Below, in pieces: positions 1-49,316 of a stretch of DNA of 49,316 bases. The notes under the pieces were generated by a model. It was not told the origin of the DNA, did no database searches, and saw only the letters and a list, made by a program, of their open reading frames with translations. A program made the translations under genes and the position numbers. Position 1 is the first letter of the stretch; every line of letters begins with the position of its first letter. This DNA comes from a virus. The stretch is taken from IMG/VR virus record IMGVR_UViG_3300036945_000699, positions 1 to 49,316 of that record, one strand, 5' to 3'.

Positions 1-1012
1 GTGCCTTGATCTTAGTCTTCTTAATCTCGGCGTTGTCAACCATCTCCTGGTACTTCTCGGTAACCGAGATATCACCAAACGGAATACCGTAGATACGCTC
101 TACGTCGTAAGGAGAGAAGAGGTACATGTCTTCGCCATTCTTGGCAAGTTCCATAGTTACATCAGGAATCACAACACCGATTGAAAGAGTCTTGATGCGA
201 ATCTTCTCATCGGCGTTCTCACGCTTGGTGTCCAAAAAGCGCATGATGTCTGGGTGGTGGGCGTTTAGATAGACCGCACCGGCACCCTGGCGGGCACCCA
301 GCTGGTTGGCATAGCTGAATGAGTCTTCTAGCAACTTCATCACTGGGATGACGCCAGATGACTGGTTCTCAATCTTCTTGATTGGTGCGCCAAGCTCACG
401 CAGGTTGCTGAGGTTCAGGGCAACACCGCCACCACGCTTTGAGAGTTGTAGGGCCGAGTTGATGCCGCGAGAGATCGACTCCATGTTGTCTTCGATACGA
501 AGCAGGAAGCAGGAGACGAACTCACCGCGCTGCTTCTTACCAGCGTTGAGGAATGTAGGAGTTGCAGGCTGGAAGCGGCCAGAAATAATCTCATCGACTA
601 GATCCTTTGCAAATTCTTCGTTGCCCTTGGCCAACATAAGGGCGTTCATTACAACGCGGTCTTCAAAGCGCTCTAGGTAGCGGGAGGCGTCAAACGTCTT
701 TAGGGCGTACTGGCTGTAGAACTTATATGCACCTACGAAGGTAGGGAATCGAAATTTATGAGAGTAGGCCTGCTTGAAGAGGTCCTTGATAAACTCCTCG
801 GAGTATTGGTCTAGGACTTCTTTTTCGTAATACTCGTTCTCCACTAGATAGTGAAGCTTCTCCTCGATTGAGTGGAAGAAGACGGTGTTCTGGTTTACGT
901 GGTCCAGGAAGTAACGGCGTGCCGCTTCTTTGTCCTTATCAAACTGAATAGTCTTATTCTCTCCCCATAGGTTGAGCATTGCGTTTAGTTCGTGATAGCT
1001 GTAGTTCTCCAC
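1..1012 (-). CDS. nrdE: Ribonucleotide reductase class Ib, large subunit (partial, 3' end outside window)
   Basis: Alpha subunit of the manganese/iron class Ib ribonucleotide reductase, which makes deoxynucleotides for phage DNA synthesis. The visible 337 codons are the N-terminal half: the family block HVNQNTVFF lies near residue 35, and FVSCFLL carries the redox-active cysteine at residue 168. [13 protein letters not shown] and [13 protein letters not shown] are further conserved blocks. The best start is a GTG overlapping the end of nrdI, because it restores the usual opening [10 protein letters not shown]; a GAGAGG sequence lies about 11 bases upstream. A later in-frame ATG would remove conserved residues. 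It follows nrdH and nrdI in one operon. The rest of the gene, and presumably nrdF, lie beyond the left edge. Confidence 0.93.
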
Positions 1013-1401
1013 AGTAGGTCGAGCCTCTCTTTTACTTGTTCTACGTCGTCTGGTGTTCCCATAATTTCAACGCGATACAGCAAAGGTACACCAGTTTTTG
1101 CTGAAATCATCTCGGCAGCCCGACAATAGTGGTCGCCAAAATTTGTATTGCCCATTCCGACAACACCGCGTAGTAGTTCTCTATTGGCCTCGAAGTTTAA
1201 AAACTTTTTGACCTGCACAGGGATAGTAGTTCCCTCATTGCCACCACCATAAGTGGGGACTACAAGTACATACTCTTTAGGAGCCAAAAAAGGCTCGTCA
1301 CCACTCCATCGGATAGGTATCCTGTGGGCTGGTATGTCTAATTTCTCTACAAACCTGTGCGTATTGTTAGAGACATTAGAAAAATATACAATGTCATACA
1401 C
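985..1401 (-). CDS. nrdI: NrdI flavodoxin-like protein for class Ib RNR
   Basis: Small flavoprotein that supplies the oxidant used to assemble the dimanganese tyrosyl radical cofactor in NrdF. The 138-residue length is normal. The N-terminus ([16 protein letters not shown]) is the phosphate-binding loop of the NrdI flavodoxin fold. PTYGGG and [12 protein letters not shown] are family signatures around the flavin. The start is GTG, two bases after the nrdH stop codon, and the 3' end overlaps nrdE by 28 bases, so the three genes are probably translationally coupled. The nrdH-I-E order is typical of actinobacteria and their phages. Confidence 0.92.
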
Positions 1402-1403
1402 TT

Positions 1404-1622
1404 TTACGCAAGTGCAGATAGCTTATCTGGGCGGAAACCGCTCCAGTGCTCATCGCCAGCAATCACAACTGGAGCTGCCTGATACCCGAGAGACTTTACC
1501 ATTTCCATGGCCGCGGCGTCTTCACTCAAATCTATAACTTCGAAAGATACATCCTTGTTTGTCAAGTATTTCTTAGTGCTTTCGCATTGAACACAAGCAG
1601 GAAGGGTGTACACAGTTACCAT
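1404..1622 (-). CDS. nrdH: NrdH glutaredoxin-like redoxin
   Basis: Electron donor for the class Ib ribonucleotide reductase. The 72-residue protein opens [13 protein letters not shown], giving the CxxC active site at residues 10 and 13. WSGFRPDKL near the C-terminus is the NrdH signature. The chosen ATG has an AAAGG sequence about 10 bases upstream; an in-frame TTG six codons earlier is less likely because that same AAAGG would then lie inside the gene. It is the first gene of the nrdH-nrdI-nrdE operon and is preceded by a palindromic leader. Confidence 0.9.
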
Positions 1623-1656
1623 TTTATTGGTACCTTTCAATGTTTAGACGAGAAAT

Positions 1657-1693
1657 CCTGACGCTTATCGACCAATAAATTGGCCACGTCAGG
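1657..1693 (-). promoter_or_regulatory. Nested inverted repeat in the nrd leader
   Basis: Between the DUF3039 gene and nrdH, a perfect 7-base inverted repeat (CCTGACG/CGTCAGG) encloses a second inner repeat. The inner arms pair fully only in minus-strand RNA, with one G-U pair, so an RNA hairpin in the nrd leader is more likely than a terminator. No T-tract follows. It does not match the NrdR box that I know. It may be an operator, a processing site or an attenuator. Confidence 0.35.
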
Positions 1694-1737
1694 ACTGATT
1701 GGATAACCAGTATAGAACAAAATCTAGTAGCTGATTT

Positions 1738-1968
1738 TTATTCTTTATCTAAGAATAGTGCTTCAACGATCTCTTTGCAAATCGGGCATACCGGGAACTT
1801 CTTCGGGTCCCTGCTAGGAATAAAAAGTTCACCGCAAACAGCCAATACTGGTTTACCTAGAACATAACCTTCAGTTACTGACACCGATTCAGCGTAGTGA
1901 GCGTACTTCGGTCCACCAGTATCGGTGACTAGCTCCTCTGTAGAAGTGTCTTGAATAGAAATAGTCAT
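1738..1968 (-). CDS. DUF3039 family zinc-binding protein
   Basis: Small 76-residue protein of the actinobacterial DUF3039 family, function unknown. The family pattern is clear: YAHYAES, then GKPVLAVCGELFIPSRDPKK and FPVCPICKEI. His24, Cys45, Cys61 and Cys64 could form a zinc site. The ATG chosen lies seven bases after a TATACT hexamer, which would give a nearly leaderless mRNA. A longer reading frame upstream runs into the divergent promoter region and is not conserved with the family. It is transcribed divergently from the first fibre block and in the same direction as the nrd genes. Confidence 0.85.
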   Translation of the reverse strand: MTISIQDTSTEELVTDTGGPKYAHYAESVSVTEGYVLGKPVLAVCGELFIPSRDPKKFPVCPICKEIVEALFLDKE

Positions 1969-1984
1969 GCTCCTAGTATACGGC

Positions 1985-2023
1985 TTATCAATTGCCTTCC
2001 GGTGCGGTACAATTAAAGGGACT
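1985..2023 (+). promoter_or_regulatory. Promoter of the first fibre block
   Basis: TTATCA at 1985-1990 and TACAAT at 2008-2013 are separated by 17 bases, a good primary-sigma promoter. The -10 lies inside a 20-base stretch (2004-2023) that matches 18878-18897 at 18 positions; that second copy stands before the second fibre block. Transcription would start near 2020, leaving a leader of about 34 bases. Confidence 0.55.
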
Positions 2024-2053
2024 CTAGCCCTCTCCCCGTCGAAACGAGTTAAG

Positions 2054-2416
2054 TTGAGCTCCCCTGCAGGTCTATATAACATAATTGCCGATCAAGGTTC
2101 GACACTTTCGCGCGTCATCTACTACAAAGATCCAGCTAAAAAGCCAATCAAATTTAACGGATACACTGCTCGCATGCAAGTTAGGGCTTCCTTTGATAGC
2201 TCTGTCGTTATTTTAGAGTTGACAACTGAAAATGGTGGGATAGAGCTCGGAGCCACCGACGGAAGCATCTCTCTTTACGCGGAAGACACAACGATGATCT
2301 CTATCCCAGAGGGTATCTACGTATATGACTTAGAGCTTATTGCTCCATCAGCAGAGCTTTTTGTTTACAAAATTCTTCAAGGCAATTTTGCAGTTAGATC
2401 GGAGGTGACCAGATAA
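2054..2416 (+). CDS. BppU-like N-terminal fibre/baseplate protein
   Basis: Structural protein of 120 residues. The block DQGSTLSRVIYYKDP followed by [11 protein letters not shown] is the hallmark of the beta-sandwich domain found at the N-terminus of BppU-type baseplate and fibre proteins. It is a paralogue of the protein at 18925-19299, which shares [23 protein letters not shown] and the end RSEVTR/RAEVTK. The start is uncertain: a TTG gives an N-terminus aligned with the paralogue, and no better codon exists in frame. It is the first gene of the fibre block; its TAA overlaps the next ATG by one base. Confidence 0.7.
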   Translation: MSSPAGLYNIIADQGSTLSRVIYYKDPAKKPIKFNGYTARMQVRASFDSSVVILELTTENGGIELGATDGSISLYAEDTTMISIPEGIYVYDLELIAPSAELFVYKILQGNFAVRSEVTR

Positions 2417-3222
2417 TGGCTGGTTACACAGTTAGTTCGGTTACGTCCGGTAAATACGCTAGACAAGTTTCTGTGGCGGCTTCAGGTCCACAAGGTGCTG
2501 CTGGCCCTACTGGCGCTACCGGTCCCGCTGGAGCCGCTGGAGCAGCTGGCGGACTCTCCGCTAGATATAAATTTCTAAACAGCTACAACGCAGCCAACCC
2601 TGGTGGCGGATATTTTGCTTTCAACAACTCAACTTTTATGTCAGCAACAGAGCTATACATCTCACAAAATGATATGGCTACTGATTCTCAGGCAGCACTT
2701 CTGAGCGCAGTTATTCAATCTACTAATGGCTATAAGTCTGTTATCACAGTACAAAAAGTTAGTGATCCAAGAAAAACTGCTCGATTCTACATAACTGGTG
2801 GAAGTGACAACTCCGGCTGGTGGGATTTCCAAATCGAGTACATCGGCGGGTCCATATTAAGTTGGACCTACAACGAACAAGTAGAGATTCTTGTTGCCCC
2901 AATTGGAGATGCTGGAGTTGCTGGAGCTGTAGGCCCGACTGGTGCAGCTGGCCAGGGTGTACCAACTGGAGGTGCTACAGGTCAGATTCTTAGAAAGACC
3001 TCAAACTCAAACTACGCAACCGAGTGGGTAGACCCAGAGGCAGTTCAAGACGTCTCATTGAATGAATTAACAGACGTCAATTTAAGCGCATTAACCGACG
3101 GTCAAGTTCTAGTTTACGATCAAGATACCAATGCTTGGTTACCCGTTTCCCCCGAAAACCTCCCTCAATCGGCCGGAGCTCTCTCTGGTACAATTGAAGG
3201 CGGGTCCGCATCTACTTTTTAA
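2416..3222 (+). CDS. Short collagen-like fibre protein
   Basis: Virion fibre component of 268 residues. A brief Gly-X-Y stretch ([16 protein letters not shown]) lies near residues 28-48, followed by a globular domain of about 120 residues, and a second short collagen stretch (GPTGAAGQG). Next comes the module GVPTGGATGQILRKTSN, which recurs in the protein at 23443-23709 with a nearly identical DNA core. The C-terminus GGSASTF resembles that of the 6044-6274 product. The domain between the collagen stretches is not recognised. It is translationally coupled to the BppU-like gene. Confidence 0.75.
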   Translation: MAGYTVSSVTSGKYARQVSVAASGPQGAAGPTGATGPAGAAGAAGGLSARYKFLNSYNAANPGGGYFAFNNSTFMSATELYISQNDMATDSQAALLSAVIQSTNGYKSVITVQKVSDPRKTARFYITGGSDNSGWWDFQIEYIGGSILSWTYNEQVEILVAPIGDAGVAGAVGPTGAAGQGVPTGGATGQILRKTSNSNYATEWVDPEAVQDVSLNELTDVNLSALTDGQVLVYDQDTNAWLPVSPENLPQSAGALSGTIEGGSASTF

Positions 3223-3232
3223 GGGTTAAATA

Positions 3233-3607
3233 ATGGCCATACAGATACAACTTCGAAATGATACTGCCGCCAACTGGACTTCAGCTAACCCGACACTAGC
3301 TCGTGGTGAAGTAGGTGTCGAGATAGATACCAACAAGATGAAAATTGGTACCGGGTCCCTAACTTGGACCAATCTCCCGTACACAGGCGTAGATGCCGAA
3401 GAATTAATTCCTCTTGTCTCCTACACTCATACTCAGGGACAGAGCAGCTCTACATGGGAAATAGAGCACAACCTAGGCTTCTACCCATCAGTCAACGTCT
3501 TTATGTCGTCTGGCGATGTGGTAGAGGGGGCTATCGAGCACCAAGATACAAACACTCTAACAATCACCTTCTCGGTAGCCATTTCGGGTACCGCCTATCT
3601 CTCCTAA
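3233..3607 (+). CDS. Mtd-N-like fibre protein
   Basis: A 124-residue protein that begins with the roughly 50-residue domain known from the N-terminus of the Bordetella phage major tropism determinant: LRNDTAANWTSANPTLARGE, then EIDTNKMKIGTGSLTWTNLPY. The remaining half has the pattern WEIEHNLGFYPSVNVF and a beta-rich end, like the receptor-facing end of many small fibre proteins; a related pattern (WTVSHALNTTDVTV) closes the next gene. It probably forms a trimeric spike or adaptor in the tail fibre assembly. Confidence 0.75.
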   Translation: MAIQIQLRNDTAANWTSANPTLARGEVGVEIDTNKMKIGTGSLTWTNLPYTGVDAEELIPLVSYTHTQGQSSSTWEIEHNLGFYPSVNVFMSSGDVVEGAIEHQDTNTLTITFSVAISGTAYLS

Positions 3608-3625
3608 GAAAGAAGAAAATAAGAA

Positions 3626-6004
3626 ATGGCTAAGCAATTTCTAACCAATCTGAATCTCAATAAAAATGAGCTTCAGAATGCGAAAATCCAGAACCTGGCG
3701 TCTGACCCGTCTTCTCCGGTATCTGGTCAAATCTACTACAACAGCGTTGACAACGTACTAAAGTACTACAACGGAAGCTCATGGCTTGTCCTGGCTCAGG
3801 GTGGTAGCGTAACAGAGGCAATCAACGCCGCTATTACCGCGCTAGACCTACCTGGCACCTACGATGCACTTGGCGCTGCAGCTTCGGCTCAGGCCGCAGC
3901 CGAAGACTACGCTGATGGCCTAGCATCTAACTACGATGCTGCTGGTTCAGCAGCTAGCGCAGCAGCTACTGCATACAGCAACGCTGTCAGCTACGCTGAT
4001 GGCCTAGCATCTAACTACGATGCTGCCGGTTCCGCTGCAACTGCATATACCAACGCTGTAAGCTACGCAGATGGCGTAGCCACAGACCTAACCTCAGACA
4101 TCGCTAACGCCAAGTCTGAAGCTATCACTGCAGCAGAAGGCTACACCGACAACGCCATAGCTGCTCTTGTGGACTCTGCCCCAGACCTACTAAATACTCT
4201 TGGAGAGCTAGCAACAGCCCTACAGGAAAACCCAGACATCATTTCTGACCTACAGGATGTTGCTGCTGGCAAGCAGGACACCCTAACCGCAGGAACTGGC
4301 ATCAGCATTGTTGATGACACAATTTCTGTAACAGCAAACACTTACGATGCATATGGTGCTGCAGCTTCAGCTCAGACAGCAGCTGAAGGTTACGCTGACA
4401 CCGTCGCAGATACAGCAGAAGACAATGCAAAGGCATACGCCGACGGTCTAGCCGTTAACTATGACGCTGCTGGTGCTGCTGCAACTGCATACACCAATGC
4501 AGTTTCATACGCAGATGGTCTCGCTACAAACTACGATGCTGCCGGTTCGGCTGACACAGCGTACAACAACGCAACTTCTTACGCAGACACAGCTGCTGGA
4601 AATGCCTACGACAACGCAGTTAGCTATGTAGACAATGCAATCAACAACATTGACCTCACCTACACAACTGACGATGTTGAAGAAGGTACCAACCTATACT
4701 TCACCCAGGCTCGCGCCCGCGGTGCAGTAAGCATCGGTGACTCTACCCTAGAGTACAACTCATCTACTGGTGTATTCACTGCAAACACCTCAGTTATGGC
4801 TACACGTACCTACGTTGATGGCGAAATCACTGATGTAACTTCTTATGTAGACGGCGAAATCACTGACCTATCGTCAGAGCTAACAACCGCTTACGAGAAC
4901 GCAGACGACGCCCTTGAGACCAGCCTTACCACTGCTTACCAGAACGCAGACAGCGCACTTGAGACCAGCCTTACTCAGGACTTCAACGATGCTGACAACG
5001 TTGTTCTTACCACCTTGCGTTCGGAGATCGCAGCGGCAACCGAGGGACTAAACGTCCACCAGGCAGTTAAGGCAGCAACCACTGGCAACATCAACCTTGC
5101 TGATGCGTCTGGTCTAGTAGTCGACGGTGTGACAATCGAAGACGGCGACCGTGTCCTGGTTCGCGCTCAGACTTCTGCAGCAGAAAACGGTATCTACGTA
5201 TCTAACGGAGTTGCCCTTACTCGTGCAACAGATTACAACTCTGTTCCAGAGGTAAGCACTGGTGACTTCGTATTCGTAGACCAGGGTACTCTATACGCTA
5301 ACACCGGCTGGGTACAGCAGGATGTTGTAGTAACTATAGGCACTGACCCAATTGCTTTTGGTCAGTTCTCTGGTGCTGGTACATTTACTGCAGGTAACGG
5401 TCTAACCCTAACCGGTGGCGAGTTCAACGTAGTTGGAACCACGGGTCGAATTGATGTAGGCGCAAACTCTGTTGACATCTCTGAAGACTACGTCGGTCAG
5501 ACTTCGATCACCACAGTTGGAACCATCACTACCGGCACATGGAATGGTTCGACCATTGATGTTGCTCACGGTGGCACTGGAGCTACAACCCTAACTGGTT
5601 ATGTAGTAGGTAACGGCACAGACCCACTAAGCACCGTATCTGTGATTCCTGGTTCAGACATTGATGGTGACATTGATGGCAACGCCGAGAACGTAAACGG
5701 CACTGTTGCAATTGCAAACGGTGGTACCGGAGCTACTACAGCTGCAGGCGCTCGCGCTAACCTAGGTGCAACTACCAAGTACGCAGAGAACAACGGCAGC
5801 CTAAGCGCTACCGGCGGTATTGTGACTTGGACCGTATCTCACGCGCTAAACACCACAGACGTAACCGTCCAGATGCGTGACACTTCAAGCAACGCAGTTG
5901 TAGAAGCTGACATCGTAATCACCAACGCTAACACCGTAACTATCGCCTGGAACTCTTCGACCACTGTCTCTGCAGACAGCTACCGTGTCGTAGTTACTGG
6001 CTAA
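3626..6004 (+). CDS. Large tail fibre protein with Ala/Tyr/Asp repeats
   Basis: Tail fibre protein of 792 residues. The N-terminal 60 residues (FLTNLNLNKNELQNAKIQNL, then SGQIYYNSVDNVLKYYNGS) form an attachment-type domain common in phage fibres. Residues about 85-350 are degenerate repeats of the type YADGLASNYDAAGSAATAY, probably a trimeric coiled or beta-helical shaft, including direct DNA repeats. YTTDDVEEGTNLYFTQARAR is a widespread fibre module near residue 345. A domain near residue 475-590 (VHQAVKAATTG, DGDRVLVRAQT, ENGIYV) is paralogous to one in the 6293-8713 protein. The C-terminal 60 residues are beta-rich (WTVSHALNTTDVTV). Confidence 0.85.
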   Translation: MAKQFLTNLNLNKNELQNAKIQNLASDPSSPVSGQIYYNSVDNVLKYYNGSSWLVLAQGGSVTEAINAAITALDLPGTYDALGAAASAQAAAEDYADGLASNYDAAGSAASAAATAYSNAVSYADGLASNYDAAGSAATAYTNAVSYADGVATDLTSDIANAKSEAITAAEGYTDNAIAALVDSAPDLLNTLGELATALQENPDIISDLQDVAAGKQDTLTAGTGISIVDDTISVTANTYDAYGAAASAQTAAEGYADTVADTAEDNAKAYADGLAVNYDAAGAAATAYTNAVSYADGLATNYDAAGSADTAYNNATSYADTAAGNAYDNAVSYVDNAINNIDLTYTTDDVEEGTNLYFTQARARGAVSIGDSTLEYNSSTGVFTANTSVMATRTYVDGEITDVTSYVDGEITDLSSELTTAYENADDALETSLTTAYQNADSALETSLTQDFNDADNVVLTTLRSEIAAATEGLNVHQAVKAATTGNINLADASGLVVDGVTIEDGDRVLVRAQTSAAENGIYVSNGVALTRATDYNSVPEVSTGDFVFVDQGTLYANTGWVQQDVVVTIGTDPIAFGQFSGAGTFTAGNGLTLTGGEFNVVGTTGRIDVGANSVDISEDYVGQTSITTVGTITTGTWNGSTIDVAHGGTGATTLTGYVVGNGTDPLSTVSVIPGSDIDGDIDGNAENVNGTVAIANGGTGATTAAGARANLGATTKYAENNGSLSATGGIVTWTVSHALNTTDVTVQMRDTSSNAVVEADIVITNANTVTIAWNSSTTVSADSYRVVVTG

Positions 6005-6007
6005 TAG

Positions 6008-6013
6008 TAAAAT
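6008..6013 (+). promoter_or_regulatory. TAAAAT -10-like element before the 6044 gene
   Basis: The short gap after the large fibre gene holds AGTAAAATATAG, similar to the GGTAAAAT elements found before the genes at 18925, 23443 and, on the minus strand, 28871. No convincing -35 box is seen. A GAGG Shine-Dalgarno sequence follows before the ATG. Confidence 0.3.
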
Positions 6014-6043
6014 ATAGAAGACTAAAGAAAGAGGTCGCCCCAA

Positions 6044-6274
6044 ATGGCTAGCAAGAAGTTCCTAACGCCAATTAACATTGTGCAAGGTTCTGCGTTCCCA
6101 GCGGATGCCGATCAAGGCGACCTCTTTTTTAGGTCTGACATAGGTTCCATGTACACCTATGACGGCACTGGTTGGATATCTATGACCAGCAGTGACGTCA
6201 CAAACGTGGATGGCGGAGACGCCTCAAGCTCTTACAACATCAACTATGACGGTGGCGGACCGTCCTCTTTCTAG
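6044..6274 (+). CDS. Small fibre-associated structural protein
   Basis: A 76-residue protein. Its start (ASKKFLTPINIVQGSAFP) resembles the attachment-type N-terminus of the preceding large fibre, and DADQGDLFFRSDIGSMYTYDG resembles the Gly-Tyr-Tyr strand module of that fibre (SGQIYYNSVDNVLKYYNG). It is therefore probably a free-standing version of that N-terminal domain. The end contains two copies of a short motif, VDGGDASSSY and YDGGGPSSF. Its role may be to cap or connect fibres; this is inference. Confidence 0.6.
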   Translation: MASKKFLTPINIVQGSAFPADADQGDLFFRSDIGSMYTYDGTGWISMTSSDVTNVDGGDASSSYNINYDGGGPSSF

Positions 6275-6292
6275 GAATAGGGAAATAAGACA

Positions 6293-8713
6293 ATGGCAGT
6301 CAGAATTCAATTTAGACGCGGTACCGCCGCTGAATGGGCCTCGGCCAATCCAACGCTAGCCGCTGGTGAGCTCGGTTATGAGACAGATACCGCTCAGATG
6401 AAGATTGGTAACGGGTCTCTTACCTGGAGCGCCCTACCATATAGCGCAGTAAATGAGGCATACGTAGATAACGCGATTGCTAACGTAGTAGGTTTGGCTC
6501 CAGAAACACTGGACACCCTAAACGAGCTAGCTGCCGCGATGGGAGACAACCCAAGTTTTATATCTGACATAGAAGACGACATTGACAGCGCCAGAGCTTA
6601 TGCTACTGGTTACACTGACAACGCAATAGCCAATCTTATCGCTTCAGCTCCTTCAGCTTTAGATACACTGAATGAGCTAGCTAGTGCTTTAGGCTCTGAC
6701 GCTAACTTCAGCACTACAGTAACAACAGCCCTGTCAGAGAGACTTCAGTTTGTGGCTGACAACGTAGCTAACTACGAAGCTAACAACCCAATCATTGATG
6801 AAAACATTCTAGCTATCGAAGTAGATAGCGGAAATGTTAAAATTGGTGACGGCGTAAACGCTTGGAACACTTTAGTTTACGTAAACCAGGCCTTCTTCTC
6901 TGGCATGATCGATGAAGTTTCTGCAGATAAGGTGTCAGAGCACAACTCTGACACAACTGCAGTTCACGGAATAGCTGACACCTCCCTGCTGGTAACTTCA
7001 CCTGTACTAGAAAACGCTATCTCAGATGCGCTAGAGGACTACACGACAACTGATGATCTAGCTAATTCATACGTGAATAACACCACAATAGAGAACTACG
7101 CTCTTTTGACTGACTTAGAGCCTTACGCGACTAACACCAACCTGGACTTGAAGGCCCCTCTAGCAAATCCTACGTTTACTGGCACCGTATCATTGCCAGC
7201 AAGCATCGAGATCAATAACATTAGCATTGGCAATACCACAGCTACAGAGATCTCATACCTTGCTAACGTGACATCTGACGTACAGTCTCAGATTGACGCA
7301 AAAGCCCCTCTAAACTCTCCGTCATTCACTGGAACTGTGTCACTTCCAACAACAACTGACATCGGAAACGTCAGTTCTACTGAACTAGAGCACCTAAATG
7401 GTGTAACTTCAGGAATTCAGGCTCAGCTTGATGGAAAACTTGACTCTTCAACCGCTGCTACAACCTACGCACCGATCTCTAATGCATCGTTCAATGGAAC
7501 TGTGGCTTTGCCTATAATGACATCAATCGGGAATGTCTCGTCTGATGAGCTCGGGTACCTCAATGGGGTAACCTCTGCCATTCAGGCTCAGTTGGACGAC
7601 AAGGCTCCGACTGCTGACCCTACATTTACAGGAACAGTTTCCGGTGTAACTAAGTCCCACGTTGGGCTAGGTGACGTTGACAATACTTCTGACGCAGATA
7701 AGCCAATCTCAACTGCAACTCAGACTGCTCTTGATGCCAAGCTAGATCTAGCTGGTGGAACCCTTACTGGTCCATTGACTCTTTCAGGTGCACCAACTTC
7801 TGACCTACACGCAGCAACAAAGCAGTACGTCGATGGTTTAGCAGCTGGAATTAACTTCCACCAGCCAGTAGTTGCCGCAACCGCAGGTAACCTTGCTGGT
7901 ACATATGACAACGGAACCTCTGGTGTAGGTGCAACCCTTACCAAGGCATCGAACGGTGCAATCGGCACAATTGACGGTGCATCGGTTTCTGTAGGTAACA
8001 GAATCCTTCTACGCGCACAGACTGACGCTAAAGAAAACGGCGTCTATGTGATTACTGCAGTCGGAAGCGCGAGCGCTCCATGGGTTATAACTCGTGCAGC
8101 AGACGCAGACAACAACCCAGCAGGCGAGTTGGCTAACGGAGACTTTGTATTCGTAACAGGCGGTTCAACCAATGGATCAAAGGGCTTTATCTTAAGCACC
8201 ACAGGCACGATCACAATTGGAACAACAGAAGTTAACTACGCCCAGTTCAATGCGTCCGAGGCAATTACTGCTGGAACAAACATCGATAAGACTGGCTCGA
8301 CTATTTCCGTAGTGTCAGACCCGACATTCGCCAATGTTGTGACAGTAAGCTCTGGGATTAAATTCTCTGACAACACTATCCAGACCTCTGCCGGTGTCCC
8401 GTCTTTGACTCAGTTCATTCAGAAGACATCAAGCTACACGCTTGATGCCCTAACTTTGATTGACGAAGTGATCGAGGTAGACAGCTCTTCTGCGACTACT
8501 ATCACAATCCCAACTAACGCGACTCTAGCTTGGCCAGTAGGCGCTTCAGTGGACATTCTTCAAGTAGGAACTGGACAAGTAACAATTGCCGCCGCAGGTG
8601 GAGTTACCTTGAACTTTACGCCAGGAAACAAGCTCAGAACACGTTGGTCAAGCTGTACTATAATGAAACGTGGCACTGACAGCTGGATTCTATACGGCGA
8701 CCTAACCGCCTAA
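6293..8713 (+). CDS. Large tail fibre protein with Mtd-N-like domain
   Basis: Tail fibre of 806 residues. The N-terminus is the Mtd-N-like domain (FRRGTAAEWASANPTLAAGE, ETDTAQMKIGNGSLTWSALPY), paralogous to the 3233-3607 protein. Two repeats of the type IASAPSALDTLNELASALG follow, a motif also present in the 3626 fibre. Three repeats of the type PTFTGTVSLP with SYLANVTSDVQSQIDAKAPL form the shaft (about residues 280-450). Near residue 480 comes the fibre module LTGPLTLSGAPTSDLHAATKQYVD, then a domain paralogous to the 3626 fibre (FHQPVVAATAGNL, NRILLRAQTDAKENGVYV), and a beta-rich tip. Confidence 0.87.
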   Translation: MAVRIQFRRGTAAEWASANPTLAAGELGYETDTAQMKIGNGSLTWSALPYSAVNEAYVDNAIANVVGLAPETLDTLNELAAAMGDNPSFISDIEDDIDSARAYATGYTDNAIANLIASAPSALDTLNELASALGSDANFSTTVTTALSERLQFVADNVANYEANNPIIDENILAIEVDSGNVKIGDGVNAWNTLVYVNQAFFSGMIDEVSADKVSEHNSDTTAVHGIADTSLLVTSPVLENAISDALEDYTTTDDLANSYVNNTTIENYALLTDLEPYATNTNLDLKAPLANPTFTGTVSLPASIEINNISIGNTTATEISYLANVTSDVQSQIDAKAPLNSPSFTGTVSLPTTTDIGNVSSTELEHLNGVTSGIQAQLDGKLDSSTAATTYAPISNASFNGTVALPIMTSIGNVSSDELGYLNGVTSAIQAQLDDKAPTADPTFTGTVSGVTKSHVGLGDVDNTSDADKPISTATQTALDAKLDLAGGTLTGPLTLSGAPTSDLHAATKQYVDGLAAGINFHQPVVAATAGNLAGTYDNGTSGVGATLTKASNGAIGTIDGASVSVGNRILLRAQTDAKENGVYVITAVGSASAPWVITRAADADNNPAGELANGDFVFVTGGSTNGSKGFILSTTGTITIGTTEVNYAQFNASEAITAGTNIDKTGSTISVVSDPTFANVVTVSSGIKFSDNTIQTSAGVPSLTQFIQKTSSYTLDALTLIDEVIEVDSSSATTITIPTNATLAWPVGASVDILQVGTGQVTIAAAGGVTLNFTPGNKLRTRWSSCTIMKRGTDSWILYGDLTA

Positions 8714-8730
8714 TATCAGGGAGAATTTGA

Positions 8731-10086
8731 ATGGCAAAGAAAGAAGCAGGCGCAAAGTCGTCTCAACAGAATGACTTTTTAGCTCCGCTACCTGCAGAAA
8801 ATGTCACTGCTACGGACGTTGGCACAAATAGGCCGTACAATGACGGTCAGTTGACTGTCACTTGGACTATAAATAGCCTGTCGCCTGCTGCTGTCAGCTA
8901 CACAGTTAAAGACTCTGGTGGCAATCAGCTAGGCACAGGATCGCTGCCTTCTCCAGTTAGCGGCGTATACTCGGTTCAAGTCTCTGGACTGTTGTCAGAT
9001 GTCACGTATACAGTAAGTGTAATCCTGACTAATGCATCAGGAGACTCCACTCCATCGGCTGCTTCAGCAGTTAAAGTTACCACGGTGCCACAGACTCCGG
9101 CTAAGCCAGTAGCCACCACTGTTGCTGCTGACTCAGACAACGTTACATGGGTTGCCCCGGCCTCCGGCGGTAAGCTTATAACACTGTACGAATGGGTCTG
9201 TGATGACGGCAAGGCAAACAACACCGCATTAACTTCTATATCTGTAGCCCAGGAAGGTGCTGGGCCTTCTACTAACGCTTATAAAGTTAGAGCAGTTAAC
9301 GCCAATGGCGTATCAGACTATTCAGTTTTCTCGGACTCGGTAGACACCCTACCTCCATTCTTCCCTCCGTTCTTCCCTCCATTCTTCCCTCCATTCTTCC
9401 CTCCGTTCTTCCCTCCGTTCTTCCCTCCGTTCTTCCCTCCATTCTTCCCTCCATTCTTCCCTCCGTTCTTCCCTCCGTTCTTCCCACCGTTCTTCCCGCC
9501 TAGATTCCCGTTCTTCCCTCCGTTCTTCCCACCGTTCTTCCCGCCTAGATTCCCGTTCTTCCCACCTAGCTTCCCGTTCTTCCCGCCTATTTTCCCTGCA
9601 CACCGTTGTATTGCAGAAGGCACATTGGTGGACACCCCTCGTGGAAAGATTCCAGTCGAGCAGCTGCAAGCTGGCGACATGGTTCTATCTGTGATAATTG
9701 ATGAACTATCCGCTGAGGACAACACCCCAGGCGAGTTCTCAATCGGTTCATCGCTAACCCTATCTGGTGCAAAGGCCGTAGAGACTCAGGTGACTGCAAT
9801 CCTTGAGACCATCAAGACTGCAATTGTCTACTTCAATGGCAACGATGCAGCTAAGTACTCTGCAGAGCAGCCTCTGTTCGTGAAGGTTGGAGACTCTTAC
9901 GAGGTTAGACTAGCTGGCAAGTTGGCCGTAGGCGACCACCTGATTAAGGTGGACGAGGACGGTACTTCATCAGAAGAGCTAATCACCGAGGTCACCACCC
10001 TAGACACACCTACCAAGGTGTACCAGATATCGTGTGACCCATACCACTGGTTTATTGCCGGTGGGTACCTATCTCACAATAAGTAA
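8731..10086 (+). CDS. Fibronectin III protein with FFPP repeat and C-terminal Hint domain
   Basis: Structural protein of 451 residues in three parts. Residues 20-205 hold two fibronectin type III-like domains (VTWTINSLSP, VTWVAPASGGKLITLYEW). Residues 208-290 are a proline/phenylalanine repeat with 17 FFPP units, 12 of them consecutive. Residues 293-451 form a Hint (intein/hedgehog-type) domain: Cys293 opens CIAEGTLVDTPRGKIPVEQL, and the end VYQISCDPYHWFIAGGYLSHNK matches the last block with His-Asn. In the middle block, AEQPLFV has Gln where most Hint domains have His. Such a domain normally cuts or splices the peptide bond before its first Cys. It is the last gene before a terminator. Confidence 0.88.
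   Translation: MAKKEAGAKSSQQNDFLAPLPAENVTATDVGTNRPYNDGQLTVTWTINSLSPAAVSYTVKDSGGNQLGTGSLPSPVSGVYSVQVSGLLSDVTYTVSVILTNASGDSTPSAASAVKVTTVPQTPAKPVATTVAADSDNVTWVAPASGGKLITLYEWVCDDGKANNTALTSISVAQEGAGPSTNAYKVRAVNANGVSDYSVFSDSVDTLPPFFPPFFPPFFPPFFPPFFPPFFPPFFPPFFPPFFPPFFPPFFPPFFPPRFPFFPPFFPPFFPPRFPFFPPSFPFFPPIFPAHRCIAEGTLVDTPRGKIPVEQLQAGDMVLSVIIDELSAEDNTPGEFSIGSSLTLSGAKAVETQVTAILETIKTAIVYFNGNDAAKYSAEQPLFVKVGDSYEVRLAGKLAVGDHLIKVDEDGTSSEELITEVTTLDTPTKVYQISCDPYHWFIAGGYLSHNK
9352..9594 (+). repeat. In-frame 12-bp tandem repeat encoding FFPP
   Basis: Units of the type TTCTTCCCTCC(A/G) repeat in frame. Positions 9361-9420 and 9421-9480 are identical 60-base blocks of five units each, showing a recent higher-order duplication. 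A second, longer unit with RFP instead of a full repeat occurs twice near 9500 and 9548. Reverse-strand reading frames rich in Arg and Glu here are artefacts of the repeat. Confidence 0.95.
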
Positions 10087-10091
10087 CAACT

Positions 10092-10129
10092 AAAAAAGTA
10101 GCCGCCCACCACCGGGCGGCTATTTTTTT
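10092..10129 (+). terminator. Intrinsic terminator after the first fibre block
   Basis: A 9-base-pair GC-rich stem (TAGCCGCCC/GGGCGGCTA) with loop ACCACC is followed by seven T residues and preceded by six A residues, so it could work in both directions. It separates the fibre block from the oxygenase operon. Confidence 0.92.
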
Positions 10130-10138
10130 ATACTAAGA

Positions 10139-10167
10139 TTGCAGTAGGCTATAGGATAGACTAAACA
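10139..10167 (+). promoter_or_regulatory. Possible promoter of the oxygenase operon
   Basis: Because a strong terminator lies just upstream, a promoter is expected in this gap. TTGCAG and TAAACA are separated by 17 bases. The -10 is weak, and the phrase GCAGTAGGCTATAGG also loosely resembles the element before the second fibre block (18878-18897). Confidence 0.3.
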
Positions 10168-10190
10168 ACCACTAAACCTAAAGGAAAACT

Positions 10191-10925
10191 ATGAACCACT
10201 GGTTTACGAAAGATCGTTCAGAGACAATCACAAACACCATGGGGGATAGGACTATCCACAGCGGTATTTCTGTCATAAACCCAGCTATGGGTATAAATAT
10301 CTATAGGGGAGCTATAACCAAGGAGACTGGGCAGAAGCACATCGACACCTTGGAGTCAAACCTAAACGGTCAAACTTCCTTCTCTTGGGCAGGGGCCCAG
10401 GTCACTAACTCTGATGAAGTGGATCTAGAGGCTAGAAATGCAAAAGATTTTAAGTTTAACTCTAAGGGACTAGGACCTAGAAACGAAGAGAATGAAAAAC
10501 TCTACGATATGCACGAGGAAGTTTTTCAGGCAGTTCGTGCTTGCGTGAATGACTACGGTAATTACTGGGGCGTAGGAATGAATTTCTACGAAGCATTTAA
10601 TTTCGTTAAGTACGAAGGCGCTGGAACTCACTTTAAAGTTCATGCTGACCACGGTCCAACTTACGTATGTACCGTCTCGGTAGTGGTCTACCTAAATGAC
10701 GACTATGAGGGTGGCGAAATAATTTTTCCTAGATTCAACCTAACCCACAAACCGCAGGCTGGCGACATTATTATCTTCCCATCGACGTATGTCTACGAGC
10801 ACTCATCTGAAGATATGATTTCTGGAACTAAGTACGCAGTTGTGATTATGACCGACTATAATGACAGAGACGACGTAAACCACCGAGTGCCGCAAACAAT
10901 CCAAGAATACGAACTTAAATACTAG
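10191..10925 (+). CDS. Fe(II)/2-oxoglutarate oxygenase, prolyl-4-hydroxylase-like (1 of 8)
   Basis: Member of the double-stranded beta-helix oxygenases, which use Fe(II), O2 and 2-oxoglutarate to hydroxylate a substrate. The catalytic core is in the C-terminal half: His151 and Asp153 (VHADHG), distal His204 (YEHSS) and Lys214 (SGTKY) for 2-oxoglutarate. The family motif YLNDDYEGGEIIFP and the block PQAGDIIIFPS lie between them. The N-terminal 100 residues differ from the other seven copies and may set substrate choice. All catalytic residues are present. It is the first gene of a 12-gene operon, with AAGGAAA before its ATG. The substrate is unknown; neighbouring fibre repeats are candidates. 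Confidence 0.88.
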   Translation: MNHWFTKDRSETITNTMGDRTIHSGISVINPAMGINIYRGAITKETGQKHIDTLESNLNGQTSFSWAGAQVTNSDEVDLEARNAKDFKFNSKGLGPRNEENEKLYDMHEEVFQAVRACVNDYGNYWGVGMNFYEAFNFVKYEGAGTHFKVHADHGPTYVCTVSVVVYLNDDYEGGEIIFPRFNLTHKPQAGDIIIFPSTYVYEHSSEDMISGTKYAVVIMTDYNDRDDVNHRVPQTIQEYELKY

Positions 10926-10936
10926 ATCGAGGAACA

Positions 10937-11707
10937 GTGTCAGAAGAATCCCTAAAGCCTTCGGAAGATTCTGCTGCAGAAGCAGAGCAGAAGAGTCAAG
11001 AAGAGCAAAAAAATATTCAAAATCGACTAGCAAACTGGTATCAAGTAGACGAGGTTACATGGAGCTCTGCTGAAGAAGTATCTCCTGGCAGCGGAATCTG
11101 GGTATATCACGACGTTCTTCCTGAAGATATGAATATCATTCAGAGAATAGAAGAAGTCATAGATAGCCCAGATAACGACTATGAGTACCAAGAAGCGATG
11201 GTTGGGTACTCCATGAAAATACCGGAGTATCGCGACTGCGTTGATTTTAAATACAAAGAGAACGATTTTGATCACGATCAAAGCGAGTGGGGCGACAAGC
11301 TAAGGCAGCTAGCTAGAGATACTAAATACCGTCAGTTGCAAGTAGTGAAGGACTACACTCGTCGCTACAACATCGGAGAGCTTCGTTACTGGGAAGCAAC
11401 TAACTACGTACGATATGGCGTAGGGCAGCACTTCCAGGAGCACCACGATCACGGCTACTCATATAACTGCGTAGTCTCTCTAGTAGCGTACCCAAATGAC
11501 GACTACGAGGGTGGGGAGCTTTTCTTTAGACTACAAAACATAAGTGCAAAAGCTCGCGCCGGCGATGTGTTTATTTTCCCATCTAACTTTATGTACCCTC
11601 ACAGGGCTATGCCGGTTAGGTCAGGGACTAAGTATTCAATGGTAACTATGCTCGACTACTCCGACAAATACCACAGCGCAGAATTCTTCAGGGATACAGA
11701 CAGCTAA
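10937..11707 (+). CDS. Fe(II)/2-oxoglutarate oxygenase, prolyl-4-hydroxylase-like (2 of 8)
   Basis: A 256-residue oxygenase of the same family. The metal ligands are His169 and Asp171 (EHHDHGYSY) and His222 (YPHRA); Lys232 (SGTKY) would bind 2-oxoglutarate. YPNDDYEGGELFF and ARAGDVFIFPS are the core strands. It begins at a GTG with an upstream GAGGAA. The N-terminal 30 residues are acidic and Gln-rich, without a predicted fold. It is closest to the first copy: both share a pattern of N-x-V-[KR]-Y before the first ligand and a trailing MLDYSD/MTDYND. The stop codon overlaps the next start by one base. Confidence 0.88.
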   Translation: MSEESLKPSEDSAAEAEQKSQEEQKNIQNRLANWYQVDEVTWSSAEEVSPGSGIWVYHDVLPEDMNIIQRIEEVIDSPDNDYEYQEAMVGYSMKIPEYRDCVDFKYKENDFDHDQSEWGDKLRQLARDTKYRQLQVVKDYTRRYNIGELRYWEATNYVRYGVGQHFQEHHDHGYSYNCVVSLVAYPNDDYEGGELFFRLQNISAKARAGDVFIFPSNFMYPHRAMPVRSGTKYSMVTMLDYSDKYHSAEFFRDTDS

Positions 11708-12453
11708 TGAAGCAGATCTCAGTACAGAAGCTATTTCCACCAGGTCAAAATGCTGACATATATCAGCTACCAGCACGTAGACCATGGATGGATGATACCG
11801 AAAATAAGCACGCGTACATGTGCTTCCCACTGAATATCACCAACCGCCTAGGCTGGGCAATCTCGTTCCCCGAGGACATTAGATTTATCTGGGATGGCAT
11901 AACAGATACAACGCCAGACCACATTACGATACTTGAAGGTGAAAAATTTTTAAGTAGGTCTAGGGGTAATGCAACTATCGGATTTCTCACTGGTCTAAAA
12001 TTTACGACCGACGAGAAAACAACAATGTTGGCGATGCCAGTGCCAAACCTATTTGTACGCGGGGCCCAGTGCTACACCACTTTGATGAGCACCTCTTTCT
12101 ACTTCCACATGCTGCCAATTGCTTGGAGGCTTACTGAACCGAATGTAGAGATATATATCCCTGCAGGGACACCAGTAGCAACTGTTATCCCAATCTCGCT
12201 TACTGACTTAGAAGAGAATTACGAGTTGACTATAAACGAAACGCCAGCATCCGCCGAGTACTGGGAAGAAGTGACTAAATATGGAGATGCCAACGAAATA
12301 AAAAGCGGTGTTGGCGACTGGTCAAAGATGTACAGAGAAGGAGTAGACTACACTGGTGCTCCTGTTGGCTCACACGAGACAAAATCTATAAAACTAAAAA
12401 CCGTCACATGCCCATTTACCGGTAACTCCTACGAGGTAGAGGACGTGGAGTAG
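11707..12453 (+). CDS. DUF6065 family protein
   Basis: A 248-residue protein that I recognise as DUF6065, a family of unknown function in bacteria and phages. The pattern is ARRPWMDDTENKHAYMCFPL, then NITNRLGWAISFPEDIRFIWDG, with VEIYIPAGTPVATVIPI near residue 155. The last 30 residues (HETKSIKLKTVTCPFTGNSY) are additional. No catalytic motif can be named. It is embedded in the oxygenase operon, overlapping the gene before it and directly abutting the next, so it probably acts in the same process. The following gene shares its IPAGTP block. Confidence 0.6.
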   Translation: MKQISVQKLFPPGQNADIYQLPARRPWMDDTENKHAYMCFPLNITNRLGWAISFPEDIRFIWDGITDTTPDHITILEGEKFLSRSRGNATIGFLTGLKFTTDEKTTMLAMPVPNLFVRGAQCYTTLMSTSFYFHMLPIAWRLTEPNVEIYIPAGTPVATVIPISLTDLEENYELTINETPASAEYWEEVTKYGDANEIKSGVGDWSKMYREGVDYTGAPVGSHETKSIKLKTVTCPFTGNSYEVEDVE

Positions 12454-13194
12454 GTGGAAACTAAAAAGATTAAATTTGTAATAAATAGACCATGGCTTAA
12501 TAGAGACAGCGACTCGGCCCCAAAGCCAGTAATCAAGACTATCCCTGACTGGTACAGAAACGGGGACAGGTTTGCCAAACATCCGATGACAGGGGAGTAT
12601 TGGAAGGATCCGCAAAATGGCGGAAAAATTCCAACATGGAAGTCATGCCCATCGGTGTACGACATCATGGGATCTGGTTACGTATATCGTACGCCCTGCG
12701 ACATAGAGTTTAAAGAAAACGTATACGGCCAAATAGAAGCAAAAGTATTAGACGAGAAGAATAAAGATTTTCTACAAGTCAGAATGCCTATGCCAGGATT
12801 TAAAGCACCAATGGGCTACCATGAAGTTCATTTTGCATGGTGGGCAGATTGGGCAGTGGAGCTCCCAGCGGGATACAGTGCACTGTACTCTCAGCCTTTC
12901 AATAGATTCGAGCTGCCGTTCATAACTACCAGTGGAATTATTGACAACGACAAGGTTCATCTACCTGGAACAATGCCATTTTTTGTGGCTAAAGGGTTTC
13001 AAGGCATCATCCCTGCAGGAACTCCATACGCTCAGATCATACCGTTCAAGCGAGAAAGCTGGGAATCCGAGATTGTAGACTCCATGAGCTATGACGATAT
13101 GGTCAAAAAGAACATGGAAAATAGTGAAAAATATAGAGTACCAGATGGCGGCGTATATCAAAGAGACGTCTGGGAACGACGCAAGTACGAATAA
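12454..13194 (+). CDS. DUF6065-related protein
   Basis: A 246-residue protein related to the preceding one in the second half: GFQGIIPAGTPYAQIIPFKRE parallels VEIYIPAGTPVATVIPI. Its N-terminal half opens with INRPWLNRDSD and PKPVIKTIPDWYRNG, and the middle is rich in aromatic residues (HFAWWADWAVELPAGYSALY, FNRFELPF). It starts at GTG directly after the preceding TAG, without a gap. The two genes are probably diverged tandem duplicates, or two subunits of one complex. The function is unknown; a cupin-like beta fold is possible but I see no metal-binding His pattern. Confidence 0.55.
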   Translation: METKKIKFVINRPWLNRDSDSAPKPVIKTIPDWYRNGDRFAKHPMTGEYWKDPQNGGKIPTWKSCPSVYDIMGSGYVYRTPCDIEFKENVYGQIEAKVLDEKNKDFLQVRMPMPGFKAPMGYHEVHFAWWADWAVELPAGYSALYSQPFNRFELPFITTSGIIDNDKVHLPGTMPFFVAKGFQGIIPAGTPYAQIIPFKRESWESEIVDSMSYDDMVKKNMENSEKYRVPDGGVYQRDVWERRKYE

Positions 13195-13208
13195 GGTAGG
13201 ATAAACTA

Positions 13209-13877
13209 GTGAATAAAGAATATGCAAATAACGACATTGTCCCCTATGCGTCAATCACTCCGTCAGGGTTTTTTGGTGATTCTCCGGACAATATTGTTGC
13301 AATAGAAGACTTTATGACGGATGAAGAGCTCACCTATTTAAACAATTTTGCAAAGAATAACGAACTTTGGGACGTAACGGAGACTCATTACAGCGACGAC
13401 GGAACTGTAATCTACGATTCAAACTACTGGGACCACCGAGTGGCCACTGCACCCCTCCTAAAAGAGGCCGACCCTAGAGTAGTAGAACTTATTTCAAATA
13501 TGCAAGCTCGACTAAAAGAGAGAGTAGACGAGTTCTTTAGCGTAGACGCCCACCCAACTAGTCCGGCAATTGTTAGATGGCTGCCAGGTCAGCGTCAGCA
13601 ACCTCACGCAGACAAGGAGCTCCACGAGGGTGACGGTAGAGGTAAGCCTAATGATTTTCCTTACTACGACATTTCAGGGCTTTTCTATCTGAACGATGAG
13701 TACGAGGGCGGAGAGCTCTATTTCCCTAACCAGGGAATCCAGTTCAAACCTAAGGCCGGAGCCGCGTATTTCTTCCCAGGGGATATGAATTATATCCATG
13801 GAGTCACAGAAATCAAGTCTGGAATTAGATACGTTTGTCCATTCTTTTGGACCGTCAAATCCCACAATTCAAAATAA
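13209..13877 (+). CDS. Fe(II)/2-oxoglutarate oxygenase, prolyl-4-hydroxylase-like (3 of 8)
   Basis: A 222-residue oxygenase. Ligands: His133 and Asp135 (PHADKE), distal His197 (IHGVT), and Arg207 (SGIRY) instead of the Lys seen in most other copies. LNDEYEGGELYFP and KPKAGAAYFFPG are the core motifs. The N-terminal half has the typical opening NIVAIEDFMTDEELTYLNNF of classical prolyl-4-hydroxylase-like phage proteins, so this copy is closer to the common family than copies 1 and 2. The start is GTG with AGGTAGGA upstream. Confidence 0.88.
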   Translation: MNKEYANNDIVPYASITPSGFFGDSPDNIVAIEDFMTDEELTYLNNFAKNNELWDVTETHYSDDGTVIYDSNYWDHRVATAPLLKEADPRVVELISNMQARLKERVDEFFSVDAHPTSPAIVRWLPGQRQQPHADKELHEGDGRGKPNDFPYYDISGLFYLNDEYEGGELYFPNQGIQFKPKAGAAYFFPGDMNYIHGVTEIKSGIRYVCPFFWTVKSHNSK

Positions 13878-13917
13878 CATATAGAATTAAACTAGACAAA
13901 GAGAGTTAGGGCATAAA

Positions 13918-14697
13918 TTGCATTTAGCAAAAAAGCTACACGAAGAAGTTTTCCTGTACGAAGATGTTTTCGCTGATCCTGACGGACTTATACGCCTAAT
14001 CGAAGAGCTAGACGAAGACGAAACCACTCACTCTGTAATCCCAGAATGGGGATTCTGGTTCTCAAACAGCCGCGATGGTCACAGCTTTGGCAGCAAAAAA
14101 GACTTTGCACCCGAAAGACTTTCGGAACTAGAATCATCTCGCAAGGCTGACGTGGAGAAGGTAGTCACTACCATTCAGAAAGCAATCCGCGATGTAGCCG
14201 AGGGGTACTATCGTGACCGTGGCCTAGAAGGCGAACCTAACATGTCACCATTCGCCGGTGTTATGAAGTATCGACCAGGCTGCGAGATGGGCGCACACTT
14301 TGATGCTCAGGCTGGCGACAGAACTTTAAAGTATTCGATTGTTCTCTATTTGAATGACAACTATGAAGGCGGAGAGATCTCTTTCATTGTCCGCCCTTAT
14401 GACTTAAGAAATCCAAAAAATTTCCACCTTCAGCCTATTCCAGATGCAGATGACGAGAGAAATGCAGAGCTTGTTGACTTTACCCTAAAACCTAAAGCCG
14501 CATCTGCTCTAATCTTCCCGTCTACTCACCCATTTAAGCACCAGGTCCACATAGTTAAAAGTGGAGATAAGTATATCTTCCCAGGTTTTGTCTTCAAGGA
14601 AGACTTTAACCCAGAGGACGATGACTCAAGACGAGAGTACAACGCTGGGTCGCTATACGAGACACCAGAAGAAGGAAAGTACTTAGACGAAGATTAG
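13918..14697 (+). CDS. Fe(II)/2-oxoglutarate oxygenase, prolyl-4-hydroxylase-like (4 of 8)
   Basis: A 259-residue oxygenase. Ligands: His127 and Asp129 (GAHFDAQAG), distal His208 (FKHQVH), Lys218 (SGDKY). YLNDNYEGGEISF is followed by an insertion of about 45 residues, longer than in most other copies, before KPKAASALIFPS. The start is TTG; the next in-frame candidates would delete the conserved opening VFLYEDVFADPDGLIRLIEE. A gap of 40 bases, the largest in the operon, precedes it, and its ACATATAGAATTAAACTAG could contain an internal promoter. Confidence 0.87.
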   Translation: MHLAKKLHEEVFLYEDVFADPDGLIRLIEELDEDETTHSVIPEWGFWFSNSRDGHSFGSKKDFAPERLSELESSRKADVEKVVTTIQKAIRDVAEGYYRDRGLEGEPNMSPFAGVMKYRPGCEMGAHFDAQAGDRTLKYSIVLYLNDNYEGGEISFIVRPYDLRNPKNFHLQPIPDADDERNAELVDFTLKPKAASALIFPSTHPFKHQVHIVKSGDKYIFPGFVFKEDFNPEDDDSRREYNAGSLYETPEEGKYLDED

Positions 14698-14700
14698 TCT

Positions 14701-15318
14701 ATGTATGAAGTTTTAGCCCCCGAGGTTCTTTATTTTCCGAGTTTTCTATCTGACCACGCCAAATTTATAGAAACTGTAAATGCAACGTCTGCTTGGTCTG
14801 AGTGGAAACCTAATGATCACTCCATTAGCGGGTTCTCCTACGGCACGTTAAAAACTTTTGGCACCCATGAGTACAGAGATATCGTAGAACCTCTAAACAA
14901 AAACAATGTCAGATACATAGTTAATACGGTAAAAAAAGTAAACCTAATTTGCGGCTACGAATACTTAAAGAGCCAAAATGCATCGCACGCAGAGATTGAT
15001 AACTTTAAAAAATCTGTACTTTTAGATAAAATAACTATTGGTATCAAAAAATATCGTGAAAATGGCCCAGCCCTGGGGCCGCATCCGGACACTGATCTAG
15101 ATAATCCTAGAGACGAATTCAGTATAACCTTTTACCCAAACGACGCATATGAAGGCGGAGAGTTGAACTTTCCGGATATTGGCGTATCAGTGAAGCCTAA
15201 AGCTGGCAGTGTGGTAGTATATCCATCGAAGCACATACACGAGTCCCTGCCAGTATCCTCTGGAGAGAAGTATGTGACTAACTATGTATATCTAGCAGCG
15301 GAGAAATTGTGGAAATAG
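14701..15318 (+). CDS. Fe(II)/2-oxoglutarate oxygenase, prolyl-4-hydroxylase-like (5 of 8)
   Basis: The shortest copy, with 205 residues. Ligands: His128 and Asp130 (GPHPDTD), distal His180 (IHESL), Lys190 (SGEKY). YPNDAYEGGELNFP and KPKAGSVVVYPS are the core strands. It opens with EVLYFPSFLSDHAKFIETVN, and its arrangement is closest to the next gene: both have a Trp-rich strand near residue 35, a long helix, and GPHxD at the metal site. It lies three bases after the preceding stop and overlaps the next gene by 10 bases. Confidence 0.87.
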   Translation: MYEVLAPEVLYFPSFLSDHAKFIETVNATSAWSEWKPNDHSISGFSYGTLKTFGTHEYRDIVEPLNKNNVRYIVNTVKKVNLICGYEYLKSQNASHAEIDNFKKSVLLDKITIGIKKYRENGPALGPHPDTDLDNPRDEFSITFYPNDAYEGGELNFPDIGVSVKPKAGSVVVYPSKHIHESLPVSSGEKYVTNYVYLAAEKLWK

Positions 15319-15965
15319 AATACAAGATACCGTATGAAAATGTAGTATATTTCCCGGGAATAGTCGACAACATTGACGACATCATCGAGGCAATAGAGAC
15401 GACAAATAGCCTTGCAATCTCCCCTTGGGAAGTCTGGTATGCAAGTAGCGACACCTCTGGATACGCATACGGCGAAGTTAAGTCCATGAGTAAGCAGCTG
15501 ATTAAAAACGAATCAGATCCAACTATTGTTGAAAAGTCTGAATACATAATTTCTACTCTGGTAGACGCCATGTCAACTGCAGCTCAGAAGTATTCTGAGA
15601 TATACAACATTGATCAAGCCCTTTTAGATTACGCATTATACGCATTGAACATGGACGGCACTAAGTACGGCATAAACAAGTACTACGAGCGCATGTACAT
15701 GGGGCCGCACGTTGACTGGAACGAGCAAAATTCAGACATCACATACACAATCGTGGTATATCTTAATGATGATTACGAGGGTGGCGAACTATTCTTCGTG
15801 GACCCGGAAATCAATGTAAAAATCAAACCTGAGAAGGGCAGCATCGTGATGTTCCCATCTACATTGCCCTACCTACACCAATCCTGCGACATTATTAATG
15901 GAAGAAAAATGCTTATAACGCATCACTGGAAAAATGATTCGCTAATAAAAAGAGACGAGTTTTAA
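15309..15965 (+). CDS. Fe(II)/2-oxoglutarate oxygenase, prolyl-4-hydroxylase-like (6 of 8)
   Basis: A 218-residue oxygenase. Ligands: His134 and Asp136 (GPHVDWN), distal His190 (YLHQS), Lys200 (NGRKM). VYLNDDYEGGELFF and KPEKGSIVMFPS are typical. The GTG start lies within the end of the preceding gene. It shares the general plan N-VVYFPGIV-...-SPWEVWYAS with copy 5, suggesting a tandem duplication that has diverged. The stop codon overlaps the start of the TauD-like gene by one base. Confidence 0.87.
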   Translation: MEIEYKIPYENVVYFPGIVDNIDDIIEAIETTNSLAISPWEVWYASSDTSGYAYGEVKSMSKQLIKNESDPTIVEKSEYIISTLVDAMSTAAQKYSEIYNIDQALLDYALYALNMDGTKYGINKYYERMYMGPHVDWNEQNSDITYTIVVYLNDDYEGGELFFVDPEINVKIKPEKGSIVMFPSTLPYLHQSCDIINGRKMLITHHWKNDSLIKRDEF

Positions 15966-16798
15966 TGGAAATTCCAGTACTCAACTTCAACAGTAAGTCA
16001 GAGCTATACTCCGACCTCGAAGCAGTGAAAGAGAAGTACATCTCTAGTGGAATCGTAGTGCTCAGGGGTCTACACTTCACCGAAGCTGAGCAAGGGGAGC
16101 TAACCCTATCTCTTGGTGATTTAATTGGATGGTTCCCTAACCACAGCAGCAGTGATATTGGACGAAAGTACACGGAAAGCCACGCCGGTAACCAGAATGT
16201 TGCTGGATCAAAAGGTGACCAGATCGTTCTAGATTGGCACATAGAGCACGTAGACTATGACCAGCAGTGCCCCCTAGTGGCAGGCCTTTGGAACATGTGG
16301 CACTTCAACTGCGCCCCGGGGACTGGTTTGACCTATTTCGTAGATACTACAGAAGTATTTAAGCTTTTAACCGAGGAAGAGCAGAACTTCCTCTTCTCTA
16401 GTGAAATTTCATGGGTCGATGCGTATGGTTTTGGCCCCCATCGAGGCATGGCAATAGTTCCTCACTGGTTGACCAATATTCCTACTATACGTATAGAAAT
16501 AACCAAGCACGTAAAAACAGAACTGGTAGCTATCGGCGGAGAGACCCCGGATGAGTCTCAACTTTCCGAGTTCAAGCGTATCTATACAAAGATTATCGAA
16601 CTCATAGAGACTAACCAAGACATACGAATGACTCACCAGTGGGAACACGGAGACATCGTAATCCCCGATTTATTTAAGCTAGCGCACGCAGTTACTGGTG
16701 GATTTGACCCTAAAGATCGGTCATTCACTGGACACTGGCTATTCTCCAAAGACCCAACCGCACTGACAGACGAGGAGCTCCCTTATGCCTGGAGATAA
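15965..16798 (+). CDS. TauD/TfdA-like Fe(II)/2-oxoglutarate dioxygenase
   Basis: A 277-residue protein from a different oxygenase branch, the TauD/TfdA family, whose members act on small molecules such as taurine, clavaminate precursors or amino acids. The metal site is His92 and Glu94 (DWHIEHVDYD) with distal His241 (LAHAVTGG); Arg252 (DPKDRSF) fits the 2-oxoglutarate-binding arginine. SSGIVVLRGLHFTEAEQ at the N-terminus and GDIVIPDLFKLAHA near the C-terminus are family blocks. It overlaps both neighbouring genes, so it is a true member of the operon. It may hydroxylate a free amino acid or a sugar precursor rather than a protein. Confidence 0.82.
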   Translation: MEIPVLNFNSKSELYSDLEAVKEKYISSGIVVLRGLHFTEAEQGELTLSLGDLIGWFPNHSSSDIGRKYTESHAGNQNVAGSKGDQIVLDWHIEHVDYDQQCPLVAGLWNMWHFNCAPGTGLTYFVDTTEVFKLLTEEEQNFLFSSEISWVDAYGFGPHRGMAIVPHWLTNIPTIRIEITKHVKTELVAIGGETPDESQLSEFKRIYTKIIELIETNQDIRMTHQWEHGDIVIPDLFKLAHAVTGGFDPKDRSFTGHWLFSKDPTALTDEELPYAWR

Positions 16799-17666
16799 TG
16801 AAATAGAAATTATCGGAGACTTTACTGTAAAAAAATTAGACCCTAAAATCTGGGTATTCAGCAAAGCTATACAGAATCCAGATAAGTTGGTTGACTACTA
16901 CGTTAATGATCCAATCAATGCAGACAGATGGGTGCCTTGGTATACATTTGGCGATATGATCAGCGACAACGGACCCGGGCTACACAATATGCCAAACTTC
17001 CCCACTAAAGAGGAGTGGATGTCTAACTTTGAGCATTGCGATGACCCGTATAAGGTTCAACTAGCTGATGCATTTTACGATGCTTCTGCCATCTACGTAG
17101 AGGGTACTAAGGTATCTCTAGACAACTGGGAGTCACCTAACTGGGGAATCGCCAGGTACTTTCCAGACGTGGAGGATTTTTCAGGTGGAAGAACTATGCA
17201 GTACCACACTGACTATCAGCAAGATAGAAAAGAATACCCCGGCCCAAAGAACATGATCACTGCTGTCGGCTACCCAAACGATGATTATGAAGGTGGCGAA
17301 ATAGCATTTCGTATCGTAAAAGAGGGAACAGCAGATGAAGTAGAGAGAGAAATTATCTACAAGCCAGAAGCTGGCGATTTAGTAATATTTCCTTCTGTAT
17401 TCCCGTACTATCACGGCGTTCTAAACGTAAAGAAGAACCCTAAATACATCATAAGATTCTATTGGAACTCTGTAGAAGAGTCGACTGAAGACTACAAGTA
17501 CTTCTCTGATAAATATAAAGATAACTGGGAACAGCTAGAACTAATCAGACGCAAAAGAGACAAAGCCATGGTGGAGGATCCAGTACTAAGGCTCAGAGTC
17601 TCTATGCGAGAGTATTACGAAATGCTAGAAGCCGGAACTTTAGATGCTTATTTCGAGGACCTATAA
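16785..17666 (+). CDS. Fe(II)/2-oxoglutarate oxygenase, prolyl-4-hydroxylase-like (7 of 8)
   Basis: The longest copy of this type, with 293 residues. Ligands: His141 and Asp143 (QYHTDYQQD), distal His210 (YYHGVL), Lys220 (NPKYI). GYPNDDYEGGEIAF and KPEAGDLVIFPS are typical. The C-terminus carries about 60 extra, charged and helical residues after the core (residues 232-293), absent from the other short copies. The start overlaps the TauD-like gene by 14 bases. Confidence 0.87.
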   Translation: MPGDNEIEIIGDFTVKKLDPKIWVFSKAIQNPDKLVDYYVNDPINADRWVPWYTFGDMISDNGPGLHNMPNFPTKEEWMSNFEHCDDPYKVQLADAFYDASAIYVEGTKVSLDNWESPNWGIARYFPDVEDFSGGRTMQYHTDYQQDRKEYPGPKNMITAVGYPNDDYEGGEIAFRIVKEGTADEVEREIIYKPEAGDLVIFPSVFPYYHGVLNVKKNPKYIIRFYWNSVEESTEDYKYFSDKYKDNWEQLELIRRKRDKAMVEDPVLRLRVSMREYYEMLEAGTLDAYFEDL

Positions 17667-17668
17667 AT

Positions 17669-18136
17669 ATGTCTGATTTAAATATGACAAACCAGACAAT
17701 GGTAGAAGAATTTAAAGCTAGAGCAGCATCTGGTAGGGGCGACTCCTATATGTTGACTATCGCCAGAGATGGCGAGTCCCCAGTGAGATCTATATACTTC
17801 TATGACAATGCAATAGACGCCGCTATTGGATATGAAGCCTACACGGACTGGGGATTCGCTAAGGATTTCCTGACCGTAGAACTTTACGAACCAACCGGTA
17901 GAGTACACACTAAAGTTCTTAGACGCCCGCGCGGCGGCGAGTGTGTGTTCGAAAGGGCTCAGTACTACAGAATAGCTGAAATACTAAACGCCGCTAAACC
18001 AAAAGTTGACGAAGAAACCTTTAACTATCTAGCCTACGAGTTTGCTAAGCTATTCTCAAAGGACAACCAAAGATTTCAAGTAGACCGTTTTCTAACAGAC
18101 CTAGGCTATACAGGAGAGACTAATGACCAACATTGA
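17669..18136 (+). CDS. Unknown protein within the oxygenase operon
   Basis: A 155-residue protein that I do not recognise. It has no membrane segment and no metal motif. A compact alpha/beta part (DSYMLTIARDGESPVRSIYF, then AIDAAIGYEAYTDWGFAKDF, LTVELYEPTGRVHTKVLRRP) is followed by a helical part (residues 105-155). The strand-helix-strand pattern with a Tyr-rich middle could be a small binding domain. It lies two bases after copy 7 and overlaps copy 8 by 14 bases, so it is co-translated with both and may be an adaptor or substrate-binding partner. That role is a guess from position only. Confidence 0.6.
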   Translation: MSDLNMTNQTMVEEFKARAASGRGDSYMLTIARDGESPVRSIYFYDNAIDAAIGYEAYTDWGFAKDFLTVELYEPTGRVHTKVLRRPRGGECVFERAQYYRIAEILNAAKPKVDEETFNYLAYEFAKLFSKDNQRFQVDRFLTDLGYTGETNDQH

Positions 18137-18860
18137 GACTACACCAACAGAGTTTGGCGATAAGGGCTACCTAAAAGACGACATAATCTTTTATGACAAC
18201 TTCCTCACCGAAGAAGAGGCGGAAAAAATTATAGCCTTCTTCGAAGATCCGGAGCAGCCATGGAGCATGTCTGCATTCTTTGAATCCTACGGCATGAGTA
18301 TCATGCCTCAGGATCCACTCCTAGAGAAGTACGGACTATCAATTGACTACTTGGGTAAACTAGCAGATCGCATGCACAAGGCGGTCGAGGATGCTCATCT
18401 TCGTCCAGTTAAATCAGTATCTTCTCACGCCCAGAAGTGGAATGTTGGTGCATTTGCCCCTTTCCACTCTGACAACACTGACATGGATGGCAACTGGTCA
18501 GCCTGGGAGAAGAGTAAGCTTGTCTGCTTGCTGTATATCAACGATGACTACGATGGTGGAGAGCTCAATTTCAGGGACCACCCGATCAAGCTAAAGCCAA
18601 AGGCTAGACAGCTAGTTACATTCCCTGGAGGCATAAACAATGTTCACGAGGTCACCGTAGTCGAAGGATCAACCCGCCACACAATTGGTGCTTTCTGGGA
18701 CTATGCCGAGTCTACATACTCCGAAGAACGCATGAAAGAATGGGAAGACGAGATCTCCAAGGTCCGTGAAGAGCAGAAGGTCATGCAGGATGAGTGGAAA
18801 GATCAGCTGGATAAGGGAGTACACCCCCTTAAAGACGGCGGAAGCCAGGGCGGCTACTAA
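18123..18860 (+). CDS. Fe(II)/2-oxoglutarate oxygenase, prolyl-4-hydroxylase-like (8 of 8)
   Basis: A 245-residue oxygenase and last gene of the operon. Ligands: His115 and Asp117 (PFHSDN), distal His175 (NVHEV), Arg185 (GSTRH). YINDDYDGGELNF is the only copy with Asp instead of Glu in the fourth-last position of this motif; KPKARQLVTFPG follows. It opens with IIFYDNFLTEEEAEKIIAFF, like copy 3, and these two use Arg as the 2-oxoglutarate ligand, forming a subgroup. A charged helical tail of about 45 residues follows the core. Confidence 0.88.
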   Translation: MTNIETTPTEFGDKGYLKDDIIFYDNFLTEEEAEKIIAFFEDPEQPWSMSAFFESYGMSIMPQDPLLEKYGLSIDYLGKLADRMHKAVEDAHLRPVKSVSSHAQKWNVGAFAPFHSDNTDMDGNWSAWEKSKLVCLLYINDDYDGGELNFRDHPIKLKPKARQLVTFPGGINNVHEVTVVEGSTRHTIGAFWDYAESTYSEERMKEWEDEISKVREEQKVMQDEWKDQLDKGVHPLKDGGSQGGY

Positions 18861-18877
18861 CTCGGTTTGGTGAAATT

Positions 18878-18897
18878 GCGGTAAAATTATAGGGACT
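18878..18897 (+). promoter_or_regulatory. Promoter element of the second fibre block
   Basis: This 20-base stretch matches 2004-2023 at 18 positions and contains TAAAAT at 18882-18887. It stands in the 64-base gap between the oxygenase operon and the second BppU-like gene, the same relative place as its twin. A clear -35 at the standard distance is not visible, so recognition may rest on the extended -10 GCGGTAAAAT or need a phage factor. Confidence 0.5.
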
Positions 18898-18924
18898 AGT
18901 CAAGCCCCCCTGTAAGGACTCGCA

Positions 18925-19299
18925 ATGGGTTATCTCCGCGGCAATATGCACGATCTGATTACGGACCAAGGATCTACCGTACATCAGGTGTTTGGCATAA
19001 AAAATTCAGCTCGCAGGGTCATTGCTCTTACAGGGTATACGGCTCGTATGCAAGTCAGACAATGGGACACGGAAAACAGGGATCCAGCGCCCATCGTAAT
19101 CGCCGAATACACCACAGAGAACGGCTATTTAACTATAAATGAATCCGCAGGGTCAGTGACTCTTTTAATTCCGCCTGCAGATATGGCTGCATACGAGCCC
19201 AAAACTTATGTATATGACATCGAAATCGAGTCGTCAGATGGCGAAACTACTCGAATCATTCAAGGTAAATTTATAGTGAGAGCCGAGGTTACCAAATAA
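18925..19299 (+). CDS. BppU-like N-terminal fibre/baseplate protein, second copy
   Basis: A 124-residue paralogue of the 2054-2416 product, sharing [42 protein letters not shown] and the end [14 protein letters not shown]. The ATG is supported by AAGGA eight bases upstream. It is the first gene of the second fibre block. Its stop codon overlaps the start of the collagen-like gene by one base, exactly as in the first block, so the pair BppU-like plus collagen-like gene is a duplicated unit. Confidence 0.75.
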
Positions 19300-22200
19300 T
19301 GGCACTCTCCGACAACTTTGCATATGTTGACGTAAAAGGTCCAGGCCCACAGGGTCCAGCAGGTCCGACTGGTCCGGCTGGTCCAGCAGGTGGCCCTACA
19401 GGCCCAACAGGTACTTCTGGTGCCACTGGTGCCACTGGTGCCACTGGTGCGACTGGTGCCACTGGTGCGACTGGTGCAGCTAGTACTGTTCCAGGACCAA
19501 CCGGTGCTATCGGCCCAACCGGTGCAACCGGTGCAACAGGTGCGTCAGGTAGCGATGGCTCTGACGGCGCTGTAGGACCTACTGGTCCAACTGGCGCGGC
19601 TGGGTTGACCGGCCCAACAGGTGCTACTGGTGCTTCTGGTCTACCTGGTCTCTCTATTACAGGTCCAACCGGTGCCGCAGGTGCAGCTGGTGCAACTGGT
19701 GCAACCGGTCCAACAGGTGCTCAAGGTCTTGCTGGTTTATCAATTACAGGTCCAACCGGTGCTACAGGTGCCGCAGGTTCAGTGGGTCCAACAGGTGCTA
19801 CTGGTGCCACAGGTACGTCCGGTCTATCAATTACCGGCCCAACAGGCGCTACTGGTGCTCAAGGCGCTACTGGTCCAACAGGCGCTACGGGTGAGACTGG
19901 TGCCACTGGTGCCGCAGGCGCAGATGGTATTGATGGTTCAGATGGTTCAGATGGTTTAGACGGTGCAACAGGTCCAACTGGTGCCGCAGGTGCTACCGGC
20001 CCAACAGGTGCTACTGGTGCTCAAGGTATCCCTGGTCTCTCTATTACTGGACCCACAGGGGCTACAGGAGCTACTGGTGCTACTGGTGCCACTGGTGCCA
20101 CTGGTTCTCAGGGTCTAGCTGGTCTATCTATTACTGGCCCTACAGGTACAGCGGGTCCAACGGGTGCAACCGGACCTACCGGCGCAACAGGTGCCCAAGG
20201 TCTAGCGGGTCTTCAAGGTATTCAAGGGGAGCTAGGACCTACAGGTGCAACTGGAGCTACCGGTCCCGAGGGTAATTTTTATGTCTCATCTTCGCCGCCA
20301 CTATCTCCAGAAGCTGGAGACGCTTGGTTTAATGACTCTGAAGCAAAATTTTACATCTATTACGATGGTTTTTGGGTTGAAGTAAATGCAAACCGAATAG
20401 GTGCAACAGGACCCACTGGATCAATAGGCCTAACCGGGCCAACCGGACCTCAGGGCATTAGCATAAGCTTTATTGGAACTGTTGCAATTCCTGAAGATCT
20501 ACCAGATACCGGCAACGAGCTGAATGATGCATACATCGTCATTTCGGATGGTGACCTATATGTTTGGGATGGATCAGACTGGAACTCTGTCGGCCAGATA
20601 GTGGGGCCTCAGGGTGAGGTCGGAGCAATTGGTCCTACTGGTGCTCAGGGCGAAATTGGAGAGACTGGTCCAACCGGCCCTATCGGTGCTACTGGTCCTA
20701 CTGGTGCTACCAACGAGCTTAGCGTAGGTGAAGTACTCACCGGTACACCGGGTGGGGATGCTCAGGTAACTATAACTGGCACTGCCCCAAATCAAACTGT
20801 AGATTTTATAATTCCACAGGGTCCAACCGGATTAACCGGAGACACAGGGCCTCAGGGAGACACTGGACCAACAGGGTCCCAGGGAGATACTGGACCAACA
20901 GGGCCTCAGGGAGAGCAAGGTGTCACAGGGGACACCGGACCCACAGGTGCAGTTGGCGAAACAGGCCCTCAGCCGTGGACTTTTATAGAGGCCTATGACA
21001 ATGGCCACTACTACACTATTGGCGATGCAGTGACCTATCAGGGTGGCTTCTACTACCGCACGGGGAATCCAGGAAATCCGGGGTATCCGCCAGAGCCAGG
21101 AACTATCAATGCTTCTTGGACTCCAGTTGCTGACCGAGGCGAGACCGGACCGACTGGTCCAACTGGTGCTCAGGGGCAAGTTGGTGAGACTGGCCCTACA
21201 GGATCTACAGGAGACACCGGACCGACTGGTCCAACTGGTGCGCAGGGCGATCAAGGTATCCAAGGTGAGACAGGTGACACCGGCCCGACTGGCACTCAAG
21301 GCGACACTGGTCCAGGATTTATTTTTGCTGGGCAGTGGGATTTCAACGCCGCATTCTCTGAGGGCGATGTAGTCCGAGACGACTCATTGAACCTATATGT
21401 TGCAGTGCAGGATGTGCCTCAGACATGGGCTGCGCTCAATGACACCAACTACTGGGCACCGTACTTATCAAGCGTTGTGGGCCCGACAGGTGCAACTGGT
21501 GATATTGGACCACAGGGTGATGTCGGATCTACCGGACCTCAGGGCGATCTAGGCCCAACGGGCGCACAAGGCGACCTAGGTCCTACTGGCCCAACGGGAG
21601 CAACAGGTCCGACGGGAGATCAGGCAAACATAACAAACGCCGATACTCCACCAGCCGACCCTTACGACATGCAACTGTGGTATGACACTAGTAATAACAG
21701 ACTATTCATTTGGTATGTAGATATCGACAGTGCCCAGTGGGTCGAAGTGGCTGCATCAATTGCAGGCCCGACCGGAGCAGCCGGCGTTACCGGGCCTACT
21801 GGCCCTAACGGAAGTGATGGTGTAGACGGAGACACAGGGCCAACTGGCCCCCAAGGTGCAACTGGATCTACAGGTGCAGTAGGTCCAAGCGGTGCCACTG
21901 GAGACACTGGTCCAACTGGTGCGCAGGGCGATCAAGGTATCCAAGGTGAGACGGGAGCCACTGGTCCGACTGGTGCCACTGGCGCTATCGGCGAGACTGG
22001 TCCAACTGGTGCTCAGGGGTCGGCAGGAGAGGCTGGACTTACTGGCGATACAGGACCGGCTGGCGATACAGGACCTACTGGTGCTACTGGTGCTACCGGC
22101 CCAACTGGAGGATTTAACTCTGCTCAAACGGTGTCGGTCTTATCTTCGAATTACAGTATCTTATCGACAGACGCTGGTGTTCTATATACCTCTTCGGCGG

Positions 22201-22421
22201 CTATAACTGTAACTGTAAACAACGTTCTGAATGTTGGAGAGCAGATTGATTTTATTCAAATGTCTAGCCAAGAAGCGGATCAAATAACTTTCGTGCAGGG
22301 CTCGGGAGTTAGTTTAGTGTCTAGAAACTCAAGCACCAAAACCGGAGGTCTATACGCAGCAGCATCAATTAAGTGTGTTGCATCTGGCGTATACGTACTA
22401 ATCGGAGATCTGATCTCGTAA
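19299..22421 (+). CDS. Collagen-like tail fibre protein, 1040 residues
   Basis: Long fibre built of Gly-X-Y repeats, mostly GPT, GAT, GPQ and GDT. The first stretch covers residues 14-325. Globular inserts interrupt later stretches near residues 325-365 ([20 protein letters not shown]), 386-437 ([19 protein letters not shown]), 471-508, 558-614 ([18 protein letters not shown], like a chitin-binding module), 671-728 ([17 protein letters not shown]) and 775-822 ([17 protein letters not shown]). The last 100 residues form a beta-rich tip ([20 protein letters not shown]). Prolines are nearly all in the X position and Thr is often in Y. Such repeats form triple helices; Thr in Y is glycosylated in Bacillus BclA. 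It is the main candidate substrate of the upstream oxygenases. Confidence 0.9.
19419..19472 (+). repeat. 9-bp tandem repeat in collagen-like gene
   Basis: Six units of GGTGCNACT encode (GAT)6. Units 4 and 6 carry G instead of C at the third base of the Ala codon. Confidence 0.9.
21225..21292 (+). repeat. 68-bp block shared with the 23709 gene
   Basis: These 68 bases are identical to 24609-24676 in the second collagen-like gene. The first 47 bases also occur unchanged at 21906-21952. The identity covers third codon positions, so it reflects recent exchange rather than selection on protein alone. Confidence 0.9.
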
Positions 22422-22422
22422 A

Positions 22423-23424
22423 ATGCCTATACCAATAGCCGTAGCGGCATCCTCTTTTAAGTTAAACACAACGTTCGACTTTGAGTACCTTGTCGTAAAC
22501 GGTGGTCAGCCTTCCTATGGCACAGTTGCCGGAGCAGGGGGGGAGGTTACTAGAGGACTAGTAGACCCATCCACCGGCACTCCCCCATTAAGACTTGCTT
22601 CGGGGGGCTCATTAAATATTTGGATTGGAACCGGTAGCGACGCCATTGGGGTAAGAGGCAGCAGTATCGTAGCGCAAGACCCTAATACGTATGTCTCGAT
22701 AGAACCAGTATCCTTTGAAAAAGCCGGATACAGTGCTTACACGGAAAAAATTGGATCAGGGACAGCGACTACGACTGAAACAGAGCCGGGATATCTAAAC
22801 GAGGCTTTTACCATGCTGACCACTGCTAGTGTTGGCTATACAGGAACCGGCGGTAATAATTTTAGCGGTAATGGTACGGCCACCCAACTAACTAACTACT
22901 TCCATGGGGCCGCTGGCGCTGGAGGCAATGCCAGTACTGTAACTATGTACTCGTACAAGCAATTTTATGACACCCACCAAGAAGGCCTCAGTTCAACACG
23001 TAGATTCTGCTACACAGTAGTACCATCATTCTCTAATACAACTACAGCTGGCCCTGGTGTCAGTAATTTTACCGGAGGAACAGTAGCTGCAGGCGGGTCC
23101 GGAGGTGTGCGTATAGGAAGAAATCTCTTTAACGGTCACACCGGTGGCACGACATATCTTGGAACACTGACCAGTAGATCTGACGGCAACATAAACGCTG
23201 GTGCCAACACCGGAGGTGGCGGATCTCCCTATATCACTAGCACTACTTCAGAATTTGGCGGTCAATTTTCAAATAGAATAGAAGGCTCGGGGGGCAGCGG
23301 GGTAGTTCAGATTAGGTACCCAAACACTATGCCACTACTACCTAAACGTGGATCAGCAGTATATACAAACTTTGGTGGATACCACGTTTACACTTTTAAT
23401 CAATCAACTTCAATAGTCATATAG
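22423..23424 (+). CDS. Glycine-rich fibre tip/adhesin-like protein
   Basis: A 333-residue structural protein. FDFEYLVVNGGQPSYGT and later HGAAGAGGN, GGTVAAGGSGGVRIG, GANTGGGGSPYI and GSGGSGVVQIRYP are glycine-rich loops as found in phage tip adhesins, where poly-glycine helices form the receptor-binding end. The last 30 residues (VYTNFGGYHVYTFNQST) form a beta strand pair often seen closing such proteins. It lies between two collagen-like genes and starts two bases after the preceding stop. The function as a receptor-binding tip is inferred from composition and position. Confidence 0.65.
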   Translation: MPIPIAVAASSFKLNTTFDFEYLVVNGGQPSYGTVAGAGGEVTRGLVDPSTGTPPLRLASGGSLNIWIGTGSDAIGVRGSSIVAQDPNTYVSIEPVSFEKAGYSAYTEKIGSGTATTTETEPGYLNEAFTMLTTASVGYTGTGGNNFSGNGTATQLTNYFHGAAGAGGNASTVTMYSYKQFYDTHQEGLSSTRRFCYTVVPSFSNTTTAGPGVSNFTGGTVAAGGSGGVRIGRNLFNGHTGGTTYLGTLTSRSDGNINAGANTGGGGSPYITSTTSEFGGQFSNRIEGSGGSGVVQIRYPNTMPLLPKRGSAVYTNFGGYHVYTFNQSTSIVI

Positions 23425-23430
23425 GAATGG

Positions 23431-23436
23431 TAAAAT
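23431..23436 (+). promoter_or_regulatory. TAAAAT -10-like element six bases before an ATG
   Basis: GGTAAAATATAACTATG precedes the 23443 gene. The distance from the hexamer to the ATG would give a leaderless transcript. No clear Shine-Dalgarno sequence is present, in agreement with this. The -35 region is weak. Confidence 0.4.
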
Positions 23437-23442
23437 ATAACT

Positions 23443-23709
23443 ATGGCCGCTACTAATTTCCCGAACTCCCCTTCAATAGGGCAGCGCGTAACCACTGATG
23501 GAGTGGTGCGCGAGTGGAACGGCGTCGCCTGGGTGTCAGTCGGATCGACCGTAGTCGGACCTACCGGACCTACTGGCCCTGCTGGAGATACTGGTCCTGC
23601 TGGTCAGGGTGTACCAACTGGAGGCACAACTGGCCAAGTTCTGATTAAAGCTAGTAATGATGACTATGATTTTACCTGGTCTGACACCATCGACGGAGGA
23701 ACACCCTAA
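23443..23709 (+). CDS. Short collagen-like fibre protein
   Basis: An 88-residue protein. The first 35 residues ([20 protein letters not shown]) are an N-terminal domain shared with the next gene ([20 protein letters not shown]). A collagen stretch of about 20 residues ([18 protein letters not shown]) and the module [17 protein letters not shown], shared with the 2416 protein, follow. It ends IDGGTP. It looks like a minimal fibre: attachment domain, short stalk and a terminal strand module. Its TAA overlaps the start of the next gene by one base. Confidence 0.7.
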
Positions 23710-26700
23710 TGCCACTTAATTTCCCAGATAGCCCAAGTGTTGGTCAGCAGTTTTCATCTGGTGACTATGTGTGGGAGTGGACAGGCTCAGTTTGGTCAGC
23801 AGTTGTCAACGAGTCAGCTGTCGGACCTACCGGCCCTACTGGCCCAACAGGGGCAGATAGCACCGTACCCGGACCAACAGGTGCAACTGGTGCTCAGGGT
23901 GCCACTGGTCCAACAGGTGCAACGGGTCCAACCGGAGTTCAAGGTTCTCAGGGTGTCACCGGACCTACTGGTGCTCAGGGGGAGCAGGGCGAGCAGGGCG
24001 AACAAGGCATTCAAGGTATTCAGGGCGTAACAGGACCAACAGGCGCAGTTGGACCAACTGGCCCTCAGGGCGTTACTGGACCTATAGGGCCAACTGGCTC
24101 TCAGGGTGTCCAAGGTTTAGTCGGAGCCACTGGTCCCCAGGGTGAAGTTGGTGCAACTGGCCCTACTGGGGCAACTGGTCCTCAGGGCGAAGTGGGCGCA
24201 ACTGGCCCCCAGGGTGACCAGGGCGTGCAGGGCGATCAGGGTATTCAGGGAGAAACAGGCGACACTGGACCTACTGGACCGCAGGGTGACCAGGGTATTC
24301 AAGGTACAACTGGACCAACAGGCCCAACAGGTGCAACCGGCCAAGGAATTGAAGTTTTGGGTAGCTACCCAACTATAGAAGATCTAGAAGCCGCTCACCC
24401 AACTGGCGAGCCGGGGGATGCTTATCTAATTGCTGGATATCTTTGGGTTTGGGATGTCCACACTAGTGCTTGGCTGCTTATCGGCGAGATTCAAGGTCCG
24501 ACTGGAGCTATTGGCCCTACTGGTCCTCAAGGGGATCAAGGCACGCAGGGCGAGCCTGGTCCAACAGGTGCAGCTGGAGCGGACGGTAGTGATGGTGCAG
24601 AGGGTGCAACTGGTCCAACTGGTGCGCAGGGCGATCAAGGTATCCAAGGTGAGACAGGTGACACCGGCCCGACTGGTGCTGTTGGCGCAACTGGTGCTAC
24701 TGGTGCAACGGGTCCGCAGGGTGCTCAGGGCGTTCAGGGACTGCAGGGTGTTCAAGGCGATACTGGACCAACAGGTTCGGCCGGCCTGGACGGGGCCTCG
24801 TTCCAGATTCTCGGCACTTTTGCTACAGAAGAAGAATTCAATATATCGATACAGTCTGGCGAAGCCGGGGTAGCCTATATTGTCGGTGGGCACTTATTCT
24901 TTTGGAACGTATCAACTGAAGTATACGACGACTTAGGTTCAATTCTAGGACCTACAGGACCGCAAGGTGCTGTCGGCTCTACAGGTGCAACGGGGCAGAC
25001 TGGCCCTACTGGTGCATCCGGTGCAGACGGTACAACCGGCCCTGCTGGCCCTACTGGTGACACCGGTCCTGCTGGTGACACCGGTCCTGCTGGTGACACC
25101 GGTCCTGCTGGTGACACCGGTCCTGCTGGTGACACCGGTCCTGCTGGTGACACCGGTCCTGCCGGCCCTACAGGTGACACTGGTCCTGCTGGATCAGGGA
25201 TAGAAGAAGATGTTTATCCTTTAGGATCTGGTAGAAATGCCATAGTTGGACCATTCACTGCAGGCGATTATATCCTTTCATTCGAAGGTAGCGGAGAGGT
25301 AGTTCTGCACAGCTATGACGGAAATCTGCCTAGCTTGTATCCAGTAGCCGAGATATCTAACGTCACCGAATACGCTAAGTACAGAATCACCCTGACTGTT
25401 GATGTCGACGGCTTCGTGTCGTTGTCGACATTTACCGGAAATGTTTCTATTCAAGCAGCAGCAGCCGATGTCATTAACGCCTCGATCGGTACTATAGCCA
25501 TCCCAGCATCGACTTGGACAGCTCAGCCATCAAGAGTTTTCATACCAGGGACCTCAGATGTGCAGCTAAGAGTGCTTGAATACTTCAATGAGTTCGGTTT
25601 TGTGGGCATGAATACTGGACAGTTCAATGGAATCTTTAGATCTACAGATGGCTACACCTGGACCTATCAGGCTGTTACCGGCATGGGCGGCAGCCCGTCG
25701 GCAATTACATATGGTTCTGGCAAGGGAATTGTAATAACTACATACACTGGTGGTTTTGCATTCTCCGCTGACTCTGTCTCGTGGACAGGCATCCCACACC
25801 CTGGTACAAGTAACGACTATGTGGCCAGCGTAGCTTTCGCGCAGGATACATTTGTTGCTGTAGCTGGGAACGGAACAATTTTTAGATCAACTGATGGAAT
25901 TAACTGGGCATCCAGCACTCCGCTAACTTCTGGTGGATATCGATACAAAATTCTGAGCAACGGTACACGTCTTGTAGTCATTTCCAGCGGCAAGGTGGAG
26001 TATTCAGATGATGCTGGACTCAGCTGGGTGGACGTCTCGGTATCTAACATAGCGTCCGACGCTAGCGGCAAATACATGAACAACATGTTTGTCACTTACG
26101 GAGGATCCTCGTCCCCGGGGTCTAACATTTACCACACGTCTCCAGATGGAGTTAACTGGACCCAGAGAACCATGCCAGCAACATCAACCTGGTACAACAT
26201 TGCATACGGTAATGGAATGTACTCAGCCGTCAGCTATGACGGGGCATACTCCTACACATCAACCGACTTGATCTCCTGGACTCAAAGAACGTCACCGTCG
26301 TCCGTAGGCCTAGCTACTATTGCGATGGGCTACGCGTTTGGTGCAGGTAGATTTATAGCGGGTGGCTGGTGGTCACCATTATGGGTCACATCGACTAATG
26401 CCTCATCGTGGTCAGTACTGGGAACAGTACCTGGACAGCTAACATACTATGGACTATCTGTTGCTGGTTCTCGTCTATATCTATGTACCGACACTGTAAA
26501 TGCATTTTACTCCGACGATAGTGGTGCTACTTGGAACACTATTACAATGCCGGCAGATGAGCTATATTTTGTAGCCTATAAGTCTGGAGTATATGTTGCT
26601 ATTGGCTATGGAAATTATGTATATACTTCCTCAACCGGTACAGGTAGCTGGACCCAGCGTAGTTTCGCTGGACTACCGAATAACGGAACTTGGTATGCAA

Positions 26701-28211
26701 ATGGTTTAATACACAACGGTACAACATTCGTCACATATAGCTACTTTGGTAGCTATACCTATTACTACACGTCTACAGACGGTATTACATGGACTCAGCG
26801 CACTTGGCCAAGCATGTCTCAGAATGCTGGTCCAAACAGCGCCATCTGGGACGGGTCTAAATTTGTAGCTCCTATGTATGGTGATAATTCTGTATACACC
26901 TCTACGGATGGTACTAGCTGGACAAGAACCTCGCTGTCTTATAGTTATGGCAGTATCGCATACGGTAACGGCAAGTACGTGATGTCGAGACCTGGCCGAA
27001 TTGCGTACTCGACAAATGGCACATCCTGGACCGAGACAACAGTATCTTGGCCGGACTCGAATGGCATGACAGTATCGTATGGTGATGGCGTCTTTGTTTT
27101 GGCAAGCACTGAAACTACGGCAGCGGCTTACTCAGCCGACGGCGTGACTTGGCAACCAGTCACATTGCCAGGCGTGGGCAGATTCTGGCACACTCTAAAG
27201 CCGTCTGCTGGCGACACGGTACCATCTGGAAAGGTTCTAATCGCCGGATATGGCAGCCTAGTCGTCGAAAGCTCTAACTCGGGTGTAACTTGGTCAACAT
27301 TCCACGTGCCATCTACGTACGGCGGGGGGAAGATTACATACTCCAATGGAATGTTTATGGGAGCGTCTGGCTCAGCATCAGATTACATTTATGTCTCTGG
27401 TGACGGAATTAACTGGAGCAGGCAGACAATGCCTGGCTCACAGATCTGGATCCCCGGCGCGTATGACCCTCAAACTAAGAAGTACGTATTTGTAGGTAAA
27501 AACACATCGTCTGTTGCCTACAACTCATCGTCATCTACAACATGGGCAACCGCAACACTACCCAGCTCTCAAGCATGGTCGGAAGTGACTTACAGCAGCG
27601 AATTAGGTATATATCTGGTATCTGCAGTCGGATCTACCGCGGCAGCCATATCGACTAACCTCACAAACTGGACTTCAGTAACGCTACCAGTTGCACCTAG
27701 CAGCCCAGTATCTGCAGTTGACGGTAGATTCTACCTATTCGTAGATAACTCAGCTACAGCGTACTACTCAAGTAATGGTTCCACTTGGACTTCGATGTCA
27801 ATCCCATCTACAGTGACATGGACCCAGGTATTTGGCGGAGTGGGTAATACAAATTACGTAATCTTCAGCCGAACCAGCCTAACTTCCATGTACTCAAGTA
27901 GTGGCACCACCTGGATACAGGCACCAACAAAAACCAGATTTGACGCAGTGACCAATACAAACTGGGTCAAGGGAGCATATTTTGGTAATGTATATGTTGT
28001 AGTTGGCTACGGAACTTACCTAGGCGAGACCTACAACATTGCAGCAGTATCATATGACGGAGTTGACTGGGAGTTTGTTCCTATGGGCCTAGCTAATGGG
28101 GGTACATCCCTAATTGTTGGTACCGATGGGGTATCTAAACTTTCAGTGGCAACATCAAGACCAGAAAGATCTTACACTGCAGCCAGTGTTGGATCAGTAA
28201 CTATAGCTTAG
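23709..28211 (+). CDS. Collagen-stalk fibre with Asp-box beta-propeller head, 1500 residues
   Basis: Residues 1-38 are the N-terminal domain shared with the preceding gene. Residues 39-497 are collagen-like, interrupted near 212-263 ([17 protein letters not shown]) and 363-415 ([17 protein letters not shown]) by a globular module also present in the 19299 fibre. After a linker domain (500-590), residues about 600-1480 hold some twenty motifs of the form S-x-[DN]-G-x-[TS]-W, such as [30 protein letters not shown] and [10 protein letters not shown], spaced about 45 residues apart. These are Asp-box/BNR repeats of sialidase-type propellers. No sialidase Arg triad can be assigned, so carbohydrate binding is more likely than hydrolysis. 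Confidence 0.88.
25056..25163 (+). repeat. 18-bp tandem repeat encoding (GDTGPA)6
   Basis: Six consecutive 18-base units; five are identical and the last differs only in its final, synonymous base. It forms the end of the collagen stalk before the propeller part, so unit gain or loss would change stalk length in steps of six residues. Confidence 0.95.
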
Positions 28212-28220
28212 GATTAAACC

Positions 28221-28475
28221 ATGAGATATGACGTAGATCAGAACACAAAAGAAGTAAGAGTATATGACTCTAATGATGTTGAAATTTTGTACCAGCCAAC
28301 ATGGCCAGATGGTACCGAATGGGCATCTCCAGCTGAAGCTGAGACCTGGGTCACCCAGTACCTGCTAAGTAGATCAGATATGTCTGCAGAACTAGCAGGT
28401 CCTTCGCCAGATAGACCTACAGTGCCTAGACCGCCAGTACTTGAGAAGCCAGTTATTCCTGGAACAGAAGAGTAA
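28221..28475 (+). CDS. Small protein at end of fibre block
   Basis: An 84-residue protein of unknown function. The first 40 residues (MRYDVDQNTKEVRVYDSNDV, then PDGTEWASPAEAETW) form a beta hairpin plus helix, a layout common in small proteins encoded next to fibre genes. The last 20 residues are a proline-rich tail (RPTVPRPPVLEKPVIPG). It may be a fibre assembly chaperone or minor fibre part; position is the only argument. Its stop abuts the stop of the convergent next gene without any terminator between. Confidence 0.6.
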   Translation: MRYDVDQNTKEVRVYDSNDVEILYQPTWPDGTEWASPAEAETWVTQYLLSRSDMSAELAGPSPDRPTVPRPPVLEKPVIPGTEE

Positions 28476-28871
28476 TTAACTAGCCTTCTTGCGTCTAATT
28501 GGCTTACTAATAGGTCTGTTTACTGGATCAATTAGATTGTCAGTGTTGGCAGGGTATACCTGCTGCGACGTGATTGAAGTAGTCGCATTGTGAAGACCTA
28601 AGGTTAGGTCCTTAATGAACTCGATCTCAGTGGAAACCTTTACAACATGCTTTTCAATGTTGTTGACTCGGTCAGCAAGGGAGCTGCCGCCATTTTCCCA
28701 CAGCTGGTGCTCGACTCGTTCCATTCGATCAGACATTGTTCTGCCTTGCTGATCAATACCTAATGCGCCATCAATTCTTTTAGCAATTCGGTACACGGCA
28801 ACGACCGCGCCGATTAGCACACCGAAAGATGTGATTGTGGCAGCAACGGCCATGATTAGTTCGTTAGTCAT
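28476..28871 (-). CDS. DUF2746-like membrane protein with coiled coil
   Basis: A 131-residue protein with one N-terminal membrane segment (about residues 6-28, VAATITSFGVLIGAVVAVY) followed by a region of heptad character (DRMERVEHQLWENGGSSLAD, RVNNIEKHVVKVSTEIEFI). This plan, with the NGGSS phrase, resembles the actinophage DUF2746 family, often found close to lysis genes. It may be a holin-associated or spanin-like protein, but no endolysin is visible here. The basic C-terminus (KPIRRKKAS) would lie in the cytoplasm or bind lipid. It is the only minus-strand gene between two plus-strand blocks. Confidence 0.6.
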   Translation of the reverse strand: MTNELIMAVAATITSFGVLIGAVVAVYRIAKRIDGALGIDQQGRTMSDRMERVEHQLWENGGSSLADRVNNIEKHVVKVSTEIEFIKDLTLGLHNATTSITSQQVYPANTDNLIDPVNRPISKPIRRKKAS

Positions 28872-28918
28872 GTATACTAGTTCCTACAGAGATCTTGCAA
28901 TTAGATTTGCCTTGATCC

Positions 28919-28924
28919 ATTTTA
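28919..28924 (-). promoter_or_regulatory. GGGTAAAAT element upstream of the membrane protein
   Basis: On the minus strand, AGGGTAAAATGG lies about 48 bases upstream of the ATG and resembles the elements before the fibre genes. It would belong to the same promoter class and place this gene among late genes. Confidence 0.35.
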
Positions 28925-29011
28925 CCCTATTAGGGTCCCCCTGATTGGGAGAGGTCTAGCCATTAAGTTGGTCACAACTCCGATCTTTTTGACATCTTTC
29001 GCGTTTTTGAT

Positions 29012-29039
29012 TTGCAAACGCATCTGAAAGGTGTATGCT
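29012..29039 (+). promoter_or_regulatory. Promoter of the primase operon
   Basis: TTGCAA (29012-29017) and TATGCT (29034-29039) are 16 bases apart. Transcription would start near 29046, about 23 bases before the leader reading frame. Confidence 0.55.
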
Positions 29040-29068
29040 GATTAAAGATTTTGAGTTGGAGAGAAAAA

Positions 29069-29113
29069 ATGCGCATTTCTTGCACCCCTAAGGCGGCACC
29101 GCTATGGAGCTAA
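29069..29113 (+). CDS. Possible 14-residue leader peptide overlapping the primase start
   Basis: The reading frame MRISCTPKAAPLWS begins seven bases after GGAGAG, a far better ribosome site than that of the primase itself. It ends 10 bases inside the primase gene. Ribosomes finishing it would be placed right at the primase ATG, so it could act by translational coupling. Nothing shows that the peptide itself has a role. Confidence 0.4.
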   Translation: MRISCTPKAAPLWS

Positions 29114-31779
29114 ACGCCTGGGATAAAGCTAATGGACGACTACTACCTGCTGCTAAATGGTATGCAGAGCATGGTTGGCATGTACTGCCAGTGCATGGTA
29201 TACAGGGCGGTAAATGTACTTGCGGTAAGTCTCACATGGACGCCAAAGAGCGCGGTAAGCACCCAGCATCGCAGAGCGGACAAAAAGACGCCACTACTGA
29301 TATAGCAAAAATCGAGCAGTGGTGGAGTGACAATCCAGAGTTTAATATCGGTATGTACGCTGGTCCTTCGGGATTTTTTGTAATTGACATCGACCCACGG
29401 CATGACGGTGACAAGTCATTTGACAAGCTCATGGATCGAGCTTTAGGCGAGCTACCTCCTACTGTAGAAGCCGTCACCGGCGTCTGGGGGGAGCGCGGAA
29501 CTCGTGGTCGCCACCTAGTCTATAAGTGCGATCCCAATGAGAAATTTATTGGTAACTTCAATAAAGAGGGCCTACCAGGCATCGACATTAAGCACAACGG
29601 ATATGTACTGATTGCTCCTTCAAGGCACGCTTCCGGTGTTTGCTATGAGTGGAAAGCAGGCCACGCACCATGGGAAATCGAAGTAGCTGAGGCCCCAGAA
29701 GAGCTTCTAGCAGTAATTCGCGCAAAAAGTTTAAGAAGTAATGGCACTAGCACCTCATACCAAACCGGCAGCTGGGACTTCCTGTATGACCTAACGGTTA
29801 AAGGTGAAAAGCTAGACATAGATGGAATGCTAGCCGAGGGCCTACAGGAAGGCGAGCGTGCAATCGGTCTATACAAGCTAGCCTGCGGCTTGTCTAATAA
29901 GTTTGGAACAGACGAAGCCGGACGACACGCCGTCGAGTCCACTATGCTCAGGTTCAATGCCGAGATGGTAAACCCACCTATGCACGTCGAGGGTCAAAAC
30001 GGAGTTTTGATGCACACTCGCCGAGCACTCGACTGGGTCTCAAATAATCCTAAGTATGATCTGTTCTGGAACGATCTCAGCGATTGGGTAAAGACCCAGG
30101 GCATGTCGTGGGCTGGAAACGTGACAGATGCTTTCTCTAAGCCAGCAACATCTAAAGACGCATTCGACTACAGCCCTACTCTAATTGTCACTACAGATGA
30201 CGATAGCGTATCTATACCTACGGCCAATGCAGTAGGCGAGCAGATGGCCTCATTTGCAGCACAGGGTAAAGGCCTTAAAGAAGTAGCCCTAGGCGGAAAT
30301 CTCAACCTGCCAAAAGACGTCGACGCTATTTCTGGTGAAGCTGGCGGACGCCCTGGCTATCGAAGCTTAACCGATGTTGGAAATGGTAGACGCTTAGTCG
30401 ACTCTTTTGGCGCTAGCGTTAGATACACTCCAAACGTAGGATGGTTCGTCTGGGATGGCAATTACTGGAAGCCTGACACCCAAATGAAATCTGTCAAAGA
30501 AGTCAGCAAGATGGTGTCAACTGTTGTAGCTAGTGAAGTTGCACTGTACCCATCAGATGACCCGAAAGCTGCTGACCTCGTTAAGCACGCAAACAAGGCT
30601 AAATCTAACTCAGCCATTGAAAACATGATCGCCCAGGCATCTTCCGATGAGAGAATTCAAGTAGTAGTTGAAGAATGGGACAACAATCCATACCTGCTAG
30701 GTGTGAAAAATGGAGTCGTAGATCTTCGCACTGGAGAACTTAAGGCCGGTAGACCGGATCTTCATCTAACAAAAAGATCACCTATTCCATATACTCCCGG
30801 CTTGAGAAATATCAGGTGGGAGTCATTCCTCACCGAGGCTACCAAGGGCGATGTTGAGCTCCAGGAGTGGCTACAACGGGCAGTTGGATATACCCTTACT
30901 GGTCTAAATAGCCAAGACATTATGTTTCTAATCTACGGTCCACCTGGATCCGGTAAGAACACTTTTATTGAAACAGTCTTTGAAGCTCTAGGAAAGTCAG
31001 AATACGCTTGGGCTCTAGATTCAAACATTCTAGCTCTGGGCGACCGAGTTAGTTCAACCGACGAGTACCACATGGCGGAACTACGAGGACGTCGCATGAT
31101 CTGGGTAGACGAGTTGCCCGAGTCAGAGCGCATTAAAGAGAACCAGGTAAAGAAGTTGACCGGTTCTGGAACTATTCAAGGACGTTCACCAGGTGAGCGA
31201 CCAATCCAGTTCACGTCTCAAGGTAAACTTTGGATCTCAACTAACCACAGGCCTATCATCACTGATGATGCTATGTGGCGTCGTATGCGTCCAATTCCTC
31301 TAATCAATAAGCCAGAAAAGCCAGATACAACTCTTAAGCCGTATCTTGCAGACCCAGAGGGTGCACTTCCTGCAGTCCTATCGTGGGCGATTGATGGCGC
31401 AGTTAAGTACCTAACATCAAGTCAGCTAGATCCACTGGGATGGTGTGCGGTTGTCAAAGAAGCACACGATTCTTACAAAAAGAATGAAGACAGAATCGGT
31501 GCATTCCTGGAAGAGGAAGCTAGAGAATCAGCTGGTGGCAGCTTGAACCTAAGCGATCTGTACAGACTGTACGGAATGTGGAGCAACGCTAGAGGCGAGA
31601 AGCCGCTTTCGCAGATTGGCTTCACTAGAAAACTTGCCGACAGAGGCTTAATTGTTGAAGGTACAGGAACTAGGGCCATACTAAAGGGCTACATAATGAT
31701 GCCTAGAGAGGTGCCTCAGGCCCCCGTGGTAGACTTTAGCCAGCACGTAAAATATGCAACCCCGAACGTAAGCATCTAG
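29104..31779 (+). CDS. Bifunctional primase-polymerase with superfamily 3 helicase
   Basis: Replication protein of 891 residues. The N-terminal part is an archaeo-eukaryotic-type primase-polymerase: KWYAEHGWHVLPVHG opening, a CTCGKSH zinc-type loop, GKHPAS, and the catalytic pair Asp95/Asp97 (FVIDIDPR), with GRHLVYK later. The C-terminal part is a D5/P4-type helicase: Walker A GPPGSGKN at residues 612-619, Walker B MIWVDELPE, and sensor LWISTNHRP. It would unwind the template and prime DNA synthesis for the DNA polymerase encoded on the minus strand. The start ATG has only a weak, distant AAGG, see the overlapping leader peptide. Confidence 0.92.
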   Translation: MELNAWDKANGRLLPAAKWYAEHGWHVLPVHGIQGGKCTCGKSHMDAKERGKHPASQSGQKDATTDIAKIEQWWSDNPEFNIGMYAGPSGFFVIDIDPRHDGDKSFDKLMDRALGELPPTVEAVTGVWGERGTRGRHLVYKCDPNEKFIGNFNKEGLPGIDIKHNGYVLIAPSRHASGVCYEWKAGHAPWEIEVAEAPEELLAVIRAKSLRSNGTSTSYQTGSWDFLYDLTVKGEKLDIDGMLAEGLQEGERAIGLYKLACGLSNKFGTDEAGRHAVESTMLRFNAEMVNPPMHVEGQNGVLMHTRRALDWVSNNPKYDLFWNDLSDWVKTQGMSWAGNVTDAFSKPATSKDAFDYSPTLIVTTDDDSVSIPTANAVGEQMASFAAQGKGLKEVALGGNLNLPKDVDAISGEAGGRPGYRSLTDVGNGRRLVDSFGASVRYTPNVGWFVWDGNYWKPDTQMKSVKEVSKMVSTVVASEVALYPSDDPKAADLVKHANKAKSNSAIENMIAQASSDERIQVVVEEWDNNPYLLGVKNGVVDLRTGELKAGRPDLHLTKRSPIPYTPGLRNIRWESFLTEATKGDVELQEWLQRAVGYTLTGLNSQDIMFLIYGPPGSGKNTFIETVFEALGKSEYAWALDSNILALGDRVSSTDEYHMAELRGRRMIWVDELPESERIKENQVKKLTGSGTIQGRSPGERPIQFTSQGKLWISTNHRPIITDDAMWRRMRPIPLINKPEKPDTTLKPYLADPEGALPAVLSWAIDGAVKYLTSSQLDPLGWCAVVKEAHDSYKKNEDRIGAFLEEEARESAGGSLNLSDLYRLYGMWSNARGEKPLSQIGFTRKLADRGLIVEGTGTRAILKGYIMMPREVPQAPVVDFSQHVKYATPNVSI

Positions 31780-31786
31780 GAGAGAC

Positions 31787-32623
31787 ATGAAACTATTTAT
31801 TGCAACACCAATGTATGGCGGAATCGCTAAAAATAACTACACTATCTCCCTACAAAACTTAATAGTAAAGCTAAGCCAAGCCGGACACTCGATAACTACT
31901 ACCACAGTGGGAAACGAAAGCCTGATTACTAGAGCAAGAAACACTCTTGCCCACAAGTTCATGAACTCTGACTGTGAAGCATTGCTATTCATTGACGCGG
32001 ACCATGGTTGGAATGCAGATGACGTCGTAAAAATGATCGAGTGTGGAAAAGACTTTATTGGTGCGATCTACCCGATGAAGGGCATCAACTGGGAGAACGT
32101 ACGGTTGGCGGCTCAGCTGAATAAGGAAAATCTAGAGGCGTACTCGGGGCATTTTGCACTTAACTTTCTAGATGAAGAGCAGAAGTTTCAAGTTGACCAG
32201 CCATTCAAGGTAAAAGATATTGGTACTGGAATGCTCTTCTTGACCAGAAAAGTATTTGAAGACCTAAAGCCGTACTGCAAGCAATATAAGAACAACAACG
32301 TCGGCAACACCGGAATCGAATTTGGCGGGATGGTGACGGAGTACTTCACCACTTTTGTCGACGAGAATCAGATACTCCTATCTGAAGACTACGCCCTATG
32401 CAGAATGTGGCAGGCCCAGGGCGGCGAGGTTTGGTCAGCACCATGGGTGCGAATCACGCACTCGGGTGACTACAACTTCTCTGGTCAGTTCGCCAACATG
32501 CTTGAGATAAACCAGGAACGACAGAACATCCTAAAGAAGATTGAAACCGACATGGGGCAAGCACCTGGCGATCTAGTAGAAGAACCTACAGAAGCAGAAA
32601 ATAAAGAATCTTCAGAGCAGTAA
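31787..32623 (+). CDS. GT-A type glycosyltransferase
   Basis: A 278-residue protein with a glycosyltransferase A fold. It opens KLFIATPMYGGIAKNN, has TVGNESLITRARN before the nucleotide site, and the metal-binding DxD at Asp70-Asp72 (LLFIDADHGWNADDV). GTGMLFLTRKVFE and SEDYALCRMWQAQGGEVW are the acceptor-side blocks. It resembles the phage and Anp1/Mnn9-like transferases. The last 25 residues are acidic and unstructured. A strong AGGAGAG precedes the ATG. The acceptor may be a virion protein, DNA or a cell-surface sugar; nothing in the sequence decides this. Confidence 0.78.
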   Translation: MKLFIATPMYGGIAKNNYTISLQNLIVKLSQAGHSITTTTVGNESLITRARNTLAHKFMNSDCEALLFIDADHGWNADDVVKMIECGKDFIGAIYPMKGINWENVRLAAQLNKENLEAYSGHFALNFLDEEQKFQVDQPFKVKDIGTGMLFLTRKVFEDLKPYCKQYKNNNVGNTGIEFGGMVTEYFTTFVDENQILLSEDYALCRMWQAQGGEVWSAPWVRITHSGDYNFSGQFANMLEINQERQNILKKIETDMGQAPGDLVEEPTEAENKESSEQ

Positions 32624-32710
32624 GACATCGCCTAAATATTTCAAAAAATATTGCATGATTTGCTCATGTGTGTAGTAGCATAATCTTAAGCTCTAATTTA
32701 AGGAGAGACC

Positions 32711-32977
32711 ATGGCTCTAGCTGAACGCCTTCGTGCAGCTACAGAAACCTATCACAATACCTTCATCTGTAAATTGATGCAGGTTACCTTAGACCCAAAA
32801 CTCACGCGGGATGATGTAGACGCCTTTATTAAGATTATTAATTCTAGGCCACTTGACGAGGACCATGTGCCGAACATCCGACTCTCACAGGCTCTGCGTG
32901 ACGAAGGTTATGATGTAAGTGCTAGTGCTGTAGATAGACACCGTCGTGGTACATGTTCATGCAATAGGCTAAAGTAG
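32711..32977 (+). CDS. Small helix-turn-helix-like DNA-binding protein
   Basis: An 88-residue, mostly helical protein. The end LSQALRDEGYDVSASAVDRH, followed by RRGTCSC, looks like a winged or simple helix-turn-helix in which SASAVDRHRRG is the recognition helix. Similar small proteins occur in actinophages near the metallophosphoesterase. TAAGGAGAG gives a strong ribosome site, and its 87-base upstream gap is AT-rich (TTGCAT at 32651 and CATAAT at 32679, spacing not ideal). It could regulate the genes downstream or take part in DNA packaging; unproven. Confidence 0.6.
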   Translation: MALAERLRAATETYHNTFICKLMQVTLDPKLTRDDVDAFIKIINSRPLDEDHVPNIRLSQALRDEGYDVSASAVDRHRRGTCSCNRLK

Positions 32978-32985
32978 GGAGACTC

Positions 32986-34182
32986 ATGAGCCTGTCAGAG
33001 AAATTAGAAAAATTACGTTCACCAGGTCAAAGCGGATCTGACGTTAGAGTAACAAAAACACCAGAAGACTGGCGTCCACGAATGGACTTGGACACAGCCA
33101 GGGGCGGGTTTGTAGTAGGTACCCCTAGAGCTGCGGGAGAAGTTACAGACGCCTCTACAGTGCTAGAAGAGTTTGGCCTCAGCGCTCAGGAGTGGTGTGT
33201 AACCTCTATGCGTAGAGGTAAGTGGCAGAAACATGATGGTGATTGGCTAGAGTCAGTCCGTGTAAACCTAGTACCAGCGACAGGTTCAGTTGGAGATCAA
33301 CTAGATGTAGAGAAATTAGCAGATCAGCTAAAGAAGTGGCGTCCAGCTAAAGGCATAAAGAAGTCTACCGGCGAGGGCGCTTTTTTGATTGCAGCCGCAG
33401 ACCAACAGATTGGTAAAAAGGCTAATGGAGCTGGCACAGAGCAATCAATAGACAGAATCTTAACTTTGACAGAGAAGGCGGTGAACAGATTTGAAGCTTA
33501 TAAAAAGGCTGGTATTTCTCCTGGAACTATATGCTTGGCGCTACTCGGCGACCACGTGGAAGGAAACGTCAGCCAAGGCGGACGACTCCAAGGACTAGCA
33601 GCATCTGACTTAGGGTTAACGGAGCAAACTAGAGTCGCACGTCGTCTCTTGCTTGCGCAGATAAAGGCACTTGCACCTCTAGTCGACAGACTTGTTGTTC
33701 CTGTAATCAATGGAAACCACGACGAGGTGACTCGTCAGGTTGCAGCGGACCCGGCTGACGGCTGGAACGTGGAGATTGCATCTGCAGTTCAAGATATTTG
33801 CGCCGAGAACCCGGAGCTATCGCACGTAGAATTTAGATACCCAAGCTCGGGGCATCAAACCCTGACTATAGACATTCAGGGCACAATGCTAGGCCTGTTC
33901 CATGGACATCAAGCAAATCAAAACAATGTCATGAAGTATCTATCACAGCAAGCAGCGGGGCAGACAGCTCTGGGCGGAGCTGACGTTTGGATTTCAGGAC
34001 ACTTCCACAACTTTAGAGCTATGGACATCGGTGAGCGACTGTGGCTCCAAGCCCCGACCACTGACCCAGGTAGCGAGTGGTTCCGCGATAGAGCTGGTAT
34101 GGAATCAAAGCCCGGGCTACTCACTATGATTATTGGCGGAGAGTACTCCCCTAGAGATTTCATTTCAGTAATGGGCGTATAG
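32986..34182 (+). CDS. Calcineurin-like metallophosphoesterase
   Basis: A 398-residue protein with a two-metal phosphoesterase domain in the C-terminal two thirds: AADQQIGK, LLGDHVEGN (Asp189), INGNHDE (Asn244, His245), LFHGHQ and SGHFHNF (His339, His341). The full set of ligands is present. Related phage proteins are called SbcD-like nucleases, and a role in DNA end processing or cyclic nucleotide cleavage is possible. The N-terminal 120 residues (FGLSAQEWCVTSMRRGKWQK) form a separate domain, perhaps DNA-binding. Confidence 0.85.
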   Translation: MSLSEKLEKLRSPGQSGSDVRVTKTPEDWRPRMDLDTARGGFVVGTPRAAGEVTDASTVLEEFGLSAQEWCVTSMRRGKWQKHDGDWLESVRVNLVPATGSVGDQLDVEKLADQLKKWRPAKGIKKSTGEGAFLIAAADQQIGKKANGAGTEQSIDRILTLTEKAVNRFEAYKKAGISPGTICLALLGDHVEGNVSQGGRLQGLAASDLGLTEQTRVARRLLLAQIKALAPLVDRLVVPVINGNHDEVTRQVAADPADGWNVEIASAVQDICAENPELSHVEFRYPSSGHQTLTIDIQGTMLGLFHGHQANQNNVMKYLSQQAAGQTALGGADVWISGHFHNFRAMDIGERLWLQAPTTDPGSEWFRDRAGMESKPGLLTMIIGGEYSPRDFISVMGV

Positions 34183-34183
34183 G

Positions 34184-34834
34184 GTGGAAAAAGATTTTTT
34201 TAAGGATTTCTATAAATTCAACATATATGTTGGAAGTTTAGCTAGAAGCGGCAGCACTTATTTAAAATATTCAATAGAAAACGAGTACACGCCGCAGGTA
34301 TCTATAGATAAGAGCCACAACCCTGGGATTCATCAAAATAGAGTTAACGGAATTTTTAACTGCGATGAATTTGTTTTTGCTGCTCGACCACCTAGGGATA
34401 CCTTAAAGTCGCAATTAATTTGGAGATTATCAGATCAACGGCTCACACCTCCTGTAGTTAAATCACTACTAGATGAAGCAACCGAACTCTGGGAGATTGT
34501 ACTAACATCCCCCAGAGAATTTTTTATTGTCGACTTCGACTCAATTACATCAAAAGAATCAGAAATAATTTCTGCCTTAGAGGCTAAAAATCCAGCCCTA
34601 AAAGAGTTAAAGTCAAAGACCCCTTTAAGCGTAGATAAGGTAAAGTTAGAGCTAGAAAAATCTAGCAAGGATGGAATGGGCCCAAAGCAATACTTAGAGC
34701 GAGGTCACCTGCCGAGGGAGGTCTCTAAGCACAATGACCTTGCGGAATCGATACTAGAATCTATATCGTATACTCGCAGGCTCGGGTATCTGGACAGCCT
34801 ATACCAAGACCTGATTAGGCACAAGAGGGTGTAA
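34184..34834 (+). CDS. Sulfotransferase-like protein
   Basis: A 216-residue protein with the two PAPS-binding signatures of sulfotransferases. The 5'-phosphosulfate loop is ARSGSTYLKYS (residues about 20-30), and the 3'-phosphate motif is ARPPRDTLKS with Arg68 and Ser76. The spacing is right for a compact family member. It would transfer sulfate from PAPS to a sugar hydroxyl or to tyrosine. The next gene encodes a PAPS-forming type of kinase, which strongly supports this reading. It starts at GTG one base after the phosphoesterase stop; codon use is more AT-rich than its neighbours. Confidence 0.72.
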   Translation: MEKDFFKDFYKFNIYVGSLARSGSTYLKYSIENEYTPQVSIDKSHNPGIHQNRVNGIFNCDEFVFAARPPRDTLKSQLIWRLSDQRLTPPVVKSLLDEATELWEIVLTSPREFFIVDFDSITSKESEIISALEAKNPALKELKSKTPLSVDKVKLELEKSSKDGMGPKQYLERGHLPREVSKHNDLAESILESISYTRRLGYLDSLYQDLIRHKRV

Positions 34835-34835
34835 T

Positions 34836-35600
34836 TTGATAATTCTACTGTACGGGCTACCTGGAACAGGAAAGACAGCTTTAGCAGAAAAACTCCTGGA
34901 TCATGTTGACGCTATCCACCTTAACGCGGACCAGGTAAGAGCCGACCTGAGCTCGGACTTGGGATTTTCAATCGAGGATAGATTAGAGCAAGCCAGACGA
35001 TTAGGGGCGATGTCTAGACTGCTAGCTAGTCAAGGTAGAATCGTGGTTGTTGATTTCATCAACCCAACCCCGGAAACACGAGCAGCATTTGGCGCAGCCG
35101 ACCTCAGGGTTTGGGTAAATAGGCTAGATAAAGGTAGATTCGAGGATACTAACTCCATTTGGCAAGTACCCGCTAACGCCGAATATGATCTAGAAATTAC
35201 TATCGGGCTATCGCTAGAAGAAGAGAAAAATAGAATCTTAGAGAAAACCAGTCTGATTGATTGGAAAGCACCTACAACACTTATGCTAGGTAGGTACCAA
35301 CCTTGGCACGAGGGACACGAGGCACTAAAAGATGAAGCACACAAAAGAACAGAGCAAGTTCTACTGGGCATTAGGGATACGCACGGCACTTCGGAAAAAG
35401 ATCCGCTCACTCATGATGAAGTTGTCGGATACATACGTCAAAATAGCAAGGAACGAGTGGGGACCTTAATTCTTAGGCTACCTAACATCACTAACATCGT
35501 GTACGGCAGAGACGTTGGCTACAAGATCGAGAAGATCGAGCTAAGCCCTGAGATGCAAGAAGTATCGGCGACTAAGAAACGCGAGGAGCTCGGGCTATGA
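34836..35600 (+). CDS. APS kinase (CysC-like) fused to HxGH nucleotidyltransferase
   Basis: A 254-residue fusion. Residues 1-140 are an adenylylsulfate kinase domain: Walker A GLPGTGKT (7-14), LNADQVRADLSSDLGFS and VVDFINPTPETR, matching the APS-binding segments. Residues 148-254 are a cytidylyltransferase-fold domain with GRYQPWHEGH (His158, His161) and the closing SATKKRE motif. ATP sulfurylase belongs to the same superfamily but is much longer, so the second domain could be a reduced sulfurylase or another nucleotidyltransferase. The start is TTG, one base after the preceding stop. With the sulfotransferase it forms a candidate route to PAPS and sulfation. Confidence 0.82.
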   Translation: MIILLYGLPGTGKTALAEKLLDHVDAIHLNADQVRADLSSDLGFSIEDRLEQARRLGAMSRLLASQGRIVVVDFINPTPETRAAFGAADLRVWVNRLDKGRFEDTNSIWQVPANAEYDLEITIGLSLEEEKNRILEKTSLIDWKAPTTLMLGRYQPWHEGHEALKDEAHKRTEQVLLGIRDTHGTSEKDPLTHDEVVGYIRQNSKERVGTLILRLPNITNIVYGRDVGYKIEKIELSPEMQEVSATKKREELGL

Positions 35601-35803
35601 AGGTAACTAAATCCAGATCTTTTGTGAAAGCCCTAAGCTATAGAATTTGGGGAACTCTCTCATCTTTTGCTGTAGCATTTGTACTCACCGGCAGTGCGGA
35701 ACTTTCCGGTCTTATCGCATTCTGGGAGACTGTTATAAAAGTGGGAATCTATTACGTCCACGAGCGTGGTTGGAATTTAGTCCAGTGGGGTAGACGTGTC
35801 TAA
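35597..35803 (+). CDS. DUF2061 small membrane protein
   Basis: A 68-residue protein of the DUF2061 family: SRSFVKALSYRIWGTLSSFAV, then YYVHERGWNLVQWGRR. Two membrane segments (about 15-32 and 38-54) are visible. From general knowledge, DUF2061 genes often stand beside cysC-type sulfate assimilation genes in marine bacteria, and here the gene overlaps the CysC-like gene by four bases, which fits that association. It may help sulfate or sulfated-precursor movement, but no transport activity can be read from the sequence. Confidence 0.82.
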   Translation: MKVTKSRSFVKALSYRIWGTLSSFAVAFVLTGSAELSGLIAFWETVIKVGIYYVHERGWNLVQWGRRV

Positions 35804-36860
35804 GATAGCGGTATATACAATTGCGCTAAACGAGGAGCAGTTTGTAGAACGCTGGTACGAAAGTGCTAAAGATGCTGACTATCTCTTAATTGCAGATACA
35901 GGTAGCACAGATGGTAGCCGAGAAACTGCAATTAAGCTTGGGATTAATGTAATAGACGTCTCTATCAAACCATGGAGATTTGATGACGCTAGGAATGCTT
36001 CCCTAGCTGCTCTTCCGGCAGATATAGACATGTGTGTGCAGCTCGACATGGACGAGATCCTCCTACCGGGATGGCGAGAAGAGATCGAAACCGCCATTAG
36101 CCAGGGCGCTACTAGAATTAGATATAGCTACACCTGGAATTGGAAAGACCAAGCTCAAACGATTCCAGCAACAACATTTGGTGGAGATAAGATCCACGCA
36201 CGACACGGGTATAGGTGGAAACATCCAGTTCATGAAGTCATAATTCCTTACGGCAATACTGTAGAGAAGCAAGTATGGACTAAGCTGGAGCTTCATCACC
36301 ACCCGGATAATACAAAATCTAGAGGGCAATACCTTCCACTTTTGAAGCTATCCACAGAGGAGGACCCTCATGACGATAGAAATGCGTATTACTACGCTAG
36401 AGAGCTGTTCTTCTACAGAAACTATGAAGCTGCGGCCAAAGAGTTTAAACGCCATCTAGATCTTCCTAGGGCTGTCTGGCCACCAGAAAGAGCGGCTTCG
36501 ATGAGGTATCTGGCAAAAATCGAAGTAGAGCATCGAGAAGACTGGCTACTCAAGGCTTACATGCAAGCTCCAGGACGCAGAGAGCCTTTAGTGGAGCTAG
36601 CTCAGCACTTTTACGAGCTTGAATCGTGGGCGTCGTGCTTACATTTTGCTCGCAAAGCCTTAGAAATAGAAGAGAAGCCTATGGACTTTCTCTGTGAGGA
36701 CTTCGCCTGGGGCTATCTTCCATGGGACTTGGCTGCAATATCTTCTTACTATCTAGGTGAAGTGGAAGAAGCTAGAATTTATGGAACTACCGCTTTAGAC
36801 CTAGATCCAGACAATCCTAGGCTAGTAGCTAATATGAAGTTTTACACTAAAGAAAATTAA
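35796..36860 (+). CDS. Family 2 glycosyltransferase with TPR-like C-terminus
   Basis: A 354-residue protein. The N-terminal GT2 domain begins KIAVYTIALNEEQFVERW, has Asp34 in ADTGSTDGS and the DxD metal site Asp84-Met-Asp86 (QLDMDEILLPGW), and KHPVHEVI at the acceptor side. From residue 185 on there are helical pairs of TPR type (YYARELFFYRNYEAAAKEFK, YYLGEVEEARIYGTTALDLD). It overlaps the DUF2061 gene by eight bases, so it is part of the sulfotransferase cassette. Its end overlaps the stop of the convergent WhiB gene by four bases. Confidence 0.85.
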   Translation: MSKIAVYTIALNEEQFVERWYESAKDADYLLIADTGSTDGSRETAIKLGINVIDVSIKPWRFDDARNASLAALPADIDMCVQLDMDEILLPGWREEIETAISQGATRIRYSYTWNWKDQAQTIPATTFGGDKIHARHGYRWKHPVHEVIIPYGNTVEKQVWTKLELHHHPDNTKSRGQYLPLLKLSTEEDPHDDRNAYYYARELFFYRNYEAAAKEFKRHLDLPRAVWPPERAASMRYLAKIEVEHREDWLLKAYMQAPGRREPLVELAQHFYELESWASCLHFARKALEIEEKPMDFLCEDFAWGYLPWDLAAISSYYLGEVEEARIYGTTALDLDPDNPRLVANMKFYTKEN

Positions 36861-37318
36861 TTCTCTTCTTTTTTAGAGTTAATAGTGTGAAATGCATCAA
36901 CCGCATTAGCGCTTGTTCTACTTTGCCAAGTGAACTTACACTCCAAGCATCTAACAATTCTCATTGTCGCCCAGCGGCCGCCATCAGGGCGCTCAACAGT
37001 TGCTGTTTGTAGTTTGTCTGTTTTTGATCTACAACTAGGGCACAGAGGGAATCTTTTATATCTCATCTCTTGTCCGTCCCAATTGACTGAAAGTGTGTTT
37101 CTAATTTGACCAGAGTCTAGGCCGCCCCAGATTCCCCAGATCTGCTTATTATCTAACGCCCATTTTGCACAGTCGCGCTTTACAGGGCAGCTATTGCATA
37201 GCTTTTTAGCCTCCCACTGCTGAGCAGGCTTATTTGCAAAGAAGTTGTCTATCTTGTCGAAATTTTCTGGCTTAGCGCACTCGGCATCTTCGTGCCAATC
37301 CGGTCCATTAGTCCACAT
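36857..37318 (-). CDS. WhiB-family regulator with extra C-terminal zinc ribbon
   Basis: Iron-sulfur cluster transcription regulator found only in actinobacteria and their phages. Cys14, Cys41, Cys44 and Cys50 bind the 4Fe-4S cluster in the canonical arrangement, followed by the WGIWGG turn. After the normal domain the protein continues with CPSC and CLEC about 40 residues apart, a likely zinc ribbon, which most WhiB proteins lack. The ATG is preceded by GGAGG at a good distance; a longer reading frame upstream would overlap the preceding gene further. It probably controls host or late phage promoters together with the primary sigma factor. Confidence 0.88.
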   Translation of the reverse strand: MWTNGPDWHEDAECAKPENFDKIDNFFANKPAQQWEAKKLCNSCPVKRDCAKWALDNKQIWGIWGGLDSGQIRNTLSVNWDGQEMRYKRFPLCPSCRSKTDKLQTATVERPDGGRWATMRIVRCLECKFTWQSRTSANAVDAFHTINSKKEEN

Positions 37319-37646
37319 AAGCGACCTCCACAAAAGTGGCATCATAGTCTAGATCAGGATCGCTGTCGTCACAGTAGATAGGGACGATATTGTCACCCTC
37401 GTCATACCTATAGCCAGCTCTTGATATTGTAGAGCTCTCTACCAGGCGGTAGCCGTTGCCCATAGACGTGGATATGCCTTCTCTAAGTAGGCTCTTCACT
37501 AGAGAACGCATAGCTGAATCATCGTCATCTAGGTACACATGCTCGTTGATATAAAAAACAACGGAATCAGAGTGAAGTGTTCGTGGGAAGTCTTCGCCCT
37601 CCCATATAATCCAAACGGGTTCGGATACAACTTTTTTACGTCTCAT
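37308..37646 (-). CDS. Hypothetical protein upstream of whiB
   Basis: A 112-residue acidic protein that I do not recognise. The start RRKKVVSEPVWIIWEGEDF is basic and then aromatic; the middle (FYINEHVYLDDDDSAMRSLV) and the end (DDSDPDLDYDATFVEV) are rich in Asp. No cysteine cluster, membrane segment or nucleotide-binding motif is seen. Its end overlaps the WhiB gene by 11 bases, so the two are co-translated; it could bind WhiB or act as a DNA mimic, which is speculation from its charge. Confidence 0.55.
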   Translation of the reverse strand: MRRKKVVSEPVWIIWEGEDFPRTLHSDSVVFYINEHVYLDDDDSAMRSLVKSLLREGISTSMGNGYRLVESSTISRAGYRYDEGDNIVPIYCDDSDPDLDYDATFVEVAYVD

Positions 37647-37696
37647 AGTTACAAAACTAACTATGTTGAGTAGTAACCTTACCGTAAATTACAATT

Positions 37697-38188
37697 TTAC
37701 TTTACAGGCCAGATATAGTCGTAAGATTCTGGCCTACGTCCGGTGTCTTCTGGCCAGCCAAACTGCGAGTACCATTCGTAGTCTTTATTTAGCAGCGCCA
37801 TTCTGTGACTGGCAGCGATCTCATCGAAAAGTTTCTTATCCTTCATCCAAGCAGGCAACCTGTGGTTTTCTTTAGTTATACGACCAAGCTTAATTGCCTG
37901 CACGTATGTGGTCAGAGTCTTTTCTCCAATAGTGGTCTTGTATCCACGCTTCTCCCATTCGATGGTCATCTTGAGGATATAGGACACTAGAGCACCTTCA
38001 TGGCCGCGCCACATCTTTACGGCCGGGTGGTTAGACCAGCCCTTAGATACTCGATGGTTACCCTGCGGGTCCAGTTGAACTAGATTCATAAGAATCTGCC
38101 AACCTTCCAAAGCTTGCTTATTTAGGCGTGCTCGGTCTAGTACTTCGGCTGTGTCTGCTGAGCCTAGCAGCGGTACAAATGTTTGCAT
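37697..38188 (-). CDS. Pyrimidine-dimer DNA glycosylase-like protein (MSMEG_6728 type)
   Basis: A 163-residue protein resembling actinobacterial MSMEG_6728-type proteins, which are related to pyrimidine dimer glycosylases of the T4 endonuclease V group. Family marks are MQTFVPLLGSADTAEVLDRARLNKQALEGWQ at the N-terminus (shown here only to its first parts: QTFVP, LDRARLNKQ, EGWQIL), HPAVKMWRGHEGAL and EWEKRGYKTT, and a C-terminal WPV. The role would be repair of ultraviolet damage. It has its own promoter with a TTGACA box and starts seven bases after the -10, so it is probably leaderless. Confidence 0.7.
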   Translation of the reverse strand: MQTFVPLLGSADTAEVLDRARLNKQALEGWQILMNLVQLDPQGNHRVSKGWSNHPAVKMWRGHEGALVSYILKMTIEWEKRGYKTTIGEKTLTTYVQAIKLGRITKENHRLPAWMKDKKLFDEIAASHRMALLNKDYEWYSQFGWPEDTGRRPESYDYIWPVK

Positions 38189-38194
38189 AACTAA

Positions 38195-38223
38195 AAGTTA
38201 GCAGTATTTGTATAGTTTGTCAA
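38195..38223 (-). promoter_or_regulatory. Consensus promoter giving a leaderless mRNA
   Basis: On the minus strand TTGACA (38223-38218) and TAACTT (38200-38195) are exactly 17 bases apart, and the ATG of the glycosylase-like gene begins seven bases after the -10. There is no Shine-Dalgarno sequence in the short space. The promoter sits directly after the stop codon of the upstream gene. Confidence 0.75.
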
Positions 38224-38478
38224 CTATAGACCGAAAGGTTTTACAACACTCTGCTTTAGAGACCCAAATACTGTAATCTGGAACACCTTAGATGCTACAG
38301 TTTCTTCAATCTCGGATACAGTCTCTGCTTTAGGGTATGAGACCTTAAACTCTAATGAAACCTTCTCTTCCACCTCGTCCGGGGCAACATCTAGAAACTC
38401 TGAAAGCTGCTTTCTAACAATAGATTTGGCTTCTTGCAGGTCTGTTGCAACTATCTTCAGCTCAAAGCTAGTTCTCAT
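38224..38478 (-). CDS. Hypothetical protein
   Basis: An 84-residue protein of alternating strands and helices (SFELKIVATDLQEAKSIVRK, VSLEFKVSYPKAETVSEIEE, VFQITVFGSLKQ). The pattern is like a small ferredoxin-like alpha/beta domain. I do not recognise the family. It starts one base into the stop of the preceding gene, so it is translationally coupled to it. Confidence 0.55.
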   Translation of the reverse strand: MRTSFELKIVATDLQEAKSIVRKQLSEFLDVAPDEVEEKVSLEFKVSYPKAETVSEIEETVASKVFQITVFGSLKQSVVKPFGL

Positions 38479-38915
38479 TAGTTGGCCTTTCTTACGCGCT
38501 TTTCTAGCTTGTACGGCGAGTAGTGGACGCCCTTAAGTTCTGGCTTCTTTCCGTCAGTATCGTTAAAGATGACATCGCCATAACGGATTGCAGCTACTGT
38601 ACCGCGACGTCCATTGTGTAGTGGACCGAGCTTGTCAGTAAAAGCATCCGCTCTTACACGTACAATATCGCCAACCACGATCTGCCCCGGCTGGAGCGCA
38701 ATCCACATGTAGTCTTCTTCGTCTTCTTCTACCTTGAGTACAACTCCACGGGCAATAAGCGGGAAAACCTTAAGAACTTCGTCCTTGATATTGTCGCTCA
38801 GCTCTGGGATGGTCTCCCAGGCTTCGAGAAGCTTCATGATAGCCTTACCCGATCCGACTTTAACCTTGGCAGCCTGAAGCTGCTCAACAACCCATTCTCT
38901 ATTAATTTCTGGCAT
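38478..38915 (-). CDS. Hypothetical protein with SH3/KOW-like domain
   Basis: A 145-residue protein. Residues 1-50 are helical (REWVVEQLQAAKVKVGSGKA). Residues 75-135 have an SH3-like barrel pattern: PGQIVVGDIVRVRADAF, then HNGRRGTVAAIRYGDVIFND. KOW-type domains of this kind bind RNA or protein in transcription factors, but the match is by pattern only. It overlaps its neighbours by single bases on both sides, so the three genes 39925-38224 form one unit. Confidence 0.55.
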   Translation of the reverse strand: MPEINREWVVEQLQAAKVKVGSGKAIMKLLEAWETIPELSDNIKDEVLKVFPLIARGVVLKVEEDEEDYMWIALQPGQIVVGDIVRVRADAFTDKLGPLHNGRRGTVAAIRYGDVIFNDTDGKKPELKGVHYSPYKLEKRVRKAN

Positions 38916-39925
38916 TATATCCTCTCTTGATTAGATTCTAGCAGGTCTTTTCGTAGCATAGTCACTACCTCACTGGTGCTAGGTAGGGCATCCATATAAT
39001 CCCTAAACTGGTTACGAGCAAGCTCCTGCCTGTCATATTGATCCAAATCTTCTACTTGGTAGGCCAGCTGTGCCCAAGAATTCGCGAACCCAGCTGTGTC
39101 CTGCCAATATGTGACAATTGGAACGTTTAAATTAAGACCCTGTATGTATCTATAACTCCACCATGTGCCGACCTTACGGTCCTGGGGGGCCACCACTAAT
39201 CCGATTGACTTGGATATACTGAGGTCAACCTCTGGATCACGAGGCTTCTTACTGTTTGATACCGGCACACCAGGAAGCCTGAGTGTCTTAGATAGGGAAG
39301 TCCACCAAGAACTTTTATAGTTATCTACTGACCATGAAGAATTCTTCGTAGCAGTTAAAACAGATTGTCTGTCTATTAAAAATTGATCAATGTGTACACC
39401 TATAGCCCTAGAAGCCGGGACGATGCCAGTCGCTTCAGAAACTTGTTCAACTGTTCTCCACGGAAGCAACGGGACATACGTCTTAGGCCAAGGAATTGAC
39501 TTTAACTTATCAGCAAGACCGACTATTGACTCAGAGTACTTAGCCTTTGCAATAGAGTAGTCCTTCCTAGAGCTATACATTGCGCCAAAAATTTGAAGCG
39601 GATTCTTTATAAAAGAGTTAAAGCTATTTTTAAACTGCCAAATCTGAGGACCATCTACTACAACTCTAAGTTTCGGAGACTCGTAAAGCAGATTCAATGT
39701 GTGCAGTGCGCCATATATTTTGTTAGCAGATAGCGCTGTCGGAGGTGTCAGTCCGACTACGACCAAATCATACGACTCTAGGTCGGATCTGGTCCAAGAA
39801 AGATTAGGCTCGCATATAGTTACTTCAGCAAACTCAGAGAACGCCTTCAGTAGCCCCCTAAAAAAGGTCATATTGCCTTTATCCGAGCAATGGGCGGATG
39901 CCATACCGGTCATTAAAATCTTCAT
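38915..39925 (-). CDS. Possible GT-B glycosyltransferase-like protein
   Basis: A 336-residue protein. It opens with a Rossmann-type strand and loop (KILMTGMASAHCSDKGNMTF) and continues YDLVVVGLTPPTALSANKIY and LRVVVDGPQIW. In the second half, GLVVAPQDRKVGTWWSYRYI, followed by QGLNLNVPIVTYWQD, resembles the donor-binding half of GT-B glycosyltransferases in phages, with a conserved acidic residue missing or displaced. The assignment is tentative. It lies just after the terminator of the replication operon, so it needs its own promoter. Confidence 0.45.
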   Translation of the reverse strand: MKILMTGMASAHCSDKGNMTFFRGLLKAFSEFAEVTICEPNLSWTRSDLESYDLVVVGLTPPTALSANKIYGALHTLNLLYESPKLRVVVDGPQIWQFKNSFNSFIKNPLQIFGAMYSSRKDYSIAKAKYSESIVGLADKLKSIPWPKTYVPLLPWRTVEQVSEATGIVPASRAIGVHIDQFLIDRQSVLTATKNSSWSVDNYKSSWWTSLSKTLRLPGVPVSNSKKPRDPEVDLSISKSIGLVVAPQDRKVGTWWSYRYIQGLNLNVPIVTYWQDTAGFANSWAQLAYQVEDLDQYDRQELARNQFRDYMDALPSTSEVVTMLRKDLLESNQERI

Positions 39926-39938
39926 TTTTATTCCTTAG

Positions 39939-39967
39939 AAAAAAGCGGGGTGGTTTCCCACCCCGCT
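39939..39967 (-). terminator. Intrinsic terminator of the replication operon
   Basis: On the minus strand a 10-base-pair stem (AGCGGGGTGG/CCACCCCGCT) with a four-base loop is followed by a run of T residues. It lies 12 bases after the stop codon of the SSB-like gene. Confidence 0.92.
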
Positions 39968-39978
39968 CAGTTATTCTA

Positions 39979-40533
39979 CTAGAATGGAGCGTCCTCCGCG
40001 CCACCTACAGGTGAAGCTGGAGCTGGTGCTGGAGCTGGAGCCGGTGCTGGAGCTGGTGCTGGAGCAGCAGCTACTGGAGGAGCGCTAACCGCTGAGGCCG
40101 CAGCAGGTGCTGCAGCTCCTGTGGCTGGGTAGTAGCGCTTGATCTCGTTGCTCTGGTTACCGTTATAGGTACGGACTCCCAGTGTGCCGCGGAAACTGCG
40201 ACCGAGTAGTGCCTGCTCAATCTGAGCCGGTGACGGGTTCTGCTCGAAGTAGCTGGTAGGAAGACCCATTGCGGTAGCCTTCATGAAGAACATGTTCATG
40301 GCCTTAGGGTTTTCCTGAGTCACAACAAGCTGGTCCCAGACGCGACGCTTGTCGTGTGCGCCACCCTGAACCTCGTTGGTGATCTTAAACATCAACTTGC
40401 CGGTAGATGTAGTTGTTGCCTGCGCTTCGATTACCTTTAGGTCGTAGTCGCCGTCTGGTAGTGGTGCGTAGTTGTTGCTAGTTGCTGCAGTGCCTGCCTG
40501 CTTTACTAGGTCTGCGAAATTGACAGTAGTCAT
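39979..40533 (-). CDS. SSB-like protein (DUF669 type)
   Basis: A 184-residue protein of the DUF669 type, found in phage recombination operons as a single-strand DNA-binding protein. The domain is LPDGDYDLKVIEAQATTTST, FKITNEVQGGAHDKRRVWDQ, with LGVRTYNGNQSNEIKRYYP at the end. A linker of alternating Pro and Ala (about residues 145-172) and an acidic tip, GGAEDAPF, follow; this copies the plan of bacterial SSB, whose acidic tip ending in Pro-Phe recruits partners. It is the last gene of the operon, right behind the Sak4-like ATPase. Confidence 0.82.
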   Translation of the reverse strand: MTTVNFADLVKQAGTAATSNNYAPLPDGDYDLKVIEAQATTTSTGKLMFKITNEVQGGAHDKRRVWDQLVVTQENPKAMNMFFMKATAMGLPTSYFEQNPSPAQIEQALLGRSFRGTLGVRTYNGNQSNEIKRYYPATGAAAPAAASAVSAPPVAAAPAPAPAPAPAPAPAPASPVGGAEDAPF

Positions 40534-40542
40534 TTATTTTCC

Positions 40543-41316
40543 TTAGTTAGTTTTCTTTGTTGTTGTTGTTGTTTCTGCCTTCTTCTCACCGAAGACGATA
40601 TCCAGCATGCGTTCGACCCCAAGGTCTTGCTGCTCGACTACTTTACCTAGACGTCCCTGCACGCGCTCCCCAGCTTCATAGTCTGGAGTTCGCTCTACAT
40701 ACATGCGACGCACCTTATATGGTGCCTGCATTGGGTCTGGGTTCGGCATAGTTTCTACCGTGATTGCGCCCAGGATGTCATAGAAGTACGGGGCCTGAAT
40801 TGCTAGCTGACCCTGTAGGTAAGGACGGTATACGCCATCCTGACCCTTACGAGCCATAGCAGTCAGTACGACAGCCTCTAGTGCCTGTGTCGGGTGCATT
40901 GTTAGGTCACGAAGGTCACGAAGTAGTGCACCCATGTGGCGAAGCAATTCGCCCCACTGCTGCATCTTCATCTGTTCGGTTCCTGCAATGTTGTCCATGC
41001 ACTTGACCTGCAACTCAGAGATTGAGTCGATAATCAAGGACTTGAACTGGTGCTTACCTGACTGAAGCCACTGGAACGTCTTCATAACAACGTCGTACTC
41101 ACGGACCTGGACAACAACAGTGTCCCAAGTTCCGTCAGCCAATGGTGGTTCCTCTGTCATCGGATCCCAATACTTAACGTTGATAGGTAGGAATCGGTGT
41201 CCACCCTCAACGTCGAGCATTAGGCGTGGGTAAGGTGCTGTAACGGCAAAGGTTGATTTACCAACCTTCGATTCGCCATAAACCATAATTGTTAAACTGC
41301 GATCGACTTCCGACAT
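40543..41316 (-). CDS. Sak4-like RecA-type ATPase
   Basis: A 257-residue AAA/RecA-fold protein of the Sak4 kind, a phage single-strand annealing or strand exchange ATPase that works with SSB-like proteins. Walker A is YGESKVGKST (residues 14-23), Walker B is SLIIDSISEL, and LEAVVLTAMARKG is the next strand. The C-terminus is a Thr/Lys-rich tail (TTTTTKKTN). The order nuclease, Sak4, SSB supports a recombination module. Confidence 0.85.
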   Translation of the reverse strand: MSEVDRSLTIMVYGESKVGKSTFAVTAPYPRLMLDVEGGHRFLPINVKYWDPMTEEPPLADGTWDTVVVQVREYDVVMKTFQWLQSGKHQFKSLIIDSISELQVKCMDNIAGTEQMKMQQWGELLRHMGALLRDLRDLTMHPTQALEAVVLTAMARKGQDGVYRPYLQGQLAIQAPYFYDILGAITVETMPNPDPMQAPYKVRRMYVERTPDYEAGERVQGRLGKVVEQQDLGVERMLDIVFGEKKAETTTTTKKTN

Positions 41317-41318
41317 TC

Positions 41319-42251
41319 TTACTCACTTCCTTTCTCTTCTGTAATTCCGTAGTAACCGTATGGGTCGGATGACACAAACGCGTCGCTCAGAGCGGCCTCT
41401 GCTGCCGAGCCGTCGTCAAACAGCGGGCAGATAGCGAAGAATTGACACTTCCACTTGCAGTCTTTGCTTGGTTTAGGGTAGACGTGCTTAAAGTGACTCT
41501 CTCCGTCATTCAACGCGTCACGGACGCGAAGCATGTCTTCGAGGGTGCCTTCTAATTGTTCTAGAAAGGCACGAAGTGCAAACCTATTGTGACGAACCTC
41601 AATCTGGTCGTAGAACGGTGGCTTAGCATAAGCGCCGCGCTTAACCTTACGAAGCACAGTAAAGATTGCTCCGTCAGTTCGAGTTCCGTCTTCCTTGTCC
41701 TGGACTTCGTCTAGGAGCATGTAAGTTTTGACCTGCTCATTCATGTGAGCCATAGCGCCGAAGTCAGCAAATGAGCCACCAACAGTCTTGAAGTCACGGA
41801 TCATACGAGCGCCATCAATCTTGCGACGGACGCGCATGTCAATCTTTCCTTGGAGGATAACCTTGCCATCCATCATTGGACGCTCAAGGATCTCTTCTGT
41901 GGAGATCATTTCAAGCTCTGCGTCGATGCCCTCGTGCTCTACCCACTCAAGGTAGCCCTCAAGCATGATTCGACCCAAGTCAGCATCGGCCTCCAGTCCA
42001 GAGGTATCTCTGTACTCATCGTTTAGCTTCTTCATGTCTTCTTTGACTAGGTCAGCGTGAGCCTCTAGCAGGTCCTGACCGGTCGAGTAGTGCCTGTCCA
42101 GGGCCTCGTGGATCCTAGAACCTAGAGCTAGTGCTCCAGTGAATTCTGTGACCTTAGGACGCATTCTGCGGTAGTACGTAAGCCACCATCTGCGACGGCA
42201 GTCTTTAAAGGTTTGAATCTCTGAGTTAGAGATTCTGATTGGATCTGTCAT
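41319..42251 (-). CDS. Cas4/RecB-like PD-(D/E)xK exonuclease
   Basis: A 310-residue nuclease. ISNSEIQTFKDCRRRWWLTY opens the domain and carries the first cluster cysteine. The active site is Asp138 (LQGKIDMRV), then Asp153 and Lys155 (IRDFKT), followed by QVKTYMLL. A C-terminal CKWKCQFFAICP supplies three more cysteines for a 4Fe-4S cluster as in Cas4 and AddB. There is no CRISPR array here; such free-standing genes provide single-strand ends for recombination or replication. The end overlaps the SNF2 gene by one base. Confidence 0.88.
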   Translation of the reverse strand: MTDPIRISNSEIQTFKDCRRRWWLTYYRRMRPKVTEFTGALALGSRIHEALDRHYSTGQDLLEAHADLVKEDMKKLNDEYRDTSGLEADADLGRIMLEGYLEWVEHEGIDAELEMISTEEILERPMMDGKVILQGKIDMRVRRKIDGARMIRDFKTVGGSFADFGAMAHMNEQVKTYMLLDEVQDKEDGTRTDGAIFTVLRKVKRGAYAKPPFYDQIEVRHNRFALRAFLEQLEGTLEDMLRVRDALNDGESHFKHVYPKPSKDCKWKCQFFAICPLFDDGSAAEAALSDAFVSSDPYGYYGITEEKGSE

Positions 42252-44080
42252 TACAGTCCTTTCTTGTTGTCGTTCAGTAGCTTGAGGAGCTGTTCCTTGT
42301 CGCGTACTACCTGCTGGAAGTTCTCTGACTTACCATCTAGTGCTTCAATTACTCGCTCTTCAATCGTTCCCTCGGTCACGTAGTCAGTAATGAGAATCGA
42401 ATCGTGAATCTCAGAGCCAATGCGGTGAACTCGGTCCAGGGCCTGCTTGTAATCTACAAGTGACCATGGTCTTTGAAGCATAACAAGTCGACGTGCAGTT
42501 GTCAAGGTAACTCCAACACCACCAGCCTGAGCCGTGAAAAGAATCCACTTTGTGCGCCCAGCCTGGAAGTCGTCAATAGCTCTTTGACGCTCATCGCCAC
42601 TCTGAGCGCCAGTGATAAGCCCATGAGCAATCTTTTCCTTAGTTAGACGAGCACTTAACAACTCGATGAGCTGGCGAGACACTGCGCATACTGCCACAGA
42701 GTCGTCACCGAAGTCTCCACTTTCAATATCATCCATCAGAGCATCTACCTTACAAGAAGGGTCTGACAAAATCATTTTCTCTTGTCCATCTACAAGTTCC
42801 ATAGTTCCGTACGAGCTAGCAAACTGAAGTAGACGCATTGTCTGAGTTAGCGGGTTAGGTGCAACAACAATATCTGTCTCGCCCTGCTCGAAAGCTTCAT
42901 GGAATCGCTCCTCGGGGGTGGTATTAAGTTCAGCAATCATGTTCTCAAGCATCTGCTTGTAGGCCTTAGCCTGCTTAGCACCCATCTCAACATCACGGCG
43001 GTCATTGATTACTTCTGGTAGCCACGGGAGCACCTTCTGCTTCAACATACGACGCATGCGAGGATGGATTCCAGCAAAGAACTCGGATTCCATAGCAGGC
43101 TTTAGGCCTAAGATCATCAGGCCACCGAAAGCATTCATCATGGTGTTGACGTAGCGATCTAGCCATTTCGTTTTGCTTGGCCACTCTTTTGCGTCTAGCC
43201 AGTGAAGAATTGGCCACAGGTCAACTACGGTATTTGCAATTGGAGTACCTGTAAGCGCAAATCTGATATCAGCATTGCCAGAGGCTGCCCAAAAAGCACG
43301 AGTCTGCTTAGACTTAGGATCCTTTGATCGGTGAATCTCATCTGCTACAACTGCCTTGAAGTCAATTGTGTTTAGCTCACGCTGGTGTACTTCACAGCGA
43401 GATGCCGTGATCTTAGAGTCGTGGCCACCACATTCGGTGCATCTAGCTAACGCAATAGAGCCGTAAGAAAGAAGTTTTGAGTGCGTGCGCAGCGACTCCC
43501 AGTTGATCACGTAGACCTGGGCCTCGTGGTCGAAAGCTTTCCTGCGCTGAGTTGCAGAACCTTTAATTACCTGAACATCGATACCAGGCCACCAGCGGTC
43601 AAACTCTCGCTCCCAGTTGGTCTTTAGAGTGTTAGGGCAGATAATCAGGGCTGGAAAAACCTGCTCTCCGCGGTCCTGTAGGCGCTTTAGGGCTCTAATA
43701 GCCTGAGCAGTCTTACCTAGACCTGGTTCATCCGCTAGCAACGCCCTACGGGCTGTAGATAGGAATTCTACGCCAGCACGCTGGTGCGGGAACAAGTCTG
43801 CATCGCCATCATCCATAGTCTCCACTTCCCTTAGGAAGTTAGACGGGTCAATTCTCGTAGACTTCTCGTTCTTAGCCCACTCGGCAAGTTTAGGCCCGAT
43901 TTCTAGCTGCTGCCCGAACGTCGAGCGAAGTGATAGACATCCAGTCCATGAGACAGGGATACGCCAAACATTCTTATCCGAATCCCACTTGGATCCAGGA
44001 AGAGCACGGCAAACTTCTTTCAATCGCCATTCGGCGTTGATGATGATGTGCTCACCCTCAAGTTCTACAAAAACGCCCAA
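42251..44080 (-). CDS. SNF2-family DNA helicase/translocase
   Basis: A 609-residue superfamily 2 enzyme. Motif I is DEPGLGKT with Lys123; motif II is DEIH at residues 247-250; ALTGTPIAN is motif III; FTAQAGGVGVTL and DRVHRIGSE are motifs V and VI. Between motifs Ia and II there is a zinc-knuckle insertion (CTECGGHDSKITASRCEVH). The N-terminal 60 residues (WDSDKNVWRIPVSW) resemble the HARP-type annealing domain of SMARCAL1. The start is TTG with GGAGA seven bases upstream. It probably remodels forks or loads recombination proteins. Confidence 0.9.
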   Translation of the reverse strand: MGVFVELEGEHIIINAEWRLKEVCRALPGSKWDSDKNVWRIPVSWTGCLSLRSTFGQQLEIGPKLAEWAKNEKSTRIDPSNFLREVETMDDGDADLFPHQRAGVEFLSTARRALLADEPGLGKTAQAIRALKRLQDRGEQVFPALIICPNTLKTNWEREFDRWWPGIDVQVIKGSATQRRKAFDHEAQVYVINWESLRTHSKLLSYGSIALARCTECGGHDSKITASRCEVHQRELNTIDFKAVVADEIHRSKDPKSKQTRAFWAASGNADIRFALTGTPIANTVVDLWPILHWLDAKEWPSKTKWLDRYVNTMMNAFGGLMILGLKPAMESEFFAGIHPRMRRMLKQKVLPWLPEVINDRRDVEMGAKQAKAYKQMLENMIAELNTTPEERFHEAFEQGETDIVVAPNPLTQTMRLLQFASSYGTMELVDGQEKMILSDPSCKVDALMDDIESGDFGDDSVAVCAVSRQLIELLSARLTKEKIAHGLITGAQSGDERQRAIDDFQAGRTKWILFTAQAGGVGVTLTTARRLVMLQRPWSLVDYKQALDRVHRIGSEIHDSILITDYVTEGTIEERVIEALDGKSENFQQVVRDKEQLLKLLNDNKKGL

Positions 44081-44108
44081 TTAGGGTCTCCAATCTGTTG
44101 CTATATCT

Positions 44109-44136
44109 ATATTATCAGAAAAAACTACCAGTGCAA
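44109..44136 (-). promoter_or_regulatory. Promoter of the SNF2-to-SSB genes
   Basis: On the minus strand TTGCAC (44136-44131) and TAATAT (44114-44109) are 16 bases apart. The whole promoter is enclosed by a long inverted repeat. Confidence 0.65.
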
Positions 44137-44153
44137 GTGTTTTTTGATAATAT
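44111..44153. promoter_or_regulatory. Inverted repeat around the SNF2 promoter
   Basis: The arms ATTATCAGAAAAAAC and GTTTTTTGATAAT pair with one extra base and enclose 13 bases containing the -35 box. It directly follows the stop codon of the resolvase gene. Either a repressor binding site or an RNA hairpin is possible. Confidence 0.5.
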
Positions 44154-44154
44154 T

Positions 44155-44622
44155 TTAATCTTTTAGCAATCCTACAGGTTTCCAGCCTGAATTCACTGCC
44201 CGCAGTAGGGCGTGTCGGATTGCATCCAGTGCATGGCCAGCGCCACCACGGTGCCAGTAGCCTAGTTTCTTGAGCTTCTCATTGGTAAACATTGCCATCG
44301 CATTTGCTGGAGACTGAAAATATATGTCATCTCCAGACTTACCAATATCGAACAAGCACTGCTTTAAAATGCCAATAACTTCGAGCGAGTATGGAGCCTG
44401 AGAGTTACGCACAGTCTGAGCATTGATAACAAAACGCTCACATGCAATGTCTATGTTGTCTTTGATGGTTGGGTTCCATATTACTTCTCGGACAATCTTT
44501 GCAACTTCATGCTGCTCCAGCTCCCAAGAATTCTCTAAAACTGGATCCGATCCCTGCTCGATTCTAAGTAGTGCAACTCCAGTTATTTTGCCTGGGTCCA
44601 AGGACAATACATATTTAGACAT
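44155..44622 (-). CDS. RuvC-like Holliday junction resolvase
   Basis: A 155-residue endonuclease with an RNase H fold. LSLDPGKITGVALL holds the first catalytic Asp9, IDIACERF the Glu, and GAGHALDAIRHAL the last His/Asp pair, in the order of RuvC. It would resolve branched DNA before packaging or during recombination. It overlaps the DNA polymerase gene by eight bases. Confidence 0.83.
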   Translation of the reverse strand: MSKYVLSLDPGKITGVALLRIEQGSDPVLENSWELEQHEVAKIVREVIWNPTIKDNIDIACERFVINAQTVRNSQAPYSLEVIGILKQCLFDIGKSGDDIYFQSPANAMAMFTNEKLKKLGYWHRGGAGHALDAIRHALLRAVNSGWKPVGLLKD

Positions 44623-46435
44623 ACTTGGCTCCCCAGTTTTCTAGCGGTCCATCAACATCAGCAGTCAGCGGGACCGACCAGTTGTCCGTGGTTGTCATAC
44701 ACTTCCTAACAAGTTGTTTAATCTCTTCCGCATCTTCTCTAGGTGCGTTAAGTACGATCTCATCATGAACCGGGACGATTAGCAAGTCAGTCAAGTCTGC
44801 TTGATCAAGTTTTACCAGGTTTGACTTAAAGACTTCAGCCGCTCCACCCTGAATCAGGTAGTTTACAAGAGTGTAGACGCGGTCCTCATCGCAGGGGATC
44901 CTACGTCCAGTCCATGTGTGGACATAGCCTTGTCCTTCGGCTTCCAATCTGGTAGAGCCAGTCTGTTCGACATATTTCTGGAAACGCTGCATGCCGGGGT
45001 AACGCTCATCGAATGCGTTTGATACGGCACGCATCTGCTCCTCTGGCACTCCCGCAGTAAGCGCCTGCTTAGATACTCCTGCACCATACAGACGACCGTA
45101 AACTACACCCTTTATCAGGTTTCGTCTCTTGTCAGATTTAACCATGGATTGATCCTGGTAGACCTCTCGACCGATCTCAGTGAACGGGTCAGACCCCGTA
45201 GCATCAGAGCGTAGGAATAGCTGGATAAGGTTTGGGTCTTGTGACAGCGACGCGAACATACGGAACTCAACCTGGTCAAGGTCAGAGGTAATAATTACGT
45301 GGTCATCGTCCTTCGGGAGGAATGCACGGCGAACAGTGTCGTCACCCTTAGGAAGAGTTTGTAGCGCAGGGTTCTGGATAGACATGCGCCCAGTGCGAGC
45401 ACCCATTGTGTTGATAGATGGGTGTACGAATCCGTCAGTGTTGTCGTTGATGAAGTTAGCGAAATAGGTGTTGGCTAGCTTCAAAGCTTGACGATACTTA
45501 AGAGTGGTGTCTGCGAGCTGCTTAGCCTCCGCGCTGCCGTCACGCGAGATTAGCTTTAGCTGATCCTTGGATGCAGACTTTTGACCCTTGTCAGTTAGCT
45601 CGGTAATCTCCACATTGAGCGCCTCGAACTGACGAACTAGTTGCTGATTACTTCCAATAGATAGACCGTAGTTGCCCTTAGCCCACTGAGCCACCTGGTC
45701 AGTGTAGTCAATAAGCTCTTGGTACTTTTTCTTGGAGTAGTCAAGATCCAGACGCGCACCGTTGAGCTCCATCTTGGTTGTTATTCTACGAGTATTCATC
45801 TCCAGCTCGTAGGGGATGCTGTAGGGCTTGCCCGGACCAGTCTTATCCCAGAAGCGCTCAAATAAGCGCATGGTCAAGACGGTGTCTAGCGCACCATAGG
45901 ACCAATAAGGCTCGTAGTTAATTGGCACTGTGCCCCAGGTCCAGCCATTGTCGGATAGCCCGTAATCCAGAATCGACTGCAAGGCTGCCGCCGTTGGGTC
46001 TACGTACTGTTCTGTAAGTTTTTTAAGGGCACCAGTCCCGAGCGGGTCGATAATCTTTGCCATAATCATCGTGTCATGGGCACGGTGCCATGGGATCGAC
46101 CAGTCTGATTGAATCTCAAACCACTTAGCTTCGAAAGCAATATTGTGACAAACTAGCGGACCATCAAATTTATCCATGGCACTGTAAAAGACACCCTTCC
46201 AGTGATCCCAAGGAATTGACCAACCAGTCTGACCGTCACCGACCTGAACCAACCTCAGTTGGCCGTGCCAAGGCGATAGCGCATCTTTTCTAGGGTTGCC
46301 TGGAAGTTCTCCAGTTTCGGTGTCGATAGCAATAGCATTTAGCGGACGTCTTTCGCCCAACCATGACATAAATTCTGCGGCCTTAGCCACACTATCGACT
46401 AGGTGGAGCTGAACTCCTTCTAGTCCTGTTGTCAT
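44615..46435 (-). CDS. DNA polymerase I family (family A) with 3'-5' exonuclease
   Basis: Replicative phage DNA polymerase of 606 residues. The 3'-5' exonuclease has Asp38 (AIDTETGE), CHNIAFEAKWFE and YGALDTVLTMRL, so proofreading looks intact. In the polymerase part, motif A is SDLDQVEFRMFA (Asp385), where most family members have YSQIELR; motif B is RRNLIKGVVYGRLYG and motif C is VPVHDEIVL (Asp558). There is no 5'-3' exonuclease domain. It is co-transcribed with a resolvase and with recombination genes. Confidence 0.93.
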   Translation of the reverse strand: MTTGLEGVQLHLVDSVAKAAEFMSWLGERRPLNAIAIDTETGELPGNPRKDALSPWHGQLRLVQVGDGQTGWSIPWDHWKGVFYSAMDKFDGPLVCHNIAFEAKWFEIQSDWSIPWHRAHDTMIMAKIIDPLGTGALKKLTEQYVDPTAAALQSILDYGLSDNGWTWGTVPINYEPYWSYGALDTVLTMRLFERFWDKTGPGKPYSIPYELEMNTRRITTKMELNGARLDLDYSKKKYQELIDYTDQVAQWAKGNYGLSIGSNQQLVRQFEALNVEITELTDKGQKSASKDQLKLISRDGSAEAKQLADTTLKYRQALKLANTYFANFINDNTDGFVHPSINTMGARTGRMSIQNPALQTLPKGDDTVRRAFLPKDDDHVIITSDLDQVEFRMFASLSQDPNLIQLFLRSDATGSDPFTEIGREVYQDQSMVKSDKRRNLIKGVVYGRLYGAGVSKQALTAGVPEEQMRAVSNAFDERYPGMQRFQKYVEQTGSTRLEAEGQGYVHTWTGRRIPCDEDRVYTLVNYLIQGGAAEVFKSNLVKLDQADLTDLLIVPVHDEIVLNAPREDAEEIKQLVRKCMTTTDNWSVPLTADVDGPLENWGAKYV

Positions 46436-46453
46436 TTTGTCTTTCTGTTCGTG

Positions 46454-46927
46454 TTAAGGGATTATCTCCACATTGTACACGTCTGCTAATGCAGAGTCAA
46501 CTTTAGACGCTTGAGCCACTAATCTTTGCGCTACCGAGGTCAGGTAGAAGTTGTCTGAAACTTCATCGTATTTATATAGAGAGTCCAATATAGACGACGG
46601 ATCTGTAGTAACAGTAGCCCAGAATCTATACTTCTCCGGGAAAACTAAATCAAGGCTGTGATCAGGAGCGCACTCAATGCACGGTGATGCCTTTTGGTTG
46701 AGCTCGGAAGCGGGGGCTTCTGACAACTTATACTTTTTAACCATTGGACAAGCTGCCCCATGAAAAATCAGAGATACGCCAATCCTGGAAAGTACGTAAG
46801 AGCCGCTTTCGGTCTTGTACAGCTCGAACTCAATCCATCGATACGCATCACGTCTCTCGGAAGTTGACTTAGCTAATAGGGTTCCTTCGAATTGAAGGGT
46901 CCTATCTCCGTCTTTTACCTTATACAC
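46454..46927 (-). CDS. Hypothetical protein with possible zinc site
   Basis: A 157-residue protein that I do not recognise. The start (YKVKDGDRTLQFEGTLLAKS) is beta-rich. FHGAACP and CIECAPDH, about 30 residues apart, could provide a zinc site, and the pair VFPEKYRFWATVT, then YDEVSDNFYLTSVAQRLVAQ follows. Its position between a tail gene and DNA polymerase suggests an early function. It shares one base with the tail gene upstream. Confidence 0.55.
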   Translation of the reverse strand: MYKVKDGDRTLQFEGTLLAKSTSERRDAYRWIEFELYKTESGSYVLSRIGVSLIFHGAACPMVKKYKLSEAPASELNQKASPCIECAPDHSLDLVFPEKYRFWATVTTDPSSILDSLYKYDEVSDNFYLTSVAQRLVAQASKVDSALADVYNVEIIP

Positions 46928-49316
46928 TAATTACCCTCTAATGCTTCTAGTCTGGCTTCCAACTGAGCGTTCTTTTCAGAGAGCTCCTGTATTGCTTTTG
47001 TTAAGTAGGGAATTAGCTCTATATGGTTCAGGCTTAGAAGAGGGTCAGTGTCGAAACCTAAAGAATCGGCACCGTCCATGTTAGGTACCATATCCAAGTT
47101 TTCATCTACCACGGTGAACTCGGATATTGGGAGCACATTGGCGACATCCTGGGCTATAAACCCAGAAAAAAGCTTATCCGTCTCGTCGACCTTGCTATTG
47201 AAGGTTACAGGCTGCAGCTGGGACACAACGGACAAACCCTGGCTAATTGGAGTTATTGACTCCTTAACCCTACGATCCGAACTTACAACTTGAATTGCTG
47301 TCCTATTATCGTTTCGCCTCATGTTGGCAGCGCTAGTTGTAGTCCCTACAATAGTTAGCAGCTGCCCAGAGTTAGTAAAAGATGCGACAGTTCCATTACT
47401 ATCATTTAGCTGGACACCGCTACCAACGGTCATGCTGCCAGTTAAGGCACCGCTACTGAGGAAGAGTCCAGTGCCGATACCTTCTATTTCACCGCGCAAC
47501 AAGCCAGAGGTATCTCTAAACTGAACACTGTCAGTGTCGCCCCTGATTTCCACTCTTTGGCCTGAAGCAGATGTGCGAATAATTCCACCAGTAACAGTTC
47601 CGCCAGATCCAACGGTAATAGTGTCGGCAATAACGTCGTCTAGGTACGCCATACCGTTCGAATAAAGCCTGAAGGCTGTTCCGCTAGCCTTATATCCAAC
47701 GATTCCAGGGGCAGCGCTGTTAGCTCCTCGAATTTCTATTCGAGCACCAGATGTAGCGGTTCTCATAGTTCCACCGAGAATCGAGTCTGCTTTAATTCTG
47801 TTGGCGTCTAGAGTTCCAGTAGTGATTGCACCACCATCAATAGTTGTGGTGTCGCGATACGCATTAACGTCTGCAGCTGCTTGGCCTGGCCCCAACTTGC
47901 CGCTAGCGGTGCTAAGGGCATTGGCTGCGGTGTTGCTGGCTGCGTTGGCTGTAGAGCTAGCAGTAGTCGCGGTAGTAGAGACGCTGTCTAGTTGACCACT
48001 AGTTGCGTAGCCACCAATCTGAACACCGCTAGCGATGTAAACAGATCCGTCGCTGCTAAGGATTCTGAATGTTAGACCGCCGCCAGAATTGTAGGCGTAA
48101 AGTCCGGTGTTGTTCATCTCAACGCGAGGGTTGGTGTTAGATGTTCTAACTGTTGCACCAGTAATCAACTTACCATCCAGTGCACCAACTTTAATCTTGT
48201 CAGCCTCGATGGCGTTAGCCTGGATTGCGCCAGCAGAGATCGCATTAGCTGCAACGGTGTTAGCAGTTACGGCATCGGCACCAATTTTTCCAGCAATAAT
48301 AGAGCCGGCTGCAATTTGATTTGCACCGATAGCGTTAGCCGAGATGGCGTTCTGAGTCACAACGTTAGGTCCAAGCAGTGACGCAGCATTGATTGACCCA
48401 TTGGCTAGAGCACCAGCAGAGATCAAGTTTCCAGCAAAAGACCAGCTGTTCAGGACATTCGCGACCAATAGGTCGGTATTAACTAGAGGAGTAACTCTAG
48501 CCGCGCTCTGAGCTGAGACTAAGCTCTGGACGCCGCTACTGTCAGATACAACAAATCTGAAGTAGTAGTCAGTGTTGTACTGAACATCCGAGAAGATGGC
48601 ATAGTTGTTGGCTACTGCGGAAATGGTGGCAATTAATGTAGAGTCAGATGGAGTGAACCCAGATACAGTGCTCCTGTGAATCTTTAGATACAAAAGGTCT
48701 GCAGGCGGCTCTGACGGAGGAGTGGTAGCTAGTAGACCATTCCACTTGACTGTCATAGTTCCAAGTTTGGACTCAATGATTGGTGCCGTAGGTCCAACAG
48801 CTGAAATCGGAGTTGTCTTGATAGCAGTGGTGTGGGTTTTAGATACTGGATCAGATTCCTGCTGACCACTATCCAGGGCTATAAGTTGGAAATAGTAGAG
48901 CTTACCCTGAGCAAAAATAGCGTCATCATCGAGAGTGTAAGAAGTTGCAGTTATTACTGGAACATCCTTGATGCGCCAGTCCTCGCTGGTGGTTCTTCTC
49001 CATTTAATTCTGTAGCCAATTAAGTCTTCTAGCGGTTCCCCGGCTTTTGTCAGCGTAGGAGCTGTCCAGCTTAAGGTTACCTTAGCCGTAGGGAACGACA
49101 CATTGGTGGAAACAACACCTTCGCTTGTGATTTGAAGGTTTGTAGGTGCAGCTGGCGGGTCACCATCTCGGACTGGGTCAGCAACTAGCGAGTAGTCGAT
49201 CCATCGGATACCGTTCCAGTAGTAAATCTTATTATTTGCGCTGTCGGCCCAGGTGGATCCCTCGGCTAGATATTTCTTAGCTACCGGGTAAACGTAAACG
49301 TCAGCATCCGGAACAG
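46927..49316 (-). CDS. Tail/fibre protein with fibronectin III domains and S74 chaperone (partial, 5' end outside window)
   Basis: At least 795 residues; the reading frame stays open to the right edge, so an internal GTG at 49101 is not the true start. Before it lies a fibre-type strand module (NNKIYYWNGIRWIDYS). Two fibronectin III domains follow (KVTLSWTAPTLTKAG, MTVKWNGLLATTPPSE). Then come repeats of the type AISAGAIQANAIEADKIKVG, as in tail tip proteins. The C-terminus is a peptidase S74 intramolecular chaperone: Ser-Asp in VVSSDRRVKESI, then LFSGFIAQDVANVLP and a coiled coil (SEKNAQLEARLEALEG). The chaperone trimerises the fibre and then cuts itself off before the Ser. Confidence 0.9.
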   Translation of the reverse strand, partial: VPDADVYVYPVAKKYLAEGSTWADSANNKIYYWNGIRWIDYSLVADPVRDGDPPAAPTNLQITSEGVVSTNVSFPTAKVTLSWTAPTLTKAGEPLEDLIGYRIKWRRTTSEDWRIKDVPVITATSYTLDDDAIFAQGKLYYFQLIALDSGQQESDPVSKTHTTAIKTTPISAVGPTAPIIESKLGTMTVKWNGLLATTPPSEPPADLLYLKIHRSTVSGFTPSDSTLIATISAVANNYAIFSDVQYNTDYYFRFVVSDSSGVQSLVSAQSAARVTPLVNTDLLVANVLNSWSFAGNLISAGALANGSINAASLLGPNVVTQNAISANAIGANQIAAGSIIAGKIGADAVTANTVAANAISAGAIQANAIEADKIKVGALDGKLITGATVRTSNTNPRVEMNNTGLYAYNSGGGLTFRILSSDGSVYIASGVQIGGYATSGQLDSVSTTATTASSTANAASNTAANALSTASGKLGPGQAAADVNAYRDTTTIDGGAITTGTLDANRIKADSILGGTMRTATSGARIEIRGANSAAPGIVGYKASGTAFRLYSNGMAYLDDVIADTITVGSGGTVTGGIIRTSASGQRVEIRGDTDSVQFRDTSGLLRGEIEGIGTGLFLSSGALTGSMTVGSGVQLNDSNGTVASFTNSGQLLTIVGTTTSAANMRRNDNRTAIQVVSSDRRVKESITPISQGLSVVSQLQPVTFNSKVDETDKLFSGFIAQDVANVLPISEFTVVDENLDMVPNMDGADSLGFDTDPLLSLNHIELIPYLTKAIQELSEKNAQLEARLEALEGN

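Follow-up and report, generated by a model that had tools for sequence, protein, structure and literature searches.

A phage array of prolyl-hydroxylase-type oxygenases coupled to an FFPP-repeat fibre-like protein as candidate substrate

The viral prolyl 4-hydroxylase vCPH reportedly acts on proline-rich repeat peptides from viral proteins and is, to our knowledge, a single enzyme in its virus. It is encoded by Paramecium bursaria Chlorella virus-1 (PDB 5c5u; Eriksson et al. 1999, as cited in PMC9301287). Prolyl hydroxylases rank among the most abundant auxiliary genes of aquatic viruses: P4HA was encountered in 62% of the water samples from the Baltic, and the purpose of these genes has been described as cryptic (PMC9301287). 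The T4-like cyanophage S-SCSM1 carries 24 2OG-Fe(II) oxygenase genes (PMC9602691), and in the Skp1 pathway of Dictyostelium and Toxoplasma a PHD2-like prolyl hydroxylase is accompanied by the hydroxyproline GlcNAc-transferase Gnt1 (PMC11570480). Finally, the P4H of B. anthracis (PDB 3itq) has a collagen-like target (PMC8968730).

Here we describe a compact run of 12 genes in a window of 49,316 nucleotides, the whole stretch of viral DNA that was analysed (IMG/VR record IMGVR_UViG_3300036945_000699). It resembles vCPH in encoding predicted viral protein prolyl hydroxylases, and the model of gene product A3 matches vCPH at Z 15.6, but vCPH belongs to an algal virus, whereas the window group consists of tailed phages with 4-12 enzymes per array, coupled to an FFPP-repeat protein. 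Like this locus, S-SCSM1 has many PF13640 oxygenases, some in runs of 3-4 amid tail-fibre genes, but its oxygenases are scattered across the genome, and the region examined near them contained no FFPP-type proline-rich tract. The B. anthracis enzyme, of the bacterial P4H family, is matched weakly by A2 and differs by its collagen-like target and the lack of a multi-gene array.

Table 1. Features of the array (10191-18860) and its surroundings.
Feature	Position	Strand	Evidence
Candidate substrate: FN3, FFPP repeat, C-terminal Hint domain	8731..10086	+	fn3 E=2e-6; Hint_2/PT-HINT weak
FFPP repeat tract, residues ~209-290	9355..9600		read directly
Intrinsic-terminator-like hairpin, FFPP gene/array gap	10098..10130	+	GTAGCCGCCCACCACCGGGCGGCTATTTTTTT, read directly
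A1, P4H-type, core	10191..10925	+	PF13640 E=6.5e-11; H151 D153 H204 K214
A2, P4H-type, core	10937..11707	+	PF13640 E=8.5e-13; weak phmmer match to B. anthracis-type P4H (E=4e-4)
B1, DUF6065, core companion, predicted dUTPase-like fold	11707..12453	+	PF19541 E=2.1e-25
B2, core companion	12454..13194	+	phrog_7084 E=1.8e-33; without Pfam match
A3, P4H-type, core	13209..13877	+	PF13640 E=9.7e-9; model pLDDT 91, PHD2 Z 16.9
A4, P4H-type, variable	13918..14697	+	PF13640 E=1.1e-10
A5, P4H-type, variable	14701..15318	+	PF13640 E=3.4e-10
A6, P4H-type, variable	15309..15965	+	PF13640 E=1.5e-13
T, TauD-type oxygenase with HxE	15965..16798	+	PF02668 E=1.8e-16
A7, P4H-type, variable	16785..17666	+	PF13640 E=1.1e-9
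C, orphan, non-oxygenase by sequence	17669..18136	+	without Pfam, PHROG or NCBIfam match
A8, P4H-type, frequent	18123..18860	+	PF13640 E=1.5e-8
Collagen-like gene	19299..22421
Collagen-like gene	23709..28211

A preliminary description had reported eight prolyl-4-hydroxylase-like genes and one TauD-like gene in a single 8.7-kb operon, and profile searches with PF13640 and PF02668 recovered all nine at their positions (Table 1), the eight A copies scoring 35.9-51.9 bits against a gathering cut-off of 27. The tightness of the run was likewise borne out, with intergene spacing of -14 to +40 bases, but the run holds 12 genes, three of which are by sequence not 2OG oxygenases. The tight cluster is probably co-transcribed. 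The array is far from chance when judged against random viral contigs, where the background density of such hydroxylase genes is approximately 0-0.03 per 10 kb.

All eight P4H-type copies contain the motif NDxY[ED]GGE and retain the metal and 2-oxoglutarate ligands (HxD...H plus K/R), as was first described for them. The iron motif of gene T is HxE (WHIEH) instead of HxD, a variant that is conserved among its homologues, and its sequence fits the PF02668 HxD/E...H...R pattern through WHIEH and HAVTG...R, as read directly. Among 523 homologues of P4H type, 513 retain all ligands, while 10 have no aligned residues at these positions and none carries a substitution, and dN/dS values of 0.016-0.13 placed all nine oxygenases under strong purifying selection. 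Both observations agree with the earlier prediction that all nine are probably active. Evidence on the fold comes from the model of A3 (pLDDT 91), one of the eight P4H-type copies, for which the top PDB matches were almost all protein prolyl hydroxylases, including PHD2 (6nmq; Z 16.9, rmsd 2.9 over 163 residues), Pseudomonas putida P4H (4j25; Z 16.2) and human P3H1 (8k0m; Z 16.2). PiuC also matched at Z 16.2, within the prolyl-hydroxylase range, so the fold alone cannot settle the identity of A3 as a prolyl hydroxylase. The array enzymes probably add oxygen to prolines.

The companion gene product B1 was considered as a hidden 2OG oxygenase and rejected, its predicted fold being dUTPase-like (pLDDT 83; VIA Z 11.2, rmsd 5.1 over 122 residues to 3zf0). 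The phrog_7084 profile of B2 also matches B1 weakly (4e-4), and the two proteins are probably distantly related as judged by sequence. By tblastn, neither DUF6065 nor a full-length A2 counterpart was found in cultured phages.

The carriers of the array are a family of uncultured water phages. A core of A1-A2-DUF6065-B2-A3 is common to 80 IMG/VR relatives, and complete arrays comprise 4-12 hydroxylases taken from 26 families that are distributed patchily around this fixed core; gene T was found in 10 of 48 relative records, and in many other phages the hydroxylase closest to the FFPP gene is an A3-like copy. The nine-oxygenase operon had initially seemed unprecedented, which no longer holds, as arrays this large are usual among these phages and S-SCSM1 had already been described with more oxygenases (PMC9602691). 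No near DNA match to the window was found among phage records. Identity between the window copies and their counterparts in other phages is mostly 63-97%, against at most approximately 33% over full length between a copy and its own neighbours in the array, from which we infer that the paralogues are old. Their N-terminal halves are indeed divergent, as had been noted, which may reflect either distinct substrates or sequential steps on a single one. In relatives, moreover, the array lies among the fibre genes, rather than being scattered and unrelated to them.

An FFPP-type ORF is present upstream of the array in all 35 relatives with at least 4.5 kb of upstream DNA. In the window this gene (8731-10086) falls outside the coordinates originally given for the array, yet it is the most informative feature of the locus. 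Judging from the neighbouring genes, its product is a candidate surface or fibre-type protein of the virion. A strong hairpin occurs at the site equivalent to the terminator-like hairpin of the window in most relatives that were folded; with an intrinsic terminator at this site, co-transcription of the FFPP gene and the array is not required. We consider it fairly probable that the array is a phage module for protein prolyl hydroxylation that serves surface-type proteins of the phage itself, with the [FY]FPP tract of this FN3 fibre-like protein as its main substrate.

The association was evaluated in contigs chosen by their FFPP-coding pattern alone, without reference to hydroxylases, with deduplicated loci from contigs that are partly related. 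Among the matches listed, hydroxylases accompanied 40 of 53 FFPP loci (2.74 per 10 kb), versus 10 of 114 collagen-repeat loci (0.13 per 10 kb; Fisher p 5e-18), 3 of 54 Mtd_N-fibre loci (0.05 per 10 kb; p 1e-14) and 0 of 26 random loci (p 2e-11). The in-house hydroxylase profile recovered three of the seven annotated S-SCSM1 oxygenases, the missed ones including other Pfam types, and the key comparison was therefore redone with the independent PF13640 model. In whole viral records this model detected hydroxylases in 32 of 34 with FFPP repeats, among the matches listed, versus 3 of the 34 collagen-repeat records (p=2e-13). Hydroxylases lay downstream of the FFPP ORF in a ratio of 28:1. Among bacterial-genome contigs they were present in three of the four with real FFPP proteins and accompanied none of the chance pattern matches, and phages that share the replication genes of the window but lack hydroxylases also lack FFPP. 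Hydroxylase copy number correlated with proline number before phylogenetic correction (Spearman 0.57-0.60), but independent contrasts led us to reject such tracking (r=0.07, p=0.70). A literature search retrieved no relevant paper on FFPP repeats in phages.

The Mtd_N control also bears on a broader reading, in which every hydroxylase has its own target among the fibre or virion proteins, the FFPP protein being one of these targets, and the variable copies diversify along with tail-fibre adaptation. The divergent N-terminal halves, the 26 patchy families around a fixed core, the several fibre genes that flank the array, and the interleaving of S-SCSM1 oxygenases with tail-fibre genes all agree with such a division of targets. 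When the Mtd_N loci were split, however, hydroxylases were present in 5 of 7 with FFPP and in 5 of 111 without (p=3e-5), and this scarcity without FFPP counts against the broader reading, which we regard as somewhat unlikely. It is partly compatible with the FFPP tract as main substrate, and the confidences placed in the two overlap.

The fibre repeats that were at first the implied target are those of the collagen-like genes downstream of the array, which adjoin it in the window, as they do in 17 of the 25 relatives whose downstream DNA is long enough. Their hydroxylation could stabilise triple helices, as with animal collagen P4Hs, and B. anthracis P4H modifies both X- and Y-position prolines in collagen-like peptides (PMC8968730), X-position proline being common here (66 of 208 triplets). 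Y-position proline, by contrast, occurs in 3 of 325 triplets, and Y lysine in none, so that the Gly-X-Pro substrates of the collagen P4H system are largely missing. One clade has the array and the FFPP protein without an adjacent collagen gene, and hydroxylases are rare in collagen-repeat phages, both by record and by locus. The Y-position counts and the collagen-repeat controls thus weaken collagen as the main target, and we hold this alternative to be distinctly unlikely; the collagen-like repeats are the weaker candidate, not always adjacent to the array, and the FFPP protein is its constant partner.

Host targets were also considered: during infection the oxygenases would change metabolism, the level of 2-oxoglutarate, or a protein of the host, for example EF-Tu. 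Such a role has been proposed for cyanophages (PMC9602691), and P. putida P4H, a structural neighbour of A3 (4iw3), binds EF-Tu. A metabolic role does not predict, however, the tight coupling to FFPP and fibre genes or the absence from close phages without FFPP, and we judge it very unlikely.

With the FFPP tract as main substrate, the FFPP protein would be made late alongside the fibres and remain flexible and exposed, and its prolines would then be hydroxylated by A1-A8 as PHD2/P4H-like Fe(II)/2-oxoglutarate enzymes. A1-A2-A3 may form a conserved core in this step, the variable copies serving other repeat contexts, positions or neighbouring fibres. In some relatives a PF11397-type transferase may, by its family, add GlcNAc to hydroxyproline, and speculatively the modified tract could form a fibre segment that is stiff, soluble or adhesive and has a part in host attachment. 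Of the 49 records searched, 10 contain a PF11397 GlcNAc-transferase gene, which in eight cases lies immediately ahead of A1, and its protein had no PDB match. This adjacency to PHD2-like hydroxylases in several relatives resembles the Skp1 pathway, which differs in modifying one proline of a eukaryotic protein in the cytosol, whereas the candidate target here is a long tract of repeats in a probable fibre. In further difference, the window record, a fragment, contains no PF11397 gene and hence no Skp1-type transferase, and the FFPP-adjacent copies have Cys in the DxH motif where other copies have Asp.

Several observations were counted against the FFPP tract as main substrate. One FFPP protein has no obvious need for 4-12 enzymes, and cyanophages carry many 2OG oxygenases beside fibre genes, the S-SCSM1 region being without an FFPP tract. 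A terminator lies between the FFPP gene and the array, and copy number does not track proline count after correction. Both the altered DxH motif and the window record lacking PF11397 were counted likewise.

Tentatively, and with rather low confidence, long [FY]FPP tracts might constitute a surface aromatic-proline polymer, hydroxylated by an enzyme series, sometimes O-GlcNAc-decorated and in the window also Hint-processed, following a logic like that of plant extensins or mussel adhesive proteins. If true, phages would have a pathway of virion modification that had not been described in them before. The FFPP link names a concrete and testable substrate, and thereby offers a candidate explanation for the presence of prolyl hydroxylases in phages. 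If it is true, hydroxylation of proteins by several enzymes, perhaps with glycosylation as a later step, would join the known modifications of phage surface proteins, and hydroxyproline would be predicted in viral particles from aquatic samples. No tRNA-Pro was found in array or FFPP loci, although three are carried by cultured relatives.

Twelve genes lie on the + strand between positions 10191 and 18860 of the window, a virus record of 49,316 bases, with intergenic gaps of -14 to +40 bases. By Pfam profile search, eight of these matched PF13640 above the cut-off (prolyl-4-hydroxylase [P4H] type; A1 to A8, 5' to 3') and one matched TauD; by sequence, the remaining three are not 2-oxoglutarate (2OG) oxygenases: B1 belongs to DUF6065, B2 to phrog_7084, and C is an orphan. 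The nine oxygenases of the preliminary description were recovered, but its nine-gene operon is better termed nine oxygenases in a twelve-gene run. The HxD...H residues plus K/R are intact in all eight P4H-type window proteins and kept in 513 of 523 homologues, the other ten lacking aligned residues and none carrying a substitution, and dN/dS was 0.016-0.13 across all nine oxygenases (window versus relative L011). The double-stranded beta-helix core is complete in the predicted A3 structure (pLDDT 91), whose best structural match was PHD2 (6nmq; Z 16.9, rmsd 2.9, 163 aligned), with a Trichoplax PHD, human P3H1 and the P4Hs of P. putida and chlorella virus among further top matches; PiuC scored similarly to these prolyl hydroxylases. 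The model supports, but does not prove, that A3 is a protein prolyl hydroxylase.

An A2 scan of IMG/VR yielded at least 80 related loci, and the order A1-A2-B1-B2-A3 was fixed in every sufficiently long one; 3' of A3 comes a variable hydroxylase set, beyond which C, A8 and fibre genes often lie. Complete arrays contain 4-12 hydroxylases out of 26 families, of which A1, A2 and A3 occur in essentially all loci and the others are gained or lost between loci; PF13640 matches number up to 15 per whole record, and TauD is present in 10 of 48 records. Each window copy is much nearer to its equivalents in other phages than to the other window copies, and therefore the array duplications predate the phage group. 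B1, with a predicted dUTPase-like fold (pLDDT 83; 3zf0, Z 11.2, rmsd 5.1 over 122 residues), and B2 are locked between hydroxylases and as conserved as the core hydroxylases.

The proposed hydroxylase substrate is the FFPP protein encoded upstream of the array. Of the related loci, 35 extend 4.5 kb or more upstream of A2, and every one of these has an FFPP-type ORF; with the same search pattern, 120 collagen-repeat loci and 37 random loci gave no match. To avoid selection on hydroxylases, viral contigs were fetched solely by a DNA pattern coding FFPPFFPPFFP, with (GPT)3 collagen repeats, a random 15-mer and an Mtd_N fibre motif as control samples. Among the matches listed, with near-duplicates removed, hydroxylases were found in 40 of 53 FFPP loci and in 10/114 collagen, 0/26 random and 3/54 Mtd_N loci, counts that include related, not fully independent contigs and many fragmentary records. 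Since the in-house hydroxylase profile had array members as its training set and failed to detect four of seven annotated cyanophage oxygenases, the test was repeated with the Pfam PF13640 model over whole records, which gave matches in 32 of 34 FFPP records versus 3 of 34 collagen records (p=2e-13), usually with 6-10 copies per FFPP record. Close A1, A2, B1 and B2 homologues were absent from half of the FFPP loci, and 32 of 61 such loci still had hydroxylases. Hydroxylases lay downstream of the FFPP ORF by 28 to 1, and in bacterial genome assemblies three of the four contigs with real FFPP proteins carried them; no PF13640 genes were found in three FFPP-free phages related by replication genes. 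The correlation between array hydroxylase copy number and proline number vanished under independent contrasts.

Positions of features in the window and in relatives
Feature	Record	Positions	Remarks
Fibre gene with major-tropism-determinant N-terminal domain (Mtd_N)	window	6293-8713	directly before FFPP gene
FFPP protein	window	8731-10086	FN3 sequence, FFPP repeat tract, C-terminal Hint domain; directly upstream of array
Hint (intein-like) domain	window	9604-10083	RCIAEGTL...HNK; C-terminal on FFPP protein
B1 and B2	window	11707-13194	
GT2-type glycosyltransferase with TPR repeats	window	35796-36860	phrog_13126, beta-1,4-glycosyltransferase
Extra gene between FFPP gene and A1	L014	5703-6494	HxD...H...R motif
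Extra gene between FFPP gene and A1	L018	6790-7398	HxD...H...R motif
Extra gene between FFPP gene and A1	L022	8642-9235	HxD...H...R motif

The repeat unit in relatives is FFPP or YFPP, with RFPF and SFPF as variants. The Hint domain is variably present, a minority of relatives having it; in Hint-bearing phages, self-cleavage or covalent attachment of the FFPP protein may occur. From its fibre-gene neighbours, we infer a virion location. Two FFPP-repeat ORFs share one contig in L126 and L140 (tandem in both) and in L155 (~10 kb apart). A clear intrinsic terminator separates the FFPP gene from the array in the window, with strong hairpins at the same site in most relatives folded, which fits high structural-protein and lower enzyme expression and also counts against one shared transcript.

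The proteins downstream of the array are collagen-like, but they are a weaker substrate candidate than the FFPP protein. Their proline sits at X; at Y it was counted in 3 of 325 triplets. In bacterial collagens, Y is typically Thr and folding proceeds in the absence of hydroxyproline (PMC8968730). Array and FFPP protein also occur in the clade of L060, L067, L083 and L086, together with a different gene (1,227 aa); no collagen gene adjoins them there. A Bacillus enzyme hydroxylates X positions too (PMC8968730), which makes collagen a possible second substrate beside the FFPP protein.

Modified proteins could be acted on by the putative GT2-type glycosyltransferase of the window. In eight relatives a PF11397 GlcNAc-transferase gene, absent from the window record, directly precedes A1 (L014: 81.7 bits, cut-off 21); its Pfam name is tied to the Skp1 hydroxyproline GlcNAc-transferase. 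It is a possible candidate for a later pathway step after hydroxylation in these relatives; activity of the FFPP-adjacent transferases is uncertain because Cys replaces Asp in their DxH motif. The Skp1 pathway has been described (PMC11570480). The extra genes before A1, adjacent to the transferase genes, had no Pfam match, and their motifs suggest that they possibly form a further divergent 2OG oxygenase family.

The window DNA polymerase and primase sequences point to phages of Actinobacteria: the polymerase has 73% identity to that of DSL-LC01, a metagenome-assembled phage with a predicted Actinomycetia host, and the polymerase/primase comparison gave 46-57% identity to large Microbacterium phages. 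The nearest cultured phages, Microbacterium phages Zooman and Pumpernickel (L503, L504), carry three tRNA-Pro genes (ggg, cgg, tgg) beside the DNA polymerase and have no FFPP repeats.

Multi-copy 2OG oxygenases are already known in phages, S-SCSM1 having 24 (PMC9602691), seven of which are interleaved with tail-fibre genes. The use of viral P4H has been termed cryptic (PMC9301287), and nothing relevant on phage FFPP repeats emerged from a literature search. Finally, 2OG-oxygenase-type sequences in phrog_3531, phrog_2954 and cyanophage RefSeq records are labelled 'ferrochelatase', which looks like annotation carry-over.
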